From NCBI RefSeq assembly GCF_001592875.1, contig NZ_LSOF01000005.1, positions 401,335 through 465,334 of the forward strand: a DNA stretch of 64,000 nt, written 5' to 3'. Source of the DNA: Pseudomonas sp. BMS12. GTDB taxonomy: Bacteria; Pseudomonadota; Gammaproteobacteria; Pseudomonadales; Pseudomonadaceae. Under the pieces are notes generated by a model, which saw only the letters and a list, made by a program, of their open reading frames with translations, was not told where the DNA came from and made no database searches. The translations under genes and the position numbers were made by a program. Shown piece after piece: positions 1 through 64,000 of this stretch; the first letter of the stretch is position 1, and the number at the start of each line of letters is the position of its first letter.

Positions 1-131
1 CTTTCTGCGTATTCGCTTGCGCTTATCCGCTGAAAGTGGCGCGCATTCTATGGAGCCTTTCGATAAGCGTCAACCTCCATTCAAAACTTTTTCTAAATCA
101 AAGACTTCGCCCCATAAACTGACACAGTGCT

Positions 132-959
132 ATGAGCATCTCGGCCAACACACTACACTCGAAGAAAAAACAGCGTACGGGAGGTTCAACGGTGTCCCCA
201 CTCGTCATCACTGCCTTGATCATCAGCGGCATAGTGGTGTTGTTCGCCATCGGTTACATCAACCACATGGTGGAGAACAACAAGCTGGAAAAGGCCCGAC
301 TCAAGGCCGATCTGAATGATCGGGTGCGGCGTAGCCGTGATGTCTCCGAAAACATGCCGGGGCAATTGATGAACCCTGCGCTCAAGCTGCTGCTCAGCCG
401 CTTCGAGTTGCAACATAGTGAGCGCCTGCAGGCACTGGACAAGCAAAATGCCAACCTGCGCAATCGCATCGCCGAACTGCGCGAGCAGGTGGCCAAGGGC
501 GACGACATTCCCGTGCGCAACCCACCGCAGCAGATCATGACCGAAGCCAAGGCCAAGGACATTCGCTTCCTGCTGGAAAACTTCCACGGCCAGATCACTC
601 GTGCGGCTCAGGAGCGCCTGCTGCCAGCCAACGAATGCAAGCGCTGGCTGGGCGAGATCCGCCACATGCTGGTGCAGGTGCATACCGAGTTCTTTGGCAA
701 CCTGGGCCAGCAGTCCATGCAACAAGGTCAGCCCGGCCAGGCCCGCCTGGCCTATGAGCGCGGTGTGCAGTACCTGCGCAAGCAACCGGACGCGGAGCGC
801 TACAAGTCCCAATTGCAGAAGTTCGAGCAGTTGCTGGCACGCGCCAACGCCGTGGTACTGGAAAAAGCCAAGCCCGCGGAAGATGAATCCAGCGAACTGA
901 CAGAGGGCCTCAAGTCTCTCGAAGAAGACGACTGGAAGAAGAAGAACATCTACGACTGA
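132..959 (+). CDS. Conserved single-pass membrane protein with coiled coil, unknown function
   Basis: A 275-residue protein with a short polar N-terminus, one hydrophobic segment at about residues 23-43 and then a long charged, helix-rich region (about 48-120) that looks like a coiled coil. The C-terminal third (about 140-245) is helical, with a TPR-like feel around an ERGVQYLRKQ stretch, and the tail is acidic. I do not recognise an enzymatic motif. It lies 17 bp upstream of a glutathione S-transferase gene and probably shares its transcript; the same pairing exists in P. aeruginosa (from memory, PA2814-PA2813). Likely an inner-membrane protein with a periplasmic or cytoplasmic helical domain; orientation is not determined. 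Confidence 0.8.
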   Translation: MSISANTLHSKKKQRTGGSTVSPLVITALIISGIVVLFAIGYINHMVENNKLEKARLKADLNDRVRRSRDVSENMPGQLMNPALKLLLSRFELQHSERLQALDKQNANLRNRIAELREQVAKGDDIPVRNPPQQIMTEAKAKDIRFLLENFHGQITRAAQERLLPANECKRWLGEIRHMLVQVHTEFFGNLGQQSMQQGQPGQARLAYERGVQYLRKQPDAERYKSQLQKFEQLLARANAVVLEKAKPAEDESSELTEGLKSLEEDDWKKKNIYD

Positions 960-976
960 TCGCCCAAGGAATCCCG

Positions 977-1639
977 ATGAGCCTGATCGTCTACGGCGCG
1001 CCGCTGTCGCCGTTCGTACGCAAGTTGCGCCTGTGCCTGCTGGAAAAGGGGCTGGATTACCAGCTGGAAATCATCACTCCCTTCGGCCAGCCTGACTGGT
1101 ACTGCGAGCTCAACCCACTGGGCCGCATCCCCGCCTTTCGCGATGGCGACCTGACCCTGGCAGACTCCAGTGTGATCTGCCAGTACCTGGAAGAGCAGTA
1201 TCCCCAGTGTCAACCACTGTTCGGCCACAGCGCTGCGCATAAGGCCCAGATACGCTGGCTGGAAAAATACGCGGACTATGAACTGGTGCCACTGTGCACT
1301 TTTGGCGTATTCCGCAATCGCCTGCTCAAGCCGATGCTGGGTCAGGTCTGCGACGAAGAAATCGTACTAAGCGCACTCAACGACAAGCTTCCCAGGCACT
1401 TCGACTATCTGGAGCAGTACCTGGGCGATGCTCAGTACTTTGTCGGCGATCGCCTCAGCCAGGCCGACCTGGCCATCTACTGTCAGTTGCAGAACATGGA
1501 ACATGGCGGCGAAACGCCGGACGCCAGCCGCTGGCCGGCGCTGGTCGCCCACTATGCGCGGATCAAGGCCCGCGAGTCGGTACAAAGCGTGCTGCCCGGC
1601 GAACTCAAGGTCATCGCCAAGATGAGCGGCAAGGCCTGA
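977..1639 (+). CDS. Glutathione S-transferase family protein
   Basis: A 220-residue protein with the two-domain GST layout. The N-terminal thioredoxin-like half (about 1-78) opens with SPFVRKLRLCLLEKGLDY and carries the NPLGRIPAF cis-proline loop and the ADSSVICQYLEE glutathione-binding segment (the Glu/Asp-Ser pair that holds the gamma-glutamyl group). The C-terminal helical half contains the conserved LSQADLAIYCQL N-capping box. The family conjugates glutathione to electrophiles or reduces peroxides; the substrate cannot be told from sequence. The start is supported by AAGGAA about 7 bp upstream. It follows the membrane protein gene by 17 bp. Confidence 0.9.
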   Translation: MSLIVYGAPLSPFVRKLRLCLLEKGLDYQLEIITPFGQPDWYCELNPLGRIPAFRDGDLTLADSSVICQYLEEQYPQCQPLFGHSAAHKAQIRWLEKYADYELVPLCTFGVFRNRLLKPMLGQVCDEEIVLSALNDKLPRHFDYLEQYLGDAQYFVGDRLSQADLAIYCQLQNMEHGGETPDASRWPALVAHYARIKARESVQSVLPGELKVIAKMSGKA

Positions 1640-1681
1640 GCGACCTTGCCATCAACATGCCCGGCGCAAAGCCGGACCAGG

Positions 1682-2164
1682 TCAGCAGTCGCTCAAGCGC
1701 AGGAAAATAGCCACCAGCTCCTCGATGCCCACCTGATCCTGCGCGCTGAAGCGCGCCAGGCTGGGACTGTCCAGATCGAGCACACCAATCAGCCGCCCTT
1801 CCTTGACCAAGGGCACTACCAGTTCGCTGTTGGAAGCACTGTCGCAGGCGATGTGACCTGGGAAGGCATGTACATCCTCGATACGCTGCGTCTGCCGCGT
1901 GCGCGCCGCCGCACCGCATACGCCCCGAGCAAACGGAATGCGCACGCAAGCCACCTTGCCCTGGAATGGCCCCAGCACCAGCTCCTCGCTGCGCGCCAGA
2001 TAGAAACCCGCCCAGTTCAGCCCCTCCAGCTCATGGAACAGCAGCGCTGCGAACTGCGCGGCGTTGGCGATGAAGTCACGCTCATCGGCCAGCAACGCCT
2101 CCAGCTGCGCCGCCAACAGCTCATAGCCGTCGCGCCCCTGTGCAATCTGCTGCAGATCGATCAT
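1682..2164 (-). CDS. msrC: GAF-domain free methionine-(R)-sulfoxide reductase
   Basis: A 160-residue single GAF domain of the YebR/fRMsr family, which reduces free L-methionine-(R)-sulfoxide in the cytosol with thioredoxin. The three family cysteines are present, in the contexts GKVACVR, ARGVCG and HIACDSA, spaced as in E. coli fRMsr. The SNSELVVPL and GVLDLDSP motifs are typical of the family. Its ATG overlaps the stop codon of the upstream ATPase gene by 4 bp, so the two are co-transcribed. Together with msrB and gpx nearby this adds to a methionine-repair and peroxide-defence theme. The name msrC follows the E. coli synonym. Confidence 0.88.
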   Translation of the reverse strand: MIDLQQIAQGRDGYELLAAQLEALLADERDFIANAAQFAALLFHELEGLNWAGFYLARSEELVLGPFQGKVACVRIPFARGVCGAAARTRQTQRIEDVHAFPGHIACDSASNSELVVPLVKEGRLIGVLDLDSPSLARFSAQDQVGIEELVAIFLRLSDC

Positions 2165-3051
2165 CGCGCCACCTCCAGCAACTGCTGGCCAACCCAGCTG
2201 CGCGCGAACTGATAAGCGCAGCGACCATTGCGATTACCTCGCCCGAGCGCCCAGCGAATGGCCAGGATCTCCAGCTCGTGACTCCACTGCCACTGCAGTC
2301 CGGCCTGCTTAGCCAGGGTACCGATCCAGTGGCGCACGACGGCAAGGAAGTGATCCTGAGTGAAAGGGTAGAAAGACAGCCACAGGCCGAAACGATCGGA
2401 CAACGCGATCTTGTCCTCCACCGCCTCGCTCGGGTGTAGCTCGCCTTCGACCCGCTGCCAGTTGTCGTTGTCGCTCTCCTTTTCTGGCACCAGATGGCGC
2501 CGGTTGGAGGTGGCGTACAGCAACAGGTTGTCCGGCGCGCGCTCCAGAGAGCCGTCCAGCACGCTCTTCAGCACCCGGTAATCACCCTCGCCGGAGTCGA
2601 ACGAGAGATCGTCGCAGAACAGCACGAAGCGCTGCGGCAGTCCGGCCAGGGCTTCGACCACCTTGGGCAGATCGGCCAGGTGGTCGCGCTCGATCTCGAT
2701 CAGACGCAGCCCCGCCTGTGCATGCTCAGCCAGTAAGGCCCGCACCAGCGAGGACTTGCCGGTGCCACGCGCACCCCAGAGCAAGGCGTGGTTGGCCGGC
2801 AGGCCGCTGACGAACTGGCGGGTGTTGCGCGCCAACTGCTCGCGCTGTGCGTCCACGCCGACCAGATCGGAAAGGTCCAGATCCAGGCTGACCTTGAGCG
2901 GTTGCAGGTAACCGCCCCGCCCTTCACGCTGCCAGCGGGCGGCGATTACCTGCTGCCAATCCAGCGCCACCCGCACTGCGGGCAACAGCGGCTCGATCCG
3001 CTCCAGCGCCGCCTCGGCGCGCTGCAGAAAACTGTGCAACTGGGAATCCAC
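2161..3051 (-). CDS. DUF815-family P-loop ATPase
   Basis: A 296-residue AAA-like ATPase. Walker A is GARGTGKSS (about residue 93) and Walker B is VLFCDDLSF (about 145). The sequence LLYATSNRRHLVPE resembles a sensor-1 region, and a C-terminal helical lid follows. The whole length matches the conserved DUF815 family, whose role is not established. The start is a GTG, chosen because a GAGGAG Shine-Dalgarno sits 6 bp upstream and there is no ATG nearby. It overlaps the downstream fRMsr gene by 4 bp (ATGA). The promoter must lie in the 94-bp gap to the divergent hybrid kinase gene. Confidence 0.87.
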   Translation of the reverse strand: MDSQLHSFLQRAEAALERIEPLLPAVRVALDWQQVIAARWQREGRGGYLQPLKVSLDLDLSDLVGVDAQREQLARNTRQFVSGLPANHALLWGARGTGKSSLVRALLAEHAQAGLRLIEIERDHLADLPKVVEALAGLPQRFVLFCDDLSFDSGEGDYRVLKSVLDGSLERAPDNLLLYATSNRRHLVPEKESDNDNWQRVEGELHPSEAVEDKIALSDRFGLWLSFYPFTQDHFLAVVRHWIGTLAKQAGLQWQWSHELEILAIRWALGRGNRNGRCAYQFARSWVGQQLLEVAR

Positions 3052-3145
3052 GACTCACTCCTCATATCTAGCCAGACCCTGCCGGCGCAAGGGTCCGATG
3101 GGCTATGCTTGGCAGGCATCTAGTCAAGGATCAGATCAGCACTCC

Positions 3146-5464
3146 ATGGATATTTCCCTCACCCACCGCCTGTCGTTCAAACAGGCCAGTCTGACGGTGC
3201 TGGTGGCCTTTATCCTGGGGACATTGCTGAGCGTGATCCAGATCGGGCTGGATTATGCCAGCGAAGACGCCTCCATCGACCGGGAAATCCATTCCCTGCT
3301 GGAAATCAGCCATAACCCGGCGGCGCGCATTTCCTACAACATCGACGCCGAGCTGGCCCAGGAGCTGGTGCTCGGCCTGCTGCGCTCCCCGGCGGTGATG
3401 CGCGCCGAAATCGTCGACAACAGCGGCCTGGTGCTGGCCTCGGTGGATCGGCCTCCGGCGCAGAGCGGCTACCGCGTGTTTAGCGACTTCCTGTTTGGCG
3501 AGCGTCGCCAGTTCGAAGATCCACTGTTCGTCAGCCATGCCCCTGGCGAAGCCCTCGGCGTTCTGCGCCTGGAGGTAGATACCTTCGCCTTCGGCAGCGA
3601 CTTCCTGCGTCGCGCCCTGCTCACCCTGCTGACTGGTTTCGCCCGCAGTCTGCTGCTGTCGCTGATTCTGCTGGTGTTGTTCTACGCCATGCTGACCAAG
3701 CCCGTGGTCGGCATCATCCGCGCGCTCAGCGACCGCGACCCGCGCCGCGACCTCGGCCCGGTGCCCTGCCCGCCCGGCCACGAGCGCGATGAGATCGGCA
3801 TCCTGGTCGCGGTAACCAACCAGCAACTGAGCAACACCCACCAGGAGATCAGCCAGCGACGCGAGGCCGAGGATCGCCTGACCCAATACCTGGCCGAACT
3901 GGAAAACATCGTCTCGGCCCGTACCGCCGAGCTCAAGGCGACCAACGCCCGCCTGACCCTGTCCAACCGCGAGCTGGAACAGGCCCGGGCCACCGCCCTG
4001 GAAATGGCCCATGTGCGGGCTGCTTTCCTGGCCTACATGAGCCACGAAATCCGCACCCCGCTCAACGGTCTGCTGGGCATGCTGGCGCTGTCTCTGGACG
4101 GACCACTGACCAGCGAACAGCGCCAGCAGCTGTCCATTGCCCACGACTCGGGCAAGGTACTGGTGGACCTGCTCAACGACATCCTCGACCTGTCCAAGTT
4201 CGAGGCCGGCCAGCTTGAACTGGAGCAGATTCCGTTCGATCTCGGCGCGCTGGCCGAGGACACCGCCAGCCTGCTGTCGCAGAATGCCGGCAACAATGTC
4301 GAGCTGACCTGCCTGATTGACCCTCAACTCCCGGCGCAACTGCTCGGCGATCCGACCCGGGTGCGCCAGGTGGTCAGCAACCTGCTGTCCAATGCCCTCA
4401 AGTTCACCCGCTTCGGTCGCGTCGACCTGCGCATCGAGCCTACCGCCAAGGGCATCCGCATTACCGTCAGCGACACCGGGATCGGTATCCCCGAAGAGGC
4501 GCAGAAGCGCATCTTCCAGCCCTTCATCCAGGCCGGAGCCGGGATCACCCGCCAGTTCGGCGGCACCGGCCTGGGCCTGGCCCTGACCCGCCGATTGTGC
4601 GAAGCCATGCAGGGCGAACTGACCTTCAACTCCCAGGAAGGCTTCGGCAGCCAGTTTTGCGCCGAACTCCCCCTGAGTAGCCATGCCCCTGCGAGCAGCT
4701 GGCCCAGACTGCAGGGACGAGTAGTGACCCTGTGCGCGCCCGGCAGCGGCCTGGCCGAGCAGCTGGCCAGCTGGCTACCGCACTGGGGGCTGGAACAGCA
4801 GCGGCGAGCCCCGGATACACCCGCCAGCGAGTTGCAAGCCGAACTGCTGATCTGCGATAGCGCCGAACGCCTGGCGCAACTGCGTCAACAACTGGCAACG
4901 CCCTTGCTGCTGGTTTCGCCCTATGGCGCCTTCATCCACTCCGAGCAGGCCGAACGCCTGGCGCCTTTCGCACAGCTGGCCAGACCGCTGGCCCGCAACA
5001 CCCTGCATCAGACCCTGCAGAGCCTGCTGGAGCCGCTGCGGGCAGGTAGCAGCCAAGCACCAGCCGCACCCCAGGAGCGTATGCACCAGGCTCGCGTACT
5101 GCTGGTCGAGGACAATGCGGTGAACCAACTGGTCGCCAAAGGCATGCTCGGCAAACTGGGCTGCGAGGTAGCAGTTGCGGCCCACGGCGGCGAAGCCCTC
5201 GACTACCTGGAGCGCAATGCCGTGGACCTGGTCTTGATGGACTGCAACATGCCGATCATGGATGGCTATGAAGCCACTCGGCGCATCCGTCAGAGTGGCC
5301 GCTGGCCGAACCTGCCGATCATTGCCCTGACCGCCAATGCCTTGCCGGATGAGCGCGAGCGCTGCCAGGCGGCGGGCATGAACGACTACCTGGCCAAACC
5401 CTTCCGCCGCGAGGACCTGGCCGCCCTGCTGGACAGCTGGTTGCCGCTCACGACCGCGAGCTGA
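3146..5464 (+). CDS. sagS: SagS-like hybrid sensor histidine kinase
   Basis: An inner-membrane hybrid kinase of 772 residues. Order: TM1 (about 15-37), a short periplasmic sensor of HmsP type (about 40-155), TM2 (about 160-190), a linker and coiled coil, a HisKA domain with MSHEIRTPLNG (phospho-acceptor His300), a HATPase domain with the NLLSNALKF and GTGLGLAL boxes, a degenerate receiver-like stretch, and a C-terminal receiver with LLVEDNAVNQ and LMDCNMPIMDG (Asp699). Length, architecture and neighbours match P. aeruginosa SagS, which signals to HptB and controls biofilm switching (literature knowledge). The start was chosen at the ATG just before the LTHRLSFKQA segment; an in-frame ATG at 3098 is possible. 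The 3' end overlaps convergent ospR by 17 bp. Confidence 0.87.
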   Translation: MDISLTHRLSFKQASLTVLVAFILGTLLSVIQIGLDYASEDASIDREIHSLLEISHNPAARISYNIDAELAQELVLGLLRSPAVMRAEIVDNSGLVLASVDRPPAQSGYRVFSDFLFGERRQFEDPLFVSHAPGEALGVLRLEVDTFAFGSDFLRRALLTLLTGFARSLLLSLILLVLFYAMLTKPVVGIIRALSDRDPRRDLGPVPCPPGHERDEIGILVAVTNQQLSNTHQEISQRREAEDRLTQYLAELENIVSARTAELKATNARLTLSNRELEQARATALEMAHVRAAFLAYMSHEIRTPLNGLLGMLALSLDGPLTSEQRQQLSIAHDSGKVLVDLLNDILDLSKFEAGQLELEQIPFDLGALAEDTASLLSQNAGNNVELTCLIDPQLPAQLLGDPTRVRQVVSNLLSNALKFTRFGRVDLRIEPTAKGIRITVSDTGIGIPEEAQKRIFQPFIQAGAGITRQFGGTGLGLALTRRLCEAMQGELTFNSQEGFGSQFCAELPLSSHAPASSWPRLQGRVVTLCAPGSGLAEQLASWLPHWGLEQQRRAPDTPASELQAELLICDSAERLAQLRQQLATPLLLVSPYGAFIHSEQAERLAPFAQLARPLARNTLHQTLQSLLEPLRAGSSQAPAAPQERMHQARVLLVEDNAVNQLVAKGMLGKLGCEVAVAAHGGEALDYLERNAVDLVLMDCNMPIMDGYEATRRIRQSGRWPNLPIIALTANALPDERERCQAAGMNDYLAKPFRREDLAALLDSWLPLTTAS

Positions 5465-5915
5465 GTAGCTGCAATAGCTGCCCCAAGTCCTCGCGCAAGC
5501 CGTCAAGCTGCTCAAGTTCTACGCCGCTCTCGCAGAGCAGGCGAGTCTTCAGCGGCAGCACTCGTGCCTTCAACGCCACGCCTTCGTCAGTCAGGGCCAG
5601 ACGCAGCTCACGCTCATCCGTCGCCGAACGTCGGCGCCGTACCAAGCCCAACTGCTCCAGACGCTTGAGCAGCGGAGTGAGCGTGCCGGAGTCGAGCATC
5701 AAACGCTCGCCCAAAGCCTTGACCGTGGCCTGCTCGGGCGGTTCGGCCTGCCATTCCCACAGCACCAGCATGGCCAGGTACTGCGGGTAGGTCAGGCCCA
5801 GCTCGTCGAGCATCGGTTTGTACCCACGGATCACCGCACGCGAGGCAGCGTAGAGCTTGAAGCACAGCTGGTTGTCCAGGCGCAGCTGGGCGTCGATGTT
5901 CAGCGGCTGGTTCAT
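5448..5915 (-). CDS. ospR: MarR-family peroxide-sensing repressor OspR (OhrR-like)
   Basis: A 155-residue MarR-fold dimeric regulator. The reactive cysteine near the N-terminus (Cys18, in LDNQLCFKLY) and a second cysteine (Cys128, in TRLLCESG) are 110 residues apart, the same separation as the Cys24/Cys134 pair of P. aeruginosa OspR as I remember it. The wing region has RRRSATDERELRLALT. The family senses organic peroxides by cysteine oxidation and releases DNA. It is translationally coupled to the upstream gpx gene (ATGA overlap), and the palindrome upstream of gpx is the obvious operator, which implies autoregulation. Confidence 0.9.
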   Translation of the reverse strand: MNQPLNIDAQLRLDNQLCFKLYAASRAVIRGYKPMLDELGLTYPQYLAMLVLWEWQAEPPEQATVKALGERLMLDSGTLTPLLKRLEQLGLVRRRRSATDERELRLALTDEGVALKARVLPLKTRLLCESGVELEQLDGLREDLGQLLQLLSSRS

Positions 5916-6397
5916 TGCAACAGGGCTTCGATCTCGCTGGTCAGCTCTTCAGGCTTGGTGGTCGGGGCAAAGCGCTTGACCTGGCTGCCGTCGGCACTGA
6001 TCAGGAACTTGGTGAAGTTCCACTTGATGCCCTTGCTCCCCAACAGGCCCGGTGCGCGATCCTTCAGCTGCACATAGAGCGGATGGGCCTCGCTGCCGTT
6101 GACGTCGATCTTCTTGAACAGCGGGAAGCTGACACCGAAATTCAGCTCGCAGAACTCGCTGATGGCCCCCTCGTCGCCCGGCTCCTGCTTGCCGAACTGG
6201 TTGCAGGGGAAACCCAGCACCACCAGCCCCTTGTCCTTGTACTGCTGCCAGATGTTTTCCAGCCCCTTGTACTGCGGAGTGAAGCCGCACTTGCTGGCGG
6301 TATTGACCACCAGCACGGCCTTGCCGCCGAAGTCGGCGAGGGTTTTCTGCTCGCCTTTGATGGTGGTAACGGGGATGTCGAAAAGTTTGTCGCTCAT
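5912..6397 (-). CDS. gpx: Thioredoxin-type glutathione peroxidase
   Basis: A 161-residue peroxidase with the catalytic tetrad contexts visible: Cys37 in NTASKCGFTPQY, Gln in PCNQFGKQEPG, and Trp/Asn in KWNFTKF. It has a peroxidatic Cys rather than selenocysteine and lacks the dimer-interface loop of animal GPx1, so it probably uses thioredoxin to reduce hydroperoxides. The ATG for MSDKLFDIP was chosen because a longer upstream extension is cysteine-rich and non-conserved and would overlap the operator. First gene of a gpx-ospR operon, as in P. aeruginosa PA2826-PA2825. Confidence 0.93.
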   Translation of the reverse strand: MSDKLFDIPVTTIKGEQKTLADFGGKAVLVVNTASKCGFTPQYKGLENIWQQYKDKGLVVLGFPCNQFGKQEPGDEGAISEFCELNFGVSFPLFKKIDVNGSEAHPLYVQLKDRAPGLLGSKGIKWNFTKFLISADGSQVKRFAPTTKPEELTSEIEALLQ

Positions 6398-6442
6398 GTC
6401 TGCCACTCCGCATGGACAAGAAAAGTCCCGACAAGATAGCGG

Positions 6443-6465
6443 GCAATTTAATTGCGTGCAATTTA
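6443..6465 (-). promoter_or_regulatory. Candidate OspR/OhrR operator upstream of gpx
   Basis: An A/T-rich island in high-GC sequence holds a perfect inverted repeat AATTGC-GT-GCAATT (6450-6463). It also contains a direct repeat GCAATTTA (6443-6450 and 6458-6465, 15-bp period). AATT-rich palindromes of this kind are the known targets of OhrR-type MarR repressors. It lies 53-66 bp before the gpx start, where a promoter overlap would be expected. Binding is inferred, not seen. Confidence 0.7.
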
Positions 6466-6522
6466 TCAAGCTCAACATAAGGCCCGGTGATACACGGGCC
6501 TCAGCAAGCCAACAGCAATGGG

Positions 6523-6918
6523 CTAAGCCCGCGGTACCAGCTTCAGCGAAACCGAGTTGATGCAGTAACGCAGCCCGGTCGGCCGTGGGCCATCAGGAAA
6601 GACGTGGCCCAGGTGGGCATCGCACTTGGCACACTTGACCTCGATACGGTGCATGCCGTGGCTGAAATCCTCCTTCTCGGCGATCACCTCGTCATTCACA
6701 GGCCGGAAATAGCTCGGCCAGCCACTGCCGGAGTCGTATTTGGCGTCCGAGTCGAACAGCGCCTCACCGCAGCAGGCACAGTGATAGATGCCCGGCACCT
6801 TGCTGTCGTGATATTCGCCGGTAAAGGCACGCTCGGTGCCGCCCAGGCGACAGACGTGGTACTGCGTCTCGGAAAGCTCTTCGCGCCAGGTTTCCAGGGG
6901 TTTGTCGATCTTTTCCAC
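6523..6918 (-). CDS. msrB: Peptide-methionine (R)-S-oxide reductase MsrB
   Basis: A 131-residue MsrB. Two zinc-binding pairs are visible (HCACC and KCAKC), followed by the SGWPSYF signature, [11 protein letters not shown] and the catalytic RYCINS (Cys119). It reduces the R-epimer of methionine sulfoxide in proteins. The start is a GTG ([15 protein letters not shown]): a GAGGAG Shine-Dalgarno precedes it and the length then equals that of Pseudomonas homologues. The open frame continues far upstream, but that part is antisense to alaA and non-coding. Divergent from alaA. Confidence 0.93.
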
Positions 6919-7062
6919 GGGGTACTCCTCATCGGCAGAAAAATGCCCGGTCGATACCTTTTCCGGGTGCCGGGCCACACGTATCATGCGTGCCTCTTTG
7001 GACGCCAGTCTGCCCGCAGCGTTACAGACAGGCGCGCAGCATTCGCATCGGGATACAGCATC

Positions 7063-8274
7063 ATGCAGGTCAGCAAATCGAACAAGCTCGCCAACGTCTG
7101 CTACGACATCCGTGGGCCGGTGCTCAAACACGCCAAGCGTTTGGAAGAGGAAGGCCAGCGCATCCTCAAGCTGAACATTGGCAACCCGGCACCGTTCGGC
7201 TTCGAAGCCCCGGAGGAAATTCTCCAGGACGTGATCCGCAACCTGCCCACCGCGCAAGGCTACAGTGACTCCAAGGGCCTGTTCAGCGCGCGCAAGGCAG
7301 TGATGCAGTACTACCAGCAGAAGCAGGTAGAAGGCGTTGGCATCGAGGACATCTACCTCGGCAACGGCGTCTCCGAACTGATCGTCATGGCCATGCAGGC
7401 CCTGCTCAACAACGGCGACGAAGTGCTGATCCCGGCGCCCGATTACCCGCTGTGGACCGCCTCTGTAGCCCTCTCCGGCGGCAAACCGGTGCACTACCTG
7501 TGTGACGAGCAGGCCGGTTGGTTCCCCGACATCGCCGACATCAAGGCCAAGATCACCCCGAACACCAAGGCCCTGGTGCTGATCAACCCGAACAACCCCA
7601 CTGGCGCGGTGTATTCCAGGGCCGTACTGGAAGAACTGGTGGAAGTGGCCCGCCAGCACAACCTAGTGCTGTTCTCCGACGAGATCTACGACAAGATCCT
7701 CTACGACGATGCCCAACACATCTGCACCGCCTCCCTGGCCCCGGACGTGCTGTGCCTGACCTTCAACGGTCTGTCCAAGAGCTACCGCGTGGCCGGTTTC
7801 CGCTCCGGCTGGGTGGTGATCAGCGGCCCGCGACACAAGGCCCAGAGCTACATCGAAGGCATCGACATGCTGGCCAACATGCGCCTGTGCGCCAACGTGC
7901 CGAGCCAGCACGCGATCCAGACTGCCCTCGGCGGCTACCAGAGCATCAACGACCTGGTGCTGCCCAACGGCCGCCTGCTGGAGCAGCGCAACCGCACCTG
8001 GGAGTTGCTCAACGACATCCCCGGGGTCAGCTGCGTCAAGCCCATGGGCGCGCTGTACGCCTTCCCGAAGATCGACCCCAAGGTCTGCCCGATCCACAAC
8101 GACGAGAAGTTCGTCCTCGACCTGCTGCTCTCCGAGAAGCTGCTGATCGTCCAGGGCACCGCCTTCAACTGGCCCTGGCCCGATCACTTCCGCGTGGTCA
8201 CCCTGCCCCGCGTCGACGACCTGGAACAGGCCATCGGGCGCATCGGCAATTTCCTCAAGACCTACCGCCAGTAA
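7063..8274 (+). CDS. alaA: Alanine transaminase, AlaA-like
   Basis: A 403-residue fold-type I PLP aminotransferase, close to E. coli AlaA along its whole length ([46 protein letters not shown]). The PLP lysine lies in [17 protein letters not shown], and the Tyr/Asp cofactor contacts are in [12 protein letters not shown]. It converts pyruvate and glutamate to alanine and 2-oxoglutarate. The start at [15 protein letters not shown] matches the family N-terminus; an in-frame upstream extension of about 190 residues overlaps msrB antisense and is not coding. The next gene starts 16 bp later and is probably co-transcribed. Confidence 0.93.
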
Positions 8275-8290
8275 CGGAAGACGGCAGCCC

Positions 8291-8743
8291 ATGGACCTGC
8301 AGATCGACGAGTTCTACAAGGATGCCGCCGCCGGCATGCTGCTGCTCTACCAGGCCTTCCCGCGCAAGGTAGCGCTGTACGTGGAAGACCTGATCGGCCG
8401 CGAAGAGCCCGACGAATTCGGCCTGCCCAGCAAGCGCCACCAGGCCTGCCTGGGCGCCCTGCTATGGCTGGCCGAGGAAGGCTATATCCGCTACGACTCG
8501 ACCATTGCCTACGACGCCCTGGATCAGGCCGTACTCACGGAAAAGGGCTTCATCCGCCTGTCCCGCGGCATTCCCCACGCCCTGCCGGAAGGCGACAGCC
8601 AGCCCGCCGGCGTACGCCGGGTGCGCGCCACCCTGGCCTGGCAACTGCGCGAAGCGCTGGCCCAGCAGAACAGTGAGAAGGTCGCGCGCCTCACCCGCCT
8701 GCTGTTCGAAAGCGCGCTGAGCCCGGCAAGCGACATAGTTTGA
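8291..8743 (+). CDS. Conserved hypothetical protein, possible winged-helix fold
   Basis: A 150-residue soluble protein with no signal or membrane segment. The middle (about 35-95) reads like a winged helix: a GALLWLAEEGYIRYDSTIAYDAL helix-turn-helix followed by a beta-strand segment VLTEKGFIRLSRG. The C-terminal part is helical. I know no experimental function. It sits between alaA (16 bp upstream) and htpX in the same order as in P. aeruginosa (PA2828-PA2830), so it is core genome. No catalytic residues are recognised. Confidence 0.82.
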   Translation: MDLQIDEFYKDAAAGMLLLYQAFPRKVALYVEDLIGREEPDEFGLPSKRHQACLGALLWLAEEGYIRYDSTIAYDALDQAVLTEKGFIRLSRGIPHALPEGDSQPAGVRRVRATLAWQLREALAQQNSEKVARLTRLLFESALSPASDIV

Positions 8744-8755
8744 AATAGAGCCTTG

Positions 8756-8785
8756 GTTGAAGCCGGAGCGGTCGCCCCCTATATA
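8756..8785 (+). promoter_or_regulatory. Candidate sigma-32 (heat-shock) promoter of htpX
   Basis: GTTGAAG at about 8756-8762 and CCCCTATAT at 8776-8784, separated by 14 bp counted from TTGAA, resemble the RpoH consensus (CTTGAAA, 13-15 bp, CCCCATNT). The site lies about 50 bp before the htpX ATG. htpX is a heat-shock gene in enterobacteria; RpoH use here is inference. Confidence 0.5.
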
Positions 8786-8832
8786 GCTCGCATACTTAGA
8801 CCGTCTCTCGCCCTGAGGAGAAATTTCCTACC

Positions 8833-9705
8833 ATGATGCGCATCGTGTTGTTCCTGGCCACCAACCTGGCGGTGCTATTGATCGCCAGCGTCACCCTGAA
8901 ACTGCTCGGGGTCGATCGCTACACCGGCCAGAACTACGGCAGCCTGCTGGTTTTCTGCGCCGTATTCGGCTTCGTCGGCTCCTTCATCTCGCTCTTCCTG
9001 TCCAAGTGGATGGCGAAGATGGGCACCGGCACCCAGATCATCACCCAGCCGCGCACCCGCCACGAACAGTGGCTGCTGCAGACCGTCGAGGAACTGTCCC
9101 GCGAGGCCGGCATCAAGATGCCGGAAGTCGGCATCTTCCCTGCCTACGAGTCCAATGCCTTCGCCACCGGCTGGAACAGGAACGACGCCCTGGTGGCGGT
9201 CAGCCAGGGCCTGCTGGAGCGCTTCTCTCCGGATGAAGTGAAAGCCGTACTGGCCCACGAGATCGGCCACGTCGCCAACGGCGACATGGTCACCCTGGCG
9301 ATGATCCAGGGCGTGGTGAACACCTTCGTCATGTTCTTTGCGCGCATCTTCGGCAACTTCGTCGACAAAGTGATCCTGAAGAACGAGGAAGGCCACGGCA
9401 TCGGCTATTTCGTCGCCACCATCTTCGCCGAACTGGTGCTGGGTATTCTGGCCAGCATCATCGTCATGTGGTTCTCGCGTAAGCGCGAGTTCAAGGCCGA
9501 CGAGGCTGGTGCCCGCCTGGCCGGCACCGGCGCCATGATCGCCGCACTGGAGCGCCTGCGCGCCGAACAGGGCGTACCGGTGCAGATGCCCGACAGTCTC
9601 ACCGCCTTCGGCATCAACGGCGGCCTGAAAAATGGCCTGGCCGGCCTGCTGATGAGCCATCCGCCGCTGGAAGAGCGCATCGCCGCGCTGCGTCAACAGC
9701 GCTGA
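8833..9705 (+). CDS. htpX: Inner-membrane zinc metalloprotease HtpX
   Basis: A 290-residue M48B membrane protease. Two N-terminal membrane segments (about 3-25 and 33-55) precede the zinc motif [10 protein letters not shown] at about residue 140. Two further hydrophobic segments follow (about 155-180 and 193-213), then the third-ligand region [15 protein letters not shown]. It degrades misfolded membrane proteins together with FtsH in E. coli. A good AGGAG Shine-Dalgarno lies upstream. It is followed by a hairpin terminator, so it is probably the last gene of its transcript. In Pseudomonas it belongs to the envelope-stress response. Confidence 0.95.
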
Positions 9706-9720
9706 TTCACAACAGCAACG

Positions 9721-9746
9721 CAAGGGCGCCCCAGGGCGCCCTTGTC
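9721..9746 (+). terminator. Rho-independent terminator after htpX
   Basis: Perfect 9-bp stem AAGGGCGCC / GGCGCCCTT (9722-9730 and 9735-9743) with a 4-base loop, 17 bp after the htpX stop codon. The following T tract is weak. Confidence 0.7.
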
Positions 9747-9812
9747 ATTTCCGAGCAATGCCGAGGGCGCTTGCCTAGACTGGCGTGAGAACCTCGCCCA
9801 CAAGAGGCCGGC

Positions 9813-11033
9813 ATGCGCATATTTCTGTTCATCTGCCCCCTGCTGCTCAGCACCACATTGCACGCCACCCAAGCTTCACCCGTCCGTCTCGATACCAGCG
9901 CCGAGGAACCCTACCAGGTGGTGGTCGACGGCGAGCTCAGCGGCCTGTCGGTCGGTGTGCTCGAGTGCATCTTCGAGCGCCTGCAGCAGCCCTACAGCAT
10001 TCGCCTCACCTCCTTCAGTCGCGCCCGACAGAACGTCAGCAAGCAGGTCGCAGACGGTTTCTTCAGTTCCGCACCCGACAGCCAGGTAGATGGCTACGCC
10101 CAGCTCTCCGCCCCGCTGCTGATCGAGAAGTGGTACTGGTATGCCCTGGATCCGCATCTTCTCAACCGCCCTATCTGGGACAACGACCTGCGCATCGGCA
10201 GCGTGCTCGGCAGCAACAGCCTGACCTGGCTGGAGTCTCGCGGTATCCCCGTAGTGCAAAAGGTGCCACGCCTGGAGCAACTGCTCGCCCTGCTCCAGCG
10301 CGGACGCATCGACCTGCTGCTGGCCGACGGTAATGTCATGAACAGCCTGCTCGAATCATCCCCCGAGGAGCCACGGGTGCTGCAGCGCTTCGTACGCTAC
10401 TCGCCGCTGGGCGTGTATTTTTCCCATGAGTTCCTCAACCAGCACCCGGATTTCCTGAAAGCCTTCAACCGCCAGGTGGAAGGCTGCGCGCCCCGTGGCA
10501 CGCCGCTGAGCGCTGCCGAACAGACTTATCTGAGCAAGCTGGTCAATCGCCACCTGGCCCGCTGGGGCAAGCACCCGGACCTGCTCGAAGCCCTGCGCCA
10601 CAACGATCTCGGCAGCAACAGCGAGGAGCGCATCCGCGAACTGGATCGGCAATGGATGCGCGAACGCCTGCTGGAGGAAAAACCGCTGATCAAGCGCCTG
10701 TTGCAGGCACAACCGTCCAGACTGCTGGCCAATATCACCGAACAGTACCGGCCATTGTTCAACGAGATATTCATCAGCGACAGCAGTGGCCAGTTGGTGG
10801 CCATCAGCGAAGTCACCAGCGATTACTGGCAGGCTGACGAGGAGGACTTCCAGCAGGCCAGTCGTCTGCCGCCAGGCCAGGTATATATCAGCGACATCGA
10901 GTACGACGGCTCGACGCAAAGCTTCCAGAGCAAGGCTTCTGCACCGCTGTACGATCCGGATGATGGCCGCCTGCTTGGTGTCATCAGCCTGGGCATCAAT
11001 ATTGAAACGGCCTTCGGTGACAACCTGCCCTGA
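9813..11033 (+). CDS. Periplasmic binding protein with C-terminal Cache-like sensor domain
   Basis: A 406-residue exported protein: signal peptide at 1-22 ending ...LHATQA, then a solute-binding domain resembling amino-acid binding proteins (SBP_bac_3; about 25-225, with GSVLGSNSL and RIDLLLADG strands). A helical linker follows, then a C-terminal segment (about 285-400) whose pattern (ITEQYRPLFNEIFISDSSGQLVAIS ... YISDIEYDG ... ASAPLYDPDDGRLLGVISLGI) is that of a PDC/Cache sensor domain. No transmembrane segment or output domain is present, so this is a free periplasmic two-sensor protein. No transporter genes are adjacent. The ligand is unknown. Confidence 0.8.
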   Translation: MRIFLFICPLLLSTTLHATQASPVRLDTSAEEPYQVVVDGELSGLSVGVLECIFERLQQPYSIRLTSFSRARQNVSKQVADGFFSSAPDSQVDGYAQLSAPLLIEKWYWYALDPHLLNRPIWDNDLRIGSVLGSNSLTWLESRGIPVVQKVPRLEQLLALLQRGRIDLLLADGNVMNSLLESSPEEPRVLQRFVRYSPLGVYFSHEFLNQHPDFLKAFNRQVEGCAPRGTPLSAAEQTYLSKLVNRHLARWGKHPDLLEALRHNDLGSNSEERIRELDRQWMRERLLEEKPLIKRLLQAQPSRLLANITEQYRPLFNEIFISDSSGQLVAISEVTSDYWQADEEDFQQASRLPPGQVYISDIEYDGSTQSFQSKASAPLYDPDDGRLLGVISLGINIETAFGDNLP

Positions 11034-11129
11034 GCCAACCATCGAACCTATCGATCAAAAAGCCGAGAAACCTGCGTTATTCATCGAAGGTCTAGCGCGA
11101 GACAATGGCGTCACTCAGAGGAGAACGCC

Positions 11130-11897
11130 ATGCCGCCCAGCCTTTTCATATCCCACGGCTCCCCCATGCTTGCCCTGCAGCCGGGCGCCAGCGGACCGGC
11201 CCTGGCCAGACTGTCCGCCGAACTACCCCGCCCACAAGCGATAGTGGTGGTTTCCGCACACTGGGAGAGCGACGAACTGCTGGTCGGCAGTGCCGCGCAG
11301 CCAGCCACCTGGCACGACTTCGGCGGCTTCCCCGCCGAGCTCTATGCCGTGCGATACCCGGCCCCGGGCTCGCCGCATCTCGCCGAGCAGGTTCGTCAGC
11401 TACTTGCTGCCGCTGAACTCCCGGCGCGCCTGGATGAGCAGCGCCCACTGGACCATGGCACCTGGGTGCCACTGTCGCTGATGTATCCCGAGGCCGACGT
11501 TCCCGTGGTCCAGCTATCGCTCCCCAGCCGCCATGGCCCAGCCCTGCAGGAGCGCGTCGGCCGCGCCCTGCGTAGCCTGCGCGAACAGGGCGTGCTACTG
11601 ATCGGCTCCGGCAGCATCACCCACAACCTCGGCGAGCTGGATTGGCGCGCCGGCCCGGAAGTCATCGAACCCTGGGCAGGCGAATTCCGCGACTGGATGG
11701 TCGCCAAGCTACAGGCTGGCGATACGGCCGCCCTGCTCGACTACCGCCGCCAGGCACCCCACGCCAGACGCAGCCACCCCAGCGAGGAACACCTGCTACC
11801 GCTGTATTTCGCCCGCGGCGCCGGGGATGCGGTGCGCATCGAGCACAGCGGTTTCACCTATGGCGCGCTGGGCATGGATATCTACAGCTTCGCCTGA
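11130..11897 (+). CDS. Class III extradiol dioxygenase, YgiD/DODA family
   Basis: A 255-residue protein of the LigB-like superfamily. Metal-binding histidines are seen in LFISHGSPM and VVVSAHWES, the acidic/His cluster in PLDHGTWVPL, and the helper region in GSGSITHNLGEL. Members such as plant DODA and E. coli YgiD cleave the ring of L-DOPA or other catechols with non-haem Fe/Zn and O2; the physiological substrate in pseudomonads is unknown. The start is backed by an AGGAGAACGCC leader. Convergent with the hydrolase gene 32 bp away; monocistronic. Confidence 0.88.
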   Translation: MPPSLFISHGSPMLALQPGASGPALARLSAELPRPQAIVVVSAHWESDELLVGSAAQPATWHDFGGFPAELYAVRYPAPGSPHLAEQVRQLLAAAELPARLDEQRPLDHGTWVPLSLMYPEADVPVVQLSLPSRHGPALQERVGRALRSLREQGVLLIGSGSITHNLGELDWRAGPEVIEPWAGEFRDWMVAKLQAGDTAALLDYRRQAPHARRSHPSEEHLLPLYFARGAGDAVRIEHSGFTYGALGMDIYSFA

Positions 11898-11929
11898 GCC
11901 GCCAAGCGCGGCGCCGGGCACCGCAGGCG

Positions 11930-12814
11930 CTAGGCATGAGCAGCCAGGAAGTCCGCGAGAAACAGCTCGGCGCAGTTCCACAGAATCGACAGATGACCTT
12001 CGTCCGCAAAGAAGCGATAGCGAGCCTGCGGCAGTTCGCGCGCCATATGCTCGGCCATGACTGGCGGCACATTGCGGTCCTGCCCGCCCTGGTACAGATG
12101 CACCGGCATCGCGATTTCGCTGGCGGCAAAACCGCGCGGCAAAGCGATCAACCGTACCTCCTGCTGAACACCGGCGACACCCGGCCGATAGGCCTCGGCC
12201 AGGCTGCTGGCGAACAAGTCGGCCAAGTGCGTTTGAATCGATATGAAGCGCCGATCCGGCTCGGTCAGCATGCCTGCCAGCTTGTGCAGCGCCGCCAGCG
12301 GATCGCCAAGGAACATGCGCCGATCCAGCCCTAGCATCGGCGCCGTCAACGCCGGGTACAGACGAGCTAGGCCGAACAACAGCCTGAGCGCCGGATGTTG
12401 CCCGCGACGTAGCGCCGGTATGTCCATCGGCCCCATGCCTGCCACCAGGCCGGCGAAACTCAGTCGCTCGCGCAAGCGCAACGCGCACGCCAATGCATAG
12501 GGCCCACCGCAGGAAATACCGAGGACGCCAAACCGGGCCAGGCCGAGATGCTCCGCCAGCTGCTCCACGTCGGCGGCCCAGGACAGGATGCTGCGCTGCG
12601 GCTGCGGGCTGGAGCTGCCGACGCCAGGGCGATCGGCGGCAATCAGACGCACACCGAGACGGCGCGCCGGCTCATCGAGCAAGGCCGCCTGCAGGCGGCA
12701 ACCGGGCAAACCATGAAACACCAGCAACGGCGCCCCATCCGCACAGCCGTACTGCTGATAGGCCAGCTCGCGACCATCCTCGAGCACAGCCATGGCCAGC
12801 GCTTCTCGGTTCAT
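11930..12814 (-). CDS. Alpha/beta hydrolase
   Basis: A 294-residue alpha/beta-hydrolase. The oxyanion HGLPG motif is at about residue 34, the nucleophile elbow is GISCGG (Ser, G-x-S-x-G), the acid is probably Asp in GGQDRNVPP, and the His is in DEGHLSIL. A cap domain lies between. No signal peptide. It is translationally coupled (ATGA) to a hotdog thioesterase upstream and lies in the same orientation as the large regulator at 13.3-16.1 kb, suggesting a small ester or thioester metabolism unit controlled by that regulator. The substrate cannot be assigned. Confidence 0.88.
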   Translation of the reverse strand: MNREALAMAVLEDGRELAYQQYGCADGAPLLVFHGLPGCRLQAALLDEPARRLGVRLIAADRPGVGSSSPQPQRSILSWAADVEQLAEHLGLARFGVLGISCGGPYALACALRLRERLSFAGLVAGMGPMDIPALRRGQHPALRLLFGLARLYPALTAPMLGLDRRMFLGDPLAALHKLAGMLTEPDRRFISIQTHLADLFASSLAEAYRPGVAGVQQEVRLIALPRGFAASEIAMPVHLYQGGQDRNVPPVMAEHMARELPQARYRFFADEGHLSILWNCAELFLADFLAAHA

Positions 12815-13242
12815 TGCGACTCCTCGCAGCTCCAGAACGGCTCGGCCAGCTCACGCACCCGCTCCGGTAACGCCAAGGACTGCCGCAGGCGCGTGTCGAT
12901 ATGCACACCCACCAGAGTGGCGACGGCGGCGAGACTGCCATCCGGTTCTCGGCGCATCTCGTGTCGAAAACGGATCGACTTGCAGCCCACCGCCAGCACG
13001 CTCGTGCGCACGCTCAGCAGATCACCCGCCAACAGCTCACTGCAGTAGCGGATGTGCTGATCGGCGGCCACCATTCCACGCCCGCTGTCGCGCAGAGCCG
13101 CCGGAGTCAGCCCCAGCTGGGCAAATAGAGCCCAGGTAGCCTCATCGAACCGGCCCGTGTACCACATGACATTCATGTGTCCCATATGGTCGCAGTGCCA
13201 GGGATAGACCGCACCGCGACAGGTCAGAAGCGCCTCACTCAC
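12811..13242 (-). CDS. Acyl-CoA thioesterase, 4HBT hotdog family
   Basis: A 143-residue single hotdog-fold protein. The catalytic region WHCDHMGHMNVMWY matches the 4-hydroxybenzoyl-CoA/YbgC thioesterase signature (Asp in D-H-M-G-H-x-N). The start is placed at GTG (VSEALLTC) because a GAGGAG ribosome site lies about 7 bp upstream; an ATG 54 bp further upstream would add a non-family extension. It overlaps the hydrolase gene by 4 bp and starts 85 bp after the regulator gene ends, on the same strand. Confidence 0.85.
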   Translation of the reverse strand: MSEALLTCRGAVYPWHCDHMGHMNVMWYTGRFDEATWALFAQLGLTPAALRDSGRGMVAADQHIRYCSELLAGDLLSVRTSVLAVGCKSIRFRHEMRREPDGSLAAVATLVGVHIDTRLRQSLALPERVRELAEPFWSCEESQ

Positions 13243-13326
13243 TCGAACTCTCCTCACTGGCCACCCCGCCGAAGCGGGTGCATGGAGAGTTTGCAAGCCG
13301 CCCCCGACAAAGTCGTCAGCAAAGGG

Positions 13327-16128
13327 TCAGCTTTCGGTCAAAGCCTGGGCCTCGCACAGTACCGGCACCTGCGCTGCTGGCGGCAACGTGCGACAGAGGC
13401 TGCGCAGCGCCGCGATGTCATCTGCGGCCGGCTCTGGCAAACGACTCAGGGCCAGCAGCGCGAGTAACTGGGTCCCTGGCGCGCCCTGCCCACAGGCTTC
13501 GGCCAGGGCCTGACGCAGCCAGTGCTCAGCACTGTCGTGGTCGCCGCTCGCCAGCGCCGCGCGAGCCCGCAGCAGCCACAACTCCGGTAGACGCGCACGC
13601 TCGCCCAGGCGCAGCGCCAGCACCTCGGCCTCTTCGATCAGCGCTAGCGCAGCCTCCTGCTGCACGCCGAGCAGCAGGGCCTCGGCGGCGAAAGCCAGCA
13701 TCTGAACGTGACCGGCAAGCATGCCGAGTCGCTGCAGGGTAGCCCCACCCTCGCGAATGCACGCATAGCCGGCTGCGGGCTCTCCAGTCTGCGCCATAAC
13801 CCAGCCGGAGAGGATGCGCCAGGCTCCGGCTGCCTGGGGCAGGCCGTAGCAACTATGCAGGTGCGCCAACTCATCCGCTCGCCTGGCGACCCGCACAACA
13901 TCCCGTCCGAGCAGCAGGTCGAGCATGCCGGCACAGCGGGTGGCCACCACCAGCGACACCGGCTGAGCCAGCTCCTGCGCCCGCACCAACGCTGCCTCGG
14001 CGAGCCCGGAGGCCTGCTCGAACAGCCCCAGCGGCAACAGGTGCAGGGCCAGGTGACCAAGCATGGTCACCAGCGGGTCGACCATGAAACGCTGCCGTGG
14101 CAACCGCTCAGCCAGGGCCTGGCCAAGCTCGATACCACGCTCCAGCAACTGCCGCCCGCGCTCATGCTCGCCCAGCACGGCACAGACCATGCCGCCCAGA
14201 TGGCATGCCGCGATATCCAGAGCCGGTTCCGCCAGTCGATCCGCCAGCTCAGCCACACGCTCGCTCAACCGCCGCGCAGCCTGGTATTCGCCTCGGCCGT
14301 AGCGCACCTGGGCAATGCCAGCCAAGCCCCAACCAAGCTGGGCCGAATCGGGCATACGCTCGGCCAACGCCTGGGCGAGTGCATAGAAGTCGCTGGCCTG
14401 GTTCGAAGCCATGCCGTGCAGTTGCGCGCTAGCGACAGCGCCCTTGAGCAGCAGATCCAGCTGCTTCTCGGCCAGGCACTCGGGATTGCCGAGCTGCTCC
14501 AGCAGCCCCAGAGCATGTCGAACAAATTGCAGCGCCTGCAGCGGCGCAAAACGCTCGAACGCCCCTTCGGCGGCGTGAGCAAGCTGCTCTACGGCGGCGG
14601 GCAGATCCTTGCCCTGCTCGAAGTGCCCGGCCAATTCGGCCGCCATCGGCAGGCCCTTGGCCAGCAGCACCGCTGCCACGGCCCGATGTAGCTGCGCCCG
14701 ACGTACAGCGTCGAGGTGCAGATAGAACACCTGACGGTAGAGTGCATGCCGGAAGGCGAAACGCCCCTCCAGCGTACCGTCGCTCAAGGCCACCAGCTCC
14801 TGCGCGACGAGCCAACCGTGCCCGCTGGTCAGCGCCTGACAGGCAGACTGCAGCCGGGCCTCGTCGCGACCGAGGACGGCGGCCAGCACGCCCACGCGAA
14901 ACTCCGCACCACAGACGCTGGCCACTTCCAGCATCGCGCGCGCCTCGCCGCCCAGATGCTCGACCTGACGCCGCAGCAGGCCATCCAGATCGCCGGGTAG
15001 CGGCCAGTCCGGCCGCGTACCGCTGGCATGCAGATCACCCGCCAGACTCTCGACGAACAGCGGCAAACCACCGCTACGCTGGAAGAGCAGCCTCGCCATC
15101 TCGTCGCCCGCCTGCAGTCGGGGGTGGCGACGGGCGAGATATTCGGTCACTTCGTCGAGGGAAAAAGCTTGCAGAGCGACTTCCTCGCTCAGGCCTCGCA
15201 AGTTGAGATCGTGACGCACGCTGGCGAGCGGATGCCCGCTATCCAACAACTCACCCGCACGCAGACTGCACAGCAGCAGCAATTGCGCCGGCTCGCGGCG
15301 CCTCGCCAGGTATTCGAGCAGTCGCAGGCTGGCCGTGTCGCACCAGTGCAGATCCTCCAATACCAGCAACAGCCGCCGCTGACTGCTGTACCGGGCCAGC
15401 AGCTCGGCCATCTCGCGCAACATGCGCTGCGAATTGGCGCCGCCACAGGCGCTGCGCAGCGTCTCGTGCTCGCCCGCTGCACACAGCCAGGGCAACTGCA
15501 GCAGCCACATCGGCGCCACCGTGCGCAGCAGGGAGACAAACTGGCCATCACGGCGGCTCAGCTCGCCCAACAGCTCCAACCAGGGCAGATAGGGTTCACC
15601 ACTGCCGAAATGCTCGAGGCACTGACCACGTACGCAGAGCGTGTCCGTGCACTCGGTGATGAAAGCTTCCAGCAAGCATGTCTTGCCGATGCCCGCCTCA
15701 CCGGTGATCCATACCAGTTGCCGCCCCGTCAGGCTGCGCTGCCAGGCGCGCTGCAACTGCTGCAGCGCGGAGCCGCGGCCAATCAGCGGATGGTTGGTCG
15801 GCGGCAGTACCGGTAAGCCGATGAAGCGATACCCCTGGCGAGCGGCGGTCTCGATGAAGCGAGCCTGCCGCGGGTCGTCGCCCAACGCCTGACGCAGCGC
15901 GCTGACGGCGGTCTTAAGTGCTGACTCGCTGACGTGCCGATGCCCCCAGACAGCGTCCAGCAGCGCTTCCTTGCTCAGCAGGCGCCCCGGCTGGCGAGCC
16001 AGTTCACAGAGCAGCGCCAGAGCCCTGGGCTGCAGCGCGACCGGCCGCCCGTCGTGACTCAGACGCGCGTTGGCCTCATCCAGCTCGAAGCCGGCGAAAC
16101 ACAACTTCAGGGGCTTTTCCGCTGCCAT
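13327..16128 (-). CDS. Large wHTH-STAND-TPR transcriptional regulator
   Basis: A 933-residue cytosolic regulator. The N-terminal OmpR-type winged helix (about 5-105; RLLSKEALLDAVWG, ALKTAVSALRQALGDD, ETAARQGYRFIG) is followed by a STAND/MalT-like ATPase with Walker A GEAGIGKT (about 143-150) and Walker B LLLVLEDLHW. The rest is helical-repeat (TPR-like) sequence to the C-terminus, the usual ligand-sensing part of such proteins. The DNA-binding domain is at the N-terminus, unlike MalT. The start was set at ATG 16128 rather than a TTG one codon earlier. The thioesterase and hydrolase genes downstream on the same strand are likely co-transcribed or targets; the inducer is unknown. Confidence 0.88.
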   Translation of the reverse strand: MAAEKPLKLCFAGFELDEANARLSHDGRPVALQPRALALLCELARQPGRLLSKEALLDAVWGHRHVSESALKTAVSALRQALGDDPRQARFIETAARQGYRFIGLPVLPPTNHPLIGRGSALQQLQRAWQRSLTGRQLVWITGEAGIGKTCLLEAFITECTDTLCVRGQCLEHFGSGEPYLPWLELLGELSRRDGQFVSLLRTVAPMWLLQLPWLCAAGEHETLRSACGGANSQRMLREMAELLARYSSQRRLLLVLEDLHWCDTASLRLLEYLARRREPAQLLLLCSLRAGELLDSGHPLASVRHDLNLRGLSEEVALQAFSLDEVTEYLARRHPRLQAGDEMARLLFQRSGGLPLFVESLAGDLHASGTRPDWPLPGDLDGLLRRQVEHLGGEARAMLEVASVCGAEFRVGVLAAVLGRDEARLQSACQALTSGHGWLVAQELVALSDGTLEGRFAFRHALYRQVFYLHLDAVRRAQLHRAVAAVLLAKGLPMAAELAGHFEQGKDLPAAVEQLAHAAEGAFERFAPLQALQFVRHALGLLEQLGNPECLAEKQLDLLLKGAVASAQLHGMASNQASDFYALAQALAERMPDSAQLGWGLAGIAQVRYGRGEYQAARRLSERVAELADRLAEPALDIAACHLGGMVCAVLGEHERGRQLLERGIELGQALAERLPRQRFMVDPLVTMLGHLALHLLPLGLFEQASGLAEAALVRAQELAQPVSLVVATRCAGMLDLLLGRDVVRVARRADELAHLHSCYGLPQAAGAWRILSGWVMAQTGEPAAGYACIREGGATLQRLGMLAGHVQMLAFAAEALLLGVQQEAALALIEEAEVLALRLGERARLPELWLLRARAALASGDHDSAEHWLRQALAEACGQGAPGTQLLALLALSRLPEPAADDIAALRSLCRTLPPAAQVPVLCEAQALTES

Positions 16129-16246
16129 CAATTCCGCTCTGCCTGGTCGATCCGGAAAATACTGTTGGCCACCCGCCGGACTGTCAACGCGCTCGTAACA
16201 AGGCCATTCCCCTCACGCCTCTTAGGCTCAGGGCGACACAGCGCCA

Positions 16247-16273
16247 TAAAAAAGCCCCGCATAGGCGGGGCTC
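16247..16273 (-). terminator. Rho-independent terminator after the DEAD-box helicase gene
   Basis: Read on the minus strand: an 8-bp perfect stem AGCCCCGC / GCGGGGCT with a 4-base loop, followed by a run of T (seen as A at 16248-16253). It lies 18 bp past the helicase stop codon. Confidence 0.88.
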
Positions 16274-16290
16274 TCTTTACAGCACGAGGA

Positions 16291-17985
16291 TCAATCCTCG
16301 CGGTAGCGACGCAGCTTCAGGGCCTTGCCGGCGACGCGGGTGTCCTTGAGCTTGCCCAGCAGGCGGTCGAGGCCGTCTTCCGGCAGCTCGATCAGGCTGA
16401 AGGTCTCGCGGATCTGGATGCGGCCGATGGCGTCGCGCTGCAGGCCACCCTCGTTGAGGATGGCGCCCAGCAGGTTCTTCGCGGCGATGCCGTCGCGAGT
16501 ACCCAGGGCGGTACGGCAACGAGCCTTGCCTTCGCTCGGGCCGGCCATCGGGCGACGGTCGCGGAATTCGCCACGCTCGCCGCGCTCGTGCGGACGATCG
16601 CCACCGTCACGCTCGCGACGCTCGCGCGGGGCACCGACGCCCGGCACCAGCGGCTGCTCGCGCTCGACGCTGGCCAGATCCAGGGCCTGACCCTTGGTGG
16701 CCAACTTGAGCAGGGCCGCGGCCAGGGCGCGCGGGCTGCAACCGATGTCGCCGACCAGACGGTCCAGCAGCTCGCCGTGGCTGGCTTCGGCGTCGGCCAC
16801 CAGCGGCGCCAGGCCGTTGGTGAGCTTCTTGATGCGGGCGTCCAGCACCTGCTGGGCGTTCGGCAGCTTGACCTCGCCGACCTTCTGCCCGGTGACACGC
16901 TCGATCACCTGCAGCATGCGGCGCTCGCGCGGGGTTACCAGCAGCAGGGCGCGACCTTCACGACCGGCGCGGCCGGTACGGCCGATGCGGTGTACGTAGG
17001 ACTCCGGGTCGTACGGCATGTCGACGTTGAGCACGTGGGTGATGCGCGGCACGTCGATACCACGGGCGGCCACGTCGGTGGCGACGACGATGTCCAGACG
17101 GCCATCCTTGAGCGACTCGATCACGCGCTCACGCTGGTTCTGGGCAATGTCGCCGTTCAGCGCGGCGGCCTTGTAGCCCTTGGCTTCCAGGGCGGCAGCC
17201 AGGTCCAGGGTGGCCTGCTTGGTGCGCACGAAGGCAATCAGGGCGTCGAATTCCTCGACTTCCAGCAGGCGGGTCACGGCGTTGATCTTCTGATCGGCGT
17301 GAATCATCAGATGCGCCTGCTCGATGCGCGAGACAGTCTGGGTCTTGGCAGCGATCTTGACGTGCTGCGGCTCGCGCAGGTGCTTCTCGGCAATGGCACG
17401 GATGGAATGCGGCAGCGTGGCGGAGAACAGCACGCTCTGACGGCTTTCCGGCATGGCCTGGAAGATCACTTCCAGATCATCCATGAAGCCGAGCTTGAGC
17501 ATCTCGTCAGCCTCATCCAGTACCAGGTGGCGGATGGTCTTGAGCAGCTGGTCGTTGCGGCTCAGGTGGTCGACCAGGCGACCCGGGGTGGCCACGATGA
17601 TCTGGGCGCCCATGCGCAGAGACTTCAGCTGCGGGCCCATGGGCGCGCCGCCGTAAACAGCCACCACGGACACACCGGTCAGCTGCTTGGAGTAGGTTTC
17701 GAAGGCGGTGGCTACCTGCAGGGCCAACTCGCGGGTCGGCGCCAGGATCAGCGCCTGCGGCTCACGCTTGGCCGGGTCGATCTTGGACAGGATCGGCAGG
17801 GCGAAGGCGGCGGTCTTGCCAGTACCGGTCTGGGCCTGGCCGATCATGTCGTGGCCAGCCAGGATCATCGGGATCGCCTGGGCCTGAATGGGGGACGGCT
17901 CTTCGTAACCTACTGCGGTCAGTGCAGCGAGAATAGAAGGATGAAGGCCGAGTTCGGCGAAAGTGCCGGTTACTTCCTGGGTCAT
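16291..17985 (-). CDS. deaD: ATP-dependent DEAD-box RNA helicase (DeaD/CsdA type)
   Basis: A 564-residue helicase. It shows the Q motif, motif I AQTGTGKT, Ia PTRELALQ, Ib TPGRL, II VLDEADEML, III SAT, and VI HRIGRTGRAGR. A helical dimerisation-like segment, an Arg/Asp/Gly-rich linker (about 440-480) and a C-terminal DbpA-type RNA-binding domain (about 490-562) follow. The family unwinds structured RNA in ribosome assembly and mRNA decay, especially in the cold. The start at MTQEVTGTFAELGL has AGAGGCAG upstream; the in-frame extension to 18114 is non-conserved leader. Corresponds in context to P. aeruginosa PA2840. Confidence 0.93.
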   Translation of the reverse strand: MTQEVTGTFAELGLHPSILAALTAVGYEEPSPIQAQAIPMILAGHDMIGQAQTGTGKTAAFALPILSKIDPAKREPQALILAPTRELALQVATAFETYSKQLTGVSVVAVYGGAPMGPQLKSLRMGAQIIVATPGRLVDHLSRNDQLLKTIRHLVLDEADEMLKLGFMDDLEVIFQAMPESRQSVLFSATLPHSIRAIAEKHLREPQHVKIAAKTQTVSRIEQAHLMIHADQKINAVTRLLEVEEFDALIAFVRTKQATLDLAAALEAKGYKAAALNGDIAQNQRERVIESLKDGRLDIVVATDVAARGIDVPRITHVLNVDMPYDPESYVHRIGRTGRAGREGRALLLVTPRERRMLQVIERVTGQKVGEVKLPNAQQVLDARIKKLTNGLAPLVADAEASHGELLDRLVGDIGCSPRALAAALLKLATKGQALDLASVEREQPLVPGVGAPRERRERDGGDRPHERGERGEFRDRRPMAGPSEGKARCRTALGTRDGIAAKNLLGAILNEGGLQRDAIGRIQIRETFSLIELPEDGLDRLLGKLKDTRVAGKALKLRRYRED

Positions 17986-18205
17986 GGGTCTGCCTCTATG
18001 TGCATCCGCAAAGACCCAGGAACAAAGGCTGCACGTGCCGTGAAGGACCTTGTGGGTCAACCTGGCAGCCAATCGGCGGGTGTTTGCGAAAACGAAAATG
18101 GATTGAAACGTCAAGGGTAGTTCGCAGCGCGAACCAGCAGCGAAGCAGCGCTTCGTGAAATTGCATTACCTGAACGGGCCCGGTTTTGGCCGGGCGCGAA
18201 TCATA
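17986..18205 (-). promoter_or_regulatory. Long 5' leader and -10-like element of the helicase gene
   Basis: A -10-like TATGAT reads on the minus strand at 18205-18200, which would give an untranslated leader of roughly 200 nt. The leader contains a GAAGC-agc-GCTTC hairpin (about 18142-18155). Long leaders are common for cold-shock helicase mRNAs and allow autoregulation; no known riboswitch was recognised. The -35 element is unclear. Confidence 0.4.
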
Positions 18206-18353
18206 CAGGAAAAAACTGACAACATGGCAGGCTTTTTGCCAAGACAAGCGAAACTGCCGACGACAGGTGTGGCATTCGGGCTGGCAACGCGGCCCTGCTG
18301 GTAGGGTTCCGCAAGACCCTCGACGCGAAATGCTTAGAACGCTGAACGATCAC

Positions 18354-18426
18354 TCATCGTCGCTCCCGCACAGGCGGAAGCCCAGGTACTGCCTGCCTGT
18401 GGATTCCCGCCTGCGCGGGAATGACG
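18354..18426. repeat. Inverted REP-like pair between helicase leader and methyltransferase gene
   Basis: Two imperfect arms about 27 nt long face each other: CGTCGCTCCCGCACAGGCGG (from 18358) and the complement of TGGATTCCCGCCTGCGCGGG (ending in GAATGACG at 18426). About 22 of 27 positions match. The GTCATTCCCGC-GCAGGCGGGAATCCA core is a widespread bacterial palindromic repeat. Nothing else is seen in the 18206-18431 spacer. Confidence 0.75.
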
Positions 18427-18431
18427 CGTAC

Positions 18432-19187
18432 TCAACTGGCCGGACGCAAGACATCCAGCAGCGGCTGCAGTGAATAGCGCAGGCGCGGCGCCAGGGCTTC
18501 GGCACGAGCCTGCAAACCGTCCAGCTCGAGTGGCTGCTCCAGACCAGCCGGTACCAGCAGAATGACGTTGCCCTCCTTCACCGGAATCTCCCAGTAATGG
18601 CGGTGGAACAGCCCGCGCAGCAAGGCGGCGCCCAGTGGCTTGCCCTCGTCGTTGCCCCACTGGTTGATCACCAGCCAACCGCCGGGGTTGAGGCGCTGCT
18701 GGCAGGCTTCGAGGAACTTCCAGGCCAGGTGTGCGGCGGCCGGCCCGGTATCGGTGTAGAGGTCGACGAACAGCAGATCGCAGCTTTCCGCAGTGCTAAC
18801 CAGCTCCAGAGCATCACCGATGCGGATGGTCAGGCGTGGATCGTCAGCCAGGCCCAGATGCTTGATGGCCAGACGCGGCACCTCCGGACGCAACTCGATC
18901 ACCTCGACATCGTCGAGCTCGAGAAACTCCAGGCAGGCCTGGGTCAGGGTGCCACCACCGAGACCAAGGAACAGCGCCGACTCGGGCTGCTCATGACACA
19001 GCGCACCGATCAGCATGGCGCGGGTGTAGTCGTACTCCAGCCAGCTGGGATCGCGGGTGTAGGTACAGCTCTGTTCGATGGCCTCGCCGAACTCGAGGAA
19101 GCGATAGTCGCCCACCTCCAGTACGCGGATCACGCCCCAGGCGTCGCGCACTTCCTCCAACAGGACCTCTTCCAGCTCCGGATTCAT
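18432..19187 (-). CDS. Spermidine-synthase-fold methyltransferase-like protein
   Basis: A 251-residue Rossmann-fold protein. The SAM-type glycine motif is LFLGLGGGTLTQ, the acidic end of beta-2 is VIELRPEV, and the catalytic-Asp position equivalent reads DLLFVDLYTDTG. It aligns with the SpeE-like family (spermidine synthase and paralogues) but has a non-canonical N-terminus and DLYTDTG instead of the usual DSTDP-type motif, so true aminopropyl transfer is doubtful. Its ATG overlaps the stop codon of the upstream AraC gene by 4 bp, so it is translated with that regulator. Confidence 0.83.
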   Translation of the reverse strand: MNPELEEVLLEEVRDAWGVIRVLEVGDYRFLEFGEAIEQSCTYTRDPSWLEYDYTRAMLIGALCHEQPESALFLGLGGGTLTQACLEFLELDDVEVIELRPEVPRLAIKHLGLADDPRLTIRIGDALELVSTAESCDLLFVDLYTDTGPAAAHLAWKFLEACQQRLNPGGWLVINQWGNDEGKPLGAALLRGLFHRHYWEIPVKEGNVILLVPAGLEQPLELDGLQARAEALAPRLRYSLQPLLDVLRPAS

Positions 19188-20152
19188 GCGCCCAGCCCCT
19201 GGCGGAACTGGCCCGGCGTGATGCCGCTCCAGCGGCGGAAGGCCTTGGCGAAGGCGCTCTCGTCGGAGAAGCCCAGCGCCTCGGCCACATCGGCCAGGCG
19301 TGGCGAGTCGCGCAGCAGTTGCTCGGCCATCTGGTGCAGCACCTGGTCGCGCAGCAGCTTGAAGCTGGTGCCCTCCTCGGCCAGCTTGCGGTTGAGGTGG
19401 CGACCGCTCAGCTCCAGCTGTTCGGCGATACGCTCCTTGCCCCAGCGCGGCTGCTGACGCAGTTGTTGCTGCACCTGCACCGCCAGGCTCTGCTGCCCCA
19501 GGCGCTGCAACAGATCGTTGGCCAGGCCACGCAGATGCTCGCGCATCAGGGCATTGGCCTGAATCAGCGGAGTGGCCAGGTCCGCGCGCTCGAACAGCAG
19601 GGCGTTTTCACCACTGGCGAACGACAGCGGGCAGCCCAGCAACTCGACATAGCGCGCCTCGCCCGCCTGCGGGCCATGCGCGAAACGCAATTCCAGCGGC
19701 TGCGCCCGCTCACCGGTGATCCAGCGCGTCATGTGCGCCAGGCTGGCCAGCACGGCCTCCACCCGTTCTTCGCGGCGCACCCGGTAATGCGGCTGATAGG
19801 CCAGGCGCAGCGCGGCGCCCTCCTCACTCAGGCTGAACTCGCCACCCTCGCCGACGATGGGGTAGTACTCCAGCAGGGCTTCCAGCGCTTCGCCCAGGGT
19901 CTCGCAGCTCATCAATAGCGCGCCGACCATATCCAGATGGCCGACCTGCAGGGCATTGCCCAGGCGCAGGCCCACCAGCGGATCTTCAGCGGCGCTGCAG
20001 AAGGCCTCCCACAGGTCGTCCTGACGAGCCAGGGGGATACGCGCCTCGCGCCCAAGCTCGCGCAGGGCATCGGGCAACGGCAGAGCCAGGCGCTCGGCGG
20101 CCTGGAGGATGGCCTGGGCGTAGTGAACGGTGACGGAAGGCGTGCTGCTCAT
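19184..20152 (-). CDS. AraC-family transcriptional regulator
   Basis: A 322-residue regulator with an N-terminal Arabinose_bd-type sensing domain (about 15-205) and a C-terminal double helix-turn-helix (about 230-320; IAEQLELSGRHLNRKLAEEG and LADVAEALGFSDESAFAKAFRRWSG). This architecture is common among activators of lipid or xenobiotic catabolism in pseudomonads. The start is the ATG of MSSTPSVTVHYAQ. Divergent from the FMO operon across 106 bp that contain a direct repeat, so it most likely controls that operon and itself. Confidence 0.9.
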   Translation of the reverse strand: MSSTPSVTVHYAQAILQAAERLALPLPDALRELGREARIPLARQDDLWEAFCSAAEDPLVGLRLGNALQVGHLDMVGALLMSCETLGEALEALLEYYPIVGEGGEFSLSEEGAALRLAYQPHYRVRREERVEAVLASLAHMTRWITGERAQPLELRFAHGPQAGEARYVELLGCPLSFASGENALLFERADLATPLIQANALMREHLRGLANDLLQRLGQQSLAVQVQQQLRQQPRWGKERIAEQLELSGRHLNRKLAEEGTSFKLLRDQVLHQMAEQLLRDSPRLADVAEALGFSDESAFAKAFRRWSGITPGQFRQGLGA

Positions 20153-20155
20153 GAG

Positions 20156-20186
20156 GTCCTGAATTAACCGAGGAAGCGTCCTGATT
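20156..20186. promoter_or_regulatory. Candidate AraC-type direct-repeat operator
   Basis: GTCCTGAATT at 20156 and GTCCTGATTG at 20178 are direct repeats spaced 22 bp apart, about two helical turns, the arrangement bound by AraC-family dimers. The first copy lies just upstream of the regulator's own start codon (20152), consistent with autoregulation, and the second lies about 80 bp from the FMO gene start. Confidence 0.5.
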
Positions 20187-20258
20187 GAGCCGTTACGACT
20201 CGGACGGGGCTGCATATGCTTGCGGAACAACTATAGAAACACAATCGAGACGCCTTGC

Positions 20259-21602
20259 ATGCATGCCATCATCGGAGCCGGCCCCATGGGTCTGGCCGCT
20301 GCCCGCCAGCTACAGCGCTACGGTATTCCCTTCGTCGGCTTCGAGCTGAATACCGATGTTGGTGGCCTGTGGGACATCGCCAACCCGCACAGCACCATGT
20401 ACGAGTCGGCCCACCTGATTTCCTCCAAGGGCACCACGGCCTTCGCCGAGTTCCCCATGGCCGACTCGGTGCCGTCCTACCCGCACCATAGCCAGATCGG
20501 CCAGTACTTTCGCGACTACGCCGAGCACTTCGGCCTGCGCCAGCACTACCAGTTCAACACCCGAGTCGTGCGCGTCGAGCGCCTCGACCGCGGCTGGCGC
20601 CTGGTCAGCGAGCATGAGGGACGCCAGCGCGAGTGGCTGTTCGATGGCGTGCTGATCGCCAACGGCACCCTGCACACGCCCAATCAGCCGCAACTGCCCG
20701 GCCAGTTCGCCGGCGAACTGCTGCATTCCAGCGCCTACAAGAGCGCCGAAATCTTCGCTGGCAAGCGCGTGCTGGTGGTCGGCTGCGGCAACTCGGCCTG
20801 CGATATCGCGGTAGATGCCGTGCACCGCGCCAAGTCGGTGGACCTCTCGGTCCGTCGCGGCTACCACTTCCTGCCCAAGTTCATCCTCGGCAAGCCCACC
20901 GACACCTTCGGCGGCGCCGTGAAGCTGCCACGCCGCCTCAAGCAGCTGATCGACGGCCTGCTGGTGCGTGTGCTGGTCGGCAAGCCCTCGCAGTACGGCC
21001 TGCCGGACCCGGACTATAAGCTCTACGAATCGCACCCGGTGCTCAACTCGCTGGTCCTGCACCACCTCGGCCATGGCGATATTCAGCCGCGCGGCGACAT
21101 CCAGGCGGTCAACGGTCACGCCGTGACCTTCGCCAATGGCGACAAGGCCGACTATGACCTGATCCTGCAGGCCACCGGCTACAAGCTGGACTACCCCTTC
21201 ATCGACCGCGCCGAGCTGAACTGGCCGCAAGATGCCGGTGCACCGCAGCTGTATCTCAACGTCTTCCACCCGCTGCACGACGACCTGTTCATGCTCGGCA
21301 TGGTCGAGGCGTCCGGCCTGGGCTGGCAAGGTCGCGCCGAACAGGCCGAGCTGGTGGCGTTGGCGATTGTTCACCAGCAATACGCCACGCCGGCGGCCAA
21401 ACGCCTGCGCGATACCGTGCAGGCCCAGGTTGGCCAGCGCCTGGATGGTGGTTTCGCCTACCTGAAGCTGGAGCGCATGGCCTATTACGTGCACAAGGAC
21501 AGCTATCGCAGTGCCATCGCCCGGCATATCGCCGAGCTGAAGGCCGAACTCGACCAGGACACCCCCAAGGCACCAGCGGCCAACCTGGCGCGGGAGTCCT
21601 GA
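20259..21602 (+). CDS. Flavin-containing monooxygenase
   Basis: A 447-residue FAD/NADPH monooxygenase. The FAD Rossmann motif GAGPMG is at residue 6, the FMO/Baeyer-Villiger-like FAGELLHSSAY fingerprint follows in the middle, and the NADPH motif VVGCGNSACD comes after. ATGYKLDYPF is near the C-terminal third. It may hydroxylate N or S atoms or act as a Baeyer-Villiger enzyme; the substrate is unknown. The start was chosen at MHAIIGAGP because the FAD strand begins there; ribosome site is weak. First gene of a five-gene operon (spacing 1 bp to the next gene). Confidence 0.87.
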   Translation: MHAIIGAGPMGLAAARQLQRYGIPFVGFELNTDVGGLWDIANPHSTMYESAHLISSKGTTAFAEFPMADSVPSYPHHSQIGQYFRDYAEHFGLRQHYQFNTRVVRVERLDRGWRLVSEHEGRQREWLFDGVLIANGTLHTPNQPQLPGQFAGELLHSSAYKSAEIFAGKRVLVVGCGNSACDIAVDAVHRAKSVDLSVRRGYHFLPKFILGKPTDTFGGAVKLPRRLKQLIDGLLVRVLVGKPSQYGLPDPDYKLYESHPVLNSLVLHHLGHGDIQPRGDIQAVNGHAVTFANGDKADYDLILQATGYKLDYPFIDRAELNWPQDAGAPQLYLNVFHPLHDDLFMLGMVEASGLGWQGRAEQAELVALAIVHQQYATPAAKRLRDTVQAQVGQRLDGGFAYLKLERMAYYVHKDSYRSAIARHIAELKAELDQDTPKAPAANLARES

Positions 21603-21603
21603 G

Positions 21604-22530
21604 ATGGGTGACGTACACCTGCAGTTCGACCCCTCCAGCCTGGTGCTGATCAACCTGATCGTCGCATTGATGATGTTCGGCGTGTCGCTGGAACTGCGCG
21701 TCGACGACTTCCGCCGCGTGCTGCGCGAGCCCAAGGCTCCGATGATAGGCCTGCTGGCGCAGTTCATCCTGCTGCCCGCGCTGACCTGCCTCGCCACCTG
21801 GGCACTGGACATCGATCCGCAGCTGGCCCTGGGCATGCTGCTGGTAGCGGCCTGCCCGGGCGGCAGCTTCTCCAACATCATGACCTGGATGGCCCGCGGC
21901 AGCGTTGCCGTGTCGGTGAGCATGACCGCCGTCTCCAGCCTCGCGGCCAGCGTGATGACGCCACTCAACTTCGGCCTGTACGCCTGGCTCAACCCGCATA
22001 CCCGGCCACTGCTCACCGAAATCGCCATGGACCCGCTGAGCCTGCTGCTGATGGTGTTGCTGGTACTGGGCGTACCGCTGGTGCTGGGCATGGTCGTCGG
22101 CCGCCGGTTCCCGCAGCTGACCCACAAGGTGGAGAAGCCGCTACGGGTCTTTGCCCTGCTGGTGATGCTGGCCTTCGTCGGCCTGGCCTTCGGCCGTAAC
22201 TTCGACCAGTTCCTCAGCCACTTCCACCTGTTCTTCTGGCTGGTGGTGGCGCACAACGCCCTGGCGCTGTCGTGCGGCTACCTCAGTGCCCGCCTGGCCG
22301 GACTACCAGTGGCCGACCGCCGTGCAGTGACCCTGGAAGTCGGCATTCAGAACTCGGCACTGGGCCTGGTGATCATCTTCACCTTCTTCCCCCAGGCCAG
22401 CGGCATGCTGTTGATCGCCGCGTTCTGGGGCACCTGGCATCTGGTCTCCGGCCTTTCCCTGGCGCTGCTGTGGTCGCGCCGCCCCGTCGAAATCCCGGCC
22501 ACATCGCTGGCCGCCGTGGGAGATAAATGA
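21604..22530 (+). CDS. Bile acid:sodium symporter family (BASS) transporter
   Basis: A 308-residue polytopic inner-membrane protein with about 9-10 hydrophobic segments. It shows the BASS features: SLELRVDDFRRVLREPKAP after TM1, an ACPGGSFSNIMTWMARGSVAVSVSMT crossover region, and VTLEVGIQNSALGLVI in the second half (the glutamate and glutamine/asparagine Na+-site region). The family imports organic acids such as bile acids, pantoate or sulfonated compounds with sodium. Its position between a monooxygenase and a dehydrogenase suggests uptake of the pathway substrate. Its stop overlaps the next start (ATGA). Confidence 0.88.
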   Translation: MGDVHLQFDPSSLVLINLIVALMMFGVSLELRVDDFRRVLREPKAPMIGLLAQFILLPALTCLATWALDIDPQLALGMLLVAACPGGSFSNIMTWMARGSVAVSVSMTAVSSLAASVMTPLNFGLYAWLNPHTRPLLTEIAMDPLSLLLMVLLVLGVPLVLGMVVGRRFPQLTHKVEKPLRVFALLVMLAFVGLAFGRNFDQFLSHFHLFFWLVVAHNALALSCGYLSARLAGLPVADRRAVTLEVGIQNSALGLVIIFTFFPQASGMLLIAAFWGTWHLVSGLSLALLWSRRPVEIPATSLAAVGDK

Positions 22531-23333
22531 TGCGCACCGTCCTCATCACCGGCGCCGCCAGCGGCCTCGGCTGGGAGCTGGCCAAGGCCTGCCATGCCCG
22601 CGGCGACAACCTGCTGCTCACCGACATCGACGCCGCCGGCCTGGCCGCGCGGGTCGCCGAGCTGGGCAGCGAACGGGTCGAAGGGCTGTCCGGCGACATC
22701 ACCGATCCCGCGCTGCATCGGCAATTGATCGACGCCTGCCGCGCCGTATTCGGTCGCCTCGACCTGCTGCTCAACAACGCCGGCATCACCCACCGCTCGC
22801 CGACCGTGCAGACCGACCCGGCCGTGTTCCGCAAGGTCATGGCGGTGGACTACCACGCCCCGCTGGAGCTGACCCTGGCCGCCCTGCCGCTGCTGCGCGA
22901 AAGCCGAGGCCAGGTCGCCGCCATCGGCTCCATGGCCGGCTGGATGCCGGTGCTCGGCCGCGCCGGTTACTGCGCCGCCAAGGCCGCGCTGAGCCAATCC
23001 TTCGAGGTGCTGCGTGCGGAGCTGGCGCAGGATGGCATCGGCATGCTGATGGTATACCCGAGCTTTCTCGACACCCCCATCGATCGCAATGCCCTGGGCG
23101 CCGACGGCAAGCCGGCCGGCCATGCGCGCTCGACCATTGGCAAGGTGCGTGGTGCCGACTGGATGGCCGAGGAAATCCTCAAGGCCCTGGTGAGTGGCCG
23201 CGAACGCCTGTTCCCGGACCGCGGCAGCTGGCTGGCCAGCCTGCTCTGGCGCGCAGCGCCGGGCCTGTACTACCGCAAGATGAGCCAGCGCTTCGCCGGC
23301 GAACTGCCAGCCCCCGCAGGAGCGAGTGCATGA
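22527..23333 (+). CDS. Short-chain dehydrogenase/reductase
   Basis: A 268-residue classical SDR. TGAASGLG is the cofactor motif near residue 8, with Asp at the end of beta-2 (LLLTDIDAAG) predicting NAD(H) preference. NNAG, the catalytic Ser in AAIGSMAGW, and YCAAK as the YxxxK motif are all present. It probably oxidises an alcohol or reduces a ketone in the pathway served by the operon. It overlaps both neighbouring genes by 4 bp, indicating tight translational coupling. Confidence 0.92.
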   Translation: MMRTVLITGAASGLGWELAKACHARGDNLLLTDIDAAGLAARVAELGSERVEGLSGDITDPALHRQLIDACRAVFGRLDLLLNNAGITHRSPTVQTDPAVFRKVMAVDYHAPLELTLAALPLLRESRGQVAAIGSMAGWMPVLGRAGYCAAKAALSQSFEVLRAELAQDGIGMLMVYPSFLDTPIDRNALGADGKPAGHARSTIGKVRGADWMAEEILKALVSGRERLFPDRGSWLASLLWRAAPGLYYRKMSQRFAGELPAPAGASA

Positions 23334-24058
23334 TCGCTTCCTACGCCCTCGGCGGTTTCATCCTGCTGGCCTACACCCTGGAGGCCATCACCGGCTTCGG
23401 CAGCATCGTCATCGCCTTATCCCTGGGCGCGCTGCTGCTGCCCATCGACCAGTTGCTGCCGGTACTGGTGCCACTGAACATCTGCATGACCGGCTACCTG
23501 GTCAGCCGCCACTGGCGCCTCATCGACCGCCGCCTGCTACTCGGCACCATCCTGCCGGGCATGGTCGCCGGCACGCTGCTCGGCTACCTGCTGCTGCCCT
23601 GGCTGGACGCGGCGCTGCTCAAGGTCGGCTTCGGTGCCCTGATCCTGTGGTTCGCCGGACGCGAACTGTGGCGCCTGCAACGAGGCGCCACGGCCAAGGT
23701 GCGCCCCGCCTGGCTGACCCGCCTGATCACCCTCGGCGCCGGCATCAGCCATGGCCTGTTCGCCTCCGGCGGGCCTCTGCTGGTCTACGGCCTGGCCGGC
23801 ACCGAGCTGGACAAGGCGCGCCTGCGCGCCACCCTGGTCACGGTCTGGTTCACCCTCAACAGCCTGCTGACTCTGGCCTTCCTGGCCGACGGTCGCCTGC
23901 TGCCGGCGCTGCCACAGGTCGCCGCCTACGCCCCGCTGCTATTGCTCGGCGTGTGGCTGGGCGAGCGCCTGCACCGCCGTGTCAGCGAGCAACATTTCCG
24001 CATCGCCATCTACTGCCTGTTGCTGGTCACCGGCGCCCTGCTGCTCTGGCCGCGCTGA
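23330..24058 (+). CDS. TauE/SafE-family membrane transporter
   Basis: A 242-residue protein with about eight hydrophobic segments arranged as two repeats typical of TauE/SafE permeases (ITGFGSIVIALSLGALLLPI at the start of repeat one and GISHGLFASGGPLLVYGL at repeat two). Members export or import sulfite, sulfoacetate and other organic anions. In this operon it may export an anionic product or take up a sulfonated substrate; that is inference. It starts inside the SDR stop codon and ends 9 bp before the amidohydrolase gene. Confidence 0.87.
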   Translation: MIASYALGGFILLAYTLEAITGFGSIVIALSLGALLLPIDQLLPVLVPLNICMTGYLVSRHWRLIDRRLLLGTILPGMVAGTLLGYLLLPWLDAALLKVGFGALILWFAGRELWRLQRGATAKVRPAWLTRLITLGAGISHGLFASGGPLLVYGLAGTELDKARLRATLVTVWFTLNSLLTLAFLADGRLLPALPQVAAYAPLLLLGVWLGERLHRRVSEQHFRIAIYCLLLVTGALLLWPR

Positions 24059-24067
24059 GGAGTTCCC

Positions 24068-25861
24068 ATGAGCTACGACATCATCATCAAGAACGGTCTC
24101 TACTTCGACGGCAGCGGCGCTCCCGGTGCGCAGCGGCATGTCGGGATCAAGGACGGACGCATCGATGTACTCAGCCTCAGCCCGCTGGATGAAAGCGGCT
24201 GTGGCGAGGTGATCGACGCCGCCGGCAAATGGGTCACGCCAGGGTTTCTGGAAATCCACTCGCACTACGATGCCGAAGTGATCGCCGCGCCGGCGCTGAA
24301 GGAATCGGTACGCCACGGCGTGACCAGCGTAACCATCGGTTCCTGCTCGATCAGCATGGTGCTGGCCGACGCCGAGGACTGCTCGGATCTGTTCACCCGC
24401 GTCGAGGCGGTGCCGCGCGAATACGTGCTGCCGATCCTGCAGGAGAAAAAGACCTGGCGCGATGCCGCCGGTTACCGCGCCTTCTACGACCAGCTGGCGC
24501 TGGGCCCCAACGTCAATTCCTTCCTCGGCCACTCCGAGCTGCGCGTGGCAGTGATGGGCCTGGAGCGCGCCACCAGCAAGGTGATGCCGACCGAAGCCGA
24601 ACTGCAGCGCATGGAGCAGCTACTGGAAGAGGCGCTGGACGCCGGCTGCATCGGCCTGTCGGTGATGACCACCCGCCTGGACAAGATGGACGGCGACCGT
24701 GCCTGGTCCAGCCCGCTGCCTTCGACCTTCGCCAGCTGGAAGGAATTCTCGCGTCTGTTCGCCATCCTCCGCCGCCGCGGCGCGGTGATGCAGGGCGCGC
24801 CCAACGCGGTAACCAAGGTCAACGTGTTCGCCTTCCTCTGGCAGGCCCACGGCTGGTTCCGCAAACCGCTCAAGTGCACCATGCTCACCGCCCTGGACCT
24901 CAAGTCACAGCCGCTGCTGCACCGTTTCACCCGCCTCTCCGGCTGGCTGGCGAACAAGGTCCTGCGCGGCCACTTCCGCTGGCAGACCCTGCCGGGGCCG
25001 TTCACCCTGCGCCTGGAAGGGCTCAACGTGAACGCCTTCGAGGAGTTCGGCGCCGGCGAGATCCTGCGCGACATCAAGGACCCGGACGAGCTGTACAGCA
25101 AGGTCAAGGAGCCGGAGTTCCGCGCCCTGTTCAAGAAACAGGTCAAGGCCGTGCTGACCAAGGGCCTGTGGCACCGCGACTTCTCCGACTGCTGGGTGAC
25201 CGAGTGCCCGGACGCCTCGATGGTCGGCAAGAACTTCAAGCAGCTCGGCGAAAGCCGTGGCCTGGACGCGGTGGACGCCTACTTCGAGCTGGCCTGCCAG
25301 TACCGCGAGGCGCTGAAGTGGACCACCTGCTACGGCAACCAGCGCGAGCCGATCATGCGCAAGCTGCTGTCCAGCCCCTGGACCCACCCCGGCTTCGCCG
25401 ATTCCGGCGCGCACCTGCGCTCCATTGCCCAGTACAACTTCCCGCTGCGCTTTCTCAAGTACGTGCGTGACGCCCAGCTGGCCGGCGAGCCCTTCATGGA
25501 ACTGGGCCAGGCCGTGCGCCGCTGCAGCGGCGAACTGGCGGACTTCATCGGCGTCGACGCCGGTCATATCCGCGTCGGCGACCGCGCCGACCTGGTGGTG
25601 ATCAACCCCGAGGGTCTGACCGCTGAGCTGGATGAAATCAGCGAAGCGCCCATGGAAGTGATCGGCCTGGAGCGCGTGGTCAAGCGCAACGACGCGGCGG
25701 TGGACGTCACCCTGATCAACGGCCGCATCGCCTACCGCCGTGGCCTGGAATACCCGGAAGACCTGGGCAAGACCCGGGGCTATGGAAAATTCCTGCCGGC
25801 CCGCGACGTACTGCCGCGCCAGGCAGCGGCCGGGGCCTTGCAGCCGGCCAGCGCCATGTAA
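24068..25861 (+). CDS. N-acyl-D-amino-acid deacylase-like amidohydrolase
   Basis: A 597-residue metal-dependent amidohydrolase of the D-aminoacylase subgroup. The N-terminal metal motif is EIHSHYDAEV (about residue 64), with the GHSELR, LWHRDFSDCWV and DSGAHLRSIAQY segments providing further ligand-like residues. The C-terminal composite beta domain has VGDRADLVVINPEG and a family-typical TLINGRIAYRRG. No signal peptide. It likely cleaves an amide or cyclic amide bond. GAGGAG precedes the ATG. It is the last gene of the FMO operon, and a long repeat-bearing spacer follows. Confidence 0.88.
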   Translation: MSYDIIIKNGLYFDGSGAPGAQRHVGIKDGRIDVLSLSPLDESGCGEVIDAAGKWVTPGFLEIHSHYDAEVIAAPALKESVRHGVTSVTIGSCSISMVLADAEDCSDLFTRVEAVPREYVLPILQEKKTWRDAAGYRAFYDQLALGPNVNSFLGHSELRVAVMGLERATSKVMPTEAELQRMEQLLEEALDAGCIGLSVMTTRLDKMDGDRAWSSPLPSTFASWKEFSRLFAILRRRGAVMQGAPNAVTKVNVFAFLWQAHGWFRKPLKCTMLTALDLKSQPLLHRFTRLSGWLANKVLRGHFRWQTLPGPFTLRLEGLNVNAFEEFGAGEILRDIKDPDELYSKVKEPEFRALFKKQVKAVLTKGLWHRDFSDCWVTECPDASMVGKNFKQLGESRGLDAVDAYFELACQYREALKWTTCYGNQREPIMRKLLSSPWTHPGFADSGAHLRSIAQYNFPLRFLKYVRDAQLAGEPFMELGQAVRRCSGELADFIGVDAGHIRVGDRADLVVINPEGLTAELDEISEAPMEVIGLERVVKRNDAAVDVTLINGRIAYRRGLEYPEDLGKTRGYGKFLPARDVLPRQAAAGALQPASAM

Positions 25862-25935
25862 CCCAAGGGCAAAGCTGCCGGCTTCCGGCCGGCATCTGCG
25901 CCTGCGGGCCATGTACCAGTTCCTCTGCCGTTCAC

Positions 25936-26175
25936 GGGAGAGGGACTGACAGAGGGGTAAAGCCCTCGACACTCATCAGGTGCCAGCAAGAGCACCGTCC
26001 CGGATGCAATCCGGGAGCGGGATCGCCTGGCTCGGGGTTCACCCCGAGTCCGGACAATCTCGTGTCCTCTCCCGCTCGCAGGAGAGGCTTAGGCAGAGGG
26101 CACTCCCTCGCCAGTCTGCAGGTGCCGTCAAGAGCACCGCACACCGGAGCCAATCCGGAAACGCAGTCGCCTGCC
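25936..26175. repeat. Two diverged direct repeats about 95 bp long, 142 bp apart
   Basis: Copy 1 (about 25936-26031) and copy 2 (about 26080-26175) share, in order, GAGAGG, CAGAGGG, CCCTCG, CAGGTGCC, CAAGAGCACCG, CCGGA, CAATCCGG and TCGCCTG blocks with the same spacing. GAGCACCG recurs exactly 142 bp later. No open frame runs through both. The 25862-26607 spacer holds these repeats, the hairpin at 26221 and a REP pair at 26322, and no gene that I can support. Confidence 0.6.
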
Positions 26176-26220
26176 CTCCCAGCTGTGCTGTCGGGATGCA
26201 GACGCCGGTTACGTATCCGC

Positions 26221-26270
26221 CAGGGGCCTCCCTGCCAGCAGCCGAGTATTCGCTGGTAGGCAGGCCCCTG
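26221..26270. repeat. Long imperfect hairpin in spacer
   Basis: Left arm begins CAGGGGCCTCCCTGCCAGC (26221-26239); the right arm 26252-26270 is its complement at 17 of 19 positions; the loop is 12 bases. There is no T tract, so it is not a classical terminator, although it could end the amidohydrolase transcript. Confidence 0.6.
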
Positions 26271-26321
26271 CGGATGCCCTCTCTCCCGTAACCAACAGGG
26301 TGATTCGCACGAACTTCCGGT

Positions 26322-26385
26322 GTGGGAGCGGCTTCAGCCGCGATCCGTACACGCAGCCCATCGCGACTAAAACCACTACCGAAGA
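26322..26385. repeat. Pseudomonas REP element pair
   Basis: GTGGGAGCGGCTTCAGCCGC at 26322-26341 is a textbook Pseudomonas REP core. A degenerate inverted copy (ATCGCGACTAAAACCACTACC) follows at about 26360-26380, forming a REPIN-like doublet before the DAHP synthase gene. Confidence 0.8.
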
Positions 26386-26607
26386 GCCATAGCCGACACC
26401 CAAGCCGCTCTTGCTTTCGCAGGAGAGCCGGGCAGTACTCCGCTTTAGCCACGCCTGGAGCCGGCCCGATCAAGGCAACCGCGCCTACAAGGACATGCAC
26501 CACCGACTGCGCCATTCAGCCGCTCTATCGCGCTTATCGGCTGACCTGCGCAGGCGCACGGGGTTACCATGCCCGTCCGCATGAACTAGCCGATAGCCGA
26601 GAAGCCG

Positions 26608-27951
26608 ATGCACGCCTGGAGTCCCGATAGCTGGAGAGGCAAGCCGATCCAGCAACAGCCGCAGTACCCCGACGCCGCCCACCTCGCCCGCGTGGAGCAG
26701 ACCCTGGCCGGCTACCCGCCGCTGGTATTCGCCGGTGAGGCCCGCGAGCTGCGCCGCCAGTTCGCCGAAGTGACCCAGGGCCGCGCCTTCCTGCTGCAGG
26801 GCGGCGACTGCGCCGAGAGCTTCGCCGAGTTCAGCGCGGCGAAGATCCGCGACACCTTCAAGGTGCTGCTGCAGATGGCCATCGTCATGACCTTCGCCGC
26901 CGGCTGCCCGGTGGTGAAAGTCGGGCGCATGGCCGGCCAGTTCGCCAAGCCGCGCTCGGCCAACGACGAGACCATCGGCGGCGTGACCCTGCCCGCCTAC
27001 CGTGGCGATATCGTCAACGGCATCGGTTTCGACGCCGCCAGCCGCGTGCCCGACCCGGAGCGCCTGCTGCAGGCCTACCACCAGGCCACCGCCAGCCTCA
27101 ACCTGCTGCGCGCCTTCGCTCAGGGCGGCTTCGCCGACCTGCACCAGGTGCACCAGTGGAACCTCGACTTTATCAGCAATTCGGCACTGGGTGAGAAATA
27201 CAGCCAGCTGGCCGACCGCATCGACGAGACCCTGGCATTCATGCGCGCCTGCGGCATGGACGCCCAACCGCAAGTGCGCGAAACCAGCTTCTTCACCGCC
27301 CACGAGGCCCTGCTGCTCAACTACGAACAAGCCTTCGTACGCCAGGACAGCCTCACCGGGCGCTGGTACGACTGCTCCGCACACATGCTGTGGATCGGCG
27401 ACCGTACCCGCCAACTGGACGGCGCCCATGTCGAATTCATGCGCGGCGTGGAGAACCCCATCGGCGTCAAGGTCGGCCCGAGCATGGACCCGGACGAGCT
27501 GATCCGCCTGATCGACATCCTCAACCCGGACAACGATCCGGGCCGCCTCAACCTGATCGTGCGCATGGGCGCCGACAAGGTCGAGGCCAACTTCCCGCGC
27601 CTGCTGCGCAAGGTCAAGGCAGAAGGCCGCCAGGTGCTGTGGAGTTCCGACCCGATGCACGGCAACACCATCAAGGCCTCCAGCGGCTACAAGACCCGCG
27701 ACTTCGCGCAGATCCTCTCCGAGGTGAAGCAGTTCTTCCAGGTGCACCGCGCCGAAGGCACCCATGCCGGCGGCATTCATATCGAAATGACCGGGCAGAA
27801 CGTCACCGAGTGCATCGGCGGCTCGCGGCCGATCACCGAGGACGGCCTGTCCGACCGCTACCACACCCACTGCGACCCGCGCATGAACGCCGACCAGTCG
27901 CTGGAGCTGGCCTTCATGATTGCCGAGACGCTGAAACAAGCACGAGCCTGA
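26608..27951 (+). CDS. Class II 3-deoxy-7-phosphoheptulonate (DAHP) synthase
   Basis: A 447-residue class II (plant/Mycobacterium type) DAHP synthase that condenses phosphoenolpyruvate and erythrose-4-phosphate, the first shikimate step. Characteristic segments: [12 protein letters not shown] (metal-binding Cys), [14 protein letters not shown] (PEP site), [61 protein letters not shown]. It belongs to the shorter bacterial form. Position corresponds to P. aeruginosa PA2843. The ribosome site is weak. It ends at a strong terminator, and the ars operon begins after it. Confidence 0.94.
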
Positions 27952-27968
27952 TCCACACTCAGGACAGC

Positions 27969-27996
27969 ACGGGGCCCCAGGGCCCCGTTTTTTTTG
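27969..27996 (+). terminator. Strong rho-independent terminator after DAHP synthase gene
   Basis: Stem ACGGGGCCC / GGGCCCCGT around a short loop, then eight T (27988-27995). It lies 18 bp after the stop codon and isolates the downstream arsR promoter. Confidence 0.92.
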
Positions 27997-28036
27997 GGCT
28001 GGCGTTGCATGGGAAAAAGAGCCTTCACAGCACATG

Positions 28037-28069
28037 CGAATTTCCATATATTCGCCAAAACATATATTC
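28037..28069 (+). promoter_or_regulatory. Candidate ArsR operator
   Basis: An A/T-rich patch just upstream of arsR has CATATATTC twice (28045-28053 and 28061-28069, 16-bp period) and an inverted pair GCGAAT...ATTCGC (28037-28055). The string AAAACATATAT matches the core of the E. coli ars operator in reverse orientation. ArsR binding is inferred. Confidence 0.6.
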
Positions 28070-28096
28070 ATCCTCCAGCCAGCCCTGGAAACCCGC

Positions 28097-28441
28097 ATGA
28101 CTCCCACCGACGTTTTCAAATGTCTGGCCGACGAGACCCGCGCTCGCCTGATGCTGCTGATCGCCCGCGAGAACGAGCTGTGCGTGTGCGAACTGACCTG
28201 CGCACTCGGTGAGAGCCAGCCCAAGGTCTCCCGCCACCTGGCGCAGCTGCGCACCAGCGGCCTGCTGGCGGACCGCCGGCAAGGCCAGTGGGTCTACTAC
28301 CGCCTGCACCCCGAGCTGCCGAACTGGGTCAGCCAGATGCTGGCCGACGTGCTGGCGGCCAACACGCACTGGCTCGACGACGATGCCAGGCGCCTGGACA
28401 CCATGGGCAATCGCCCGCAGCGCCAAGCGGCCTGTTGCTGA
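28097..28441 (+). CDS. arsR: ArsR-family arsenic-responsive repressor
   Basis: A 114-residue winged-helix repressor. The metalloid site ELCVCEL (Cys29, Cys31, with Cys35 close by) matches the As(III)-binding type I ArsR motif. The recognition helix is in [15 protein letters not shown] further CC pair ends the protein. It should repress its own operon until arsenite binds. The start at [15 protein letters not shown] was chosen over an upstream in-frame ATG at 28034 that overlaps the operator. First gene of arsR-gapdh-arsJ. Confidence 0.92.
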
Positions 28442-28479
28442 ATCCCCGGTTCCCTCCCCCATCCCTAAAGAGCATGACC

Positions 28480-29484
<1,005 letters not shown>

Positions 29485-29493
29485 TCGGCGATC

Positions 29494-30717
29494 ATGAAGG
29501 CGTTGTCAGCTCTGTCTGCGGAAGTGCGCCAGTACCTGCTGGTCACCGGCAACTACTGGGCCTTTACCCTCACCGACGGCGCCCTGCGCATGCTGGTGGT
29601 GCTGCACTTCCACACGCTGGGCTACACGCCGCTGCAGATTGCCGCGCTGTTCCTGTTCTACGAGATCTTCGGCGTTATCACCAACCTGGTGGGCGGCTAC
29701 CTGGGCGCGCGCCTGGGCCTGAACCGCACCATGAATATCGGCCTGGGCTTGCAGGTGCTGGCCCTGCTGATGCTCACGGTGCCCGCCGCCTGGCTGACCA
29801 TTGCCTGGGTGATGGGCGCGCAGGCGCTGTCGGGTATCGCCAAAGACCTCAACAAGATGAGCGCCAAGAGCTCGATCAAGCTGCTGGTACCAGACAGCCA
29901 GCAGGGCACCCTCTACAAGTGGGTGGCGATCCTTACCGGCTCGAAGAACGCGCTCAAGGGCGTCGGCTTCTTCCTCGGCGGCGCGCTGCTGGCCCTGCTC
30001 GGCTTCACCGGCGCGGTGCTGGCCATGGCCGCCGTGCTGGCGTTGATCTGGCTGGCCAGCCTGGTGCTGCTGAAAAAGGACCTGGGCAAAGCCAAGACCA
30101 AGCCGAAGTTCCGCGACCTGCTGTCCAAGAGCCGGGCGATCAACATCCTCTCGGCCGCGCGCCTGTTCCTCTTCGGCGCCCGCGACGTGTGGTTCGTGGT
30201 GGCCTTGCCGGTGTACCTGAGCAGCGTGCTGGGCTGGGACTTCTGGTGGGTGGGCGGCTTCCTGGCTGCCTGGATCATTGGCTACGGCATGGTGCAGTCG
30301 CTCGCCCCGCATATCACTGGCAAGCAGCGCGGCCAGGTGCCCGACGGGCGCAGCGCCTGCGCCTGGGCGGCGCTCCTGGCAAGCCTGCCGGCGGCCATCG
30401 CCCTGGGCCTGACCGTCGGCGGGTCGCCACAGCTCGTGCTCATTGGCGGCCTGATGTTGTTCGGCGCGCTGTTCGCGGTGAACTCCTCGCTGCACAGCTA
30501 CCTGATCGTCAGCTACGCCAAGGAAGACGGCGTCTCGCTGGATGTGGGCTTCTACTACATGTCCAATGCCCTGGGCCGGTTGATCGGCACCCTGCTGTCG
30601 GGCTGGGTCTACCAGCATCATGGCCTGGAAGCCTGCCTGTGGATCTCCACGGTCTTCGTCCTGCTGGCCGCGCTGATCTCCATCGCCCTGCCGAAGCACG
30701 CAGCCGCAACCAACTAG
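29494..30717 (+). CDS. arsJ: Organoarsenical efflux permease ArsJ (MFS)
   Basis: A 407-residue major-facilitator protein with 11-12 hydrophobic segments. It carries the ArsJ-typical LLVTGNYWAFTLTDGALRM N-terminus, GARLGLNRTMN in loop 2-3, and MSAKSSIKLLVPD after TM4. It exports 1-arseno-3-phosphoglycerate made by the adjacent GAPDH, giving net arsenate resistance without an arsenate reductase. It starts 9 bp after the GAPDH gene. The 3' end overlaps the convergent LysR gene by 4 bp. No arsB, arsC or arsH is present nearby. Confidence 0.93.
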   Translation: MKALSALSAEVRQYLLVTGNYWAFTLTDGALRMLVVLHFHTLGYTPLQIAALFLFYEIFGVITNLVGGYLGARLGLNRTMNIGLGLQVLALLMLTVPAAWLTIAWVMGAQALSGIAKDLNKMSAKSSIKLLVPDSQQGTLYKWVAILTGSKNALKGVGFFLGGALLALLGFTGAVLAMAAVLALIWLASLVLLKKDLGKAKTKPKFRDLLSKSRAINILSAARLFLFGARDVWFVVALPVYLSSVLGWDFWWVGGFLAAWIIGYGMVQSLAPHITGKQRGQVPDGRSACAWAALLASLPAAIALGLTVGGSPQLVLIGGLMLFGALFAVNSSLHSYLIVSYAKEDGVSLDVGFYYMSNALGRLIGTLLSGWVYQHHGLEACLWISTVFVLLAALISIALPKHAAATN

Positions 30718-31610
30718 CTCGCCAGCTCGCCCCCCACCAGGCAGCCGACCAGATCCGCCGCAAAACCCGAGAGCAGCTCGCGTTTGCGCACGCAGACCTT
30801 GAGGTCGCGTTGCGCCCAGGACTCGTCCAGTTCGATGACCGCCAGCGGCACGCGGGAAGCACTCATCGTGATGGCGCTGCGCGGCACCATGCCGATGCCG
30901 ACGCCGGCACTGACCATGCGGCACACCGCCTCGAAACTGCGCACCTGAATACGCACCTCCAGATGCCGCCCGAGCGCGGCCGCCGCGTTCATGGTGAAGG
31001 TATGGATGGCCGAGCCGGCATGCAGCATGACGAAAGGATGCGCCAGCACTGCGGCGAAGGGCGCGCTGGCACGTGCCGCCAGCGGATGCTCGGGCGGGGC
31101 GATCAGCACCAGGCGGTCGGCGCGATAGGGCAGCAGCTCGACTTCGGCACCCTCGATCAGGTCCGCCACCACGCCGACCTCCACCTCGCCGCGCGCCACC
31201 GCCATGACCACTTCCGGACTGGTGTGCTCCTCCAGCGAGATACTGACCTGCGGATGCTGGCGCAGGAAGGCCGCCAGGCTGTCCGGCAGGAAGGTGTGGG
31301 TGGCGTGGGTATTGGCCCACAGGCTGACATGGCCGCGCACGCCGTGGGCATAGGGCGCGAGGTCCGCGTGCATCTGCTCGAGCTGGGCGAAGACCTGGCG
31401 AGCGTGACGCAGCAAGGCATCGCCGGCGCGGGTCAGACTCACGCCACGGGGCTCACGCACCAGCAATGGTGTGCCGATGGCCTCCTCCAGCAGGCGCATG
31501 CGATGGCTGGCGGAGGACGGCGCCAGATGCACGCGCTCGGCGCCACGGGTCAGGTTCCGCGCCTCGGCAATCGCCACGAAGAGGCGCAGATCGGTCAGGT
31601 CGTATTGCAT
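30714..31610 (-). CDS. LysR-family transcriptional regulator
   Basis: A 298-residue LTTR with an N-terminal helix-turn-helix (RNLTRGAERVHLAPSSASHRMRLLE) and a C-terminal periplasmic-binding-like effector domain. The start is the ATG of MQYDLTDLRLF; the frame also opens at a TTG 12 bp upstream. Divergent from a DMT transporter across about 93 bp carrying a TGAAA-N7-TTTCA palindrome, so the transporter is the likely target. Effector unknown. Convergent with arsJ but unrelated to arsenic as far as can be seen. Confidence 0.9.
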   Translation of the reverse strand: MQYDLTDLRLFVAIAEARNLTRGAERVHLAPSSASHRMRLLEEAIGTPLLVREPRGVSLTRAGDALLRHARQVFAQLEQMHADLAPYAHGVRGHVSLWANTHATHTFLPDSLAAFLRQHPQVSISLEEHTSPEVVMAVARGEVEVGVVADLIEGAEVELLPYRADRLVLIAPPEHPLAARASAPFAAVLAHPFVMLHAGSAIHTFTMNAAAALGRHLEVRIQVRSFEAVCRMVSAGVGIGMVPRSAITMSASRVPLAVIELDESWAQRDLKVCVRKRELLSGFAADLVGCLVGGELAS

Positions 31611-31639
31611 AGCGTTGGTCAAATCCGAACGATCAGTTG

Positions 31640-31656
31640 TGAAAAGGCCAATTTCA
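31640..31656. promoter_or_regulatory. Candidate LysR box between LysR and EamA genes
   Basis: TGAAA-N7-TTTCA is a palindrome fitting the T-N11-A pattern of LysR-type regulators. It sits midway between the divergent start codons. Confidence 0.45.
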
Positions 31657-31703
31657 AACGGATTCTACACGGGCAATCATTCGTCCCAGGGAAACTCTTT
31701 GGG

Positions 31704-32672
31704 ATGTACACGTCAATGCACTGGAAAACCTGGTCCGCCGAACGTATGGGTGTCGTGCTGGCCGTGCTGGCCGCCTTCGGCTTCTCCTTCAAGGCGATCT
31801 TCGTCAAGCTGGCCTACGCCGCCGCGCCGGTGGACCCGGTCACGCTGCTGACCCTGCGCATGACCTTCGCCCTGCCCTTCGCCCTGGTGGCCGCCCTCTG
31901 GCTGTGCCGCTCGGCACCGCCGCTCAAACCCCGCGACTGGGGCCTGCTGCTCGCCCTCGGTCTGCTCGGCTACTACGGCGCCAGCATCCTGGACTTCATC
32001 GGCCTGCAGTACATTTCCGCCGCACTGGAGCGCCTGATCCTGTTCATCTACCCGACGCTGACCGTACTGATCGGCGTGCTGTTCATGGGCAAGCGCCTGG
32101 AACCCCGGCAGATTGGCGCGCTGGTGCTGTCCTATGCCGGCATCGGCCTGGCGTTTACCCATGACCTGGAGCTCGCCGACGACATCGCCACGGTGCTGAT
32201 CGGCGCGGCCTTCGTCTTCGCCTCGGCGCTGTCCTATGCCTTCTACAGCGCCGGTGCCGAAGTCTCCATCCGCAACCTCGGCACCCTGCGCTTCGCCGCG
32301 CTGGCGATTATCGTGTCCACCTTCGCCACGCAGATCCACTTCCTCGCCACCCAGCCACTCTCCGCCCTGCAGCAGCCGCTGGACGTGTACGCCTACGGTG
32401 CGGCCATGGCCCTGTTCTCCACGGTGCTGCCGGTGCTCTGGCAATCCGCCGCCGTGCAGCGCATCGGCTCGGCCCGCACTGTGCTAATCGGTACCCTGGG
32501 CCCGATTCTGACCATCTTCTTCGGCTGGCTGCTGCTGTCCGAACCGCTGTCGCTGGCGCAGCTGCTGGGGGCCGGCCTGGTATTGGCCGGGGTGCTGCTG
32601 GTGTCACGCCGCACTGTCGCACCCCGTCAACCTCAGCCACCTGCAACAGAGGCGCCTATCGCAGCCCGCTAG
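31704..32672 (+). CDS. EamA-family (DMT) transporter
   Basis: A 322-residue inner-membrane protein with ten predicted hydrophobic segments in two EamA repeats (about 15-150 and 170-300). SLPE-like ends such as LLLSEPLSLAQLLGAGLVLAGVLL are typical of the second repeat. The family exports metabolites and amino acids; substrate unknown. Three in-frame ATGs (31704, 31716, 31746) are possible and none has a good ribosome site, so the start is uncertain. The C-terminal 20 residues are Pro/Arg-rich. The divergent LysR regulator probably controls it. Confidence 0.85.
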   Translation: MYTSMHWKTWSAERMGVVLAVLAAFGFSFKAIFVKLAYAAAPVDPVTLLTLRMTFALPFALVAALWLCRSAPPLKPRDWGLLLALGLLGYYGASILDFIGLQYISAALERLILFIYPTLTVLIGVLFMGKRLEPRQIGALVLSYAGIGLAFTHDLELADDIATVLIGAAFVFASALSYAFYSAGAEVSIRNLGTLRFAALAIIVSTFATQIHFLATQPLSALQQPLDVYAYGAAMALFSTVLPVLWQSAAVQRIGSARTVLIGTLGPILTIFFGWLLLSEPLSLAQLLGAGLVLAGVLLVSRRTVAPRQPQPPATEAPIAAR

Positions 32673-32833
32673 GATCAGGGCAAGAAGCGCTGGCCATGGA
32701 CACGGCCAGGCGGGCCACCAATGTGACCCAGCGCACACTGCCACTCCCGCCATATCGCCGACAATGCCGCGCCGGCCGGGATGCCGACGCCTCTCGGCCA
32801 TTTCTACAGGCTTACCTTTCAAGGACGATGACC

Positions 32834-33583
32834 ATGAAACTGCAGTACTCCCTTTCCGCCCTCGCCTTCGCCACCCTGCTCGCCGGCTGCCAGAACATGA
32901 GCCCCGACGCCATGCTCAACACCGGACTGCAAGCCATGCAGGCCGCGACCCTCAGCGATGCCGAAGTGAAGACCATGGCCGACGATGCCTGCGTGCAGAT
33001 GGATGCCCAGTCGCCCATCGCGCCGGCCGACAGCAAGTACAGCAAGCGCCTGGCAACCATCGCCGCCAACCTCGGCAGCCAGGTCAACGGCACCCCGGTC
33101 AACTACAAGGTCTACCTCACCGACGAAGTCAACGCCTGGGCCATGGCCAACGGTTGCGTGCGCGTCTACAGCGGCCTGATGGACCTGATGAACGACAACG
33201 AGGTGGAAGGCGTACTCGGCCACGAGATGGGCCACGTCGCGCTCGGCCACACCAAGAAGGCCATGCAGGCCGCCTACGCCACTTCCGTGGCCCGTGGCGC
33301 CATCGCCTCCTCCGGCAACAGCGCGGCAATGGCGCTGTCCAGCTCGCAACTGGGCGACCTGGGTGAGGCGCTGATCAACGCGCAGTTCTCCCAGTCCCAG
33401 GAAAGCGCCGCCGACGACTTCTCCTTCGATCTGCTGAAAGAACGCCAGATTCCGCTGCAGGGCCTGGCCAGCGCCTTCGACAAACTGGCCGAACTGGGCG
33501 GCGGCGACAGCAGCATGTTCGACTCCCACCCGGGCTCGGCCGATCGTGCCGCGCACATTCGTCAGCGCATCGCCGCCGAGTAA
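32834..33583 (+). CDS. M48-family metalloprotease lipoprotein (LoiP/YggG-like)
   Basis: A 249-residue lipoprotein. Signal peptide with lipobox LLAGC (Cys about residue 18), then an M48 protease domain with zinc motif HEMGHVALGH (about 133) and the downstream ligand region SQESAADDFSFDLL. C-terminal FDSHPGSADRAAHIR is typical of YggG/LoiP. The family degrades misfolded outer-membrane proteins in the periplasm. The second of two ATGs was chosen because AAGGA is then about 8 bp upstream. A small lipoprotein gene follows after 30 bp and may be co-transcribed. Confidence 0.9.
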   Translation: MKLQYSLSALAFATLLAGCQNMSPDAMLNTGLQAMQAATLSDAEVKTMADDACVQMDAQSPIAPADSKYSKRLATIAANLGSQVNGTPVNYKVYLTDEVNAWAMANGCVRVYSGLMDLMNDNEVEGVLGHEMGHVALGHTKKAMQAAYATSVARGAIASSGNSAAMALSSSQLGDLGEALINAQFSQSQESAADDFSFDLLKERQIPLQGLASAFDKLAELGGGDSSMFDSHPGSADRAAHIRQRIAAE

Positions 33584-33613
33584 CAACGGAGCAACAACCA
33601 CATGGAGGTAAAC

Positions 33614-34096
33614 ATGCAGATCAAAGCCACGCTGATAGCGGCCCTGACCCTTTTGTTGGTGGGCTGCGGCAGCGACCACGACAAAGCCATAGGCCTGTAC
33701 CAGTACGAGAACAAGTTCACCGGTTCGGAGAGAGTTGCCGAAATCAAGAAGGACGGCGATACCTACCTGTTCATCGAGAACGTCCTGAACAACACCGACG
33801 CCATGGCTCTGAGCGAGTCGGACGAGGGGCTGTCCTACCGAAACACGCCACTCAAACTCTCCGAAGACGGCAATACCCTGTACTTCGGCCCCATCAATGG
33901 CACCAGGATCAGTAGCGACGACCTCAAGGCCAAGCTGGCGGCCATCGAGAAGGACGAAAAGATCTGCGGGGAGTTGCAAGAGCAGGTTGCCGCGAACAAG
34001 TCTCTGCAAAAAGATGAATGGAACGCTTACGTTAAAACAGTCAGAGAAAAGATGCCTGAGGACTGCGACATAGTTGGAGCAGCTATGCGTTGGTAA
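33614..34096 (+). CDS. Small lipoprotein of unknown function
   Basis: A 160-residue lipoprotein with lipobox LLLVGC and a soluble, charged mature part (about 143 residues) with two further cysteines (ICGEL and EDCDIV) that could form a disulfide. I recognise no family. An ideal GGAGGT ribosome site 4 bp upstream fixes the start at MQIKATL; the ATG at 33602 overlaps that site. Codon use is richer in A/T-ending Lys, Glu and Asn codons than the neighbours, which hints at recent acquisition. It follows the M48 lipoprotein by 30 bp. Confidence 0.8.
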   Translation: MQIKATLIAALTLLLVGCGSDHDKAIGLYQYENKFTGSERVAEIKKDGDTYLFIENVLNNTDAMALSESDEGLSYRNTPLKLSEDGNTLYFGPINGTRISSDDLKAKLAAIEKDEKICGELQEQVAANKSLQKDEWNAYVKTVREKMPEDCDIVGAAMRW

Positions 34097-34132
34097 ACGC
34101 CTATACCCCTCTCCAATAAGGGCTTACGGTCG

Positions 34133-35338
34133 CTACCTCAACAGCGGCCGTAACAGCCCAGCCACCGGCGAACGACAGTTCAACGCCACCTCCACCAGCC
34201 CCAGCCACTGCGCCAATGCGCGCAGTTCATCAGCCAGGGCATGCAGCGCCTCCTCACTCAACACCGCCTCCTCCAGATGCACGGCATGCACCGCCAGGCG
34301 CCCGTGTGCCCGCTCGCTGCGCAGATCGAGGCGCGCCAGCAGGCGTTCGTGGTGCAGAAAGGGCAGCACGTAGTAGCCGTACACCCGCTTGGCCGGCGGG
34401 GTGTAGATCTCCAGGCGGTAGCGGAAGCCGAACAGGCGTTCGGTGCGCTCGTGCTCCCAGATCAGCGAGTCGAAGGGCGACAGCAGCGCACTGGCCTTCA
34501 CGCGCCGCGGAATACTCGGCTCGCCATGGCAGTAGGCCGCTTGTTTCCAGCCTTCGACAGCCACCCGGCGTAGCTCGCCTGCCTCGACCAATTCGGCGAT
34601 GCGCGTTTTGGCAGTGTCGGCATCCAGGCGGTAGTAATCACGCAGGTCGCGCTCCGTTGCCACGCCGAGGGCGGCGGCCGACTTCAGCAGCAACCTGCGC
34701 TGCGCTTCGGCTTCATCGATCTCGGGGTACTCGAACTGAGCCGCAGGAATCACCCGCTGCGGCAGATCGTACAGACGCTCGAACCCGCGTCGCCCAGCCA
34801 CCGTCACTTCGCCAGCAGCAAACAGCCACTCCAGCGCATGCTTCTCCGCACTCCAGTCCCACCAGGGGCCAGCCTTCTCCCGGCGCGAGCTCAGGCTGCC
34901 GGCGCCCAGGGCACCCTGCTCACGCACGCTTTGCAGCACACGCCGGATCAGATCCTGCTGCTCGCGACCGAACTCGGCCAGCTGGCGATAGATGCCCTGC
35001 CCGGCCGCCGCACGGCGCATGCGCCAACGCAGCAACGGGTAGAGCTCCAGCGGCAATAGCGAAGCCTCATGCCCCCAGTACTCGAACAGGCGGCGCTGGC
35101 GCGCTGCGCCCCAGGCCAGGCGGTCGAGCAGCACGGGATCGTAGTGCCCCAGCCGGGAAAACGCCGGCAAGTAGTGAGAGCGCACCAGGGCGTTGACCGA
35201 GTCGATCTGCAGCACCCCGAGATGCTCTATCCGCGCCTGCAGCTGGCGCGCACCTACCACGCCGCGCGGCGGGCGGGTAAAGCCCTGTGCGGCAAGGGCC
35301 AGCCGCCTCGCTTCGGCAAGCGACAGTGTCAGGGTCAA
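34133..35338 (-). CDS. YcaQ-type winged-helix DNA glycosylase (crosslink repair)
   Basis: A 401-residue HTH_42 family protein. The conserved QIDSVN motif (QxD, catalytic in E. coli YcaQ/AlkX), RSHYLPAFSRLGHYD, FEYWGHEASLLP and the C-terminal LLSPFDSLIWERER-like segment (SPFDSLIWEHERTERLFGF) are all present. Relatives remove N-alkyl adducts and unhook interstrand crosslinks. The start is a TTG overlapping the stop codon of the upstream DUF3291 gene (TTGA); no better start is seen. Part of a three-gene minus-strand group with DUF3291 and EamA. Confidence 0.88.
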   Translation of the reverse strand: MTLTLSLAEARRLALAAQGFTRPPRGVVGARQLQARIEHLGVLQIDSVNALVRSHYLPAFSRLGHYDPVLLDRLAWGAARQRRLFEYWGHEASLLPLELYPLLRWRMRRAAAGQGIYRQLAEFGREQQDLIRRVLQSVREQGALGAGSLSSRREKAGPWWDWSAEKHALEWLFAAGEVTVAGRRGFERLYDLPQRVIPAAQFEYPEIDEAEAQRRLLLKSAAALGVATERDLRDYYRLDADTAKTRIAELVEAGELRRVAVEGWKQAAYCHGEPSIPRRVKASALLSPFDSLIWEHERTERLFGFRYRLEIYTPPAKRVYGYYVLPFLHHERLLARLDLRSERAHGRLAVHAVHLEEAVLSEEALHALADELRALAQWLGLVEVALNCRSPVAGLLRPLLR

Positions 35339-35805
35339 ACGCTAGACTCGCTCAGGGCAGCGGCCGGCGCAGCGAAGGCCTGACGGAAGCTGAAGGCAAA
35401 CGCACTCGGGCCATGCTCATGCAGGTGAGCCAATCGCGCAGCGGCCTCCTCGACACTGGGCCGATGCCCGGCCGGCACCCACCAGAGCACCATGTGCGCC
35501 TGCCCCACCTTGGCGAACCACTCGCGACGACGCTTGAGCATTTCGGTATGGGCCGACTTGTAGACGTAATCGCTGAGCGCTTGCACGTCCCGCCAGACGG
35601 ACATATTGACCAGTACCTCGTCGCCGAATGGGCGAATCGCGGTGGCGTCACCATCCTCGTCCTGCAGACGCCAGACATAGCCCGGCGCAGCCTCGGCCAG
35701 GGCATTGATGCGCTCCAGATTAGCGACGAAGTCAGCCAGCTGCGGCGAGTCCAGTGGTGCCAGCAAGGTGGCGATATTCAGTTGGGCCAGTTGATAACGG
35801 GACAT
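35335..35805 (-). CDS. DUF3291 protein
   Basis: A 156-residue soluble protein. The pattern YQLAQLNIATLLAPLDSPQLADFV, VNMSVWRDVQALSDYVY, HTEMLKRRREWF and MVLWWVPAGHRPSVEEA is that of DUF3291, a ferredoxin-like (ABM/EthD-like) fold of unknown function. AAGGAG lies 6 bp before the ATG. Its end overlaps the YcaQ-like start by 4 bp, so translation is coupled. Its upstream neighbour, the EamA gene, ends 20 bp before it. Confidence 0.87.
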   Translation of the reverse strand: MSRYQLAQLNIATLLAPLDSPQLADFVANLERINALAEAAPGYVWRLQDEDGDATAIRPFGDEVLVNMSVWRDVQALSDYVYKSAHTEMLKRRREWFAKVGQAHMVLWWVPAGHRPSVEEAAARLAHLHEHGPSAFAFSFRQAFAAPAAALSESSV

Positions 35806-35825
35806 GGCGACTCCTTGTCGATCCG

Positions 35826-36776
35826 TCAGGGTTGTCCGGTGATGCCACGCCAGGCGCCCAGGCGCCTGCGCAACCAGGCGTGGCTGCTGACCAGGCTGAT
35901 ACCCAGCAACACCAGCACGGCAGCGACCACGAAGTTGAGGGTCAGCGGTTCATCCAGCACCAGCACGCCAAAGGTAACGCCGAACAGGGGGGTCATGAAG
36001 GAGAACACCGCCATGTTCGAGGCCAGATAGCGCCGCAGTAGCCAGAACCAGGTCAGGTAGCTGAAGAAGGACACCACCACCCCCTGGAGCAGCACGCTGG
36101 CGATAGCCACCGGCGTCCAGCGCACCGGGCTCAGGGCACCGCTGTAGGCGGCAAAGGCCAGCAACAGCACGAAGGCCACCGCCAGTTGGTAGAACAGGGT
36201 CAGCGCCGGCGGCGCCTCGGATAGCCGCGAGCCACGCACCACCAGGGTGGTAGCGCCCCAGGCCATGCCAGCGCACAGGCCGAGGGCGTCGCCCAGCAAC
36301 ATGCGCGAATCGAGCAGTGCCCACTCACCGGCGCCACCGAAGGCCAGGGTCACGCCGCCGAAACACAGACCGATGCCCAGCCATTGCAGGCTGCGCAAGC
36401 GCTCGCTGGGCAACAACAGGTGCAGGCCCAACGCGGAGAAGATCGGCGCAGTGTAGAGAAACACCGCCATGTGCGAGGCCGAGGTGTACTGCAGGCCACG
36501 GGCGATAAAGAAGAATTCCAGAGCGAACAAGGCTCCGGCCAAGGCGCCGGCGGCCCAGGTAGTCCGCAGCCACCCGCGCCAGGTGCCCTGCCAGAGCAGC
36601 AGCATGCCGACCAGAGCTGCGGCGATAGCGGAACGCAGCGCCACCTGCAGCAGTGGCGAGATGTCCTCGGCCGCCAGCTTGATCGCCACCTGCTGACTGC
36701 CCCAGATGGCGCACAGCACCAGCATCAGTTGAAAGAGAAAACCATCGGCGCCCTTGCGCACAGCGGAACCACCCAT
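35826..36776 (-). CDS. EamA-family (DMT) transporter
   Basis: A 316-residue membrane protein with ten hydrophobic segments and two EamA repeats; VLCAIWGSQQVAIKLAAEDISPLLQVALRSAIAA is the typical first-repeat opening and GVLVLDEPLTLNFVVAAVLVLLGISLV the second-repeat end. Substrate unknown. GTG-ATG-ATG codons start the frame; the last ATG (36776) best fits the GAGGAG ribosome site. First gene of the EamA / DUF3291 / YcaQ group. Confidence 0.88.
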   Translation of the reverse strand: MGGSAVRKGADGFLFQLMLVLCAIWGSQQVAIKLAAEDISPLLQVALRSAIAAALVGMLLLWQGTWRGWLRTTWAAGALAGALFALEFFFIARGLQYTSASHMAVFLYTAPIFSALGLHLLLPSERLRSLQWLGIGLCFGGVTLAFGGAGEWALLDSRMLLGDALGLCAGMAWGATTLVVRGSRLSEAPPALTLFYQLAVAFVLLLAFAAYSGALSPVRWTPVAIASVLLQGVVVSFFSYLTWFWLLRRYLASNMAVFSFMTPLFGVTFGVLVLDEPLTLNFVVAAVLVLLGISLVSSHAWLRRRLGAWRGITGQP

Positions 36777-36803
36777 CATCACTCCTCACCAGGGCCTGGC
36801 CCT

Positions 36804-37031
36804 TCAACGCTGCAGCGGATCATCCCAGAACGACCGCTCACTTTCCTGCATTACATCGCCGCGCGTCAGACCCATATCCTTGAGCGCCGCATCGTCGAGC
36901 ATCGCCAACTGCCGGCGCTCACGCGCCAACTGCAAGCCGCGCTGCAACCGCTGCCACCAGCGCAGGCGTGGCCAATGCAGGCCGTCCAGTGAAATGGAAT
37001 GTGCAATGGCAAAACCTTTTTGACCTTTCAT
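36804..37031 (-). CDS. DUF1127 small protein
   Basis: A 75-residue basic protein with a C-terminal DUF1127 motif (RRQLAMLDDAALKDMGLTRGDV). Members of about 50-80 residues are common next to LysR genes; some act in phosphate, carbon or RNA metabolism control, but no general role is established. The third start codon of a GTG-ATG-ATG series was chosen for a 7-bp spacing to GGAGGG. It is divergent from a LysR gene 97 bp away, which probably regulates it. Confidence 0.87.
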   Translation of the reverse strand: MKGQKGFAIAHSISLDGLHWPRLRWWQRLQRGLQLARERRQLAMLDDAALKDMGLTRGDVMQESERSFWDDPLQR

Positions 37032-37102
37032 CATCACGCCCTCCCTGTGGGGTTGGCGTCAGTTTCGGTTCGCGCTTAAGATCAATCCAACGAATGTTTC
37101 TT

Positions 37103-37113
37103 ATGCAATGCAT
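37103..37113. promoter_or_regulatory. Short palindrome between DUF1127 and LysR genes
   Basis: ATGCA-A-TGCAT is a perfect palindrome, 16 bp before the LysR start codon. It could be a LysR operator half or an autoregulatory site; the length is too short to be sure. Confidence 0.3.
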
Positions 37114-37128
37114 CTTGGAGATTGATGA

Positions 37129-37983
37129 ATGGCCCACTACCCCAGCATCGATACCGAACTGCTGCGCAGCTTCGTCGCCATCGCCGACAACGGCGGCTTC
37201 ACCCGCGCGGCGGAAGTGGTCAATCGCACCCAGTCGGCGGTGAGCATGCAGATGAAACGCCTGGAAGACGACGTGGTGCAGCGCTCGCTGTTCGAACGCG
37301 ACGGCCGCCAGGTGCGCCTCACCCCGGAAGGCCAGGTGCTGCTGGGCTATGCGCGACGCATCCTCAAGCTGCACGGCGAAGTGCTCAACACCCTGCGCGA
37401 ACCGCACATGGTCGGTGCCGTGCGCATCGGCACGCCGGACGACTACGTGATGCGTTTTCTGCCGGACATTCTCTCGCGCTTCGCCCAGGCCTATCCGCTG
37501 GTACAAGTGGAAGTGCACTGCGAGACCTCCGGCCAGTTGCTGCAGCGCCAAGACCTCGACCTGACCATCGTTACCCGCGAGCCCGGCAAGGAGATCGGCC
37601 AGCTGCTGCGCCAGGAGCGTTTCGTCTGGGCCGAAGCCCAGGGCTTCAGCCCGCACGAACAGAACCCCATGCCGCTGGCCATGTTCAACGCCGGCTGCTT
37701 TTGCCGCGCCTGGGCCTGCAACGCCCTCGACGCCATCGAACGCCCCTATCGCATTGCCTATACCAGCCCCAGCCTGTCGGCAATCTTCGCCGTGGTCGGC
37801 GCCGGCCTGGCGCTCACCGCCCAGTTGCAGAGCCTGATCACCCCGGACATGCGCATCCTCGGCGAAGCGGAAGGATTGCCCAGCCTGCCGATGACCAGCA
37901 TCGTCCTGCTGCGCAATTCACAGCGCAGCTCACAGGTCATCGACACCCTGGCCGAACACATAGTCGAGGGGTTCCGCCTGTAG
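37129..37983 (+). CDS. LysR-family transcriptional regulator
   Basis: A 284-residue LTTR with helix-turn-helix NGGFTRAAEVVNRTQSAVSMQMKRLE and the usual effector domain. The sequence resembles the group that sits divergent from DUF1127 genes in pseudomonads. A GGAG ribosome site precedes the ATG by 8 bp. It probably controls the DUF1127 gene and itself. The spacer after it (37984-38109) holds a degenerate REP copy and no gene. Confidence 0.92.
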   Translation: MAHYPSIDTELLRSFVAIADNGGFTRAAEVVNRTQSAVSMQMKRLEDDVVQRSLFERDGRQVRLTPEGQVLLGYARRILKLHGEVLNTLREPHMVGAVRIGTPDDYVMRFLPDILSRFAQAYPLVQVEVHCETSGQLLQRQDLDLTIVTREPGKEIGQLLRQERFVWAEAQGFSPHEQNPMPLAMFNAGCFCRAWACNALDAIERPYRIAYTSPSLSAIFAVVGAGLALTAQLQSLITPDMRILGEAEGLPSLPMTSIVLLRNSQRSSQVIDTLAEHIVEGFRL

Positions 37984-38072
37984 CGCTATTGGGGCATCGG
38001 CGGGTTGGGAACGGTTGGACGATACGTCACAGGGCGTCCCCACTTCGGCCCTGATTGAAACAGCGTAAGAGC

Positions 38073-38095
38073 ATCGCGGCTAAAGCCACTCCCAC
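38073..38095 (-). repeat. REP element copy
   Basis: ATCGCGGCTAAAGCCACTCCCAC is the reverse orientation of the Pseudomonas REP core with one or two changes. It lies between the LysR and TauE genes. Confidence 0.7.
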
Positions 38096-38109
38096 AAAAC
38101 CACAGCTGC

Positions 38110-38862
38110 CTACTCCAGGGCCAGCAACACCGCGCAGAGCACCAGAAAGCCACAGAACAGACCACGCAAGACCTTCTCCGGCAGCGCGTGGGCCAGCTTC
38201 ACGCCCCAGGTGATGCTGAGCAGGCCGCCGACGGCCAGGGGAATGCCCATGACCCAGTCGACATGGCCATGCAGCGCGTAGGTCAACAGCGTCACGCTGG
38301 TGCTCGGTAATGCCAGGGCCAGCGACAGGCCCTGCGCCATCAGTTGGCCGGCGCCGAACACATTGGTCAGCACCGGCACGGCCAGCACCGCGCCACCGAC
38401 ACCGAACATGCCACCGAGCGCACCTGCCGCCCCGCCCACCACGCCGAGCCAGGGCCAGGGATGGCGCAACTCCTGAGACACCGGCGGCGTGCGCATGAAC
38501 AGGCGCGCCAGGTTGTACAGCGCCAACGCCACGAGAAAAACCACGAAGGCCAGACGCATGCGCTCAGCCTGCAACTCGACGGCATACAACGAAGCCAGCC
38601 AGGCGCAGACGATGCCCGAGCCCGCCAGCAGCAAGGCGTACTTGGGCTCGATGCGATTGCGCTGGTTATAGCGCCACAACGCCAGCAACACGTTGGGTAC
38701 CACCATCACCAGAGCCGTGCCCTGGGCCAACTGCTGGTCCAGGCCGAACAGCACCCCCAGGGCCGGAATGGCGATCAGCCCACCGCCGATGCCGAACAGC
38801 CCGCCAACAGTGCCAAGCGCCAGGCCGAGCAACAGGTTCACCAACAGATCGATAGGACTCAT
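38110..38862 (-). CDS. TauE/SafE-family membrane transporter
   Basis: A 250-residue polytopic protein with eight hydrophobic segments. It has the glycine-rich GGLFGIGGGLIAIPALG at the first repeat and GGMFGVGGAVLAVPVL at the second, the hallmark of the family. Probably an anion exporter (sulfite or sulfonate type); no sulfur genes are adjacent. GGAGGTGG precedes the ATG. Divergent from the LysR gene at 38962 with a TTTGC-N7-GCAAA palindrome between, so likely regulated by it. Confidence 0.9.
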   Translation of the reverse strand: MSPIDLLVNLLLGLALGTVGGLFGIGGGLIAIPALGVLFGLDQQLAQGTALVMVVPNVLLALWRYNQRNRIEPKYALLLAGSGIVCAWLASLYAVELQAERMRLAFVVFLVALALYNLARLFMRTPPVSQELRHPWPWLGVVGGAAGALGGMFGVGGAVLAVPVLTNVFGAGQLMAQGLSLALALPSTSVTLLTYALHGHVDWVMGIPLAVGGLLSITWGVKLAHALPEKVLRGLFCGFLVLCAVLLALE

Positions 38863-38936
38863 GCCACCTCCACAACGCAGGTCGGCATGCTAAGCCCTGG
38901 CGTATGGCACGGAAACGCATAGCCGCGCACAATGGC

Positions 38937-38953
38937 TTTGCATTTCACGCAAA
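38937..38953. promoter_or_regulatory. Candidate LysR box before the LysR gene
   Basis: Palindrome TTTGC-N7-GCAAA ends 8 bp before the LysR start codon and overlaps its ribosome site, suggesting autorepression. It is about 75 bp from the divergent TauE start. Confidence 0.45.
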
Positions 38954-38961
38954 GGCAGACC

Positions 38962-39918
38962 ATGCAACCGGATCAACTCACCGAACAGCTCGCCCTCTAT
39001 CTGGATGTGCTGGAGAGCGGCAGTTTCTCCGCCGCCGCGCGCCGCCAGCAACTCACGCCCTCGGCCGTGGCCCGACGCATCGACGCTCTGGAGCGGGCCA
39101 TGGCCTGCCAACTGGTAGAGCGCAGTACCCACGCGGTGCGCGCCACACCAGCGGGCCTGGCCTTTGCCGAACGCGCCCGGCGCATCCTCGTTGAACTGCA
39201 CCAGGCACGAGCCGAGGCGGTATCGCTGAGCAGTGCGCCGGAGGGCCTGATCCGCATCGATGCCCCGGCGCCCTTCGGTCGCCGCCATCTGGCGCCGGCC
39301 ATCGCCGAGTTCCTCACGCTCTACCCCGGCCTGGACGTGCAGCTACGCCTGATCGACAGCTTCATCGACCTGCACGGCGAGCATCTGGGTGAAGTGGACC
39401 TGGTGCTGCGCATCGGCCCGCTGGCCGACACTCGCCTGGTCGCCACGCCACTGGCGCCACTGGTGCGGGTACTGTGCGCCAGCCCCGAGTACATCAAGCG
39501 CCGTGGCCTGCTGCGCGACGTGCGCGAACTGCCGCAGCACGACGGCCTGGACTGGGACGCCCTGTCGCCACCGCATGCCTGGCGCTTCGAGCTAGACGGC
39601 CGACCGCAACTGTTGCGCCCCGGACGCCTGCGCATGACGGCCAACAATGCCGAGACCCTGCTGTTCGCTGCCCTCGCCGGCCTCGGTATCGCCCACCTGC
39701 CGACCTGGTTGATCAGCGACTACCTGGTACGCGGCGAGCTGTTGCCGCTGCTCTGCGACAACGGCCTGCCAGCCCCCGAGCCCAGTGGCATCTACGCCCT
39801 GCGCCTGGCCAGCGGCGCCAGCTCGCGCAGCCGCCTGCTGCTGGACTTCCTGCAGGCCCGCTTCGGCCCGGTGCCGCCCTGGGACCTGGCCCTGCAGCGC
39901 GGGCTCAAGATGGATTGA
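38962..39918 (+). CDS. LysR-family transcriptional regulator
   Basis: A 318-residue LTTR of the DsdC/CrgA-like branch: helix-turn-helix SGSFSAAARRQQLTPSAVARRIDALE, effector domain with GLIRIDAPAPFGRRHLAPAIAEFLTLYPGL typical of that branch. The start at MQPDQLTEQLALYLD was preferred to an ATG 30 bp upstream because AAAGGCAG is placed correctly and the family N-terminus begins there. Divergent from the TauE gene. Confidence 0.9.
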   Translation: MQPDQLTEQLALYLDVLESGSFSAAARRQQLTPSAVARRIDALERAMACQLVERSTHAVRATPAGLAFAERARRILVELHQARAEAVSLSSAPEGLIRIDAPAPFGRRHLAPAIAEFLTLYPGLDVQLRLIDSFIDLHGEHLGEVDLVLRIGPLADTRLVATPLAPLVRVLCASPEYIKRRGLLRDVRELPQHDGLDWDALSPPHAWRFELDGRPQLLRPGRLRMTANNAETLLFAALAGLGIAHLPTWLISDYLVRGELLPLLCDNGLPAPEPSGIYALRLASGASSRSRLLLDFLQARFGPVPPWDLALQRGLKMD

Positions 39919-39934
39919 ACCGGAGAGGAAAACC

Positions 39935-40016
39935 TGCGGGAGCGGTTAGGCGGCCTTCCGCTTCAGCCACGAAAGCGCCATTCACCAGACCGAGGCGCCG
40001 CTGAAGCCGCTCCCAC
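39935..40016. repeat. REPIN-like inverted REP pair
   Basis: GCGGGAGCGG at 39936 and the inverted GCTGAAGCCGCTCCCAC ending at 40016 bound a degenerate palindromic doublet of the Pseudomonas REP family between the LysR gene and the efp terminator. Confidence 0.7.
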
Positions 40017-40052
40017 TAGCGCCCTGGTTGCCCACACAAAAACCCAGGCAAC

Positions 40053-40081
40053 AAAAAGCCCGGCACTAGGCCGGGCTTTTT
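40053..40081 (-). terminator. Terminator of efp
   Basis: A 12-bp perfect stem AAAAAGCCCGGC / GCCGGGCTTTTT with a 5-base loop. The A/T tails on both sides make it bidirectional. It lies 27 bp past the efp stop codon. Confidence 0.92.
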
Positions 40082-40107
40082 GCGTACTCGCGGTACAGGG
40101 CGTTGGC

Positions 40108-40683
40108 TTAGGCCGACGGCGCCTGGGTACGGCTCTTGTAGGAACCGTCGCGGGTGTCGATTTCGATCCAGTCGTCGATGTTGCAGAAATCTGCAACCTT
40201 GACTTCGGTACCGTTGGCCAGCTTGGCCGGCTTCATCACCTTGCCGGAGGTATCGCCACGGGCGGAACCTTCGGTGTACGCGATCTTGCGTACGATGGTG
40301 GTCGGCAGGTCAACGGAGATCACTTTGCCTTCGAAGAACACGGCTTCGCAGATATCGGTCATGCCTTCTTCGATGAACGGCAGAACGCTTTCCAGATCTT
40401 CGGCGCGCAGCTCGTAGGAGTTGTACTCCGGATCCATGAAAACGTAGTCCTCACCGCTGATGTAGGACAGGGTCACTTCCTTGCGCTCAAGGATGACCGG
40501 CTCCATCTTGTCGTCGGCCTTGTAAACGGTCTCGGTCTTGGAGCCGTTGATCAGGTTCTTCAGCTTCATCTTGACGATGGCGCTGTTACGGCCGGACTTG
40601 GTGAATTCGGCTTTCTGAATCAGCCACGGGTGGCCGTCGATCAGAGCCACGCTGTTGGGCTTCATTTCTTGTGCGGTTTTCAT
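40108..40683 (-). CDS. efp: Translation elongation factor P (Arg32 type)
   Basis: A 191-residue EF-P with its three beta-barrel domains. The tip loop of domain I reads KSGRNSA and places Arg at residue 32, the residue that EarP rhamnosylates in Pseudomonas, in place of the Lys of E. coli EF-P. It relieves ribosome stalling at polyproline. The start ATG is the one of [14 protein letters not shown]. It is 35 bp downstream of earP on the same strand. The long upstream open frame belongs to the antisense of earP and is not coding. Confidence 0.96.
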
Positions 40684-40717
40684 ACGAGTATCCGGATTTG
40701 GATGGAGGTACAGATTT

Positions 40718-41863
40718 CTAGGCCGCGCATGATAGCCAATTTCGGTAAAACTGCACCAGTGCCGCAGCAAGATCAGGACGAGAGGCCTGCAGCCGGCACC
40801 AGGCTTCGGCCTGGGCGGCGAGCGGCTTGGCCCGTTCCTGCCAGACAACCCAGGCCCGAGCCATGTCGCCGCGTCCGTTCCAGGCTCGCCACAGCGCCCG
40901 TAGCGCGTCAGCCTCCACGGGCGCCAACGTGGCGCAATAGATGTCCAGGAAGGCTTCGAGCTTGTCCCAGTGAGCGCCCTCCTCCTGCTGGTAGATATGC
41001 CAGAGCAATGGCCGCCCCGCCCATTGCGCCCGCACGAAGGAATCCTCGCCGCGCACCGCATTGAAGTCGCAGCTCCACAGCAGCAGGTCGTAGTCGGCCT
41101 GGCTGAGAAATGGCAGCAGCTGCACGCGCAGGTTGCCGCGCTGCCAGTTGTCCCCCGCGCCTAGCTCGTCGACAGCGAGCCACTGACGCAGATCGGCCTC
41201 GATGCGCCCCTGAGGCACCAACAACAGTGTCTCCTGCGGATCGGCAGCCAGGGCGTCCAGCCAGCCAGCCAGCGCCGGGGTCTCGTAGGCGAACAGGGAA
41301 ATCAGTCGCTCATGCTCCCGTGGGCTAACCCCAAGCCGCGCCAGGAACTCGCGCCGCGCCTGCGGAGCGCCTTGGAATGCCTGGCGCCGCGCCAGCAGAT
41401 CGGCCTCGCGCAGCAATCCGCCCGTGCCTTCGACGAAACCGGGAAAGAAGAAGAACTTCTGCAAGCCGCTGGCTTGCGGTGACGGCAGCGCGTGGCAGCC
41501 GCTGACCCAGTCCTCCGCGCTGAGGTATTCCAGGTTCAACCACAGCGGCTTGCGCGGACGCGCCGCCATCGTCTCGACGTAGCGGGTCGGCAACGTGCAG
41601 GCAAAGGCCTCGATCACCACATCGGCCGCTTCTATCGCCGGGAAATCGGCCAGCCAGTGGCACACCTCGACACCTTCGACGTGCTGGCGCGCAGCCCCTG
41701 CATCGGCCTGCGGACACAGGCGCAGGAAGGCCGCCGGCTCATCCACCCAAAGGCGTACGGCCAGGCCATGCTCGGCAACCAGCTGGCGAGCCAGACGCCA
41801 GGTCACCCCGATATCGCCGTAGTTGTCCACCACGCTGCAGAAGATGTCCCACCGACCGCCCAT
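40718..41863 (-). CDS. earP: EF-P arginine rhamnosyltransferase EarP
   Basis: A 381-residue inverting GT-B glycosyltransferase (DUF2331). The N-terminal [15 protein letters not shown] carries the catalytic Asp pair (Asp13, Asp17), [12 protein letters not shown] and [16 protein letters not shown] lie in the acceptor region, and [23 protein letters not shown] is the dTDP-rhamnose site. It adds rhamnose from dTDP-L-rhamnose to EF-P Arg32. Adjacent efp confirms the assignment. Confidence 0.96.
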
Positions 41864-42012
41864 CGTTAGCTCCAGGATGAATGCGCGGGCACCTTAGTCG
41901 TTAACGGCACGACTGCCCAGCCCGGATAGATGATCGACAGGTCAGCTTTACTGGCCAACTGCCATGCAGCCATTCATCCGAAACCCTATACATAGAGCGC
42001 CTCATGCGTTGC

Positions 42013-42030
42013 GGCATATTCCCATATGCC
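42013..42030 (+). promoter_or_regulatory. Palindrome in the promoter region of the giant surface-protein gene
   Basis: GGCATAT-TCCC-ATATGCC, a perfect 7-bp inverted repeat, 45 bp upstream of the start codon, in an A/T-rich pocket (up to about 42045). It may be an operator. The 41864-42074 gap holds no other gene. Confidence 0.4.
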
Positions 42031-42074
42031 AACTATATTAATTCGCGTGCTGTTCGCGCCAAGGGAGATTGGCC

Positions 42075-45000
42075 ATGTCAGGGTTATCGCCTCGTTCGAT
42101 GTTCCGGCCGCAGAGTCACACGCTCGCACTCGAGCCACGGATTCTGTTCGACGGCGCTGCCGCAGTGGCGGTCGACCAGCAGCACGACACGGGCGATAGC
42201 GCCGACCACGCGCCAGCCACGCCGGTCGAGGCGCCCGCGGCCGCCCCCGCGCAACCTGGGGCACGTCATCTGCTGGTGCTCGACAGCCGGGTGGAAAATC
42301 GCGAACAACTGATCGACCAGCTACCGAGTGGCGTACAGGCGCTGGTGGTGGAACTGGGTCAGGACGGTATCGCCGCCATAGAGCAGACTCTGGAGGCCCT
42401 CGGCCAGGTCGACTCGATCCAGATCCTTTCCCATGGTGGCGCCGGCCAGTTCACCCTGGGCGCCACCACCATCTCGGCAGACAACATCGCCCAGCTAGGC
42501 GGCCGCCTGCAGCAGTGGAGCGACAACCTCAGTGCCGGTGCCGATATCCAGCTGTATGGCTGCAATATCGGCGCCGGCAGTGCCGGCCAGACCCTGGTAG
42601 CCGAACTGGCGCGCTGGACCGGGGCCGACGTGGCGGCTTCCGACGACGACACCGGCAGCCTCTCCGCCGGTGGCGACTGGGAGCTGGAGGTGCAGAGCGG
42701 CGACATCGACCAGCCCATCGCACTCGCTGCCGAGGCACTGAGCGCTTATGACGGCCTGCTCGCCGATGCCAGCCCAACCACCAGCCTGCCAGAAACCACT
42801 ACCCAGGCGCTGCTGGGTGACGATTTCGAATTCACGGTGAATTTCAGCAACAGTTCCAGCCAGGCCGGCTTTGGGCCCTTCATCGACCTGTTCCTGCCCG
42901 CCACGGGCAAGGACGGTGCAGGCGCAGAAATCGACGACGGTATCACCTTCGTTTCCGCCAGCTATCTAGGCCAGGCGCTGACCGCCCATGTCATCACCTT
43001 CGATGCCAATGGCCAGGCCACTCATCCTCTGGCAGTGGATAGCAGCGGCAACGCGCTGGTGATCGATGCCGCCAGTTATGGCATGCAGGCAGGTGACCAG
43101 CTGGTGGTGCTGGAGCTGCCCTTCGCCAGCGTGATCAACGGCCAGCCCACCATCGGCATCAACGTTACCGCCCATCTCAGCAACCTGGCCGACACCAGTT
43201 TCTCCAATGGCACCCCCGAACTGACCATCCGCACCCGCAGCGGCTTCCAGTACGGTAACGACTCGCTGAACAATCCCGCAGCAGACCCCAGCCTGGTAGA
43301 GGCTGGCAGCCAGAGTCTGGTGGTGCGGCCCACGATCATCACCTTCGACCAGAGCGTAATCTCCCCGGAGGGCGAAACCGCCACCGGCCCCAACTTCGAA
43401 CGCACCCTGCAGCTCAATGTGACGCCCGCCGATGGCCAGACCCTGACCAACGTGGTGGTCACTCAGCCTGTACCTGGCGATGTGATAGTCACAGGCATCA
43501 CCCCCGGTGCCGGCGGCACCATCACCTCCATGACCCTGTACGACGGGCGGACCTCCTCGAACCCGGCGGACATTGCCGCCGTGCTCGCCCGCAACAGCGA
43601 CGCCGACCTGAGCAATGACTTCTATATCAGCGAATTCGAAATCACCTACGCGACCTTGAGCGCGACCACCACCACAGATGTCACCTTCTTCGTACCCGAC
43701 ACCGATGAAAACGGCCAACCCATACTCGACCCGGTGACCGGCGACGACGTCACCATCACCTTCGGCGGCCCCAGCGCCACCGGCACATGGGTCCCCCTCG
43801 ATGGTCGCGACCTGACGCCCCCGGCCACCCAGATCGATTTCGGCGGCACAGGTGCGGACACCAGCTTTGTCGCCAAATCGATCACCCTGCTCAAGGAAGC
43901 CACCATCACCACCGACAACGGCACCACCGGCCTGACCCCTGGCGATGTCATTCGCTACGATCTGAATATCGCCATCTCCGACTACTTCGCCTTCGGCAAG
44001 AGCTTCCTGGAACAAGGCCAGTTCACCATTGCCGACGCCCTCGGCGACGGCCAGACCCTGCAAGGCACCCCGACCCTCAGCGTGACCTTCAACGGCGCGA
44101 CCCAGGTCATCACCCTGATTACCAGCAGTGTGGTCAACAGCGACGGCAGTACTTCGCTGAGTTTCGATATCGGTCAGTCGCTGCTCGACGCCTTCGGTGA
44201 CCGCGGCTGGCTGAACGGCGACCTGGCCTTCGACAGCGCCCAGGAAGGCGCGACTACAGCGCTGATCAGCTACACCGCGCTGGTTGGCCAGAGCTATACC
44301 CCGCCCGCCGGCAACCCCCACAGCGAGATCAACGAGGGTGACCAGGTCGGCAACAGCGCCACGGTGACCGCCAGCATCCTCGAGGACTACATCAACCTCA
44401 CCGGCAGCAGCGAGAGTGACGACTCCAGCACCGTCAGCAGCGTGCCCGTAGGGCATATCGAGCTCATCCTGTCCGATCTCAACGACGGCGGCGCACCGGC
44501 ACCCGGCGCCGAGCTGAAGCCGGGTGACGAAGTGACCTTCCAGCTCACCTACGATCTGGTGACCGGCGACTACGAAAACCTCAAGCTCACGGCCTACCTG
44601 CCCCTGCCGCTGTTCGATGTCAGCGGTATCAACTGGCAGTTCGTCGCCGGCACCGAGGCCAATGTTGGCCAATGGGTGCTGACTGCCGGCAATACCAATG
44701 CCGACAGCAGCATCAGCGTCAGCAACGGCCCGGGTAACTCGGTGGTGTTCGACCTTGGCAGTTACGTCAAAGCCACCGACATCACCAACGGCAGCCGCAT
44801 CCAGATCGAGTTCACCATGCAGGTCGGCGACCAACCCTATGCCGACAATCGCGAATTCGATGTACTGGCACAGTCCAGCCAGACCACGACTCTGGACAAG
44901 ACCCTGCTGTCATCTGACAGCATCGCCATCATCGCCTCCATCGCCGAACCGGTGCTGAGCATCAGCCATGGCGTGGTCTCCAGCAGCAACGGCACGGTCA

Positions 45001-48000
45001 GCGGCACCACGGGCACCTGGAACGCCCCCGGTACAGGCGGGCAGCCCTTCACCGGCAACATCACCGATATCGCTTCGGTCAACGGCGATGTCATCGACAT
45101 CGATGGCGGCGACGTCCTGCGCCTCGCCACGGCCATCGAGAACAGCGGTGGCGGCGCGGCCTACGACGTGAGTACCAGTGTCACCCTGCCCAGCGGGCTG
45201 GCCTTCGTGGGCGGCGGTCTGGCCAGCGCCAACCTGCAGATCTATCGCGGTGATGGCACCGAGCTGCAGCTGAACGTGGATTACAGCGTGAGTGGCAACA
45301 CCATCACCTTCATCGATGGCGCAGGGGCAGGCGCCCTCCTGCCGGGCCGCTCCGGCACCGGCAACGATATCAGCGGCGCCAACCTGGTGGTGATCACCTA
45401 TGACGTGGAAGTCAGTGACAGCATCGCCGCCAGCCGCACCCTGCAAAGCAGCGCCAGCCTGTCGCACTACGCCAGCACCGAGGGTGGCGACAACTTCATC
45501 GCCGGCGCCCCACTGTCCGACACCGCCGACCAGCAGGTCGCCGCGCCGGAGATCGACAAGGGTTTCGCTGGTGGCAGCCTGGATGACAGCGACTCCAGCG
45601 CCGAGCACACCACCGGCGCCAACCTGGTGATCGGCGAAAGCATGCTCTATGACATCGTCGTCACTCTGCCGGAAGGCACCACCCAGACCCTGCGGGTCGA
45701 CGACCTGATCCCGCCTGGCATGCGCCTGGATACCAGTTTCAATGGTGGCCTGGGCTACGAAATCATCACCACCGCCGGAGGCGCACTCAGCGCCAACTTC
45801 GCCGGCACCCTGAGCGGCGATAGCGTTGGCGGCATTTCCGGCACCCTGGGCGCCGAGGGCGTCGATGCGCGCTTTACCTTCACCACCGCCAGTGCCGACG
45901 CCGATAACGACACCGGCAACAACAGCTTCGTGATCCGCGTGCGCCTGGTGGTCGACAACGTCACCAGCAATCAGGACGGCGTTACCCGCAACAACGACGC
46001 TCAACTGGTGTACAGCGACCCCGATGGCGACACCGCCAATGGCAGCACGGCAACGGATCGCACCGTAGATAGCAACGGCACCCCGACCATTACCGTGCGT
46101 GAGCCGACGCTGACCGTCAGCCAGCAACTCCTGACCGCCCCGCCCATCGGCGGCTTCGACCTGGGTTCGGTGATCGACTTCACCATCACCCTGACCAACA
46201 GCAGCAGCTATGACGCCTTCGACATCAGCCTGCTCGACAATCTACCCACCCAACTGGATGGGCTGACCCTGATCGGTACCCTGTACAACGGCGGTGCCAC
46301 CAATAATGGTGGCGTAGATTTTGAATTAGTTGGCGGCCAGTTGCGTACCGCCAGCGGTGCCAATATCGATATCGGCGCCGGCGACAGCATAGTGCTGACA
46401 GTCCGCGGTACTGTTAATGCCACGGCCAACCTGGCCCCCGACTTCACCAACACTGCCACAGCACAATGGACCAGTCTGGATGGCAGTGCAGGCGGTACGG
46501 CAGACCCTAGCGGTGAACGCACCGGGGTCGATGGTCCCCTCAACGGTGGCGCGCTTAACGACTATCAGCACAGCGCCAATCTGGTCATCCCTGCCGCCAC
46601 CGGATTCAGGATTTCCCGGGTGGGTGGCCTCGATGACACCGCCGCGGCCGTCCCTACCAGCGGTAGCAGCGAAACGGTCAGCATCGGCGAAATCGTACGT
46701 TACCGGGTTGTGGCCAACGTGCCGGAAGGTGGACGTGTCGGCTACCAGATTCAGATCACCCTGGATGACGGCCTCGAGTTCATTCCAGCCAACCTGAACA
46801 ACATATTGATCGGTCTGATCTCCAACACCAGCCTGACCAGTAGCCTTGGCGGTGCCCTGGTCAGTAGTGGCGACCCGGCGATCACGGGTGATCAGGACAC
46901 GCCCCAGTCAGGGCCGATTGCAGCGGACCTGAGCGATCCGCTGACCGCGGTGTTAAACGCTGCTCTGGTCTCTGTTTCCGCCGATGGGCGCACCGTCACT
47001 TTCAGTCTCGGCAACCTGACCAACAATGATTTCAACGACGGCAACCTCGAAGGCCTAGCGCTGGAGTTCAACGTACGGGTCAGCAATCAGGCATCCAACC
47101 AGGCCGGCGATGAGTTGGCGGTCACCGCGCGTGACTATGTGAACAACGGCGCAACACAGATCTCCAGCAGCGCGACGCTCTACGAGCGCATCGTCGAACC
47201 GGGCTTCAGCGGTATGGACAAGACGGTCACCGCCTTCGACCCCAACCCGACCGGCAATACCGGCGATGCCACGGTACAGATCGACTTCACCCAGAGCGGC
47301 ACCCTGCCCGCCTATGACGTGGTGCTGACCGATGCCTTCCCCAGCGGCAGTGCCTACAACCTGATCAGCATCACCGTGGGCGCCACCACTTATCTGCCCG
47401 GTGACCTTCCGGCCGACGGCATCAACTTCAGCGAGGCTGGCGGCCTGACCGTCAACTTCGATCAACTGGATATCGGCACTCAGGTTCAGGTGATCTATGA
47501 AGTGACCGTACCTAACGACGCCCTGGTCGCTTCGGCCGATGCTCTGGCTACCCTGCGCTGGTCCAGCTTGCCGGAGGACTTCACCGACTGGGGTGACAGC
47601 ACGGTCGGTACGGACGGCACAACAACGGGAGAGCGGGACGGCTCCGGTGGCGTCAACGACTATATCCTCAGCGCCGGTGCCGGCCTGGGCATCATCGCCG
47701 GCACCCTGTGGGACGACACCTCCACTGCTGCTGGTGCGCGCGACGATACTAGCCCTGACCCTGACCCCGTACCCGCCACTCCGGCGTACGAACTGGGCCT
47801 GAACGGCCAACAGATCGACCTGATCTGGGCCGGCGTTGATGGCCTGTTCGGCACCGGTGACGACAGCACCTTCAGCACCACGACCGACAGCAACGGACGC
47901 TTCACCTTTGGTGTGCTGCCGAGCGGCCTATACCAGATCGATGCTCCCACTAGCATCACCGGGTTGGGCGGGTTTGGCGATCTAAGGATTCGCATCGACA

Positions 48001-51000
48001 GCGACCAGAACGACCTTGGCCAAGTCGTCTTGAACCTGGGCGAAGGAGTGATGCGCGAGGCCAACAGCGGCTATGTGGAAAATAACGATGCTCCCGTCAA
48101 CAGCCTGCCCGGCGGGCCGCTCAACGGCCTGGAAGATACCCTGCTGGCGATTGGCGGTGTAAGCATCAGCGATATCGACGCCGAGCATAATCCAGTGGTT
48201 TCCGACCGCCTCGTGCAGGTCACCCTCAGCGTCCTGCACGGCACTCTGAGTTTCACCGGTGCAACTACCAACGTAGGTGTTACCGGCGCAGGCACTGCTA
48301 CTGTCGTGCTACTCGGTCGGGTCGGCGATATCAACGGAGCGCTTGCCAGCCTCAGCTACCTGGGCAATGCCAACTACAACGGCAATGACACGCTGACCGT
48401 ACTGACCAATGACCGAGGCAACTATGGGGACGTCGATGGTGACGGTATCCCCGGTGAAGTCAGCGACGATGCCCTGACTGACCAGGACAGCGTCACCATA
48501 GTGCTGAGCCCCATCAACGACGCGCCGGTCGCCAACGATGACACCGCCCTGGCCACCGAAGCCGGCGGTCTGAACAACGCCACCGCTGGCATCGACCCAC
48601 GCGGCACGGTACTGGATAACGACACCGACGTGGATATCGCCACCAATGGCGACGTGCTCAGTGTCGTCTCGGTAACGGCCCTGAAAGGTGCCGGCAATGG
48701 CGACGATGTGACCCAGGCCTTGGTCGACGATGGCACCGAATACGAGATCGTCGGCCTCTACGGCACCCTGAAGATCAACGCCACCGGCCGCTACGAATAC
48801 GTAGTCGATAACGACAATGCCCTGGTCCAGGCACTGCGCACGTCCGGCCAGACCCTGAGCGAGAGCTTCAGCTACACCATCACCGACAGTGGTGTCCCGG
48901 CACCCACAGCCAACTCCACCGCTACGCTGACCGTGACCATTCGCGGCGCCAACGACACCCCGGTCGGCGTCGATGATGCCGGTACGGCCATCGAGGCTGG
49001 CGGCGTGGCCAACAGCTCCGGCGGCCAGGACGCCACCGGTAATGTGCTGCCCAACGATACCGATGTGGATACCACGATCAATGGCGAGACCAAGCGGGTT
49101 TCCGGGATACGCAGCATCGTCGAAGGCACTGCCGGCCCAACCGTGCCCGTCAGTACCGGCACCACCAGCGCCAATGGCACCTCGGTCGCCGGGCTCTACG
49201 GCACCCTGCGTATCGGCGCCGACGGCAGCTATCGCTACGTCATCGACAACGCCAACGCCACCGTTCAGGCCCTGGCCGACGGCGATACGCTGACCGAAGA
49301 ATTCAGCTACACAGTGACCGACGCTGGCGGCCTCAGCGCCCTGGCGGCGCTGACCATCACCATTGAAGGCAACCAGGACAACCCGGTCGCCAACAACGAC
49401 AGCAACACCGCCCAGGCCGGCTCGGTCGAACTCGGCATTGCCGAAGAGCTGGCCAGCGGCAATGTCATCACCGGGACCATCACCAGCGCGCTACCCGGAA
49501 CCGGGGCGGCGGATACGGATGTCGACAGCATCGACAACCCCACCAGCACCGAGCTGCTGGTCAACGGCGCCCGCCAGGGCAGCGAAGCTGCAGGCGGCAG
49601 TTTCACCGCCTTAGGCGGCGCCACCGTCATCACCGGTCTGTATGGCAGCCTGACCATCAACCCCGACGGCAGCTACAGCTACGATGTCGACAGCAGTAAC
49701 GCCACGGTCAGGGCCCTGGCTCCCGGCGCCACTATCAATGAGCTGTTCACCTACCGCATCGTCGATACCGCCGGCCTTACCGACCAGGCCCAGCTGACCA
49801 TCACCATCCGCGGCGTCAACGATGCCCCGGTCGTGGTCGACGACACCGCGCAGGCCGTCGAGGCTGGCGGCGTCAACAACCAGACCCCAGGGGTCAATCC
49901 GACCGGCAACGTGCTGAGCAACGACAGCGATCCGGACGGCGATAGCCTCAGCGTCAGCGCCATCACCGGTGGCACCGTCGGCCAGGCCCTGGTCGGCACC
50001 TACGGCACCCTGACCCTCAATGCCAACGGCAGCTACACCTACGTGGTCAACAACGCACTGCCAGCCGTGCAGGCCCTACGCGTGAATACTGATCAATTGA
50101 GCGAAAGCTTTACCTACACCGTCAGCGACGGCCAAGGCGGCACCAGCCCTGCGCAGTTGCTGGTGGTGATTTCCGGCAAGAACGATGCTCCCGTGGCGGC
50201 CAATGACAGCATCACGGCACAGGAAGCCGGAGGCACTGCGAATGGCACGCCCGGCATCGATCCGGACTCGATCGGCAACCCCGGCAGTTTCGCCAACCTG
50301 CTGGCCAACGACACGGATGTCGATGCCGGCGACAGCAAGACCATCAACGGCATCCGCACCGGCAGCGAGGCCGCGGGCGGCAGCTTCACCAGCGTCAGTG
50401 GCAGTCAGGTGATCCAGGGCCAGTACGGCACCCTGACCATCTACGCAGACGGCAACTATTCATATGCGGTGAACAACAACCTGCCTGCGGTCGAGCAACT
50501 GCGCCAAGGCCAATCGCTGAGCGAAACCTTTACCTATCGCATGCGCGATACGGCCGGCCTAACCGATACGGCGCAGCTCAATGTCGTCATCCAGGGCGCC
50601 TGGGATGCGCCGGTGGCATATGACAACCTGGCCTATGCAGTCGCCACCACACCAGCCGCAGCCGGACTAGACGGCAGCGGCAATGTCCTCACCGACTCGC
50701 GCTTCTTCCCGGCCGACAGCGATATCGACCAGGGCGACGTGCTGGTCGTCAGCGGCATCCGCACCGGAAGCGAAGCCGGTAGTGGCACAGCTGGCACCCT
50801 GGGAGTAGCCCTGTCCGGCGCCAACAACTATGGCGAGCTGACCATCAATGCCGATGGCAGCTATACCTTTGTCGTCAACTCCCTGCATCCCGACATCTTG
50901 GCACTCGGCCCCACCTCGTTTGTCACAGAGACCTTCACCTACCAGATCACCGATCTCGGCGGCCTGACCGATGTAGCCCAACTGACCGTCTATATTCGCG

Positions 51001-51923
51001 GCCAGGACATAGCCCCGGTTGCCGTCGACGACAGCAACCTGGCCAGCGACCAGACACCGGAGCCACAGGCCCAGGGCAATGTACTGCCCAACGACTTCGA
51101 CATCGATCTCGATGCCTCCATCGACGAGGAATTACTGGTAACCGCCGTGCGTACCGGCGCAGAGGCCAGCACCGGCACCAGCGGCACACTGGGTACACGT
51201 CTGCAGGGCCAATATGGCTGGTTGGTACTCAATGCCGATGGCAGCTACCAGTACTTCATCGACCTGACCAATCCGCAAGTGCTGGCCGCCGCAGGGCTCG
51301 GCCAGGTACTGCAGGATGTCTTCACCTACACCGTGGAAGACTTCTGGGGCGCCAGCGACCAGGCTGAACTGGTGATAACACTGGATATCGCCGCCCCCTA
51401 TGTCCCGCCGCCAGACAACGGGGGACTGGATGGGCATGGCGGCTGGCGCCCCTATCAACACTTCGAGCAAACGCAGGAAGCACCGACTCTGGATTTCGAG
51501 CCAGCAATCTTCGTCACGCCTGTTGTACAGAGCAGCAACAAGCTCGAAGAAGTGTTCTCTTGGGAGTCCGATGGTAGCGACCTGCGCATGACGTTACCGA
51601 TAGAGATGCAAAGCCCCTTCATGCAACGCCTGATGCCTGTCGTTCCCGGCCAGTTTGTGCAGCAGAGCATCAACGAAAGCCGCTTCGACAGCGAACTGGA
51701 TCTGGCCTGGATCCTCGGTCGCCAGAGCCGCATCGAGCTGACCGCCGATGGTCTACTGAGTGACCCATCGCTGTTCACCAGCGATCCGGCGGACATGATC
51801 CATAATCAGCAGCAAGCGGGCGGTGAAGAGCCGCCAGCGCAGACCGCGCGCAGCTTCCAGCACCAGTTGCAGACCGCGGCCAAACGGCTGAGCCCTTTCA
51901 ACCAGAGCACTCCGCGTAGCTAG
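42075..51923 (+). CDS. Giant DUF4347/VCBS surface protein with N-terminal LEPR-xLF motif
   Basis: A 3282-residue repetitive, acidic protein. Order: LEPR-xLL-type motif LEPRILFDGAAA at about 20-31; an Ala/Pro linker; DUF4347 (about 66-230) with LSHGGAG (His120) and YGCNIG (Cys163); tandem DUF11-like beta modules (about 236-1870); an SdrD-B/Cna-B-like domain (about 1871-2002); a cadherin-like segment (about 2010-2150); about seven VCBS-like repeats (APVANDD / GNVLxND / YGTLxxxxxGxYxYxV pattern, about 2150-3110); and a non-repetitive tail of about 170 residues with a PPP site. I see no Sec signal, membrane anchor or RTX nonapeptides. Start set at ATG with GGGAG 7 bp upstream. Likely a secreted adhesin; the four genes downstream look like its exporter. 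Confidence 0.9.
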   Translation: MSGLSPRSMFRPQSHTLALEPRILFDGAAAVAVDQQHDTGDSADHAPATPVEAPAAAPAQPGARHLLVLDSRVENREQLIDQLPSGVQALVVELGQDGIAAIEQTLEALGQVDSIQILSHGGAGQFTLGATTISADNIAQLGGRLQQWSDNLSAGADIQLYGCNIGAGSAGQTLVAELARWTGADVAASDDDTGSLSAGGDWELEVQSGDIDQPIALAAEALSAYDGLLADASPTTSLPETTTQALLGDDFEFTVNFSNSSSQAGFGPFIDLFLPATGKDGAGAEIDDGITFVSASYLGQALTAHVITFDANGQATHPLAVDSSGNALVIDAASYGMQAGDQLVVLELPFASVINGQPTIGINVTAHLSNLADTSFSNGTPELTIRTRSGFQYGNDSLNNPAADPSLVEAGSQSLVVRPTIITFDQSVISPEGETATGPNFERTLQLNVTPADGQTLTNVVVTQPVPGDVIVTGITPGAGGTITSMTLYDGRTSSNPADIAAVLARNSDADLSNDFYISEFEITYATLSATTTTDVTFFVPDTDENGQPILDPVTGDDVTITFGGPSATGTWVPLDGRDLTPPATQIDFGGTGADTSFVAKSITLLKEATITTDNGTTGLTPGDVIRYDLNIAISDYFAFGKSFLEQGQFTIADALGDGQTLQGTPTLSVTFNGATQVITLITSSVVNSDGSTSLSFDIGQSLLDAFGDRGWLNGDLAFDSAQEGATTALISYTALVGQSYTPPAGNPHSEINEGDQVGNSATVTASILEDYINLTGSSESDDSSTVSSVPVGHIELILSDLNDGGAPAPGAELKPGDEVTFQLTYDLVTGDYENLKLTAYLPLPLFDVSGINWQFVAGTEANVGQWVLTAGNTNADSSISVSNGPGNSVVFDLGSYVKATDITNGSRIQIEFTMQVGDQPYADNREFDVLAQSSQTTTLDKTLLSSDSIAIIASIAEPVLSISHGVVSSSNGTVSGTTGTWNAPGTGGQPFTGNITDIASVNGDVIDIDGGDVLRLATAIENSGGGAAYDVSTSVTLPSGLAFVGGGLASANLQIYRGDGTELQLNVDYSVSGNTITFIDGAGAGALLPGRSGTGNDISGANLVVITYDVEVSDSIAASRTLQSSASLSHYASTEGGDNFIAGAPLSDTADQQVAAPEIDKGFAGGSLDDSDSSAEHTTGANLVIGESMLYDIVVTLPEGTTQTLRVDDLIPPGMRLDTSFNGGLGYEIITTAGGALSANFAGTLSGDSVGGISGTLGAEGVDARFTFTTASADADNDTGNNSFVIRVRLVVDNVTSNQDGVTRNNDAQLVYSDPDGDTANGSTATDRTVDSNGTPTITVREPTLTVSQQLLTAPPIGGFDLGSVIDFTITLTNSSSYDAFDISLLDNLPTQLDGLTLIGTLYNGGATNNGGVDFELVGGQLRTASGANIDIGAGDSIVLTVRGTVNATANLAPDFTNTATAQWTSLDGSAGGTADPSGERTGVDGPLNGGALNDYQHSANLVIPAATGFRISRVGGLDDTAAAVPTSGSSETVSIGEIVRYRVVANVPEGGRVGYQIQITLDDGLEFIPANLNNILIGLISNTSLTSSLGGALVSSGDPAITGDQDTPQSGPIAADLSDPLTAVLNAALVSVSADGRTVTFSLGNLTNNDFNDGNLEGLALEFNVRVSNQASNQAGDELAVTARDYVNNGATQISSSATLYERIVEPGFSGMDKTVTAFDPNPTGNTGDATVQIDFTQSGTLPAYDVVLTDAFPSGSAYNLISITVGATTYLPGDLPADGINFSEAGGLTVNFDQLDIGTQVQVIYEVTVPNDALVASADALATLRWSSLPEDFTDWGDSTVGTDGTTTGERDGSGGVNDYILSAGAGLGIIAGTLWDDTSTAAGARDDTSPDPDPVPATPAYELGLNGQQIDLIWAGVDGLFGTGDDSTFSTTTDSNGRFTFGVLPSGLYQIDAPTSITGLGGFGDLRIRIDSDQNDLGQVVLNLGEGVMREANSGYVENNDAPVNSLPGGPLNGLEDTLLAIGGVSISDIDAEHNPVVSDRLVQVTLSVLHGTLSFTGATTNVGVTGAGTATVVLLGRVGDINGALASLSYLGNANYNGNDTLTVLTNDRGNYGDVDGDGIPGEVSDDALTDQDSVTIVLSPINDAPVANDDTALATEAGGLNNATAGIDPRGTVLDNDTDVDIATNGDVLSVVSVTALKGAGNGDDVTQALVDDGTEYEIVGLYGTLKINATGRYEYVVDNDNALVQALRTSGQTLSESFSYTITDSGVPAPTANSTATLTVTIRGANDTPVGVDDAGTAIEAGGVANSSGGQDATGNVLPNDTDVDTTINGETKRVSGIRSIVEGTAGPTVPVSTGTTSANGTSVAGLYGTLRIGADGSYRYVIDNANATVQALADGDTLTEEFSYTVTDAGGLSALAALTITIEGNQDNPVANNDSNTAQAGSVELGIAEELASGNVITGTITSALPGTGAADTDVDSIDNPTSTELLVNGARQGSEAAGGSFTALGGATVITGLYGSLTINPDGSYSYDVDSSNATVRALAPGATINELFTYRIVDTAGLTDQAQLTITIRGVNDAPVVVDDTAQAVEAGGVNNQTPGVNPTGNVLSNDSDPDGDSLSVSAITGGTVGQALVGTYGTLTLNANGSYTYVVNNALPAVQALRVNTDQLSESFTYTVSDGQGGTSPAQLLVVISGKNDAPVAANDSITAQEAGGTANGTPGIDPDSIGNPGSFANLLANDTDVDAGDSKTINGIRTGSEAAGGSFTSVSGSQVIQGQYGTLTIYADGNYSYAVNNNLPAVEQLRQGQSLSETFTYRMRDTAGLTDTAQLNVVIQGAWDAPVAYDNLAYAVATTPAAAGLDGSGNVLTDSRFFPADSDIDQGDVLVVSGIRTGSEAGSGTAGTLGVALSGANNYGELTINADGSYTFVVNSLHPDILALGPTSFVTETFTYQITDLGGLTDVAQLTVYIRGQDIAPVAVDDSNLASDQTPEPQAQGNVLPNDFDIDLDASIDEELLVTAVRTGAEASTGTSGTLGTRLQGQYGWLVLNADGSYQYFIDLTNPQVLAAAGLGQVLQDVFTYTVEDFWGASDQAELVITLDIAAPYVPPPDNGGLDGHGGWRPYQHFEQTQEAPTLDFEPAIFVTPVVQSSNKLEEVFSWESDGSDLRMTLPIEMQSPFMQRLMPVVPGQFVQQSINESRFDSELDLAWILGRQSRIELTADGLLSDPSLFTSDPADMIHNQQQAGGEEPPAQTARSFQHQLQTAAKRLSPFNQSTPRS

Positions 51924-51941
51924 TATGAATAAGGATTCTTC

Positions 51942-53474
51942 ATGCCCAGCCACACACCGAAAGCCCTGAGTCTTGTCGTAGCTACCAGCCTGTTTCTCGG
52001 TGCCTGCTCGGCCATCAACCCCAGGCCGTACACCGAGGAGGAAAAGAGCGAGCGCATTCTGGATGATCGCGCCCAGATGTATGGTCAGCAGGAGCCGGTC
52101 AAGGCACCGATAACCTTCTACGAAGCCGCAGCCCGGGCCCTCAAGTACAACCTCGACTATCGCCTCAAGCTGATGGAAAGTGCGCTGGCGGCGGACCTGC
52201 GCGATGTGTCCAGCCACGAGATGTTGCCGCGCCTGGTGGCTTCGGCCGGCTACTCCGGACGCAACAACGACTCCGGCGGTACCTCCATCGGCATTCAAGA
52301 TGGTCAGGAAAGCCTGCGCGCCTCGACCTCCCAGGAACGCTACCGTGACCTGGCAGGGCTTGGCGCCAGCTGGAGCCTGCTGGACTTCGGCATGGCCTAC
52401 TACCGCACCCAGCAGAAGACCGACCAGATCCTCATGGCCGAGGAACGCCGGCGCAAGGTGGCCCAGAACGTCCTGCAGGATGTGCGCAATTCCTACTGGC
52501 GTGCGCTCGGCGCCCAACGCCTGCTGCCCGAGGTCAACCGCCTGCTGGCCCGCACCGAACAGGCTCTGGAGTCGGCACGCCAGGCTGAGATCAAGGGTCT
52601 GCTGCCGCGCCAGGAAATCCTCGCCTACCAACGCGCCCTGCTCGACTCGATTTCTCTGCTGACGGTGCGCCGCCAGGACCTGGAATTTGCCCAGGCCGAA
52701 CTGGCCGCGCTGATGTCCCTGCCGCCTGGCACCCGTCTGGTACTGGCCGAAGAGACAGAGCCGGCCATGCAGCAACTGACCATCGATGGCGATCGTCTGG
52801 AGCAACTGGCCCTGAAAAACCGCCCCGAGATCATGGAGGAGTGGTATCGCAAGCGGGTCAACGAGAACGACCTGAAGATCGCCAAGGCCCAGCTGTGGCC
52901 CAACGTCAGCCTCAACTGGGGCTACCAGTACGACTCCAACAAATACCTGTACAACAATCACTGGTCCGAGACCGGCGTACAGGTGTCCCTCAACCTGCTG
53001 CGCCTGATGCAGCTGCCGGCCCTGCTCGACGCCGAAGGCACCCAGGGCGGTACCGACGACACCCGCCGCGTAGCGCTGTCCATGGCCATCCTCACCCAGG
53101 TACGGGTGGGTGCCTTGCGCTACCAGCTGGCGCTGCAGGAAGTCGAGTTCGCCGAAAAAGGCCTGCATGTCGACGAAGGCCTGCTCGACTATGCGCGCGC
53201 AGCCCGTAGCAGCTCGGTCGGTTCGGAGCTGGAGGTGATTCGCGCCGAAGGTCGCTACCTGCTGTCGCGCTATCAACGCGAAGCTGCGTACTCCAGCGCC
53301 CAGGCGGCCTGGGGTCGCCTGTACAACTCGATAGGCCTGGATGTGCTGCCGGAATCCATCGACAAGCACGATATCCAGACCCTGGCCCAGGAAATCCAGC
53401 ACACGCTGGAGGCCCAGCAAGCGCAGAACCTGTTCACCGCGACACAAGGAAGTGCCGATGCTGCGCAGCCGTAA
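51942..53474 (+). CDS. TolC-family outer-membrane lipoprotein
   Basis: A 510-residue TolC/OEP-type protein. Signal peptide with lipobox FLGACS (Cys about 22), then two OEP repeats: the first about 60-290 (ITFYEAAARALKYNLDYRLKLMESALA), the second about 290-490 with RPEIMEEWYRKRVNENDLKIAKAQLWPNVSLNWGY. It should form the outer-membrane channel of a tripartite exporter. AAGGA lies 8 bp upstream. It starts 18 bp after the surface-protein gene and overlaps the adaptor gene by 17 bp. Confidence 0.9.
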   Translation: MPSHTPKALSLVVATSLFLGACSAINPRPYTEEEKSERILDDRAQMYGQQEPVKAPITFYEAAARALKYNLDYRLKLMESALAADLRDVSSHEMLPRLVASAGYSGRNNDSGGTSIGIQDGQESLRASTSQERYRDLAGLGASWSLLDFGMAYYRTQQKTDQILMAEERRRKVAQNVLQDVRNSYWRALGAQRLLPEVNRLLARTEQALESARQAEIKGLLPRQEILAYQRALLDSISLLTVRRQDLEFAQAELAALMSLPPGTRLVLAEETEPAMQQLTIDGDRLEQLALKNRPEIMEEWYRKRVNENDLKIAKAQLWPNVSLNWGYQYDSNKYLYNNHWSETGVQVSLNLLRLMQLPALLDAEGTQGGTDDTRRVALSMAILTQVRVGALRYQLALQEVEFAEKGLHVDEGLLDYARAARSSSVGSELEVIRAEGRYLLSRYQREAAYSSAQAAWGRLYNSIGLDVLPESIDKHDIQTLAQEIQHTLEAQQAQNLFTATQGSADAAQP

Positions 53475-54213
53475 GCTTTGCCTGTTGCCCATGCTTCTGT
53501 TCGTCTCCCACTCCGCCTTCGCCGTTGAGGCCGGTGCCGTCTTCGCCGACCCTTCGGCGATTCGCGTGCTACTGGCCGCCGAGACCGAAACCACCCTGTC
53601 CAGTCAAATGACCGGCACCCTGGGTGAGTTACAGACCAGCCTCGGACAACGCGTGAAGAAAGGCGCGGTACTGGCCCAGTTCGATTGCCGCGAGGGGCAG
53701 GCGCGCGCCAAGGCGGCCAACGCCGAGCTGGCCATGGCCAAGCAGAACCTGCAGGCCAAGCGCCATCTGCGCAATCTGGAGGCCGTGGGCGATCTGGAAG
53801 TGGCCATGGCTGCCACCGAGGTGGAAAAGGCCGATGCCGCACGCAGCATGGCGCAGACCCAGAGCAGCTACTGCAAGGTTGTCGCGCCCTTCGCCGGGCG
53901 CATCGCCAAGGTGCATGCGCGTTCCTACCAGACCGTCAGCGCCGGCAGCCCACTCTTCGATCTGCTCAGCGATGGCGCGCTCAAGGTCCGCATGAACGTG
54001 CCCTCACGCATGCTCAGCAGCCTGCAACCCGGCACGCCGGTGCAGGTCAGCATCGCCGAAACCGGCAAGACCTACGCGGCCAAGGTCAGCGCGATCAACT
54101 CGCGGGTCGATGCCGTGGCCCAGACCATCGAGCTAGAGGCGACTCTCGACGCCGCCCACCCCGAACTGGTGGCCGGCATGAGCGGCGTGGCGCAATTCGC
54201 GGAAAATCCATGA
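53458..54213 (+). CDS. Periplasmic HlyD/RND-type adaptor protein
   Basis: A 251-residue adaptor with a cleavable signal peptide (about 1-22, ending SAFA). Biotinyl-lipoyl halves flank a short helical hairpin: GTLGELQTSLGQRVKKGAVLAQFDC before and APFAGRIAKVHARSYQTVSAGSPLFDL after; then a beta-barrel domain. It lacks an N-terminal membrane anchor, unlike HlyD. It overlaps the TolC gene by 17 bp and the next gene by 4 bp. Probably bridges the TolC channel to the inner-membrane partner. Confidence 0.87.
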   Translation: MLRSRKLCLLPMLLFVSHSAFAVEAGAVFADPSAIRVLLAAETETTLSSQMTGTLGELQTSLGQRVKKGAVLAQFDCREGQARAKAANAELAMAKQNLQAKRHLRNLEAVGDLEVAMAATEVEKADAARSMAQTQSSYCKVVAPFAGRIAKVHARSYQTVSAGSPLFDLLSDGALKVRMNVPSRMLSSLQPGTPVQVSIAETGKTYAAKVSAINSRVDAVAQTIELEATLDAAHPELVAGMSGVAQFAENP

Positions 54214-55550
54214 GCGAACGCCTGCCGCACCCGCAGCTGCTGCTCAGCCTGGCCAGCCTGCGCGACCGCGCGCTGTCTTGCGACACCCTCAACGCCCTGG
54301 CCTTCAGCATGGCCAACGACCTGCATCCACTGCTGCACTTTCACCAGGCCCTGGTGCTGGCCCAGCATGACGACAGCCTGGAGCTCCTGTGCATCTCCGG
54401 TCTGGCCCGGCCTACCGAAGACTCGCCCTACCTGATCTGGCTACGCAACGCCGGGCGCTGGTTGAGTGCCCAGACCAAGGGCACACAACCACAGTGGTTG
54501 GCACGCGACGCCGTCGAGCCGACCAGCGAAGTTGCCGCAGGCTGGCAGGAGTGGTGGCCCAGCGGCGTCTGGTGTGTGCCGCTACACGACCGCCAGGGTA
54601 AACGTCTCGGCCTGCTGCTCTACCTGCTCGACACCGAACCTCAGGCGCCCCTACCGGAGCTGCTCGGCGGCCTGTTTCGCACCTGGGAGTACTGCTGGGC
54701 TGCGCTGACCCAGAAGCGCCAGCTGCTGGGCTGGCGGCCAACGCGCCGGCAACTGCTGATCGTGCTCGGCCTGGCCGCCCTGCTGCTGTTGGTGCCCGTA
54801 CGCCAGAGCGTGCTGGCTCCGGCCGAAGTGGTGTCGCGCCAGGCGCAGATCATCAGCTCGCCCATCGACGGCGTGGTCGCCGACATTCACGTGCGCCCCA
54901 ATCAGGAGGTGCAGACCGGCACGCTGCTGCTGTCGCTGGACGAAACCACCCTGCGCAACCGAGCCGAAGTGCTGGGCAAGGAAGTGGCGGTTGCCGACGC
55001 CGAACTGATCGCCGCCAGCCAGCGCGCCTTCGACAACCTGCAAAGCAAGGCCGAGCTGACCCTGCTCAACGGCCGCGCGCAGCAGCGCAGAGCTGAACTG
55101 GCCGCGGTCGAGGCACAGCTGGAGCGCACCCAGGTTCATGCGCCACGCAGCGGAGTAGCGGTATTCAGCGACCCCAACGACTGGCTGGGCAAGCCGGTAT
55201 CCACCGGCGAACGCATCATGCAGCTGGCCGACCCCGGCCAGCCGGCCATGCGCATCCAGCTGCCGGTGGCCGACGCCATTGCCCTGGAGCCCGGCGCCGA
55301 GGTCACCCTGTTTCTCACCGCCTATCCCTTGTCGCCGCTCCAGGGACAAGTGCTGGAGACCAGCTACCAGGCCCGTCCCGGCGAAGACGGCGTCGCCTCC
55401 TATCGCCTGCTGGCCAGCATCGAGGGCCAGCCCGAGCACGCCCGCCTGGGGCTGCATGGCACCGCCAAGCTGTATGGCGACCGGGTACTGCTCGGCTACT
55501 ACCTGCTGCGCCGTCCCCTGGCAGCCCTGCGTGCCTGGAGTGGCTGGTGA
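54210..55550 (+). CDS. GAF-HlyD hybrid membrane adaptor
   Basis: A 446-residue protein. The first 180 residues are soluble and GAF-like (LALVLAQHDDSLELLCISG-type strands, WCVPLHDRQGKRLGLLLYLL), followed by one membrane segment (about 188-206, RQLLIVLGLAALLLLVPV) and a periplasmic HlyD part: lipoyl motif SSPIDGVVADIHVRPNQEVQTGTLLLSLDE, an alpha hairpin, second lipoyl half APRSGVAVF, and beta-barrel. Topology thus puts a sensory domain in the cytosol and an adaptor in the periplasm. Overlaps both neighbours. Confidence 0.82.
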   Translation: MSERLPHPQLLLSLASLRDRALSCDTLNALAFSMANDLHPLLHFHQALVLAQHDDSLELLCISGLARPTEDSPYLIWLRNAGRWLSAQTKGTQPQWLARDAVEPTSEVAAGWQEWWPSGVWCVPLHDRQGKRLGLLLYLLDTEPQAPLPELLGGLFRTWEYCWAALTQKRQLLGWRPTRRQLLIVLGLAALLLLVPVRQSVLAPAEVVSRQAQIISSPIDGVVADIHVRPNQEVQTGTLLLSLDETTLRNRAEVLGKEVAVADAELIAASQRAFDNLQSKAELTLLNGRAQQRRAELAAVEAQLERTQVHAPRSGVAVFSDPNDWLGKPVSTGERIMQLADPGQPAMRIQLPVADAIALEPGAEVTLFLTAYPLSPLQGQVLETSYQARPGEDGVASYRLLASIEGQPEHARLGLHGTAKLYGDRVLLGYYLLRRPLAALRAWSGW

Positions 55551-57646
55551 TGCTCGAGCCCGCCGACCTGCCGACCCCGCCGCTGCGCGAAGACCTGCGC
55601 CTGAGCGAGGCGCTGCCCGGCAATGATGGCGAGCCCTGCTGGATGATTCACGACACCGTGGTCAATCGCTTCTATCGCATCGGCTGGCTGGAATTCGAAT
55701 GCCTGTTGCGCTGGGAGCGCACACCCCGGCAGATCTGCAGCCAGATCAGCGAACAGACCCCACTCAAGCCCGAAGTCGAGCAGGTGCTGGGGCTGCGCCG
55801 CTTTCTCGAACAACATCAGTTGCTGCGCCCGGACGCCGATGCCCTGAAACGCCTGCGCGAGCAGAGTGAAGGCAAGCAGTGGCTGACCTGGAAATGGTGG
55901 CTGCACCACTATCTGTTCTTCCGTATTCCCCTGCTGCACCCGCAAACCCGCCTGCAGCGGCTGGCCAGCAGCCTGGACTGGCTGTTCCGTCCGATTACCG
56001 CCTGGCTGGTGTTTCTGCTCAGCCTGCTCGGCGTGGTCATGGTGCTGCAACAGTGGGACAGCTTCACCCACGCGGTAGTGGAATCCTTCTCTGCCGAAGG
56101 GCTGGTCAGCTTCGCCCTGGCCCTGTGCCTGGCCAAGACGCTGCACGAGCTGGGCCACGCCCTGGTGGCCACGCGCCTGGGACTGCGGGTGGCCCATATG
56201 GGCGTGGCTTTCGTGGTGCTCTGGCCCATGCTCTACACCGACACCGGCGAGAGCTGGAAGCTACGCAGCTCGCGCCAGCGCCTGGCCATTGCCGCCGCCG
56301 GCATCCTCACCGAGCTGTCGCTGGCCGGCCTGGCCACCCTCGGCTGGGCGCTGAGCGAGCCGGGCATGCTGCGCAACGCCCTGCTCTACCTGGCGACCAC
56401 CAGCTGGATACTGTCACTGGCGTTGAATGCCAGTCCGTTCATGCGCTTCGACGGCTACTTCATCCTGTCCGACCTGCTGGATTTCCCCAACCTGCACGAG
56501 CGCTCTTCCGCGTTGGCCCGCGCCACCCTGCGTCGCACTCTGCTGGGCCTCGACGAGCCCTGGCCGGAGCGCTTCCCCGCCGGTAAACGACGCCTGCTGG
56601 TGACCTTCGCCATCATCACCTGGCTGTATCGCCTGGTGCTGTTCCTCGGCATCGCCGTGGCGGTGTACCTGCTGTTCTTCAAGCTGCTCGGGATCTTCCT
56701 GTTCGCGGTGGAAATCGCCTGGTTCGTGGTCATGCCGATGTGGCGCGAGGTGAAGCACTGGTGGGGCGCGCGGGCGCAGATCCCCGGCGCACGCAAGCGT
56801 GGGCTGTGGCTGGCCCTGAGCCTCTGCCTGCTGCTGCTCGCCATTCCCTGGCGCAGCCAGGTGCACGGCTACGGCGTGGCGCGCAGCGAGCAGCAGCTGC
56901 GCCTGTTCACCCCCTACCCGGCCTTGCTACAGCAGGTCCACGAAGCCGGCCCGGTCGAGCGTGGCGCGACCCTGGCGGTGCTGGACGAGCCCGATATCGC
57001 TGCCCGCCTGCGTGGCAACGAAGCCAGCATCCGCAGCTACCAGGCGCGCCTGCGAGGCCTGCTGGCCGACCCCACAGGCCTGGCCCAGCAGAGCTCGACC
57101 CTGCAACGCCTGGACGTGGAACTGGGGCAAGTGCATGCCGCTCGCTCGGAGATCGCCCGCCTCACCCTCAAGGCGCCCTTCGTCGGGCAATGGCAGGACG
57201 TCAACCCGCAGTGGCAGGCGGGGCAATGGGTCGGCCCCCGGGAGATGCTGGGCGTGCTGATCGACCCCGAGCATTGGCAGGTCGACGCCTATATCGCTCA
57301 GGATCAGGTACATCGCCTGCAGAACGGCGGCCGGGTGCGCTTCTACCCGCAGGGCCAACCGGCGCCGATCGACGGCAAGGTACTGGCCATCGGCAGCACG
57401 CGAGTCAACCACCTGAGCCATCCCATGCTCAGCGCGCGCCAGGGCGGCCCCGTCACCACCGGCAGCGAAGATGAAGGGTTGGCGCCCAGCGAATCGCTGT
57501 TCCACGTCTTGATCCAACTGGACAGCCCGCCCCCCAGTCTGCGCGAGACCCTCGGCCAGGTGCAGATCGAGGGCAGCCGCCGCAGCCTGCTGGGTGAAGG
57601 CCTGACCTACAGCCTGGCCGTACTGCTGCGCGAGAGTGGCTTCTAG
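55550..57646 (+). CDS. M50 (site-2-protease-like) membrane protein fused to a HlyD-like domain
   Basis: A 698-residue protein. N-terminal PqqD-like winged domain (about 40-105). Polytopic core (about 145-445) with HELGH zinc motif (His199, Glu200, His203) in one helix and the second metal motif SPFMRFDGYF (Asp301) in another. The C-terminal periplasmic part (about 450-698) has HlyD-like lipoyl and barrel segments (APFVGQWQDVNPQWQAGQWV). All catalytic M50 residues appear intact. ATG 55550 overlaps the upstream TGA. Ends by overlapping the convergent metal operon by 4 bp. It occupies the inner-membrane position where an ABC exporter would be expected. Confidence 0.87.
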   Translation: MLEPADLPTPPLREDLRLSEALPGNDGEPCWMIHDTVVNRFYRIGWLEFECLLRWERTPRQICSQISEQTPLKPEVEQVLGLRRFLEQHQLLRPDADALKRLREQSEGKQWLTWKWWLHHYLFFRIPLLHPQTRLQRLASSLDWLFRPITAWLVFLLSLLGVVMVLQQWDSFTHAVVESFSAEGLVSFALALCLAKTLHELGHALVATRLGLRVAHMGVAFVVLWPMLYTDTGESWKLRSSRQRLAIAAAGILTELSLAGLATLGWALSEPGMLRNALLYLATTSWILSLALNASPFMRFDGYFILSDLLDFPNLHERSSALARATLRRTLLGLDEPWPERFPAGKRRLLVTFAIITWLYRLVLFLGIAVAVYLLFFKLLGIFLFAVEIAWFVVMPMWREVKHWWGARAQIPGARKRGLWLALSLCLLLLAIPWRSQVHGYGVARSEQQLRLFTPYPALLQQVHEAGPVERGATLAVLDEPDIAARLRGNEASIRSYQARLRGLLADPTGLAQQSSTLQRLDVELGQVHAARSEIARLTLKAPFVGQWQDVNPQWQAGQWVGPREMLGVLIDPEHWQVDAYIAQDQVHRLQNGGRVRFYPQGQPAPIDGKVLAIGSTRVNHLSHPMLSARQGGPVTTGSEDEGLAPSESLFHVLIQLDSPPPSLRETLGQVQIEGSRRSLLGEGLTYSLAVLLRESGF

Positions 57647-58521
57647 CCGGCCAGCGCATCCAGCAGTTGGGCGATGACCGCTTCCAGGTTGGCCAGCGGA
57701 TCGTCGCCCTGGCTATCGAGCACCAGCAGCTGGCTGCCACCGTCGGCAACGGCCTTGGCCAACTCGGCCGCGGGCTGGCGGTCAGCGAGCACCACGGCCA
57801 CTTCGTCTCCCTGCAGACTACTGGTCAGCTGCGCCAAGGCCTCGGTGGTCCACTGCTGATCGACCGGCAGCTCCAGCTCGATGCGATCCAGGTTGAGGCC
57901 GCTGATCAGGTAATCGAAGTGCGGCGACAGGCTGGCCACCGTGAGGTTGTCCAGCTCGGCCAGGCGCCCTTCGCTGTCGGCGCTGAGCTTGAGCAGGCGC
58001 TGCTTGAGATCGGCCAGGTTGGCCTCGATCTGCGCCTTGTCGGCCGGCGCCAGGCGCACCAGATCGGCCGCCGTCACGTCGGCCATGCGTCCAAGATTGG
58101 TGATGCTCAGCCAGGGCTGACTGGCCAGCGCATCAGTGGCCCCCGGCTCCACGGCAATCCCCGGAAGAGCGCCGTCCACCGGACGCGCACCATCGACCTC
58201 GACGATGCGGATATTGCTGCGCCGCGCCATCGGGTACAGCGGGTCATCCGGCCATAGCGAGCGCAGGGCGATCACCCCGTCCGCCTGGCTGGCCACTTTC
58301 TCCAGTGCCTTGGCGCCACGGCCACTGAAATAGGAGATCTGCCGGCTGGCCGGCAGCTTGGCCGGGGCGGCGCGTTGCAGCTGCACCGAGCTGCCGGCCA
58401 GCAGGGTGGCGCCCAGGCCGTAGGTGATCGGCAGGCTGGCGAGAATCCGTACCGGCTGCTGCTCGGCGTGCAGCGGAGCGGCGAGCAGCAGGCTGGCCGC
58501 CAGGACAAGAGGCAGTTTCAT
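57643..58521 (-). CDS. ZnuA-like metal-binding periplasmic protein, second copy
   Basis: A 292-residue cluster-9 binding protein with a signal peptide (about 1-20). The fold is of the TroA/ZnuA type (a long helix linking two lobes), but the usual metal-binding His residues are mostly replaced: ASLPITYGLGATLL stands where ZnuA has the first His, and SLSPHFDYL keeps one. It may bind a metal complex or act as a divergent partner. Last gene of the eight-gene operon; overlaps the permease gene by 4 bp. Confidence 0.82.
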   Translation of the reverse strand: MKLPLVLAASLLLAAPLHAEQQPVRILASLPITYGLGATLLAGSSVQLQRAAPAKLPASRQISYFSGRGAKALEKVASQADGVIALRSLWPDDPLYPMARRSNIRIVEVDGARPVDGALPGIAVEPGATDALASQPWLSITNLGRMADVTAADLVRLAPADKAQIEANLADLKQRLLKLSADSEGRLAELDNLTVASLSPHFDYLISGLNLDRIELELPVDQQWTTEALAQLTSSLQGDEVAVVLADRQPAAELAKAVADGGSQLLVLDSQGDDPLANLEAVIAQLLDALAG

Positions 58522-59417
58522 CCCAGGTTTCCTTTCAGGCTCGGCACTATGCCGCGGGCGATGGCCGCGCAGGCGAAGACGATGCCGGCGATGATGATGA
58601 TGGCCGCGCCAGACGGCACCGGCAGTTCCAAGGCGATCGGCACGAAGATACCGGCCAGGGTGCTGAGCGTGGCGATCAGCACCGAGAGCCAGAAGAAGCC
58701 TTTCAGCGACTGGCTGAGCAGGCGCGCGGCCGCCGCCGGGATCACCAGCAGCGCGCCGACCAGGATGGCGCCAATGACCTTGACCGCCGCCACGGTGACC
58801 AGCGACACCAGAATCACGAACAGGTAGTCCAGCGACTTCACCGCCACCCCGCGCACGGCAGCCAGCTGCGGGTTGAAGCTGGCCAGCATGATGCGGTTGT
58901 ACAGCGGCAGCGCCAGCCCCAGCACCAGCAGGGAAACCAGCGCCAGCACGGCCAGGTCCTGAGCGTTGACCGTCAGCACCGAGCCGAACAGCACGTTCTC
59001 CAGGATATGGATGTTGATCTTGCCGGCAAGGATCAGCAGCAGGCTGGCACCGACCGCCAGCGACACCGAGAGAAACACGCCGATCAGGGTGTCCGGCGCC
59101 AGGCCGGTACGGTTGCGCAGGTAGTTGAGCAGAATGCCGAACAGCAGGCAGTAGCCGAACAGGCTGCCGTAAGGCCCGGTGTAGGGCTCGCCGAGCAGGA
59201 TGCCGACAGCCACGCCGGTCAGCGCGGCATGGCCGACCGCCTCGGAGAAGAAGGCGAGACGCTTGACCACCACCAGCGTGCCCAGGCCGCCCAGCACCGG
59301 GCCGATCAGCAGCCCGGCGAACAGCGCGTTGACCACGAAACCGTAGGCCAGCGCCTCCGGCAGATAACCCGCACTGGCCCAGGCCTGGATGGCCAGGCGG
59401 ATGTCTTCGAAATTCAT
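58518..59417 (-). CDS. Metal ABC transporter permease (ZnuB-like)
   Basis: A 299-residue ABC-3 family permease with eight or more hydrophobic segments. The EAA-like SEAVGHAALTGVAVGILLGEP and GALLVIPAAAARLLSQSL loop are family-typical. It forms the channel for Zn, Mn or Fe uptake. The ATG of MNFEDIRLAI overlaps the stop codon of the ATPase gene. Confidence 0.92.
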   Translation of the reverse strand: MNFEDIRLAIQAWASAGYLPEALAYGFVVNALFAGLLIGPVLGGLGTLVVVKRLAFFSEAVGHAALTGVAVGILLGEPYTGPYGSLFGYCLLFGILLNYLRNRTGLAPDTLIGVFLSVSLAVGASLLLILAGKINIHILENVLFGSVLTVNAQDLAVLALVSLLVLGLALPLYNRIMLASFNPQLAAVRGVAVKSLDYLFVILVSLVTVAAVKVIGAILVGALLVIPAAAARLLSQSLKGFFWLSVLIATLSTLAGIFVPIALELPVPSGAAIIIIAGIVFACAAIARGIVPSLKGNLG

Positions 59418-60169
59418 ACGGCAGTCTCGCGCTGGCTGCGGGGATGGCTGGAGAACAGATCGAGCAGGCGCTCGGGATTGAGCACCCGCACCGGTTCGTC
59501 GTCGAAACGCACGCTGCGGTTGAGCCCGGTCACGCGGTCGGCGAGGCGGCCGACCGCCTGCAGGTCGTGCTCGATCCACAGCACCGTGGTACCGGCTTGG
59601 CGCCAGTCGCGCAGCAGCTGCTCGAACACCTGCTCGCCCGGCTCGTCCAGCGCCGACATCGGCTCGTCGAGCACCACCAGCTGCGCCTCGGGCACCAGGC
59701 CCTGGGCCAGCAACACGCGCTGACGCTCACCGCCGGACAGCGCGCCCATGCGCCGCTTGCGCTTGTCCAGCATGCCGACCCGCGCCAGCGCCTGCTCGAT
59801 GGCCGGTGCCTGGCGCCGCGACAGGCCGAGAAAAGCCGGGCGACGCTGGCACATGGCGGCCATGAAGTCGTCCACCGTCATCGGCAAACCACGGTCGAAC
59901 TCCAGGGCCTGCGGCACATAGCCGATAGTGCCCGGCGCATCCGGCCAGTGCAGGCGCAGCTCGCCGCGATGGGGCATCTGGCCGAGCAGAGTCTTGATCA
60001 GCGAGCTCTTGCCGCCGCCATTCGGCCCCACCAGCGCATGCACGCTGCCGGCCTGCACCTGGAAGCTGACGTTATCGAGGATGCGCGTACGACCGAGATC
60101 CAGTTCAACCCGCTCGAAATCGATGGCCGGGCCCTGCACCCTGACCGGTGCCGCTTCCAGAGCAGTCAT
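59414..60169 (-). CDS. Metal ABC transporter ATP-binding protein (ZnuC-like)
   Basis: A 251-residue ABC ATPase. Walker A GPNGGGKSS, Q-loop YVPQ, signature LSGGERQR, Walker B LVVLDEPMSALD and H-loop IEHDL are all intact. Powers the metal permease. Overlaps binding-protein and permease genes by 4 bp on each side. Confidence 0.95.
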   Translation of the reverse strand: MTALEAAPVRVQGPAIDFERVELDLGRTRILDNVSFQVQAGSVHALVGPNGGGKSSLIKTLLGQMPHRGELRLHWPDAPGTIGYVPQALEFDRGLPMTVDDFMAAMCQRRPAFLGLSRRQAPAIEQALARVGMLDKRKRRMGALSGGERQRVLLAQGLVPEAQLVVLDEPMSALDEPGEQVFEQLLRDWRQAGTTVLWIEHDLQAVGRLADRVTGLNRSVRFDDEPVRVLNPERLLDLFSSHPRSQRETAV

Positions 60170-61098
60170 ACGCCTTCGTCCTGAATCGCCCGCACCACGG
60201 TGTCGAGGTTGTGCCGCATCTCCTTCTCGTACTTGTCCTGGGTGTACTCGCCATAGGAGATGTGCGTCAGGGCGTAGAGCTTGACCCCGGACTCGCGCTG
60301 AATGGTGTCGACGTAGCTGGAAGGGAAATCCATCTCGGAGAAGATCACCCGCACATCCAGCGCCTTGAGCTGGTCGATGGTCTTCTTCAGCTGGCTGGGG
60401 CTGGGCTCGATGCCGTGGGCCGGCTCGACCACCGCGGTGACCTCCAGGCCGAACTCGCGCAGCAGGTAGTCGTAAGCCGCGTGGATGGTGGCCGCACGCA
60501 GGTCGCGGCCCTGGGCATCCTTGAGCTTGGCCAGGGCCTCGGCACGCAGGCCGCGCAGGCGCTTGCCGTAGGCACGGGCATTCTTGCTGTAGAACTTGGC
60601 GTTGGCCGGGTCGAGCTTGCCCAGCGCGCGGGCGATGTTGTTGATCTGCGAGATCGACGCGCTGATCGACAGGAAGGTGTGCGGGTTGACCACCTTGCCC
60701 GCACCACGGGCGGCCTGGCCGGTGGCGGCCAGCAGCGGCACGCGCTCGTTGGACTCGATGACCGGGATGTCCGGCTTCTCGCTGGCGGCGATCATGCGGT
60801 CGGCGAAATCGTCGTGGCCGATGCCGTTGAGCACTACCACATCGAGCGTGCCGATGCGCTTGATGTCCTCAGCGCGTGGCTCGTAGGCATGCGGATTGAA
60901 GCCGGCGGGAATCAGCGGCACCACCTCGGCCTTGTCGCCGACGATGTTGCTCACATAGCTGTAGTACGGATGCAGGGTGATGCCGATACGCAGGCGCTTG
61001 GCCTCATCGGCACTGGCCAGCCCCGGCAGCAGCAAGGCGCCGAGCAGCAGCGAGAACGCGCCGAACAGGCGGCGGGAGAACAGGGAACGCTTGGACAT
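60166..61098 (-). CDS. ZnuA-like metal-binding periplasmic protein
   Basis: A 310-residue cluster-9 binding protein. Signal peptide about 1-28. Metal ligands: LHPYYSY, FNPHAYEP, NPHTFLS, HAAYDYL and EPAHGIEPSPSQ. No His-rich loop like that of ZnuA, so it could be a Mn/Fe-type or a Zn-type protein. Start at MSKRSLFSRRLF, chosen because the signal peptide begins there. It follows the 188-residue protein gene by 17 bp. Confidence 0.9.
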   Translation of the reverse strand: MSKRSLFSRRLFGAFSLLLGALLLPGLASADEAKRLRIGITLHPYYSYVSNIVGDKAEVVPLIPAGFNPHAYEPRAEDIKRIGTLDVVVLNGIGHDDFADRMIAASEKPDIPVIESNERVPLLAATGQAARGAGKVVNPHTFLSISASISQINNIARALGKLDPANAKFYSKNARAYGKRLRGLRAEALAKLKDAQGRDLRAATIHAAYDYLLREFGLEVTAVVEPAHGIEPSPSQLKKTIDQLKALDVRVIFSEMDFPSSYVDTIQRESGVKLYALTHISYGEYTQDKYEKEMRHNLDTVVRAIQDEGV

Positions 61099-61115
61099 GA
61101 AGGACACTTCCAGAT

Positions 61116-61682
61116 TCAGTGACGATGCTCGCGGGTCACCCCGGCGTCGTATTGCACGGCGACCTGCTTCCAGCCGGCCGCGGTCAGGGCGGTGGCCTGC
61201 AGATCGGTCGGCGCGGCCGCGCTCGGGCTGCGGTTGAGCCACACATCGAAGCCCTCGTGAGCCGGAAACAGCAGGAAGGAGCCGGCTACGCTGGCGTCAC
61301 CGCTCAGCCCCAGGTACACCACCTGGTCGCCCAGCTGCAGCAGCTGCCAGTGATGGGCGCCGCGCTTGAGTGCACTGGCATCGTCGGTAAAGGGCGGCAG
61401 GGTTTCTTCGGCGAGCAGCTCGGGGCTGGGCAGGGCCTGTTGCTCTTCCTGCAGCAGGCGGATCTCGTCGAGCGCCACGCTGAGGTCGGTGTGGATGCCC
61501 TGCTCCGCCGCGTTGAGATCGCGGCGGGCATCAAGCTGATGGCTGGCGACGCTGTGCTGTTCATCCTTCTCGCTGCGCAGCATCACCACCAGACCGGCAA
61601 CCAACAGGATCACCAGGCTGAGCAGCAGTACCTGCAGGCTCTCATGGCCGGCACCGGCCGGACGCACTACCTGGGTGGTCAT
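61116..61682 (-). CDS. Membrane-anchored protein of metal operon, unknown
   Basis: A 188-residue protein with one membrane segment (about 16-36), a helical stretch (about 40-90) and a small beta-rich domain to the end, finishing in a His pair (TREHRH). I believe it belongs to a domain-of-unknown-function family found in Pseudomonas metal ABC loci but cannot name it with certainty. Overlaps the upstream gene by 4 bp. Confidence 0.75.
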   Translation of the reverse strand: MTTQVVRPAGAGHESLQVLLLSLVILLVAGLVVMLRSEKDEQHSVASHQLDARRDLNAAEQGIHTDLSVALDEIRLLQEEQQALPSPELLAEETLPPFTDDASALKRGAHHWQLLQLGDQVVYLGLSGDASVAGSFLLFPAHEGFDVWLNRSPSAAAPTDLQATALTAAGWKQVAVQYDAGVTREHRH

Positions 61683-61999
61683 GGCGTTTCGATTTCCGTG
61701 TGGTCGATTTCCACCACATGGCCGGGGCCGGCGTCGAACAGCACGTAGAACTCGCCGTCCGGGCGTTTGAAGCGAAGCTTGGAGTCGTCGCCGAGCTTGC
61801 CGGGCACCAGCACTTCTTCGTCGTAGCTGATCACATCCAGGGTCACGCCGGGCGCACCGCTGCCGTCGGAGAAACCACCGGTACAGACGACTTCATCGCT
61901 CGCCGCAGGTTCGCACTCGCAGATCGGGTTATGCGCCCAGACCAGAGAGGACAGCCCACTGCCGAGCAGCAACAGGCCAACGCGGAAAGTACGGATCAT
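61679..61999 (-). CDS. Small secreted Cys-containing protein of metal operon
   Basis: A 106-residue protein with a signal peptide (ends about 22, SLVWA) and mature part beginning HNPICECEPAASDEVVCTGG. The HN..CEC cluster could bind a metal. The rest resembles a transthyretin-like (carboxypeptidase-regulatory) beta fold (SGAPGVTLDVISYDEEVL). GGAGG sits upstream. It overlaps both neighbours by 4 bp. Function unknown; a periplasmic metal-binding or redox helper is an inference. Confidence 0.75.
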   Translation of the reverse strand: MIRTFRVGLLLLGSGLSSLVWAHNPICECEPAASDEVVCTGGFSDGSGAPGVTLDVISYDEEVLVPGKLGDDSKLRFKRPDGEFYVLFDAGPGHVVEIDHTEIETP

Positions 62000-62538
62000 G
62001 GTTTGCCTCCTTGTTGTTTCAGCCAGGCGACGGTCGCGGGTGAGGCCTCGGCCAGCGGAATGGATGCCTGATGCACCGTGCCGTCCCAACCTTCGGCGGT
62101 GATCCACAGCTCGGCATCGGGCTTGGTGCGCGGCGGCACGGGAATGTTCGCGCCCATGCGATAGGGGCTGCCGAAGAACAGGCCGCCGGCGGCGCGCAGG
62201 CTGCGCGGCTTGCCGATGCGCAGATAGGTGGCCTTGACCTGATCGCCACAGCCCTGGCACAGCGCCGCATTGAAGGCCTTCATGTAACCGGCCGGACCTT
62301 CCAGCTGCGGCGCCATGTTGCGGAACTCGGCCAGACGCAGGCTCCAGGGGCCGACCTGCACCTCGCCGACTTCGCGCTCACCGAGGCCGCTGTCGCCACG
62401 GAACAGCGCCACGTCCTGGAAGTACTTGGGCATGAAGCCCAGCGGGATCAGGATCAGCAGCGCATTCAGATGAAAGCGCCATTTGTGCCACCAGCGGCCC
62501 AGCGCCGATGGGGTCGGGGCAGTTGCAACCTTGCTCAT
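61996..62538 (-). CDS. Membrane-anchored protein with CxxC, metal operon
   Basis: A 180-residue protein with one N-terminal membrane helix (about 22-40) and a periplasmic domain carrying CQGCGDQVKATYL, a CxxC that could bind metal or act in redox. No family recognised. Overlaps the PepSY gene stop by 4 bp and the downstream gene by 4 bp. Confidence 0.75.
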   Translation of the reverse strand: MSKVATAPTPSALGRWWHKWRFHLNALLILIPLGFMPKYFQDVALFRGDSGLGEREVGEVQVGPWSLRLAEFRNMAPQLEGPAGYMKAFNAALCQGCGDQVKATYLRIGKPRSLRAAGGLFFGSPYRMGANIPVPPRTKPDAELWITAEGWDGTVHQASIPLAEASPATVAWLKQQGGKP

Positions 62539-63737
62539 GGGCGGCCCTCCGAAACTTCAGCAATGGCGATGGGTGCTGCCCTGCTCCGACGCGGACCACG
62601 CTCGGCGCGCTTGACCAGCGCCGCCGTGGCATGGGCCGTACGCTTGGTCCAGATCAGCAGGCCGCTGAGCACCATCATGCTCAGCAGCAGACCGAAGAAG
62701 AACCAGATCAGCTTGACCCACAGCCCGCCGAAGTCGCCGACGTGCAGCGGACGCATGGACTCGGTGACGAATTCCAGGGTGGAGCGGTCGTCGAGCAGGC
62801 GCTTGGCGTCGATCTCGCCGTTGTACGGGTTGACCGTCACCGACTGGAACATCAGTGGATACCAGCCGCGCCCCGACACGGTGATATGGCCATAGGCATA
62901 GATGGGCAGGTCGATCGAGCTGGCCTCCAGGCTCGGTACGGCGCCTTGGGCGATGCTCACCGCCTGATCCAGGTCGATTCGCGGCACCTCCTTGGCGCTG
63001 GCTGCCAGCGGCACCTCTTCGCGGGCCACCACCGGCGGCACGCCTTCGGTGGAGATGGAGATATGGAAGTCGAACAGCAGCGCGCGGATCAGGAACCAGA
63101 TGCCGGTGATGGAGATCACCGCGATGAACCAGATCGACCAGATGCCGGACAGGCGATGGAAGTCGCCCCAGAAGATGCGCGTGCCCTGGTTAAAGCGCAG
63201 ACGCGGGGTAAAGAAGCCGCGCCAGAAGCGCTTGTAGACCACCAGCCCGGTGATCAGCGACAGCAGCATCGGGATGCCGGTCAGCGACACCAGGTACCAA
63301 CCCCAGCTGAAGCCGTTGGTGAACGGCACCAGCCACCAGCCATGCAGGGCACGGGTGAACTGGCGGAAATCGAACTGCGGGCTCACGCCCTGGATCGCCC
63401 CGGTATAGGGGTTGACGTAGAGGGTCGGCGAGCTGCCGTCCGGGTAGCTGACCCGGGCCGTCAGGGCGAAGTGATCCTCGTCCGGGCGGTCGATGCTGTG
63501 CACCACCAGCTGCGGCTCGGCAAGGTTGATCGCCGCCAGTATCTGGCCATAGCTGAGCCGCTCGGCATCGTCCGACGGTTTGCTGGCGCGGACATCCGGG
63601 TTGGCCAGCCAGACGATCTCCTGGCTGACGGTGGCCAGCGTGCCGGTCACGCAGATGATCAGCAGAAAGAACCAGACCGGCAGCGCCAGCCAGCTATGGA
63701 CGAGAAACCAGAGTTTTGAGCGGGACTTCTTGGACAT
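62535..63737 (-). CDS. PepSY-associated membrane protein (ferric-reductase-like)
   Basis: A 400-residue PepSY_TM family protein with four hydrophobic helices (about 14-38, 145-168, 195-220, 345-370) and two PepSY-type periplasmic regions (LSYGQILAAINLAEPQ ... VYVNPYTGAIQG-type; IDLDQAVSIAQG ... VTVNPYNGEI). Conserved His in VHSWLALP and FHRLSG may bind haem; related proteins reduce ferric siderophores or other metals at the inner membrane. First gene of the operon; promoter region has a Fur-box-like sequence. Confidence 0.9.
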   Translation of the reverse strand: MSKKSRSKLWFLVHSWLALPVWFFLLIICVTGTLATVSQEIVWLANPDVRASKPSDDAERLSYGQILAAINLAEPQLVVHSIDRPDEDHFALTARVSYPDGSSPTLYVNPYTGAIQGVSPQFDFRQFTRALHGWWLVPFTNGFSWGWYLVSLTGIPMLLSLITGLVVYKRFWRGFFTPRLRFNQGTRIFWGDFHRLSGIWSIWFIAVISITGIWFLIRALLFDFHISISTEGVPPVVAREEVPLAASAKEVPRIDLDQAVSIAQGAVPSLEASSIDLPIYAYGHITVSGRGWYPLMFQSVTVNPYNGEIDAKRLLDDRSTLEFVTESMRPLHVGDFGGLWVKLIWFFFGLLLSMMVLSGLLIWTKRTAHATAALVKRAERGPRRSRAAPIAIAEVSEGRP

Positions 63738-63817
63738 TGACTGCAGGTCTTAGCAATGGGACTGGGCACCATGATTGCGTGGCAAGCATTGGTTACGGCC
63801 GCATTGTAAAACGATCA

Positions 63818-63836
63818 GATGGTAATAATCCTCATT
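63818..63836 (-). promoter_or_regulatory. Fur-box-like site upstream of the PepSY/metal operon
   Basis: The window beginning GATGGTAATAATCCTCATT matches 13 of 19 positions of the GATAATGATAATCATTATC consensus; a TAGATAATGA copy follows. It lies about 81-99 bp before the PepSY start codon. A Zur-type palindrome was not found. Regulation by Fur is tentative. Confidence 0.45.
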
Positions 63837-63950
63837 AGATAATGAAAAAACTTCTTACTAGCCTTAGCAAGACGATATCAGGCCTTTGCTGCCCCGCTGT
63901 TACCGTCACCCCAGGGATCGGTGCCTTTACCTGTCATTCTTCTTCGGTGA

Positions 63951-63973
63951 AACGGCTTTAGCCGCTCCCGCGG
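63951..63973 (-). repeat. REP element copy
   Basis: AACGGCTTTAGCCGCTCCCG is the reverse-orientation Pseudomonas REP core. The 63738-64000 stretch contains the metal-operon promoter and this repeat, with no other gene seen. Confidence 0.72.
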
Positions 63974-64000
63974 AAGTCATACCCCTCACCCTTTACGGGC

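Follow-up and report, generated by a model that had tools for sequence, protein, structure and literature searches.

A giant LEPR/DUF4347 protein gene beside an ABC-less HlyD/TolC cluster in Pseudomonas sp. BMS12: a candidate export locus with a predicted RRE-protease-adaptor fusion

Results

Organization of the locus

The window (the whole stretch of 64,000 nucleotides analysed) contains a giant gene followed by four coupled partner genes at 42075-57646, without an ABC gene, and the coordinates reported in the first-pass annotation were confirmed (Table 1). The giant gene is separated from the OEP/TolC-like gene by 18 bases, and the next three junctions overlap by 17, 4 and 4 bases. Pfam searches detected no ABC gene among the four partner genes; the ABC genes directly downstream of the cluster on the minus strand (58518-60169) are of the zinc-importer type. 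The HlyD-type adaptor and the TolC-type outer-membrane protein of type I secretion are thus both present in the locus, while the locus has no ABC exporter that could serve as inner-membrane motor, and the regions around the cluster in 80 relatives gave none either (best score 75 bits).

Table 1. Features of the locus
Feature	Position in window	Strand	Remarks
Giant LEPR/DUF4347 gene	42075..51923	+	3282 aa, predicted cargo
LEPRILFDGA motif, residues 19-28	42129..42158	+	N-terminal motif read in sequence
DUF4347 domain, residues 66-229	42270..42761	+	Predicted caspase-like
VCBS/cadherin-like repeat region, best-scoring part, residues 2517-2712	49623..50210	+	TIGR01965, Cadherin_4, Big_9
SFQHQL C-terminal motif, residues 3260-3265	51852..51869	+	Form [STGN][FLVI]xxQ[LIM]
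OEP/TolC-like outer-membrane protein gene	51942..53474	+	Lipobox-like LGAC; Pfam OEP 9.1e-38
HlyD-type periplasmic adaptor gene	53458..54213	+	251 aa, N-terminus hydrophobic
GAF-like-HlyD gene	54210..55550	+	446 aa: GAF-like domain, one transmembrane segment (183-201), HlyD domain
M50-HlyD gene	55547..57646	+	699 aa from GTG; predicted RRE, site-2 protease, HlyD
Predicted RRE/PqqD-like domain, residues 9-95 of M50 protein	55571..55831	+	Structure model
HELGH zinc motif, residues 200-204	56144..56158	+	H200, E201, H204 invariant in 53/53 rows
NASPFMRFDG motif including Asp302	56426..56455	+	N294, D302 invariant in 53/53 rows
HlyD/MacA-like domain, residues 434-680 of M50 protein	56846..57586	+	

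The five-gene locus recurs in numerous other species. The order TolC, HlyD, GAF-HlyD, M50 was found in 75 of the 80 relatives (72 by script, and L009, L031 and L057, which did not pass the length limit of the script, by reading), a recurrence that exceeds chance. L027, L036 and L042 have the order HlyD, GAF-HlyD, M50, LEPR, with no TolC gene within the sequence stretch examined; L072 is cut at a contig end, and L073 has no partner in the 3.4 kb available upstream on its contig. The giant gene remains beside the cluster across several gene orders. Acetyltransferase or sulfotransferase genes adjoin the cluster in some relatives.

The M50-HlyD protein

A single structure model of the M50 protein (mean pLDDT 89.6) showed RRE, SpoIVFB-like and MacA-like folds. 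The protein is predicted to start with a RiPP-leader-binding (RRE) domain, since the modelled region has the winged-helix fold of such domains; leader binding is putative. The Pfam PqqD model did not match the M50 protein of the window and matched 8 of 53 aligned proteins (best 6.7e-7). Leader recognition of the RRE type is typical of RiPP pathways, and the predicted fold supports the proposal of the first-pass annotation that the M50 protein may recognise the N-terminal LEPR motif.

Pfam Peptidase_M50 matched with 37 bits (cut-off 27.2), and the HExxH and N-x-x-P...DG zinc motifs are present. The glutamate of HExxH had been numbered 200, which is right when counted from the ATG that follows the GTG and becomes 201 when counted from the GTG itself. 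Comparison of an M50 profile with solved structures, made by sequence, matched mainly the HlyD part, the M50 matches being weak. Seven membrane helices were read in the model and six by the hydropathy scan, which leaves the topology uncertain; an RRE domain inside and an HlyD domain outside require an odd number. The M50-HlyD protein of the window could be aligned with M50 proteins from SecA-bearing loci. The earlier label 'GAF' needs a correction: Pfam gave no GAF match for the GAF-like-HlyD protein of the window, although the GAF model PF01590 matched 10 of 23 aligned relatives.

The best NCBIfam match of the M50 protein was the daptide intramembrane protease NF041824 (163 bits, under the cut-off of 300). 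This match, together with the acetyltransferase and sulfotransferase genes of some relatives, would fit a RiPP-like role in which the M50 protein matures some small peptide and the giant protein is a mere neighbour; we regard this as very improbable, as Pfam found no modifying enzyme among the five genes of the window and the giant gene keeps its place despite the changes in gene order. The M50 family is common to the window protein and the RiPP M50 proteases (daptide, YydH/LiaK), but the window protein differs in its HlyD fusion, in a predicted giant-protein substrate instead of a short peptide, and in scores under the family cut-offs.

We know of no site-2 protease that serves as a protein channel. 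The M50-HlyD protein might nevertheless be the inner-membrane channel itself, driven by SecA or by the proton-motive force, as its several predicted membrane helices and its fused periplasmic adaptor could suggest. The idea of M50 as a pore is not new, having been put forward in print for SecA-type loci by Kamneva et al. 2015 (PMC4452313). We consider it rather unlikely here, because the invariance of H200, E201, H204 and D302 in all 53 rows suggests that the protein is active as a protease and does more than form a channel.

The giant protein

The giant protein is the predicted cargo and is probably surface-exposed. All 17 aligned rows, a set picked with a LEPR pattern, share the LEPR residues and the Asp of its N-terminal motif. 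The protein scored 14 bits with the LEPR-XLL model NF012209, under the cut-off of 17 (26.5 bits for the L200 protein), although the motif is plain. His120 and Cys163 of DUF4347 were conserved without exception in an alignment of 38 rows, and this cysteine is the sole cysteine of the giant protein. The modelled fold and the His/Cys dyad agree with those of clan CD, and DUF4347 is predicted to be caspase-like, with putative protease activity. Unlike in Tce1, the Hcp3 partner of a type VI system (PDB 9qpe), the domain is here built into a giant protein beside LEPR.

In the repeat region, TIGR01965 and Cadherin_4 matched seven stretches each and Big_9 five. The BapA/Bap/LapF model NF045619 scored 281 bits (cut-off 180), its best stretch (model positions 108-219 of 458) lying inside that region. 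The protein had been described as devoid of a Sec signal and of RTX nonapeptides, and both descriptions held: hydropathy found no typical h-region (best 19-residue mean 0.98 in the first 80 residues), and motif counts found one GGxGxD and zero GGxG[ND]D. RTX repeats are common, not universal, in type I cargo.

The C-terminal pattern of Table 1 was broadened, after inspection of the sequences, from a narrower form that had matched just 24 of 83 C-termini. The broadened pattern occurred in 74 of 83 C-termini, being absent in nine, versus 105 of 2668 internal windows; for most of the 83 the frame leaves the stretch with the LEPR start outside view, and frames were assigned by their place before the TolC gene or from clusters. 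A held-back, phylogenetically non-independent set of 20 stretches from the same genus gave 19 with a reading frame (none in L235), and the motif was present in 18 of the 19, the miss (L241) possibly reflecting a wrong frame.

Distribution of the cluster and its cargo

Among 119 genomes of the genus, DUF4347 was found in 57 and M50-HlyD in 60, and all 57 DUF4347 genomes have M50-HlyD. One of the 57 (G086) holds mere remnants of both. An M50 gene lies on the same strand inside 26 kb at 58 of the 64 DUF4347 places of the genus, a count from which two of the 66 DUF4347 rows and one of the 70 M50 rows were dropped as partial or weak. These counts and the conserved gene order show that the cluster genes travel together; tallies across related genomes are non-independent events.

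Among 369 genomes of the class, M50 was found in 57, DUF4347 in 48 (at E <= 0.001; 47 exceed the family cut-off) and both in 36; some M50 proteins may have been missed because the best three candidates per genome were scored. DUF4347 was missing from 21 of the 57 M50 genomes, and 12 of the 48 DUF4347 genomes had no M50, so that DUF4347 was rejected as a hallmark of the cargo. Reading of 17 M50 genomes without DUF4347 showed long LEPR-like proteins without this domain adjoining the cluster in eight (G171, G024, G050, G071, G342, G347, G413 and G230). In the other nine, the frame runs out (G225, G358), the contigs are short (G312, G353, G156) or a LEPR-like protein was not found (G126, G295, G334, and G303, which has only an M50 fragment). 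The LEPR pattern is broad, bare LEPR also occurring in two unrelated frames (L278, L284).

ABC exporters elsewhere in the genomes

An ABC type I exporter of the LapB type, encoded elsewhere, could provide the inner-membrane step, the four genes only processing or anchoring the giant protein. The window's own genome does have one LapB-type exporter, on another contig and flanked by OEP and HlyD genes, and LapB lies about 5-19 kb from an M50 gene in at least 19 genomes of the genus (counted by eye). Moreover, seven of the eight cluster-positive, LapB-negative genomes have a PrtD-type exporter, three of these also HlyB. However, the presence of the cluster was shown to be independent of LapB-type exporters in the genus (present in 52 of 60 M50-positive and 51 of 59 M50-negative genomes; Fisher p = 1). 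The eighth of these genomes (G008) has two M50 genes and, among the matches listed, no LapB, HlyB or PrtD above cut-off.

No recognisable type I ABC exporter was found in 34 of 58 M50-positive genomes, HlyB-type exporters (TIGR01846) having been sought in nine genomes and absence elsewhere being judged from what the PrtD and LssB profiles cross-detect. The PrtD profile gave 358-390 bits for three HlyB exporters; a 351-bit ABC protein of G342, aligned only from position 131, was counted as non-type-I. The 13 window-type genomes without a type I ABC include G218 (67% complete) and G356 (55%), and lower-scoring ABC proteins resembling type I exporters were seen in 37 of 38 genomes checked, which counts against an ABC-free reading. 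The co-occurrence with a required ABC exporter that would have contradicted the first-pass annotation was thus not observed. The LapB-type ABC was rejected as a hidden motor on the genus and class counts, and we judge this explanation improbable.

A SecA paralogue in the sister clade

A second SecA was found in 24 of the 57 M50 genomes of the class, and 22 of its 27 places lie downstream of M50, on the same strand and no more than 1 kb away (two G218 rows, treated as pieces of its one SecA, were left out). None was found in 15 M50-negative control genomes, which were hand-chosen and non-random. The three that were examined carry SecA_DEAD, P-loop and preprotein-binding domains with GEGKT and DEAD motifs. 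They match SecA and SecA2 models, all under cut-off, and differ from accessory SecA2 systems in their HlyD and M50 partners and in having no counterpart in the window's genome.

In the M50 tree, 12 SecA carriers fall in one clade of 13 rows, 12 of the 24 second-SecA genomes having no carrier row in the tree. Among M50 genomes under 500 bits, 17 of 40 are also without a second SecA; this cut between window-type and other M50 differs from the clade border in the tree. The own genome gave a single SecA_DEAD match (E <= 1e-15), on another contig. The lineage of the window is without a SecA paralogue, and its sister clade has one, mostly directly after M50.

To our knowledge, no energy source has been described for an intramembrane protease. 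For this reason, and because of the sister-clade SecA after M50, a Sec-type motor is suggested, and the earlier proposal that the M50 protein alone takes the inner-membrane role was not upheld. For the window's species, assigning the motor role to the housekeeping SecA extrapolates from the sister clade, as the own genome has one SecA match. The start of the cargo does not reach the hydrophobicity of the signals in two partner proteins (best 10-residue mean 1.86 versus 2.25 and 2.88), which counts against the Sec-motor reading.

The ordinary Sec route could also operate with a weak signal, the cluster acting only afterwards and the SecA of the sister clade being a local add-on. Many cargo proteins have a basic start, a weakly hydrophobic stretch and an alanine-rich tail around LEPR, as this would require. 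The same hydropathy values, however, reveal no strong hydrophobic core, the charged LEPR is conserved in the middle of the stretch, and the cytoplasmic RRE would be left without a clear role; we give this route a small chance.

Discussion

The chances seem to us about even that the locus exports the giant protein to the cell surface and trims it with no ABC exporter, using a motor of the Sec type that in this species is likely to be the housekeeping SecA; the motor, the channel and the trimming are what we infer. In the cytoplasm the RRE domain would bind the N-terminal leader with its LEPR motif, SecA would push the unfolded chain through SecYEG, and the leader would be cut off at the M50 site. 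Together with the TolC-like protein, the three HlyD domains could form the path across the periplasm and the outer membrane, the C-terminal motif may be a second signal for sorting or retention, and DUF4347 may be a caspase-like protease borne by the cargo that, on reaching the outside, processes the cargo itself or a neighbour.

Giant adhesins such as LapA and SiiE are exported by type I secretion, which likewise combines a giant repeat protein, HlyD adaptors and an OEP outer-membrane protein, but the window locus has no ABC exporter and no RTX repeats and has an N-terminal LEPR motif and a membrane protease. Kamneva, Poudel and Ward (2015, PMC4452313) predicted a SecA/M50/HlyD/GAF module, to which, in the sections on these loci, no cargo was assigned and whose broader biological role was called completely unknown. 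The loci described there share with the window M50-HlyD, a further HlyD, sometimes OEP, and no ABC exporter, and their GAF-HlyD protein probably corresponds to the window's GAF-like-HlyD protein. The window differs in its TolC-like gene inside the gene run and its candidate cargo, and the secondary SecA_DEAD protein that marks the module is absent from the locus and from the own genome. The RRE domain and the cargo motifs go unmentioned in those sections.

The window locus is thus a variant of a predicted, uncharacterised kind of system. The predicted RRE on M50, the cargo motifs at both ends, the caspase-like prediction for DUF4347 and the sister-clade SecA paralogue are new here. The literature on LEPR-XLL, DUF4347 and related topics yielded no paper linking LEPR giants with the M50/HlyD module, and the literature searched described no exit route from the cell for LEPR giants of this kind. 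Somewhat short of an even chance, in our estimate, is the broader reading of a separate Gram-negative secretion system, in which an RRE-protease-adaptor fusion would read the LEPR leader as RiPP enzymes do, a dedicated or borrowed SecA-type motor would replace the ABC exporter, and an HlyD/TolC conduit would bring to the surface a giant cargo equipped with a caspase-like protease.

Joining the LEPR giants to the cargo-less SecA/M50/HlyD module gives a testable pathway in which the leader motif, the predicted receptor domain, the protease and the motor are each open to knockout. If it is correct, HlyD/TolC conduits would not depend on pumps of the ABC, RND or MFS type, and RRE domains would serve giant proteins besides small peptides.

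Gene content and conservation of the locus

The five plus-strand genes of the locus (see the table), carried by contig C42 of a 4.5-Mb genome, are joined by one 18-base gap and three overlaps. The gene set described in the first-pass annotation was right, and it proved more general than could be seen from the window. The giant protein has DUF11- and cadherin/VCBS-like repeats and is acidic (407 D+E versus 101 K+R). Its NCBIfam name is BapA/Bap/LapF adhesin, and since the best match covered just a repeat part of the model, automated annotations of this sort could be misleading. The folds assigned to the domains are predictions. One flank of the locus holds earP and the elongation factor P gene, and the other holds zinc-type importer genes (ZnuA, ABC-3, ABC_tran).

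Scoring of 7997 candidates gave 5789 relatives of the M50-HlyD fusion (hereafter M50), and a scan of species genomes gave at least 592; the closest named relative among the 80 kept, from Pseudomonas sp. GOM6, was 93% identical to that of the window. A window-type cluster is also present in P. resinovorans (L019). The adjacency of the four partner families was borne out, as TolC-like, HlyD, GAF-HlyD and M50 genes followed one another in the same order at 75 of the 80 kept loci. Within flanks of at most 10 kb on each side, none of these 80 loci held an exporter-like ABC gene (best score 75 bits) or a SecA paralogue. Among distant relatives, the gene set was kept while its order was altered (HlyD-GAFHlyD-M50-...-LEPR-TolC and TolC-HlyD-LEPR-GAFHlyD-M50, besides others), and this persistence through reordering is good evidence for a joint function. 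The genus survey of 119 genomes showed that M50 was present in all 57 genomes with DUF4347 (one, G086, has remnants of both), and that it lay on the same strand within 26 kb of DUF4347 at 58 of 64 places; five of the remaining six were on contigs devoid of M50 and one was at a distance of 111 kb. The five genes thus form one unit.

A Sulfotransfer_3 gene lies just upstream of the LEPR gene in the fetched stretch L130, and a gene of L145 has, by eye, a very similar start; a sulfotransferase of this type could possibly modify the cargo. A GNAT acetyltransferase gene lies between the M50 and LEPR genes in L129 and L130, as does a phage-tail-collar-domain gene in L129, and further genes with similar starts were seen by eye.

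Features of the locus and of related stretches
Feature	Position	Strand
Five-gene locus	window:42075-57646	+
Giant protein, gene	window:42075-51923	+
Giant protein, LEPRILFDGA motif	residues 19-28	
Giant protein, DUF4347	residues 66-229	
First partner, OEP lipoprotein		+
Second partner, small HlyD		+
Third partner, GAF-like-HlyD		+
Fourth partner, M50-HlyD fusion		+
earP and elongation factor P gene	window:40108-41863	-
Zinc-type importer genes	window:57643-60169	-
Sulfotransfer_3 gene	L130:9791-10690	+
Gene with similar start	L145:4095-4961	+
GNAT, phage-tail-collar and similar-start genes	L129:9790-11876	-
	L130:6194-6781	+
	L130:7260-7856	-
LapB/M50 proximity example	L141:914-3082 and L141:16879-18975	
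ATPase gene after M50	L288:7640-9505	
ATPase gene after M50	L211:10527-12431	

Independence from LapB-type ABC exporters

The alternative that an ABC exporter encoded elsewhere serves the locus had been named at first pass, with LapB as the example. The window's own genome does encode one LapB-type exporter, on a different contig and with OEP and HlyD genes adjoining. Across the genus, LapB was independent of M50 (52 of 60 genomes with M50 versus 51 of 59 without). Eight genus genomes had DUF4347 and M50 and lacked LapB; seven of them hold a PrtD-type exporter, three of these seven also HlyB, and G008, with two M50 genes, had no LapB, HlyB or PrtD above the cut-offs. When the 57 M50-positive genomes of the class survey and G008 were searched with the PrtD profile (E 1e-90), 36 of the 58 gave no match; a new search of these 36 with the LssB profile recovered a LapB from G408 and, from G428, a full-length protein of 350 bits, leaving 34 of 58 with no type I ABC recognisable by the two profiles. 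An M50 resembling that of the window (at least 500 bits) was present in 17 class genomes, and 13 of these, including G342, whose assembly is a single contig, belong to the same group. ABC proteins with lower scores occurred almost everywhere (37 of 38 genomes), and one of them could possibly serve the locus.

By eye, a LapB-type exporter lay about 5-19 kb from the M50 gene in at least 19 genus genomes, the presence of the two being still independent. An ATPase gene weakly similar to LapB (92-95 bits) follows M50 in two related genomes and may encode a soluble ABC-F type protein.

A SecA paralogue beside a sister clade of M50 proteins

In three stretches (L208, L219 and L220), the gene directly 3' of M50 encodes a SecA paralogue that combines the SecA_DEAD, P-loop and preprotein-binding domains with GEGKT and DEAD motifs. 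We searched 80 genomes for a second SecA. It was present in 24 of the 57 M50-positive class genomes; the 8 additional M50-positive genomes of the genus and the 15 hand-picked genomes lacking M50 had no second copy. At 22 of 27 places it lay on the same strand within 1 kb downstream of M50. A midpoint-rooted tree of 53 M50 rows contained one 13-row clade (support 1.0) in which 12 of 13 genomes have a second SecA, adjoining that very M50 in nine. Among the 16 class genomes whose M50 falls on the same side as that of the window, only G421 has one, beside an extra, lower-scoring M50, and the search of the window's own genome returned a single SecA. Judged from these sequences, the sister clade gives a hint as to the energy source.

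Markers of the cargo

DUF4347 is common in the cargo but not essential: LEPR-like long proteins devoid of it (variants including LEPRFLLSAD, LEPRMMFDAA, LEERVVLDAA and LETRLLYSAD) adjoin the cluster in 8 of 17 DUF4347-less M50 genomes read. Where a second SecA was present (24 genomes), DUF4347 was found as well in 19. The motif [STGN][FLVI]xxQ[LIM] was found in the last 60 residues of 74 of 83 proteins of the discovery set and in 18 of 19 further same-genus proteins, in comparison with 105 of the 2668 internal windows and 5 of the 369 partner proteins. Conservation of the LEPR-type N-terminus and of this C-terminal motif means that each end of the cargo carries a mark, with a variable middle between them.

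DUF4347 occurs in other contexts too. Over their fetched length of 16-20 kb, stretches L212-L218 hold DUF4347 proteins and no M50 gene, and the C-terminal motif was absent from the three C-termini examined among them.

BTH_II1339, a DUF4347 protein of Burkholderia thailandensis, is listed with those that increase most in stationary phase (log2 2.52; PMC12322963).

Proposed mechanism and relation to earlier work

We propose that a Sec-type motor would drive the cargo, in the window's species as well, through SecYEG as the channel and HlyD and TolC as the conduit, the M50 protein acting as receptor and as the leader protease that would cleave it. We further infer a surface location for the cargo and an activity for DUF4347.

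The closest kind to this locus is the predicted SecA/M50/HlyD module of Kamneva, Poudel and Ward (2015), who described SecA-bearing loci, one of them in Methylobacterium extorquens AM1, remarked on the absence of ABC and proposed that ATP is used via SecA and that the M50 protein provides a pore (PMC4452313); experimental work on the module was not found in the literature searched. Within that literature, two points are new: the lineage that lacks the SecA paralogue, and the connection with LEPR giants. As it can now be put to the test, the locus is of high interest.
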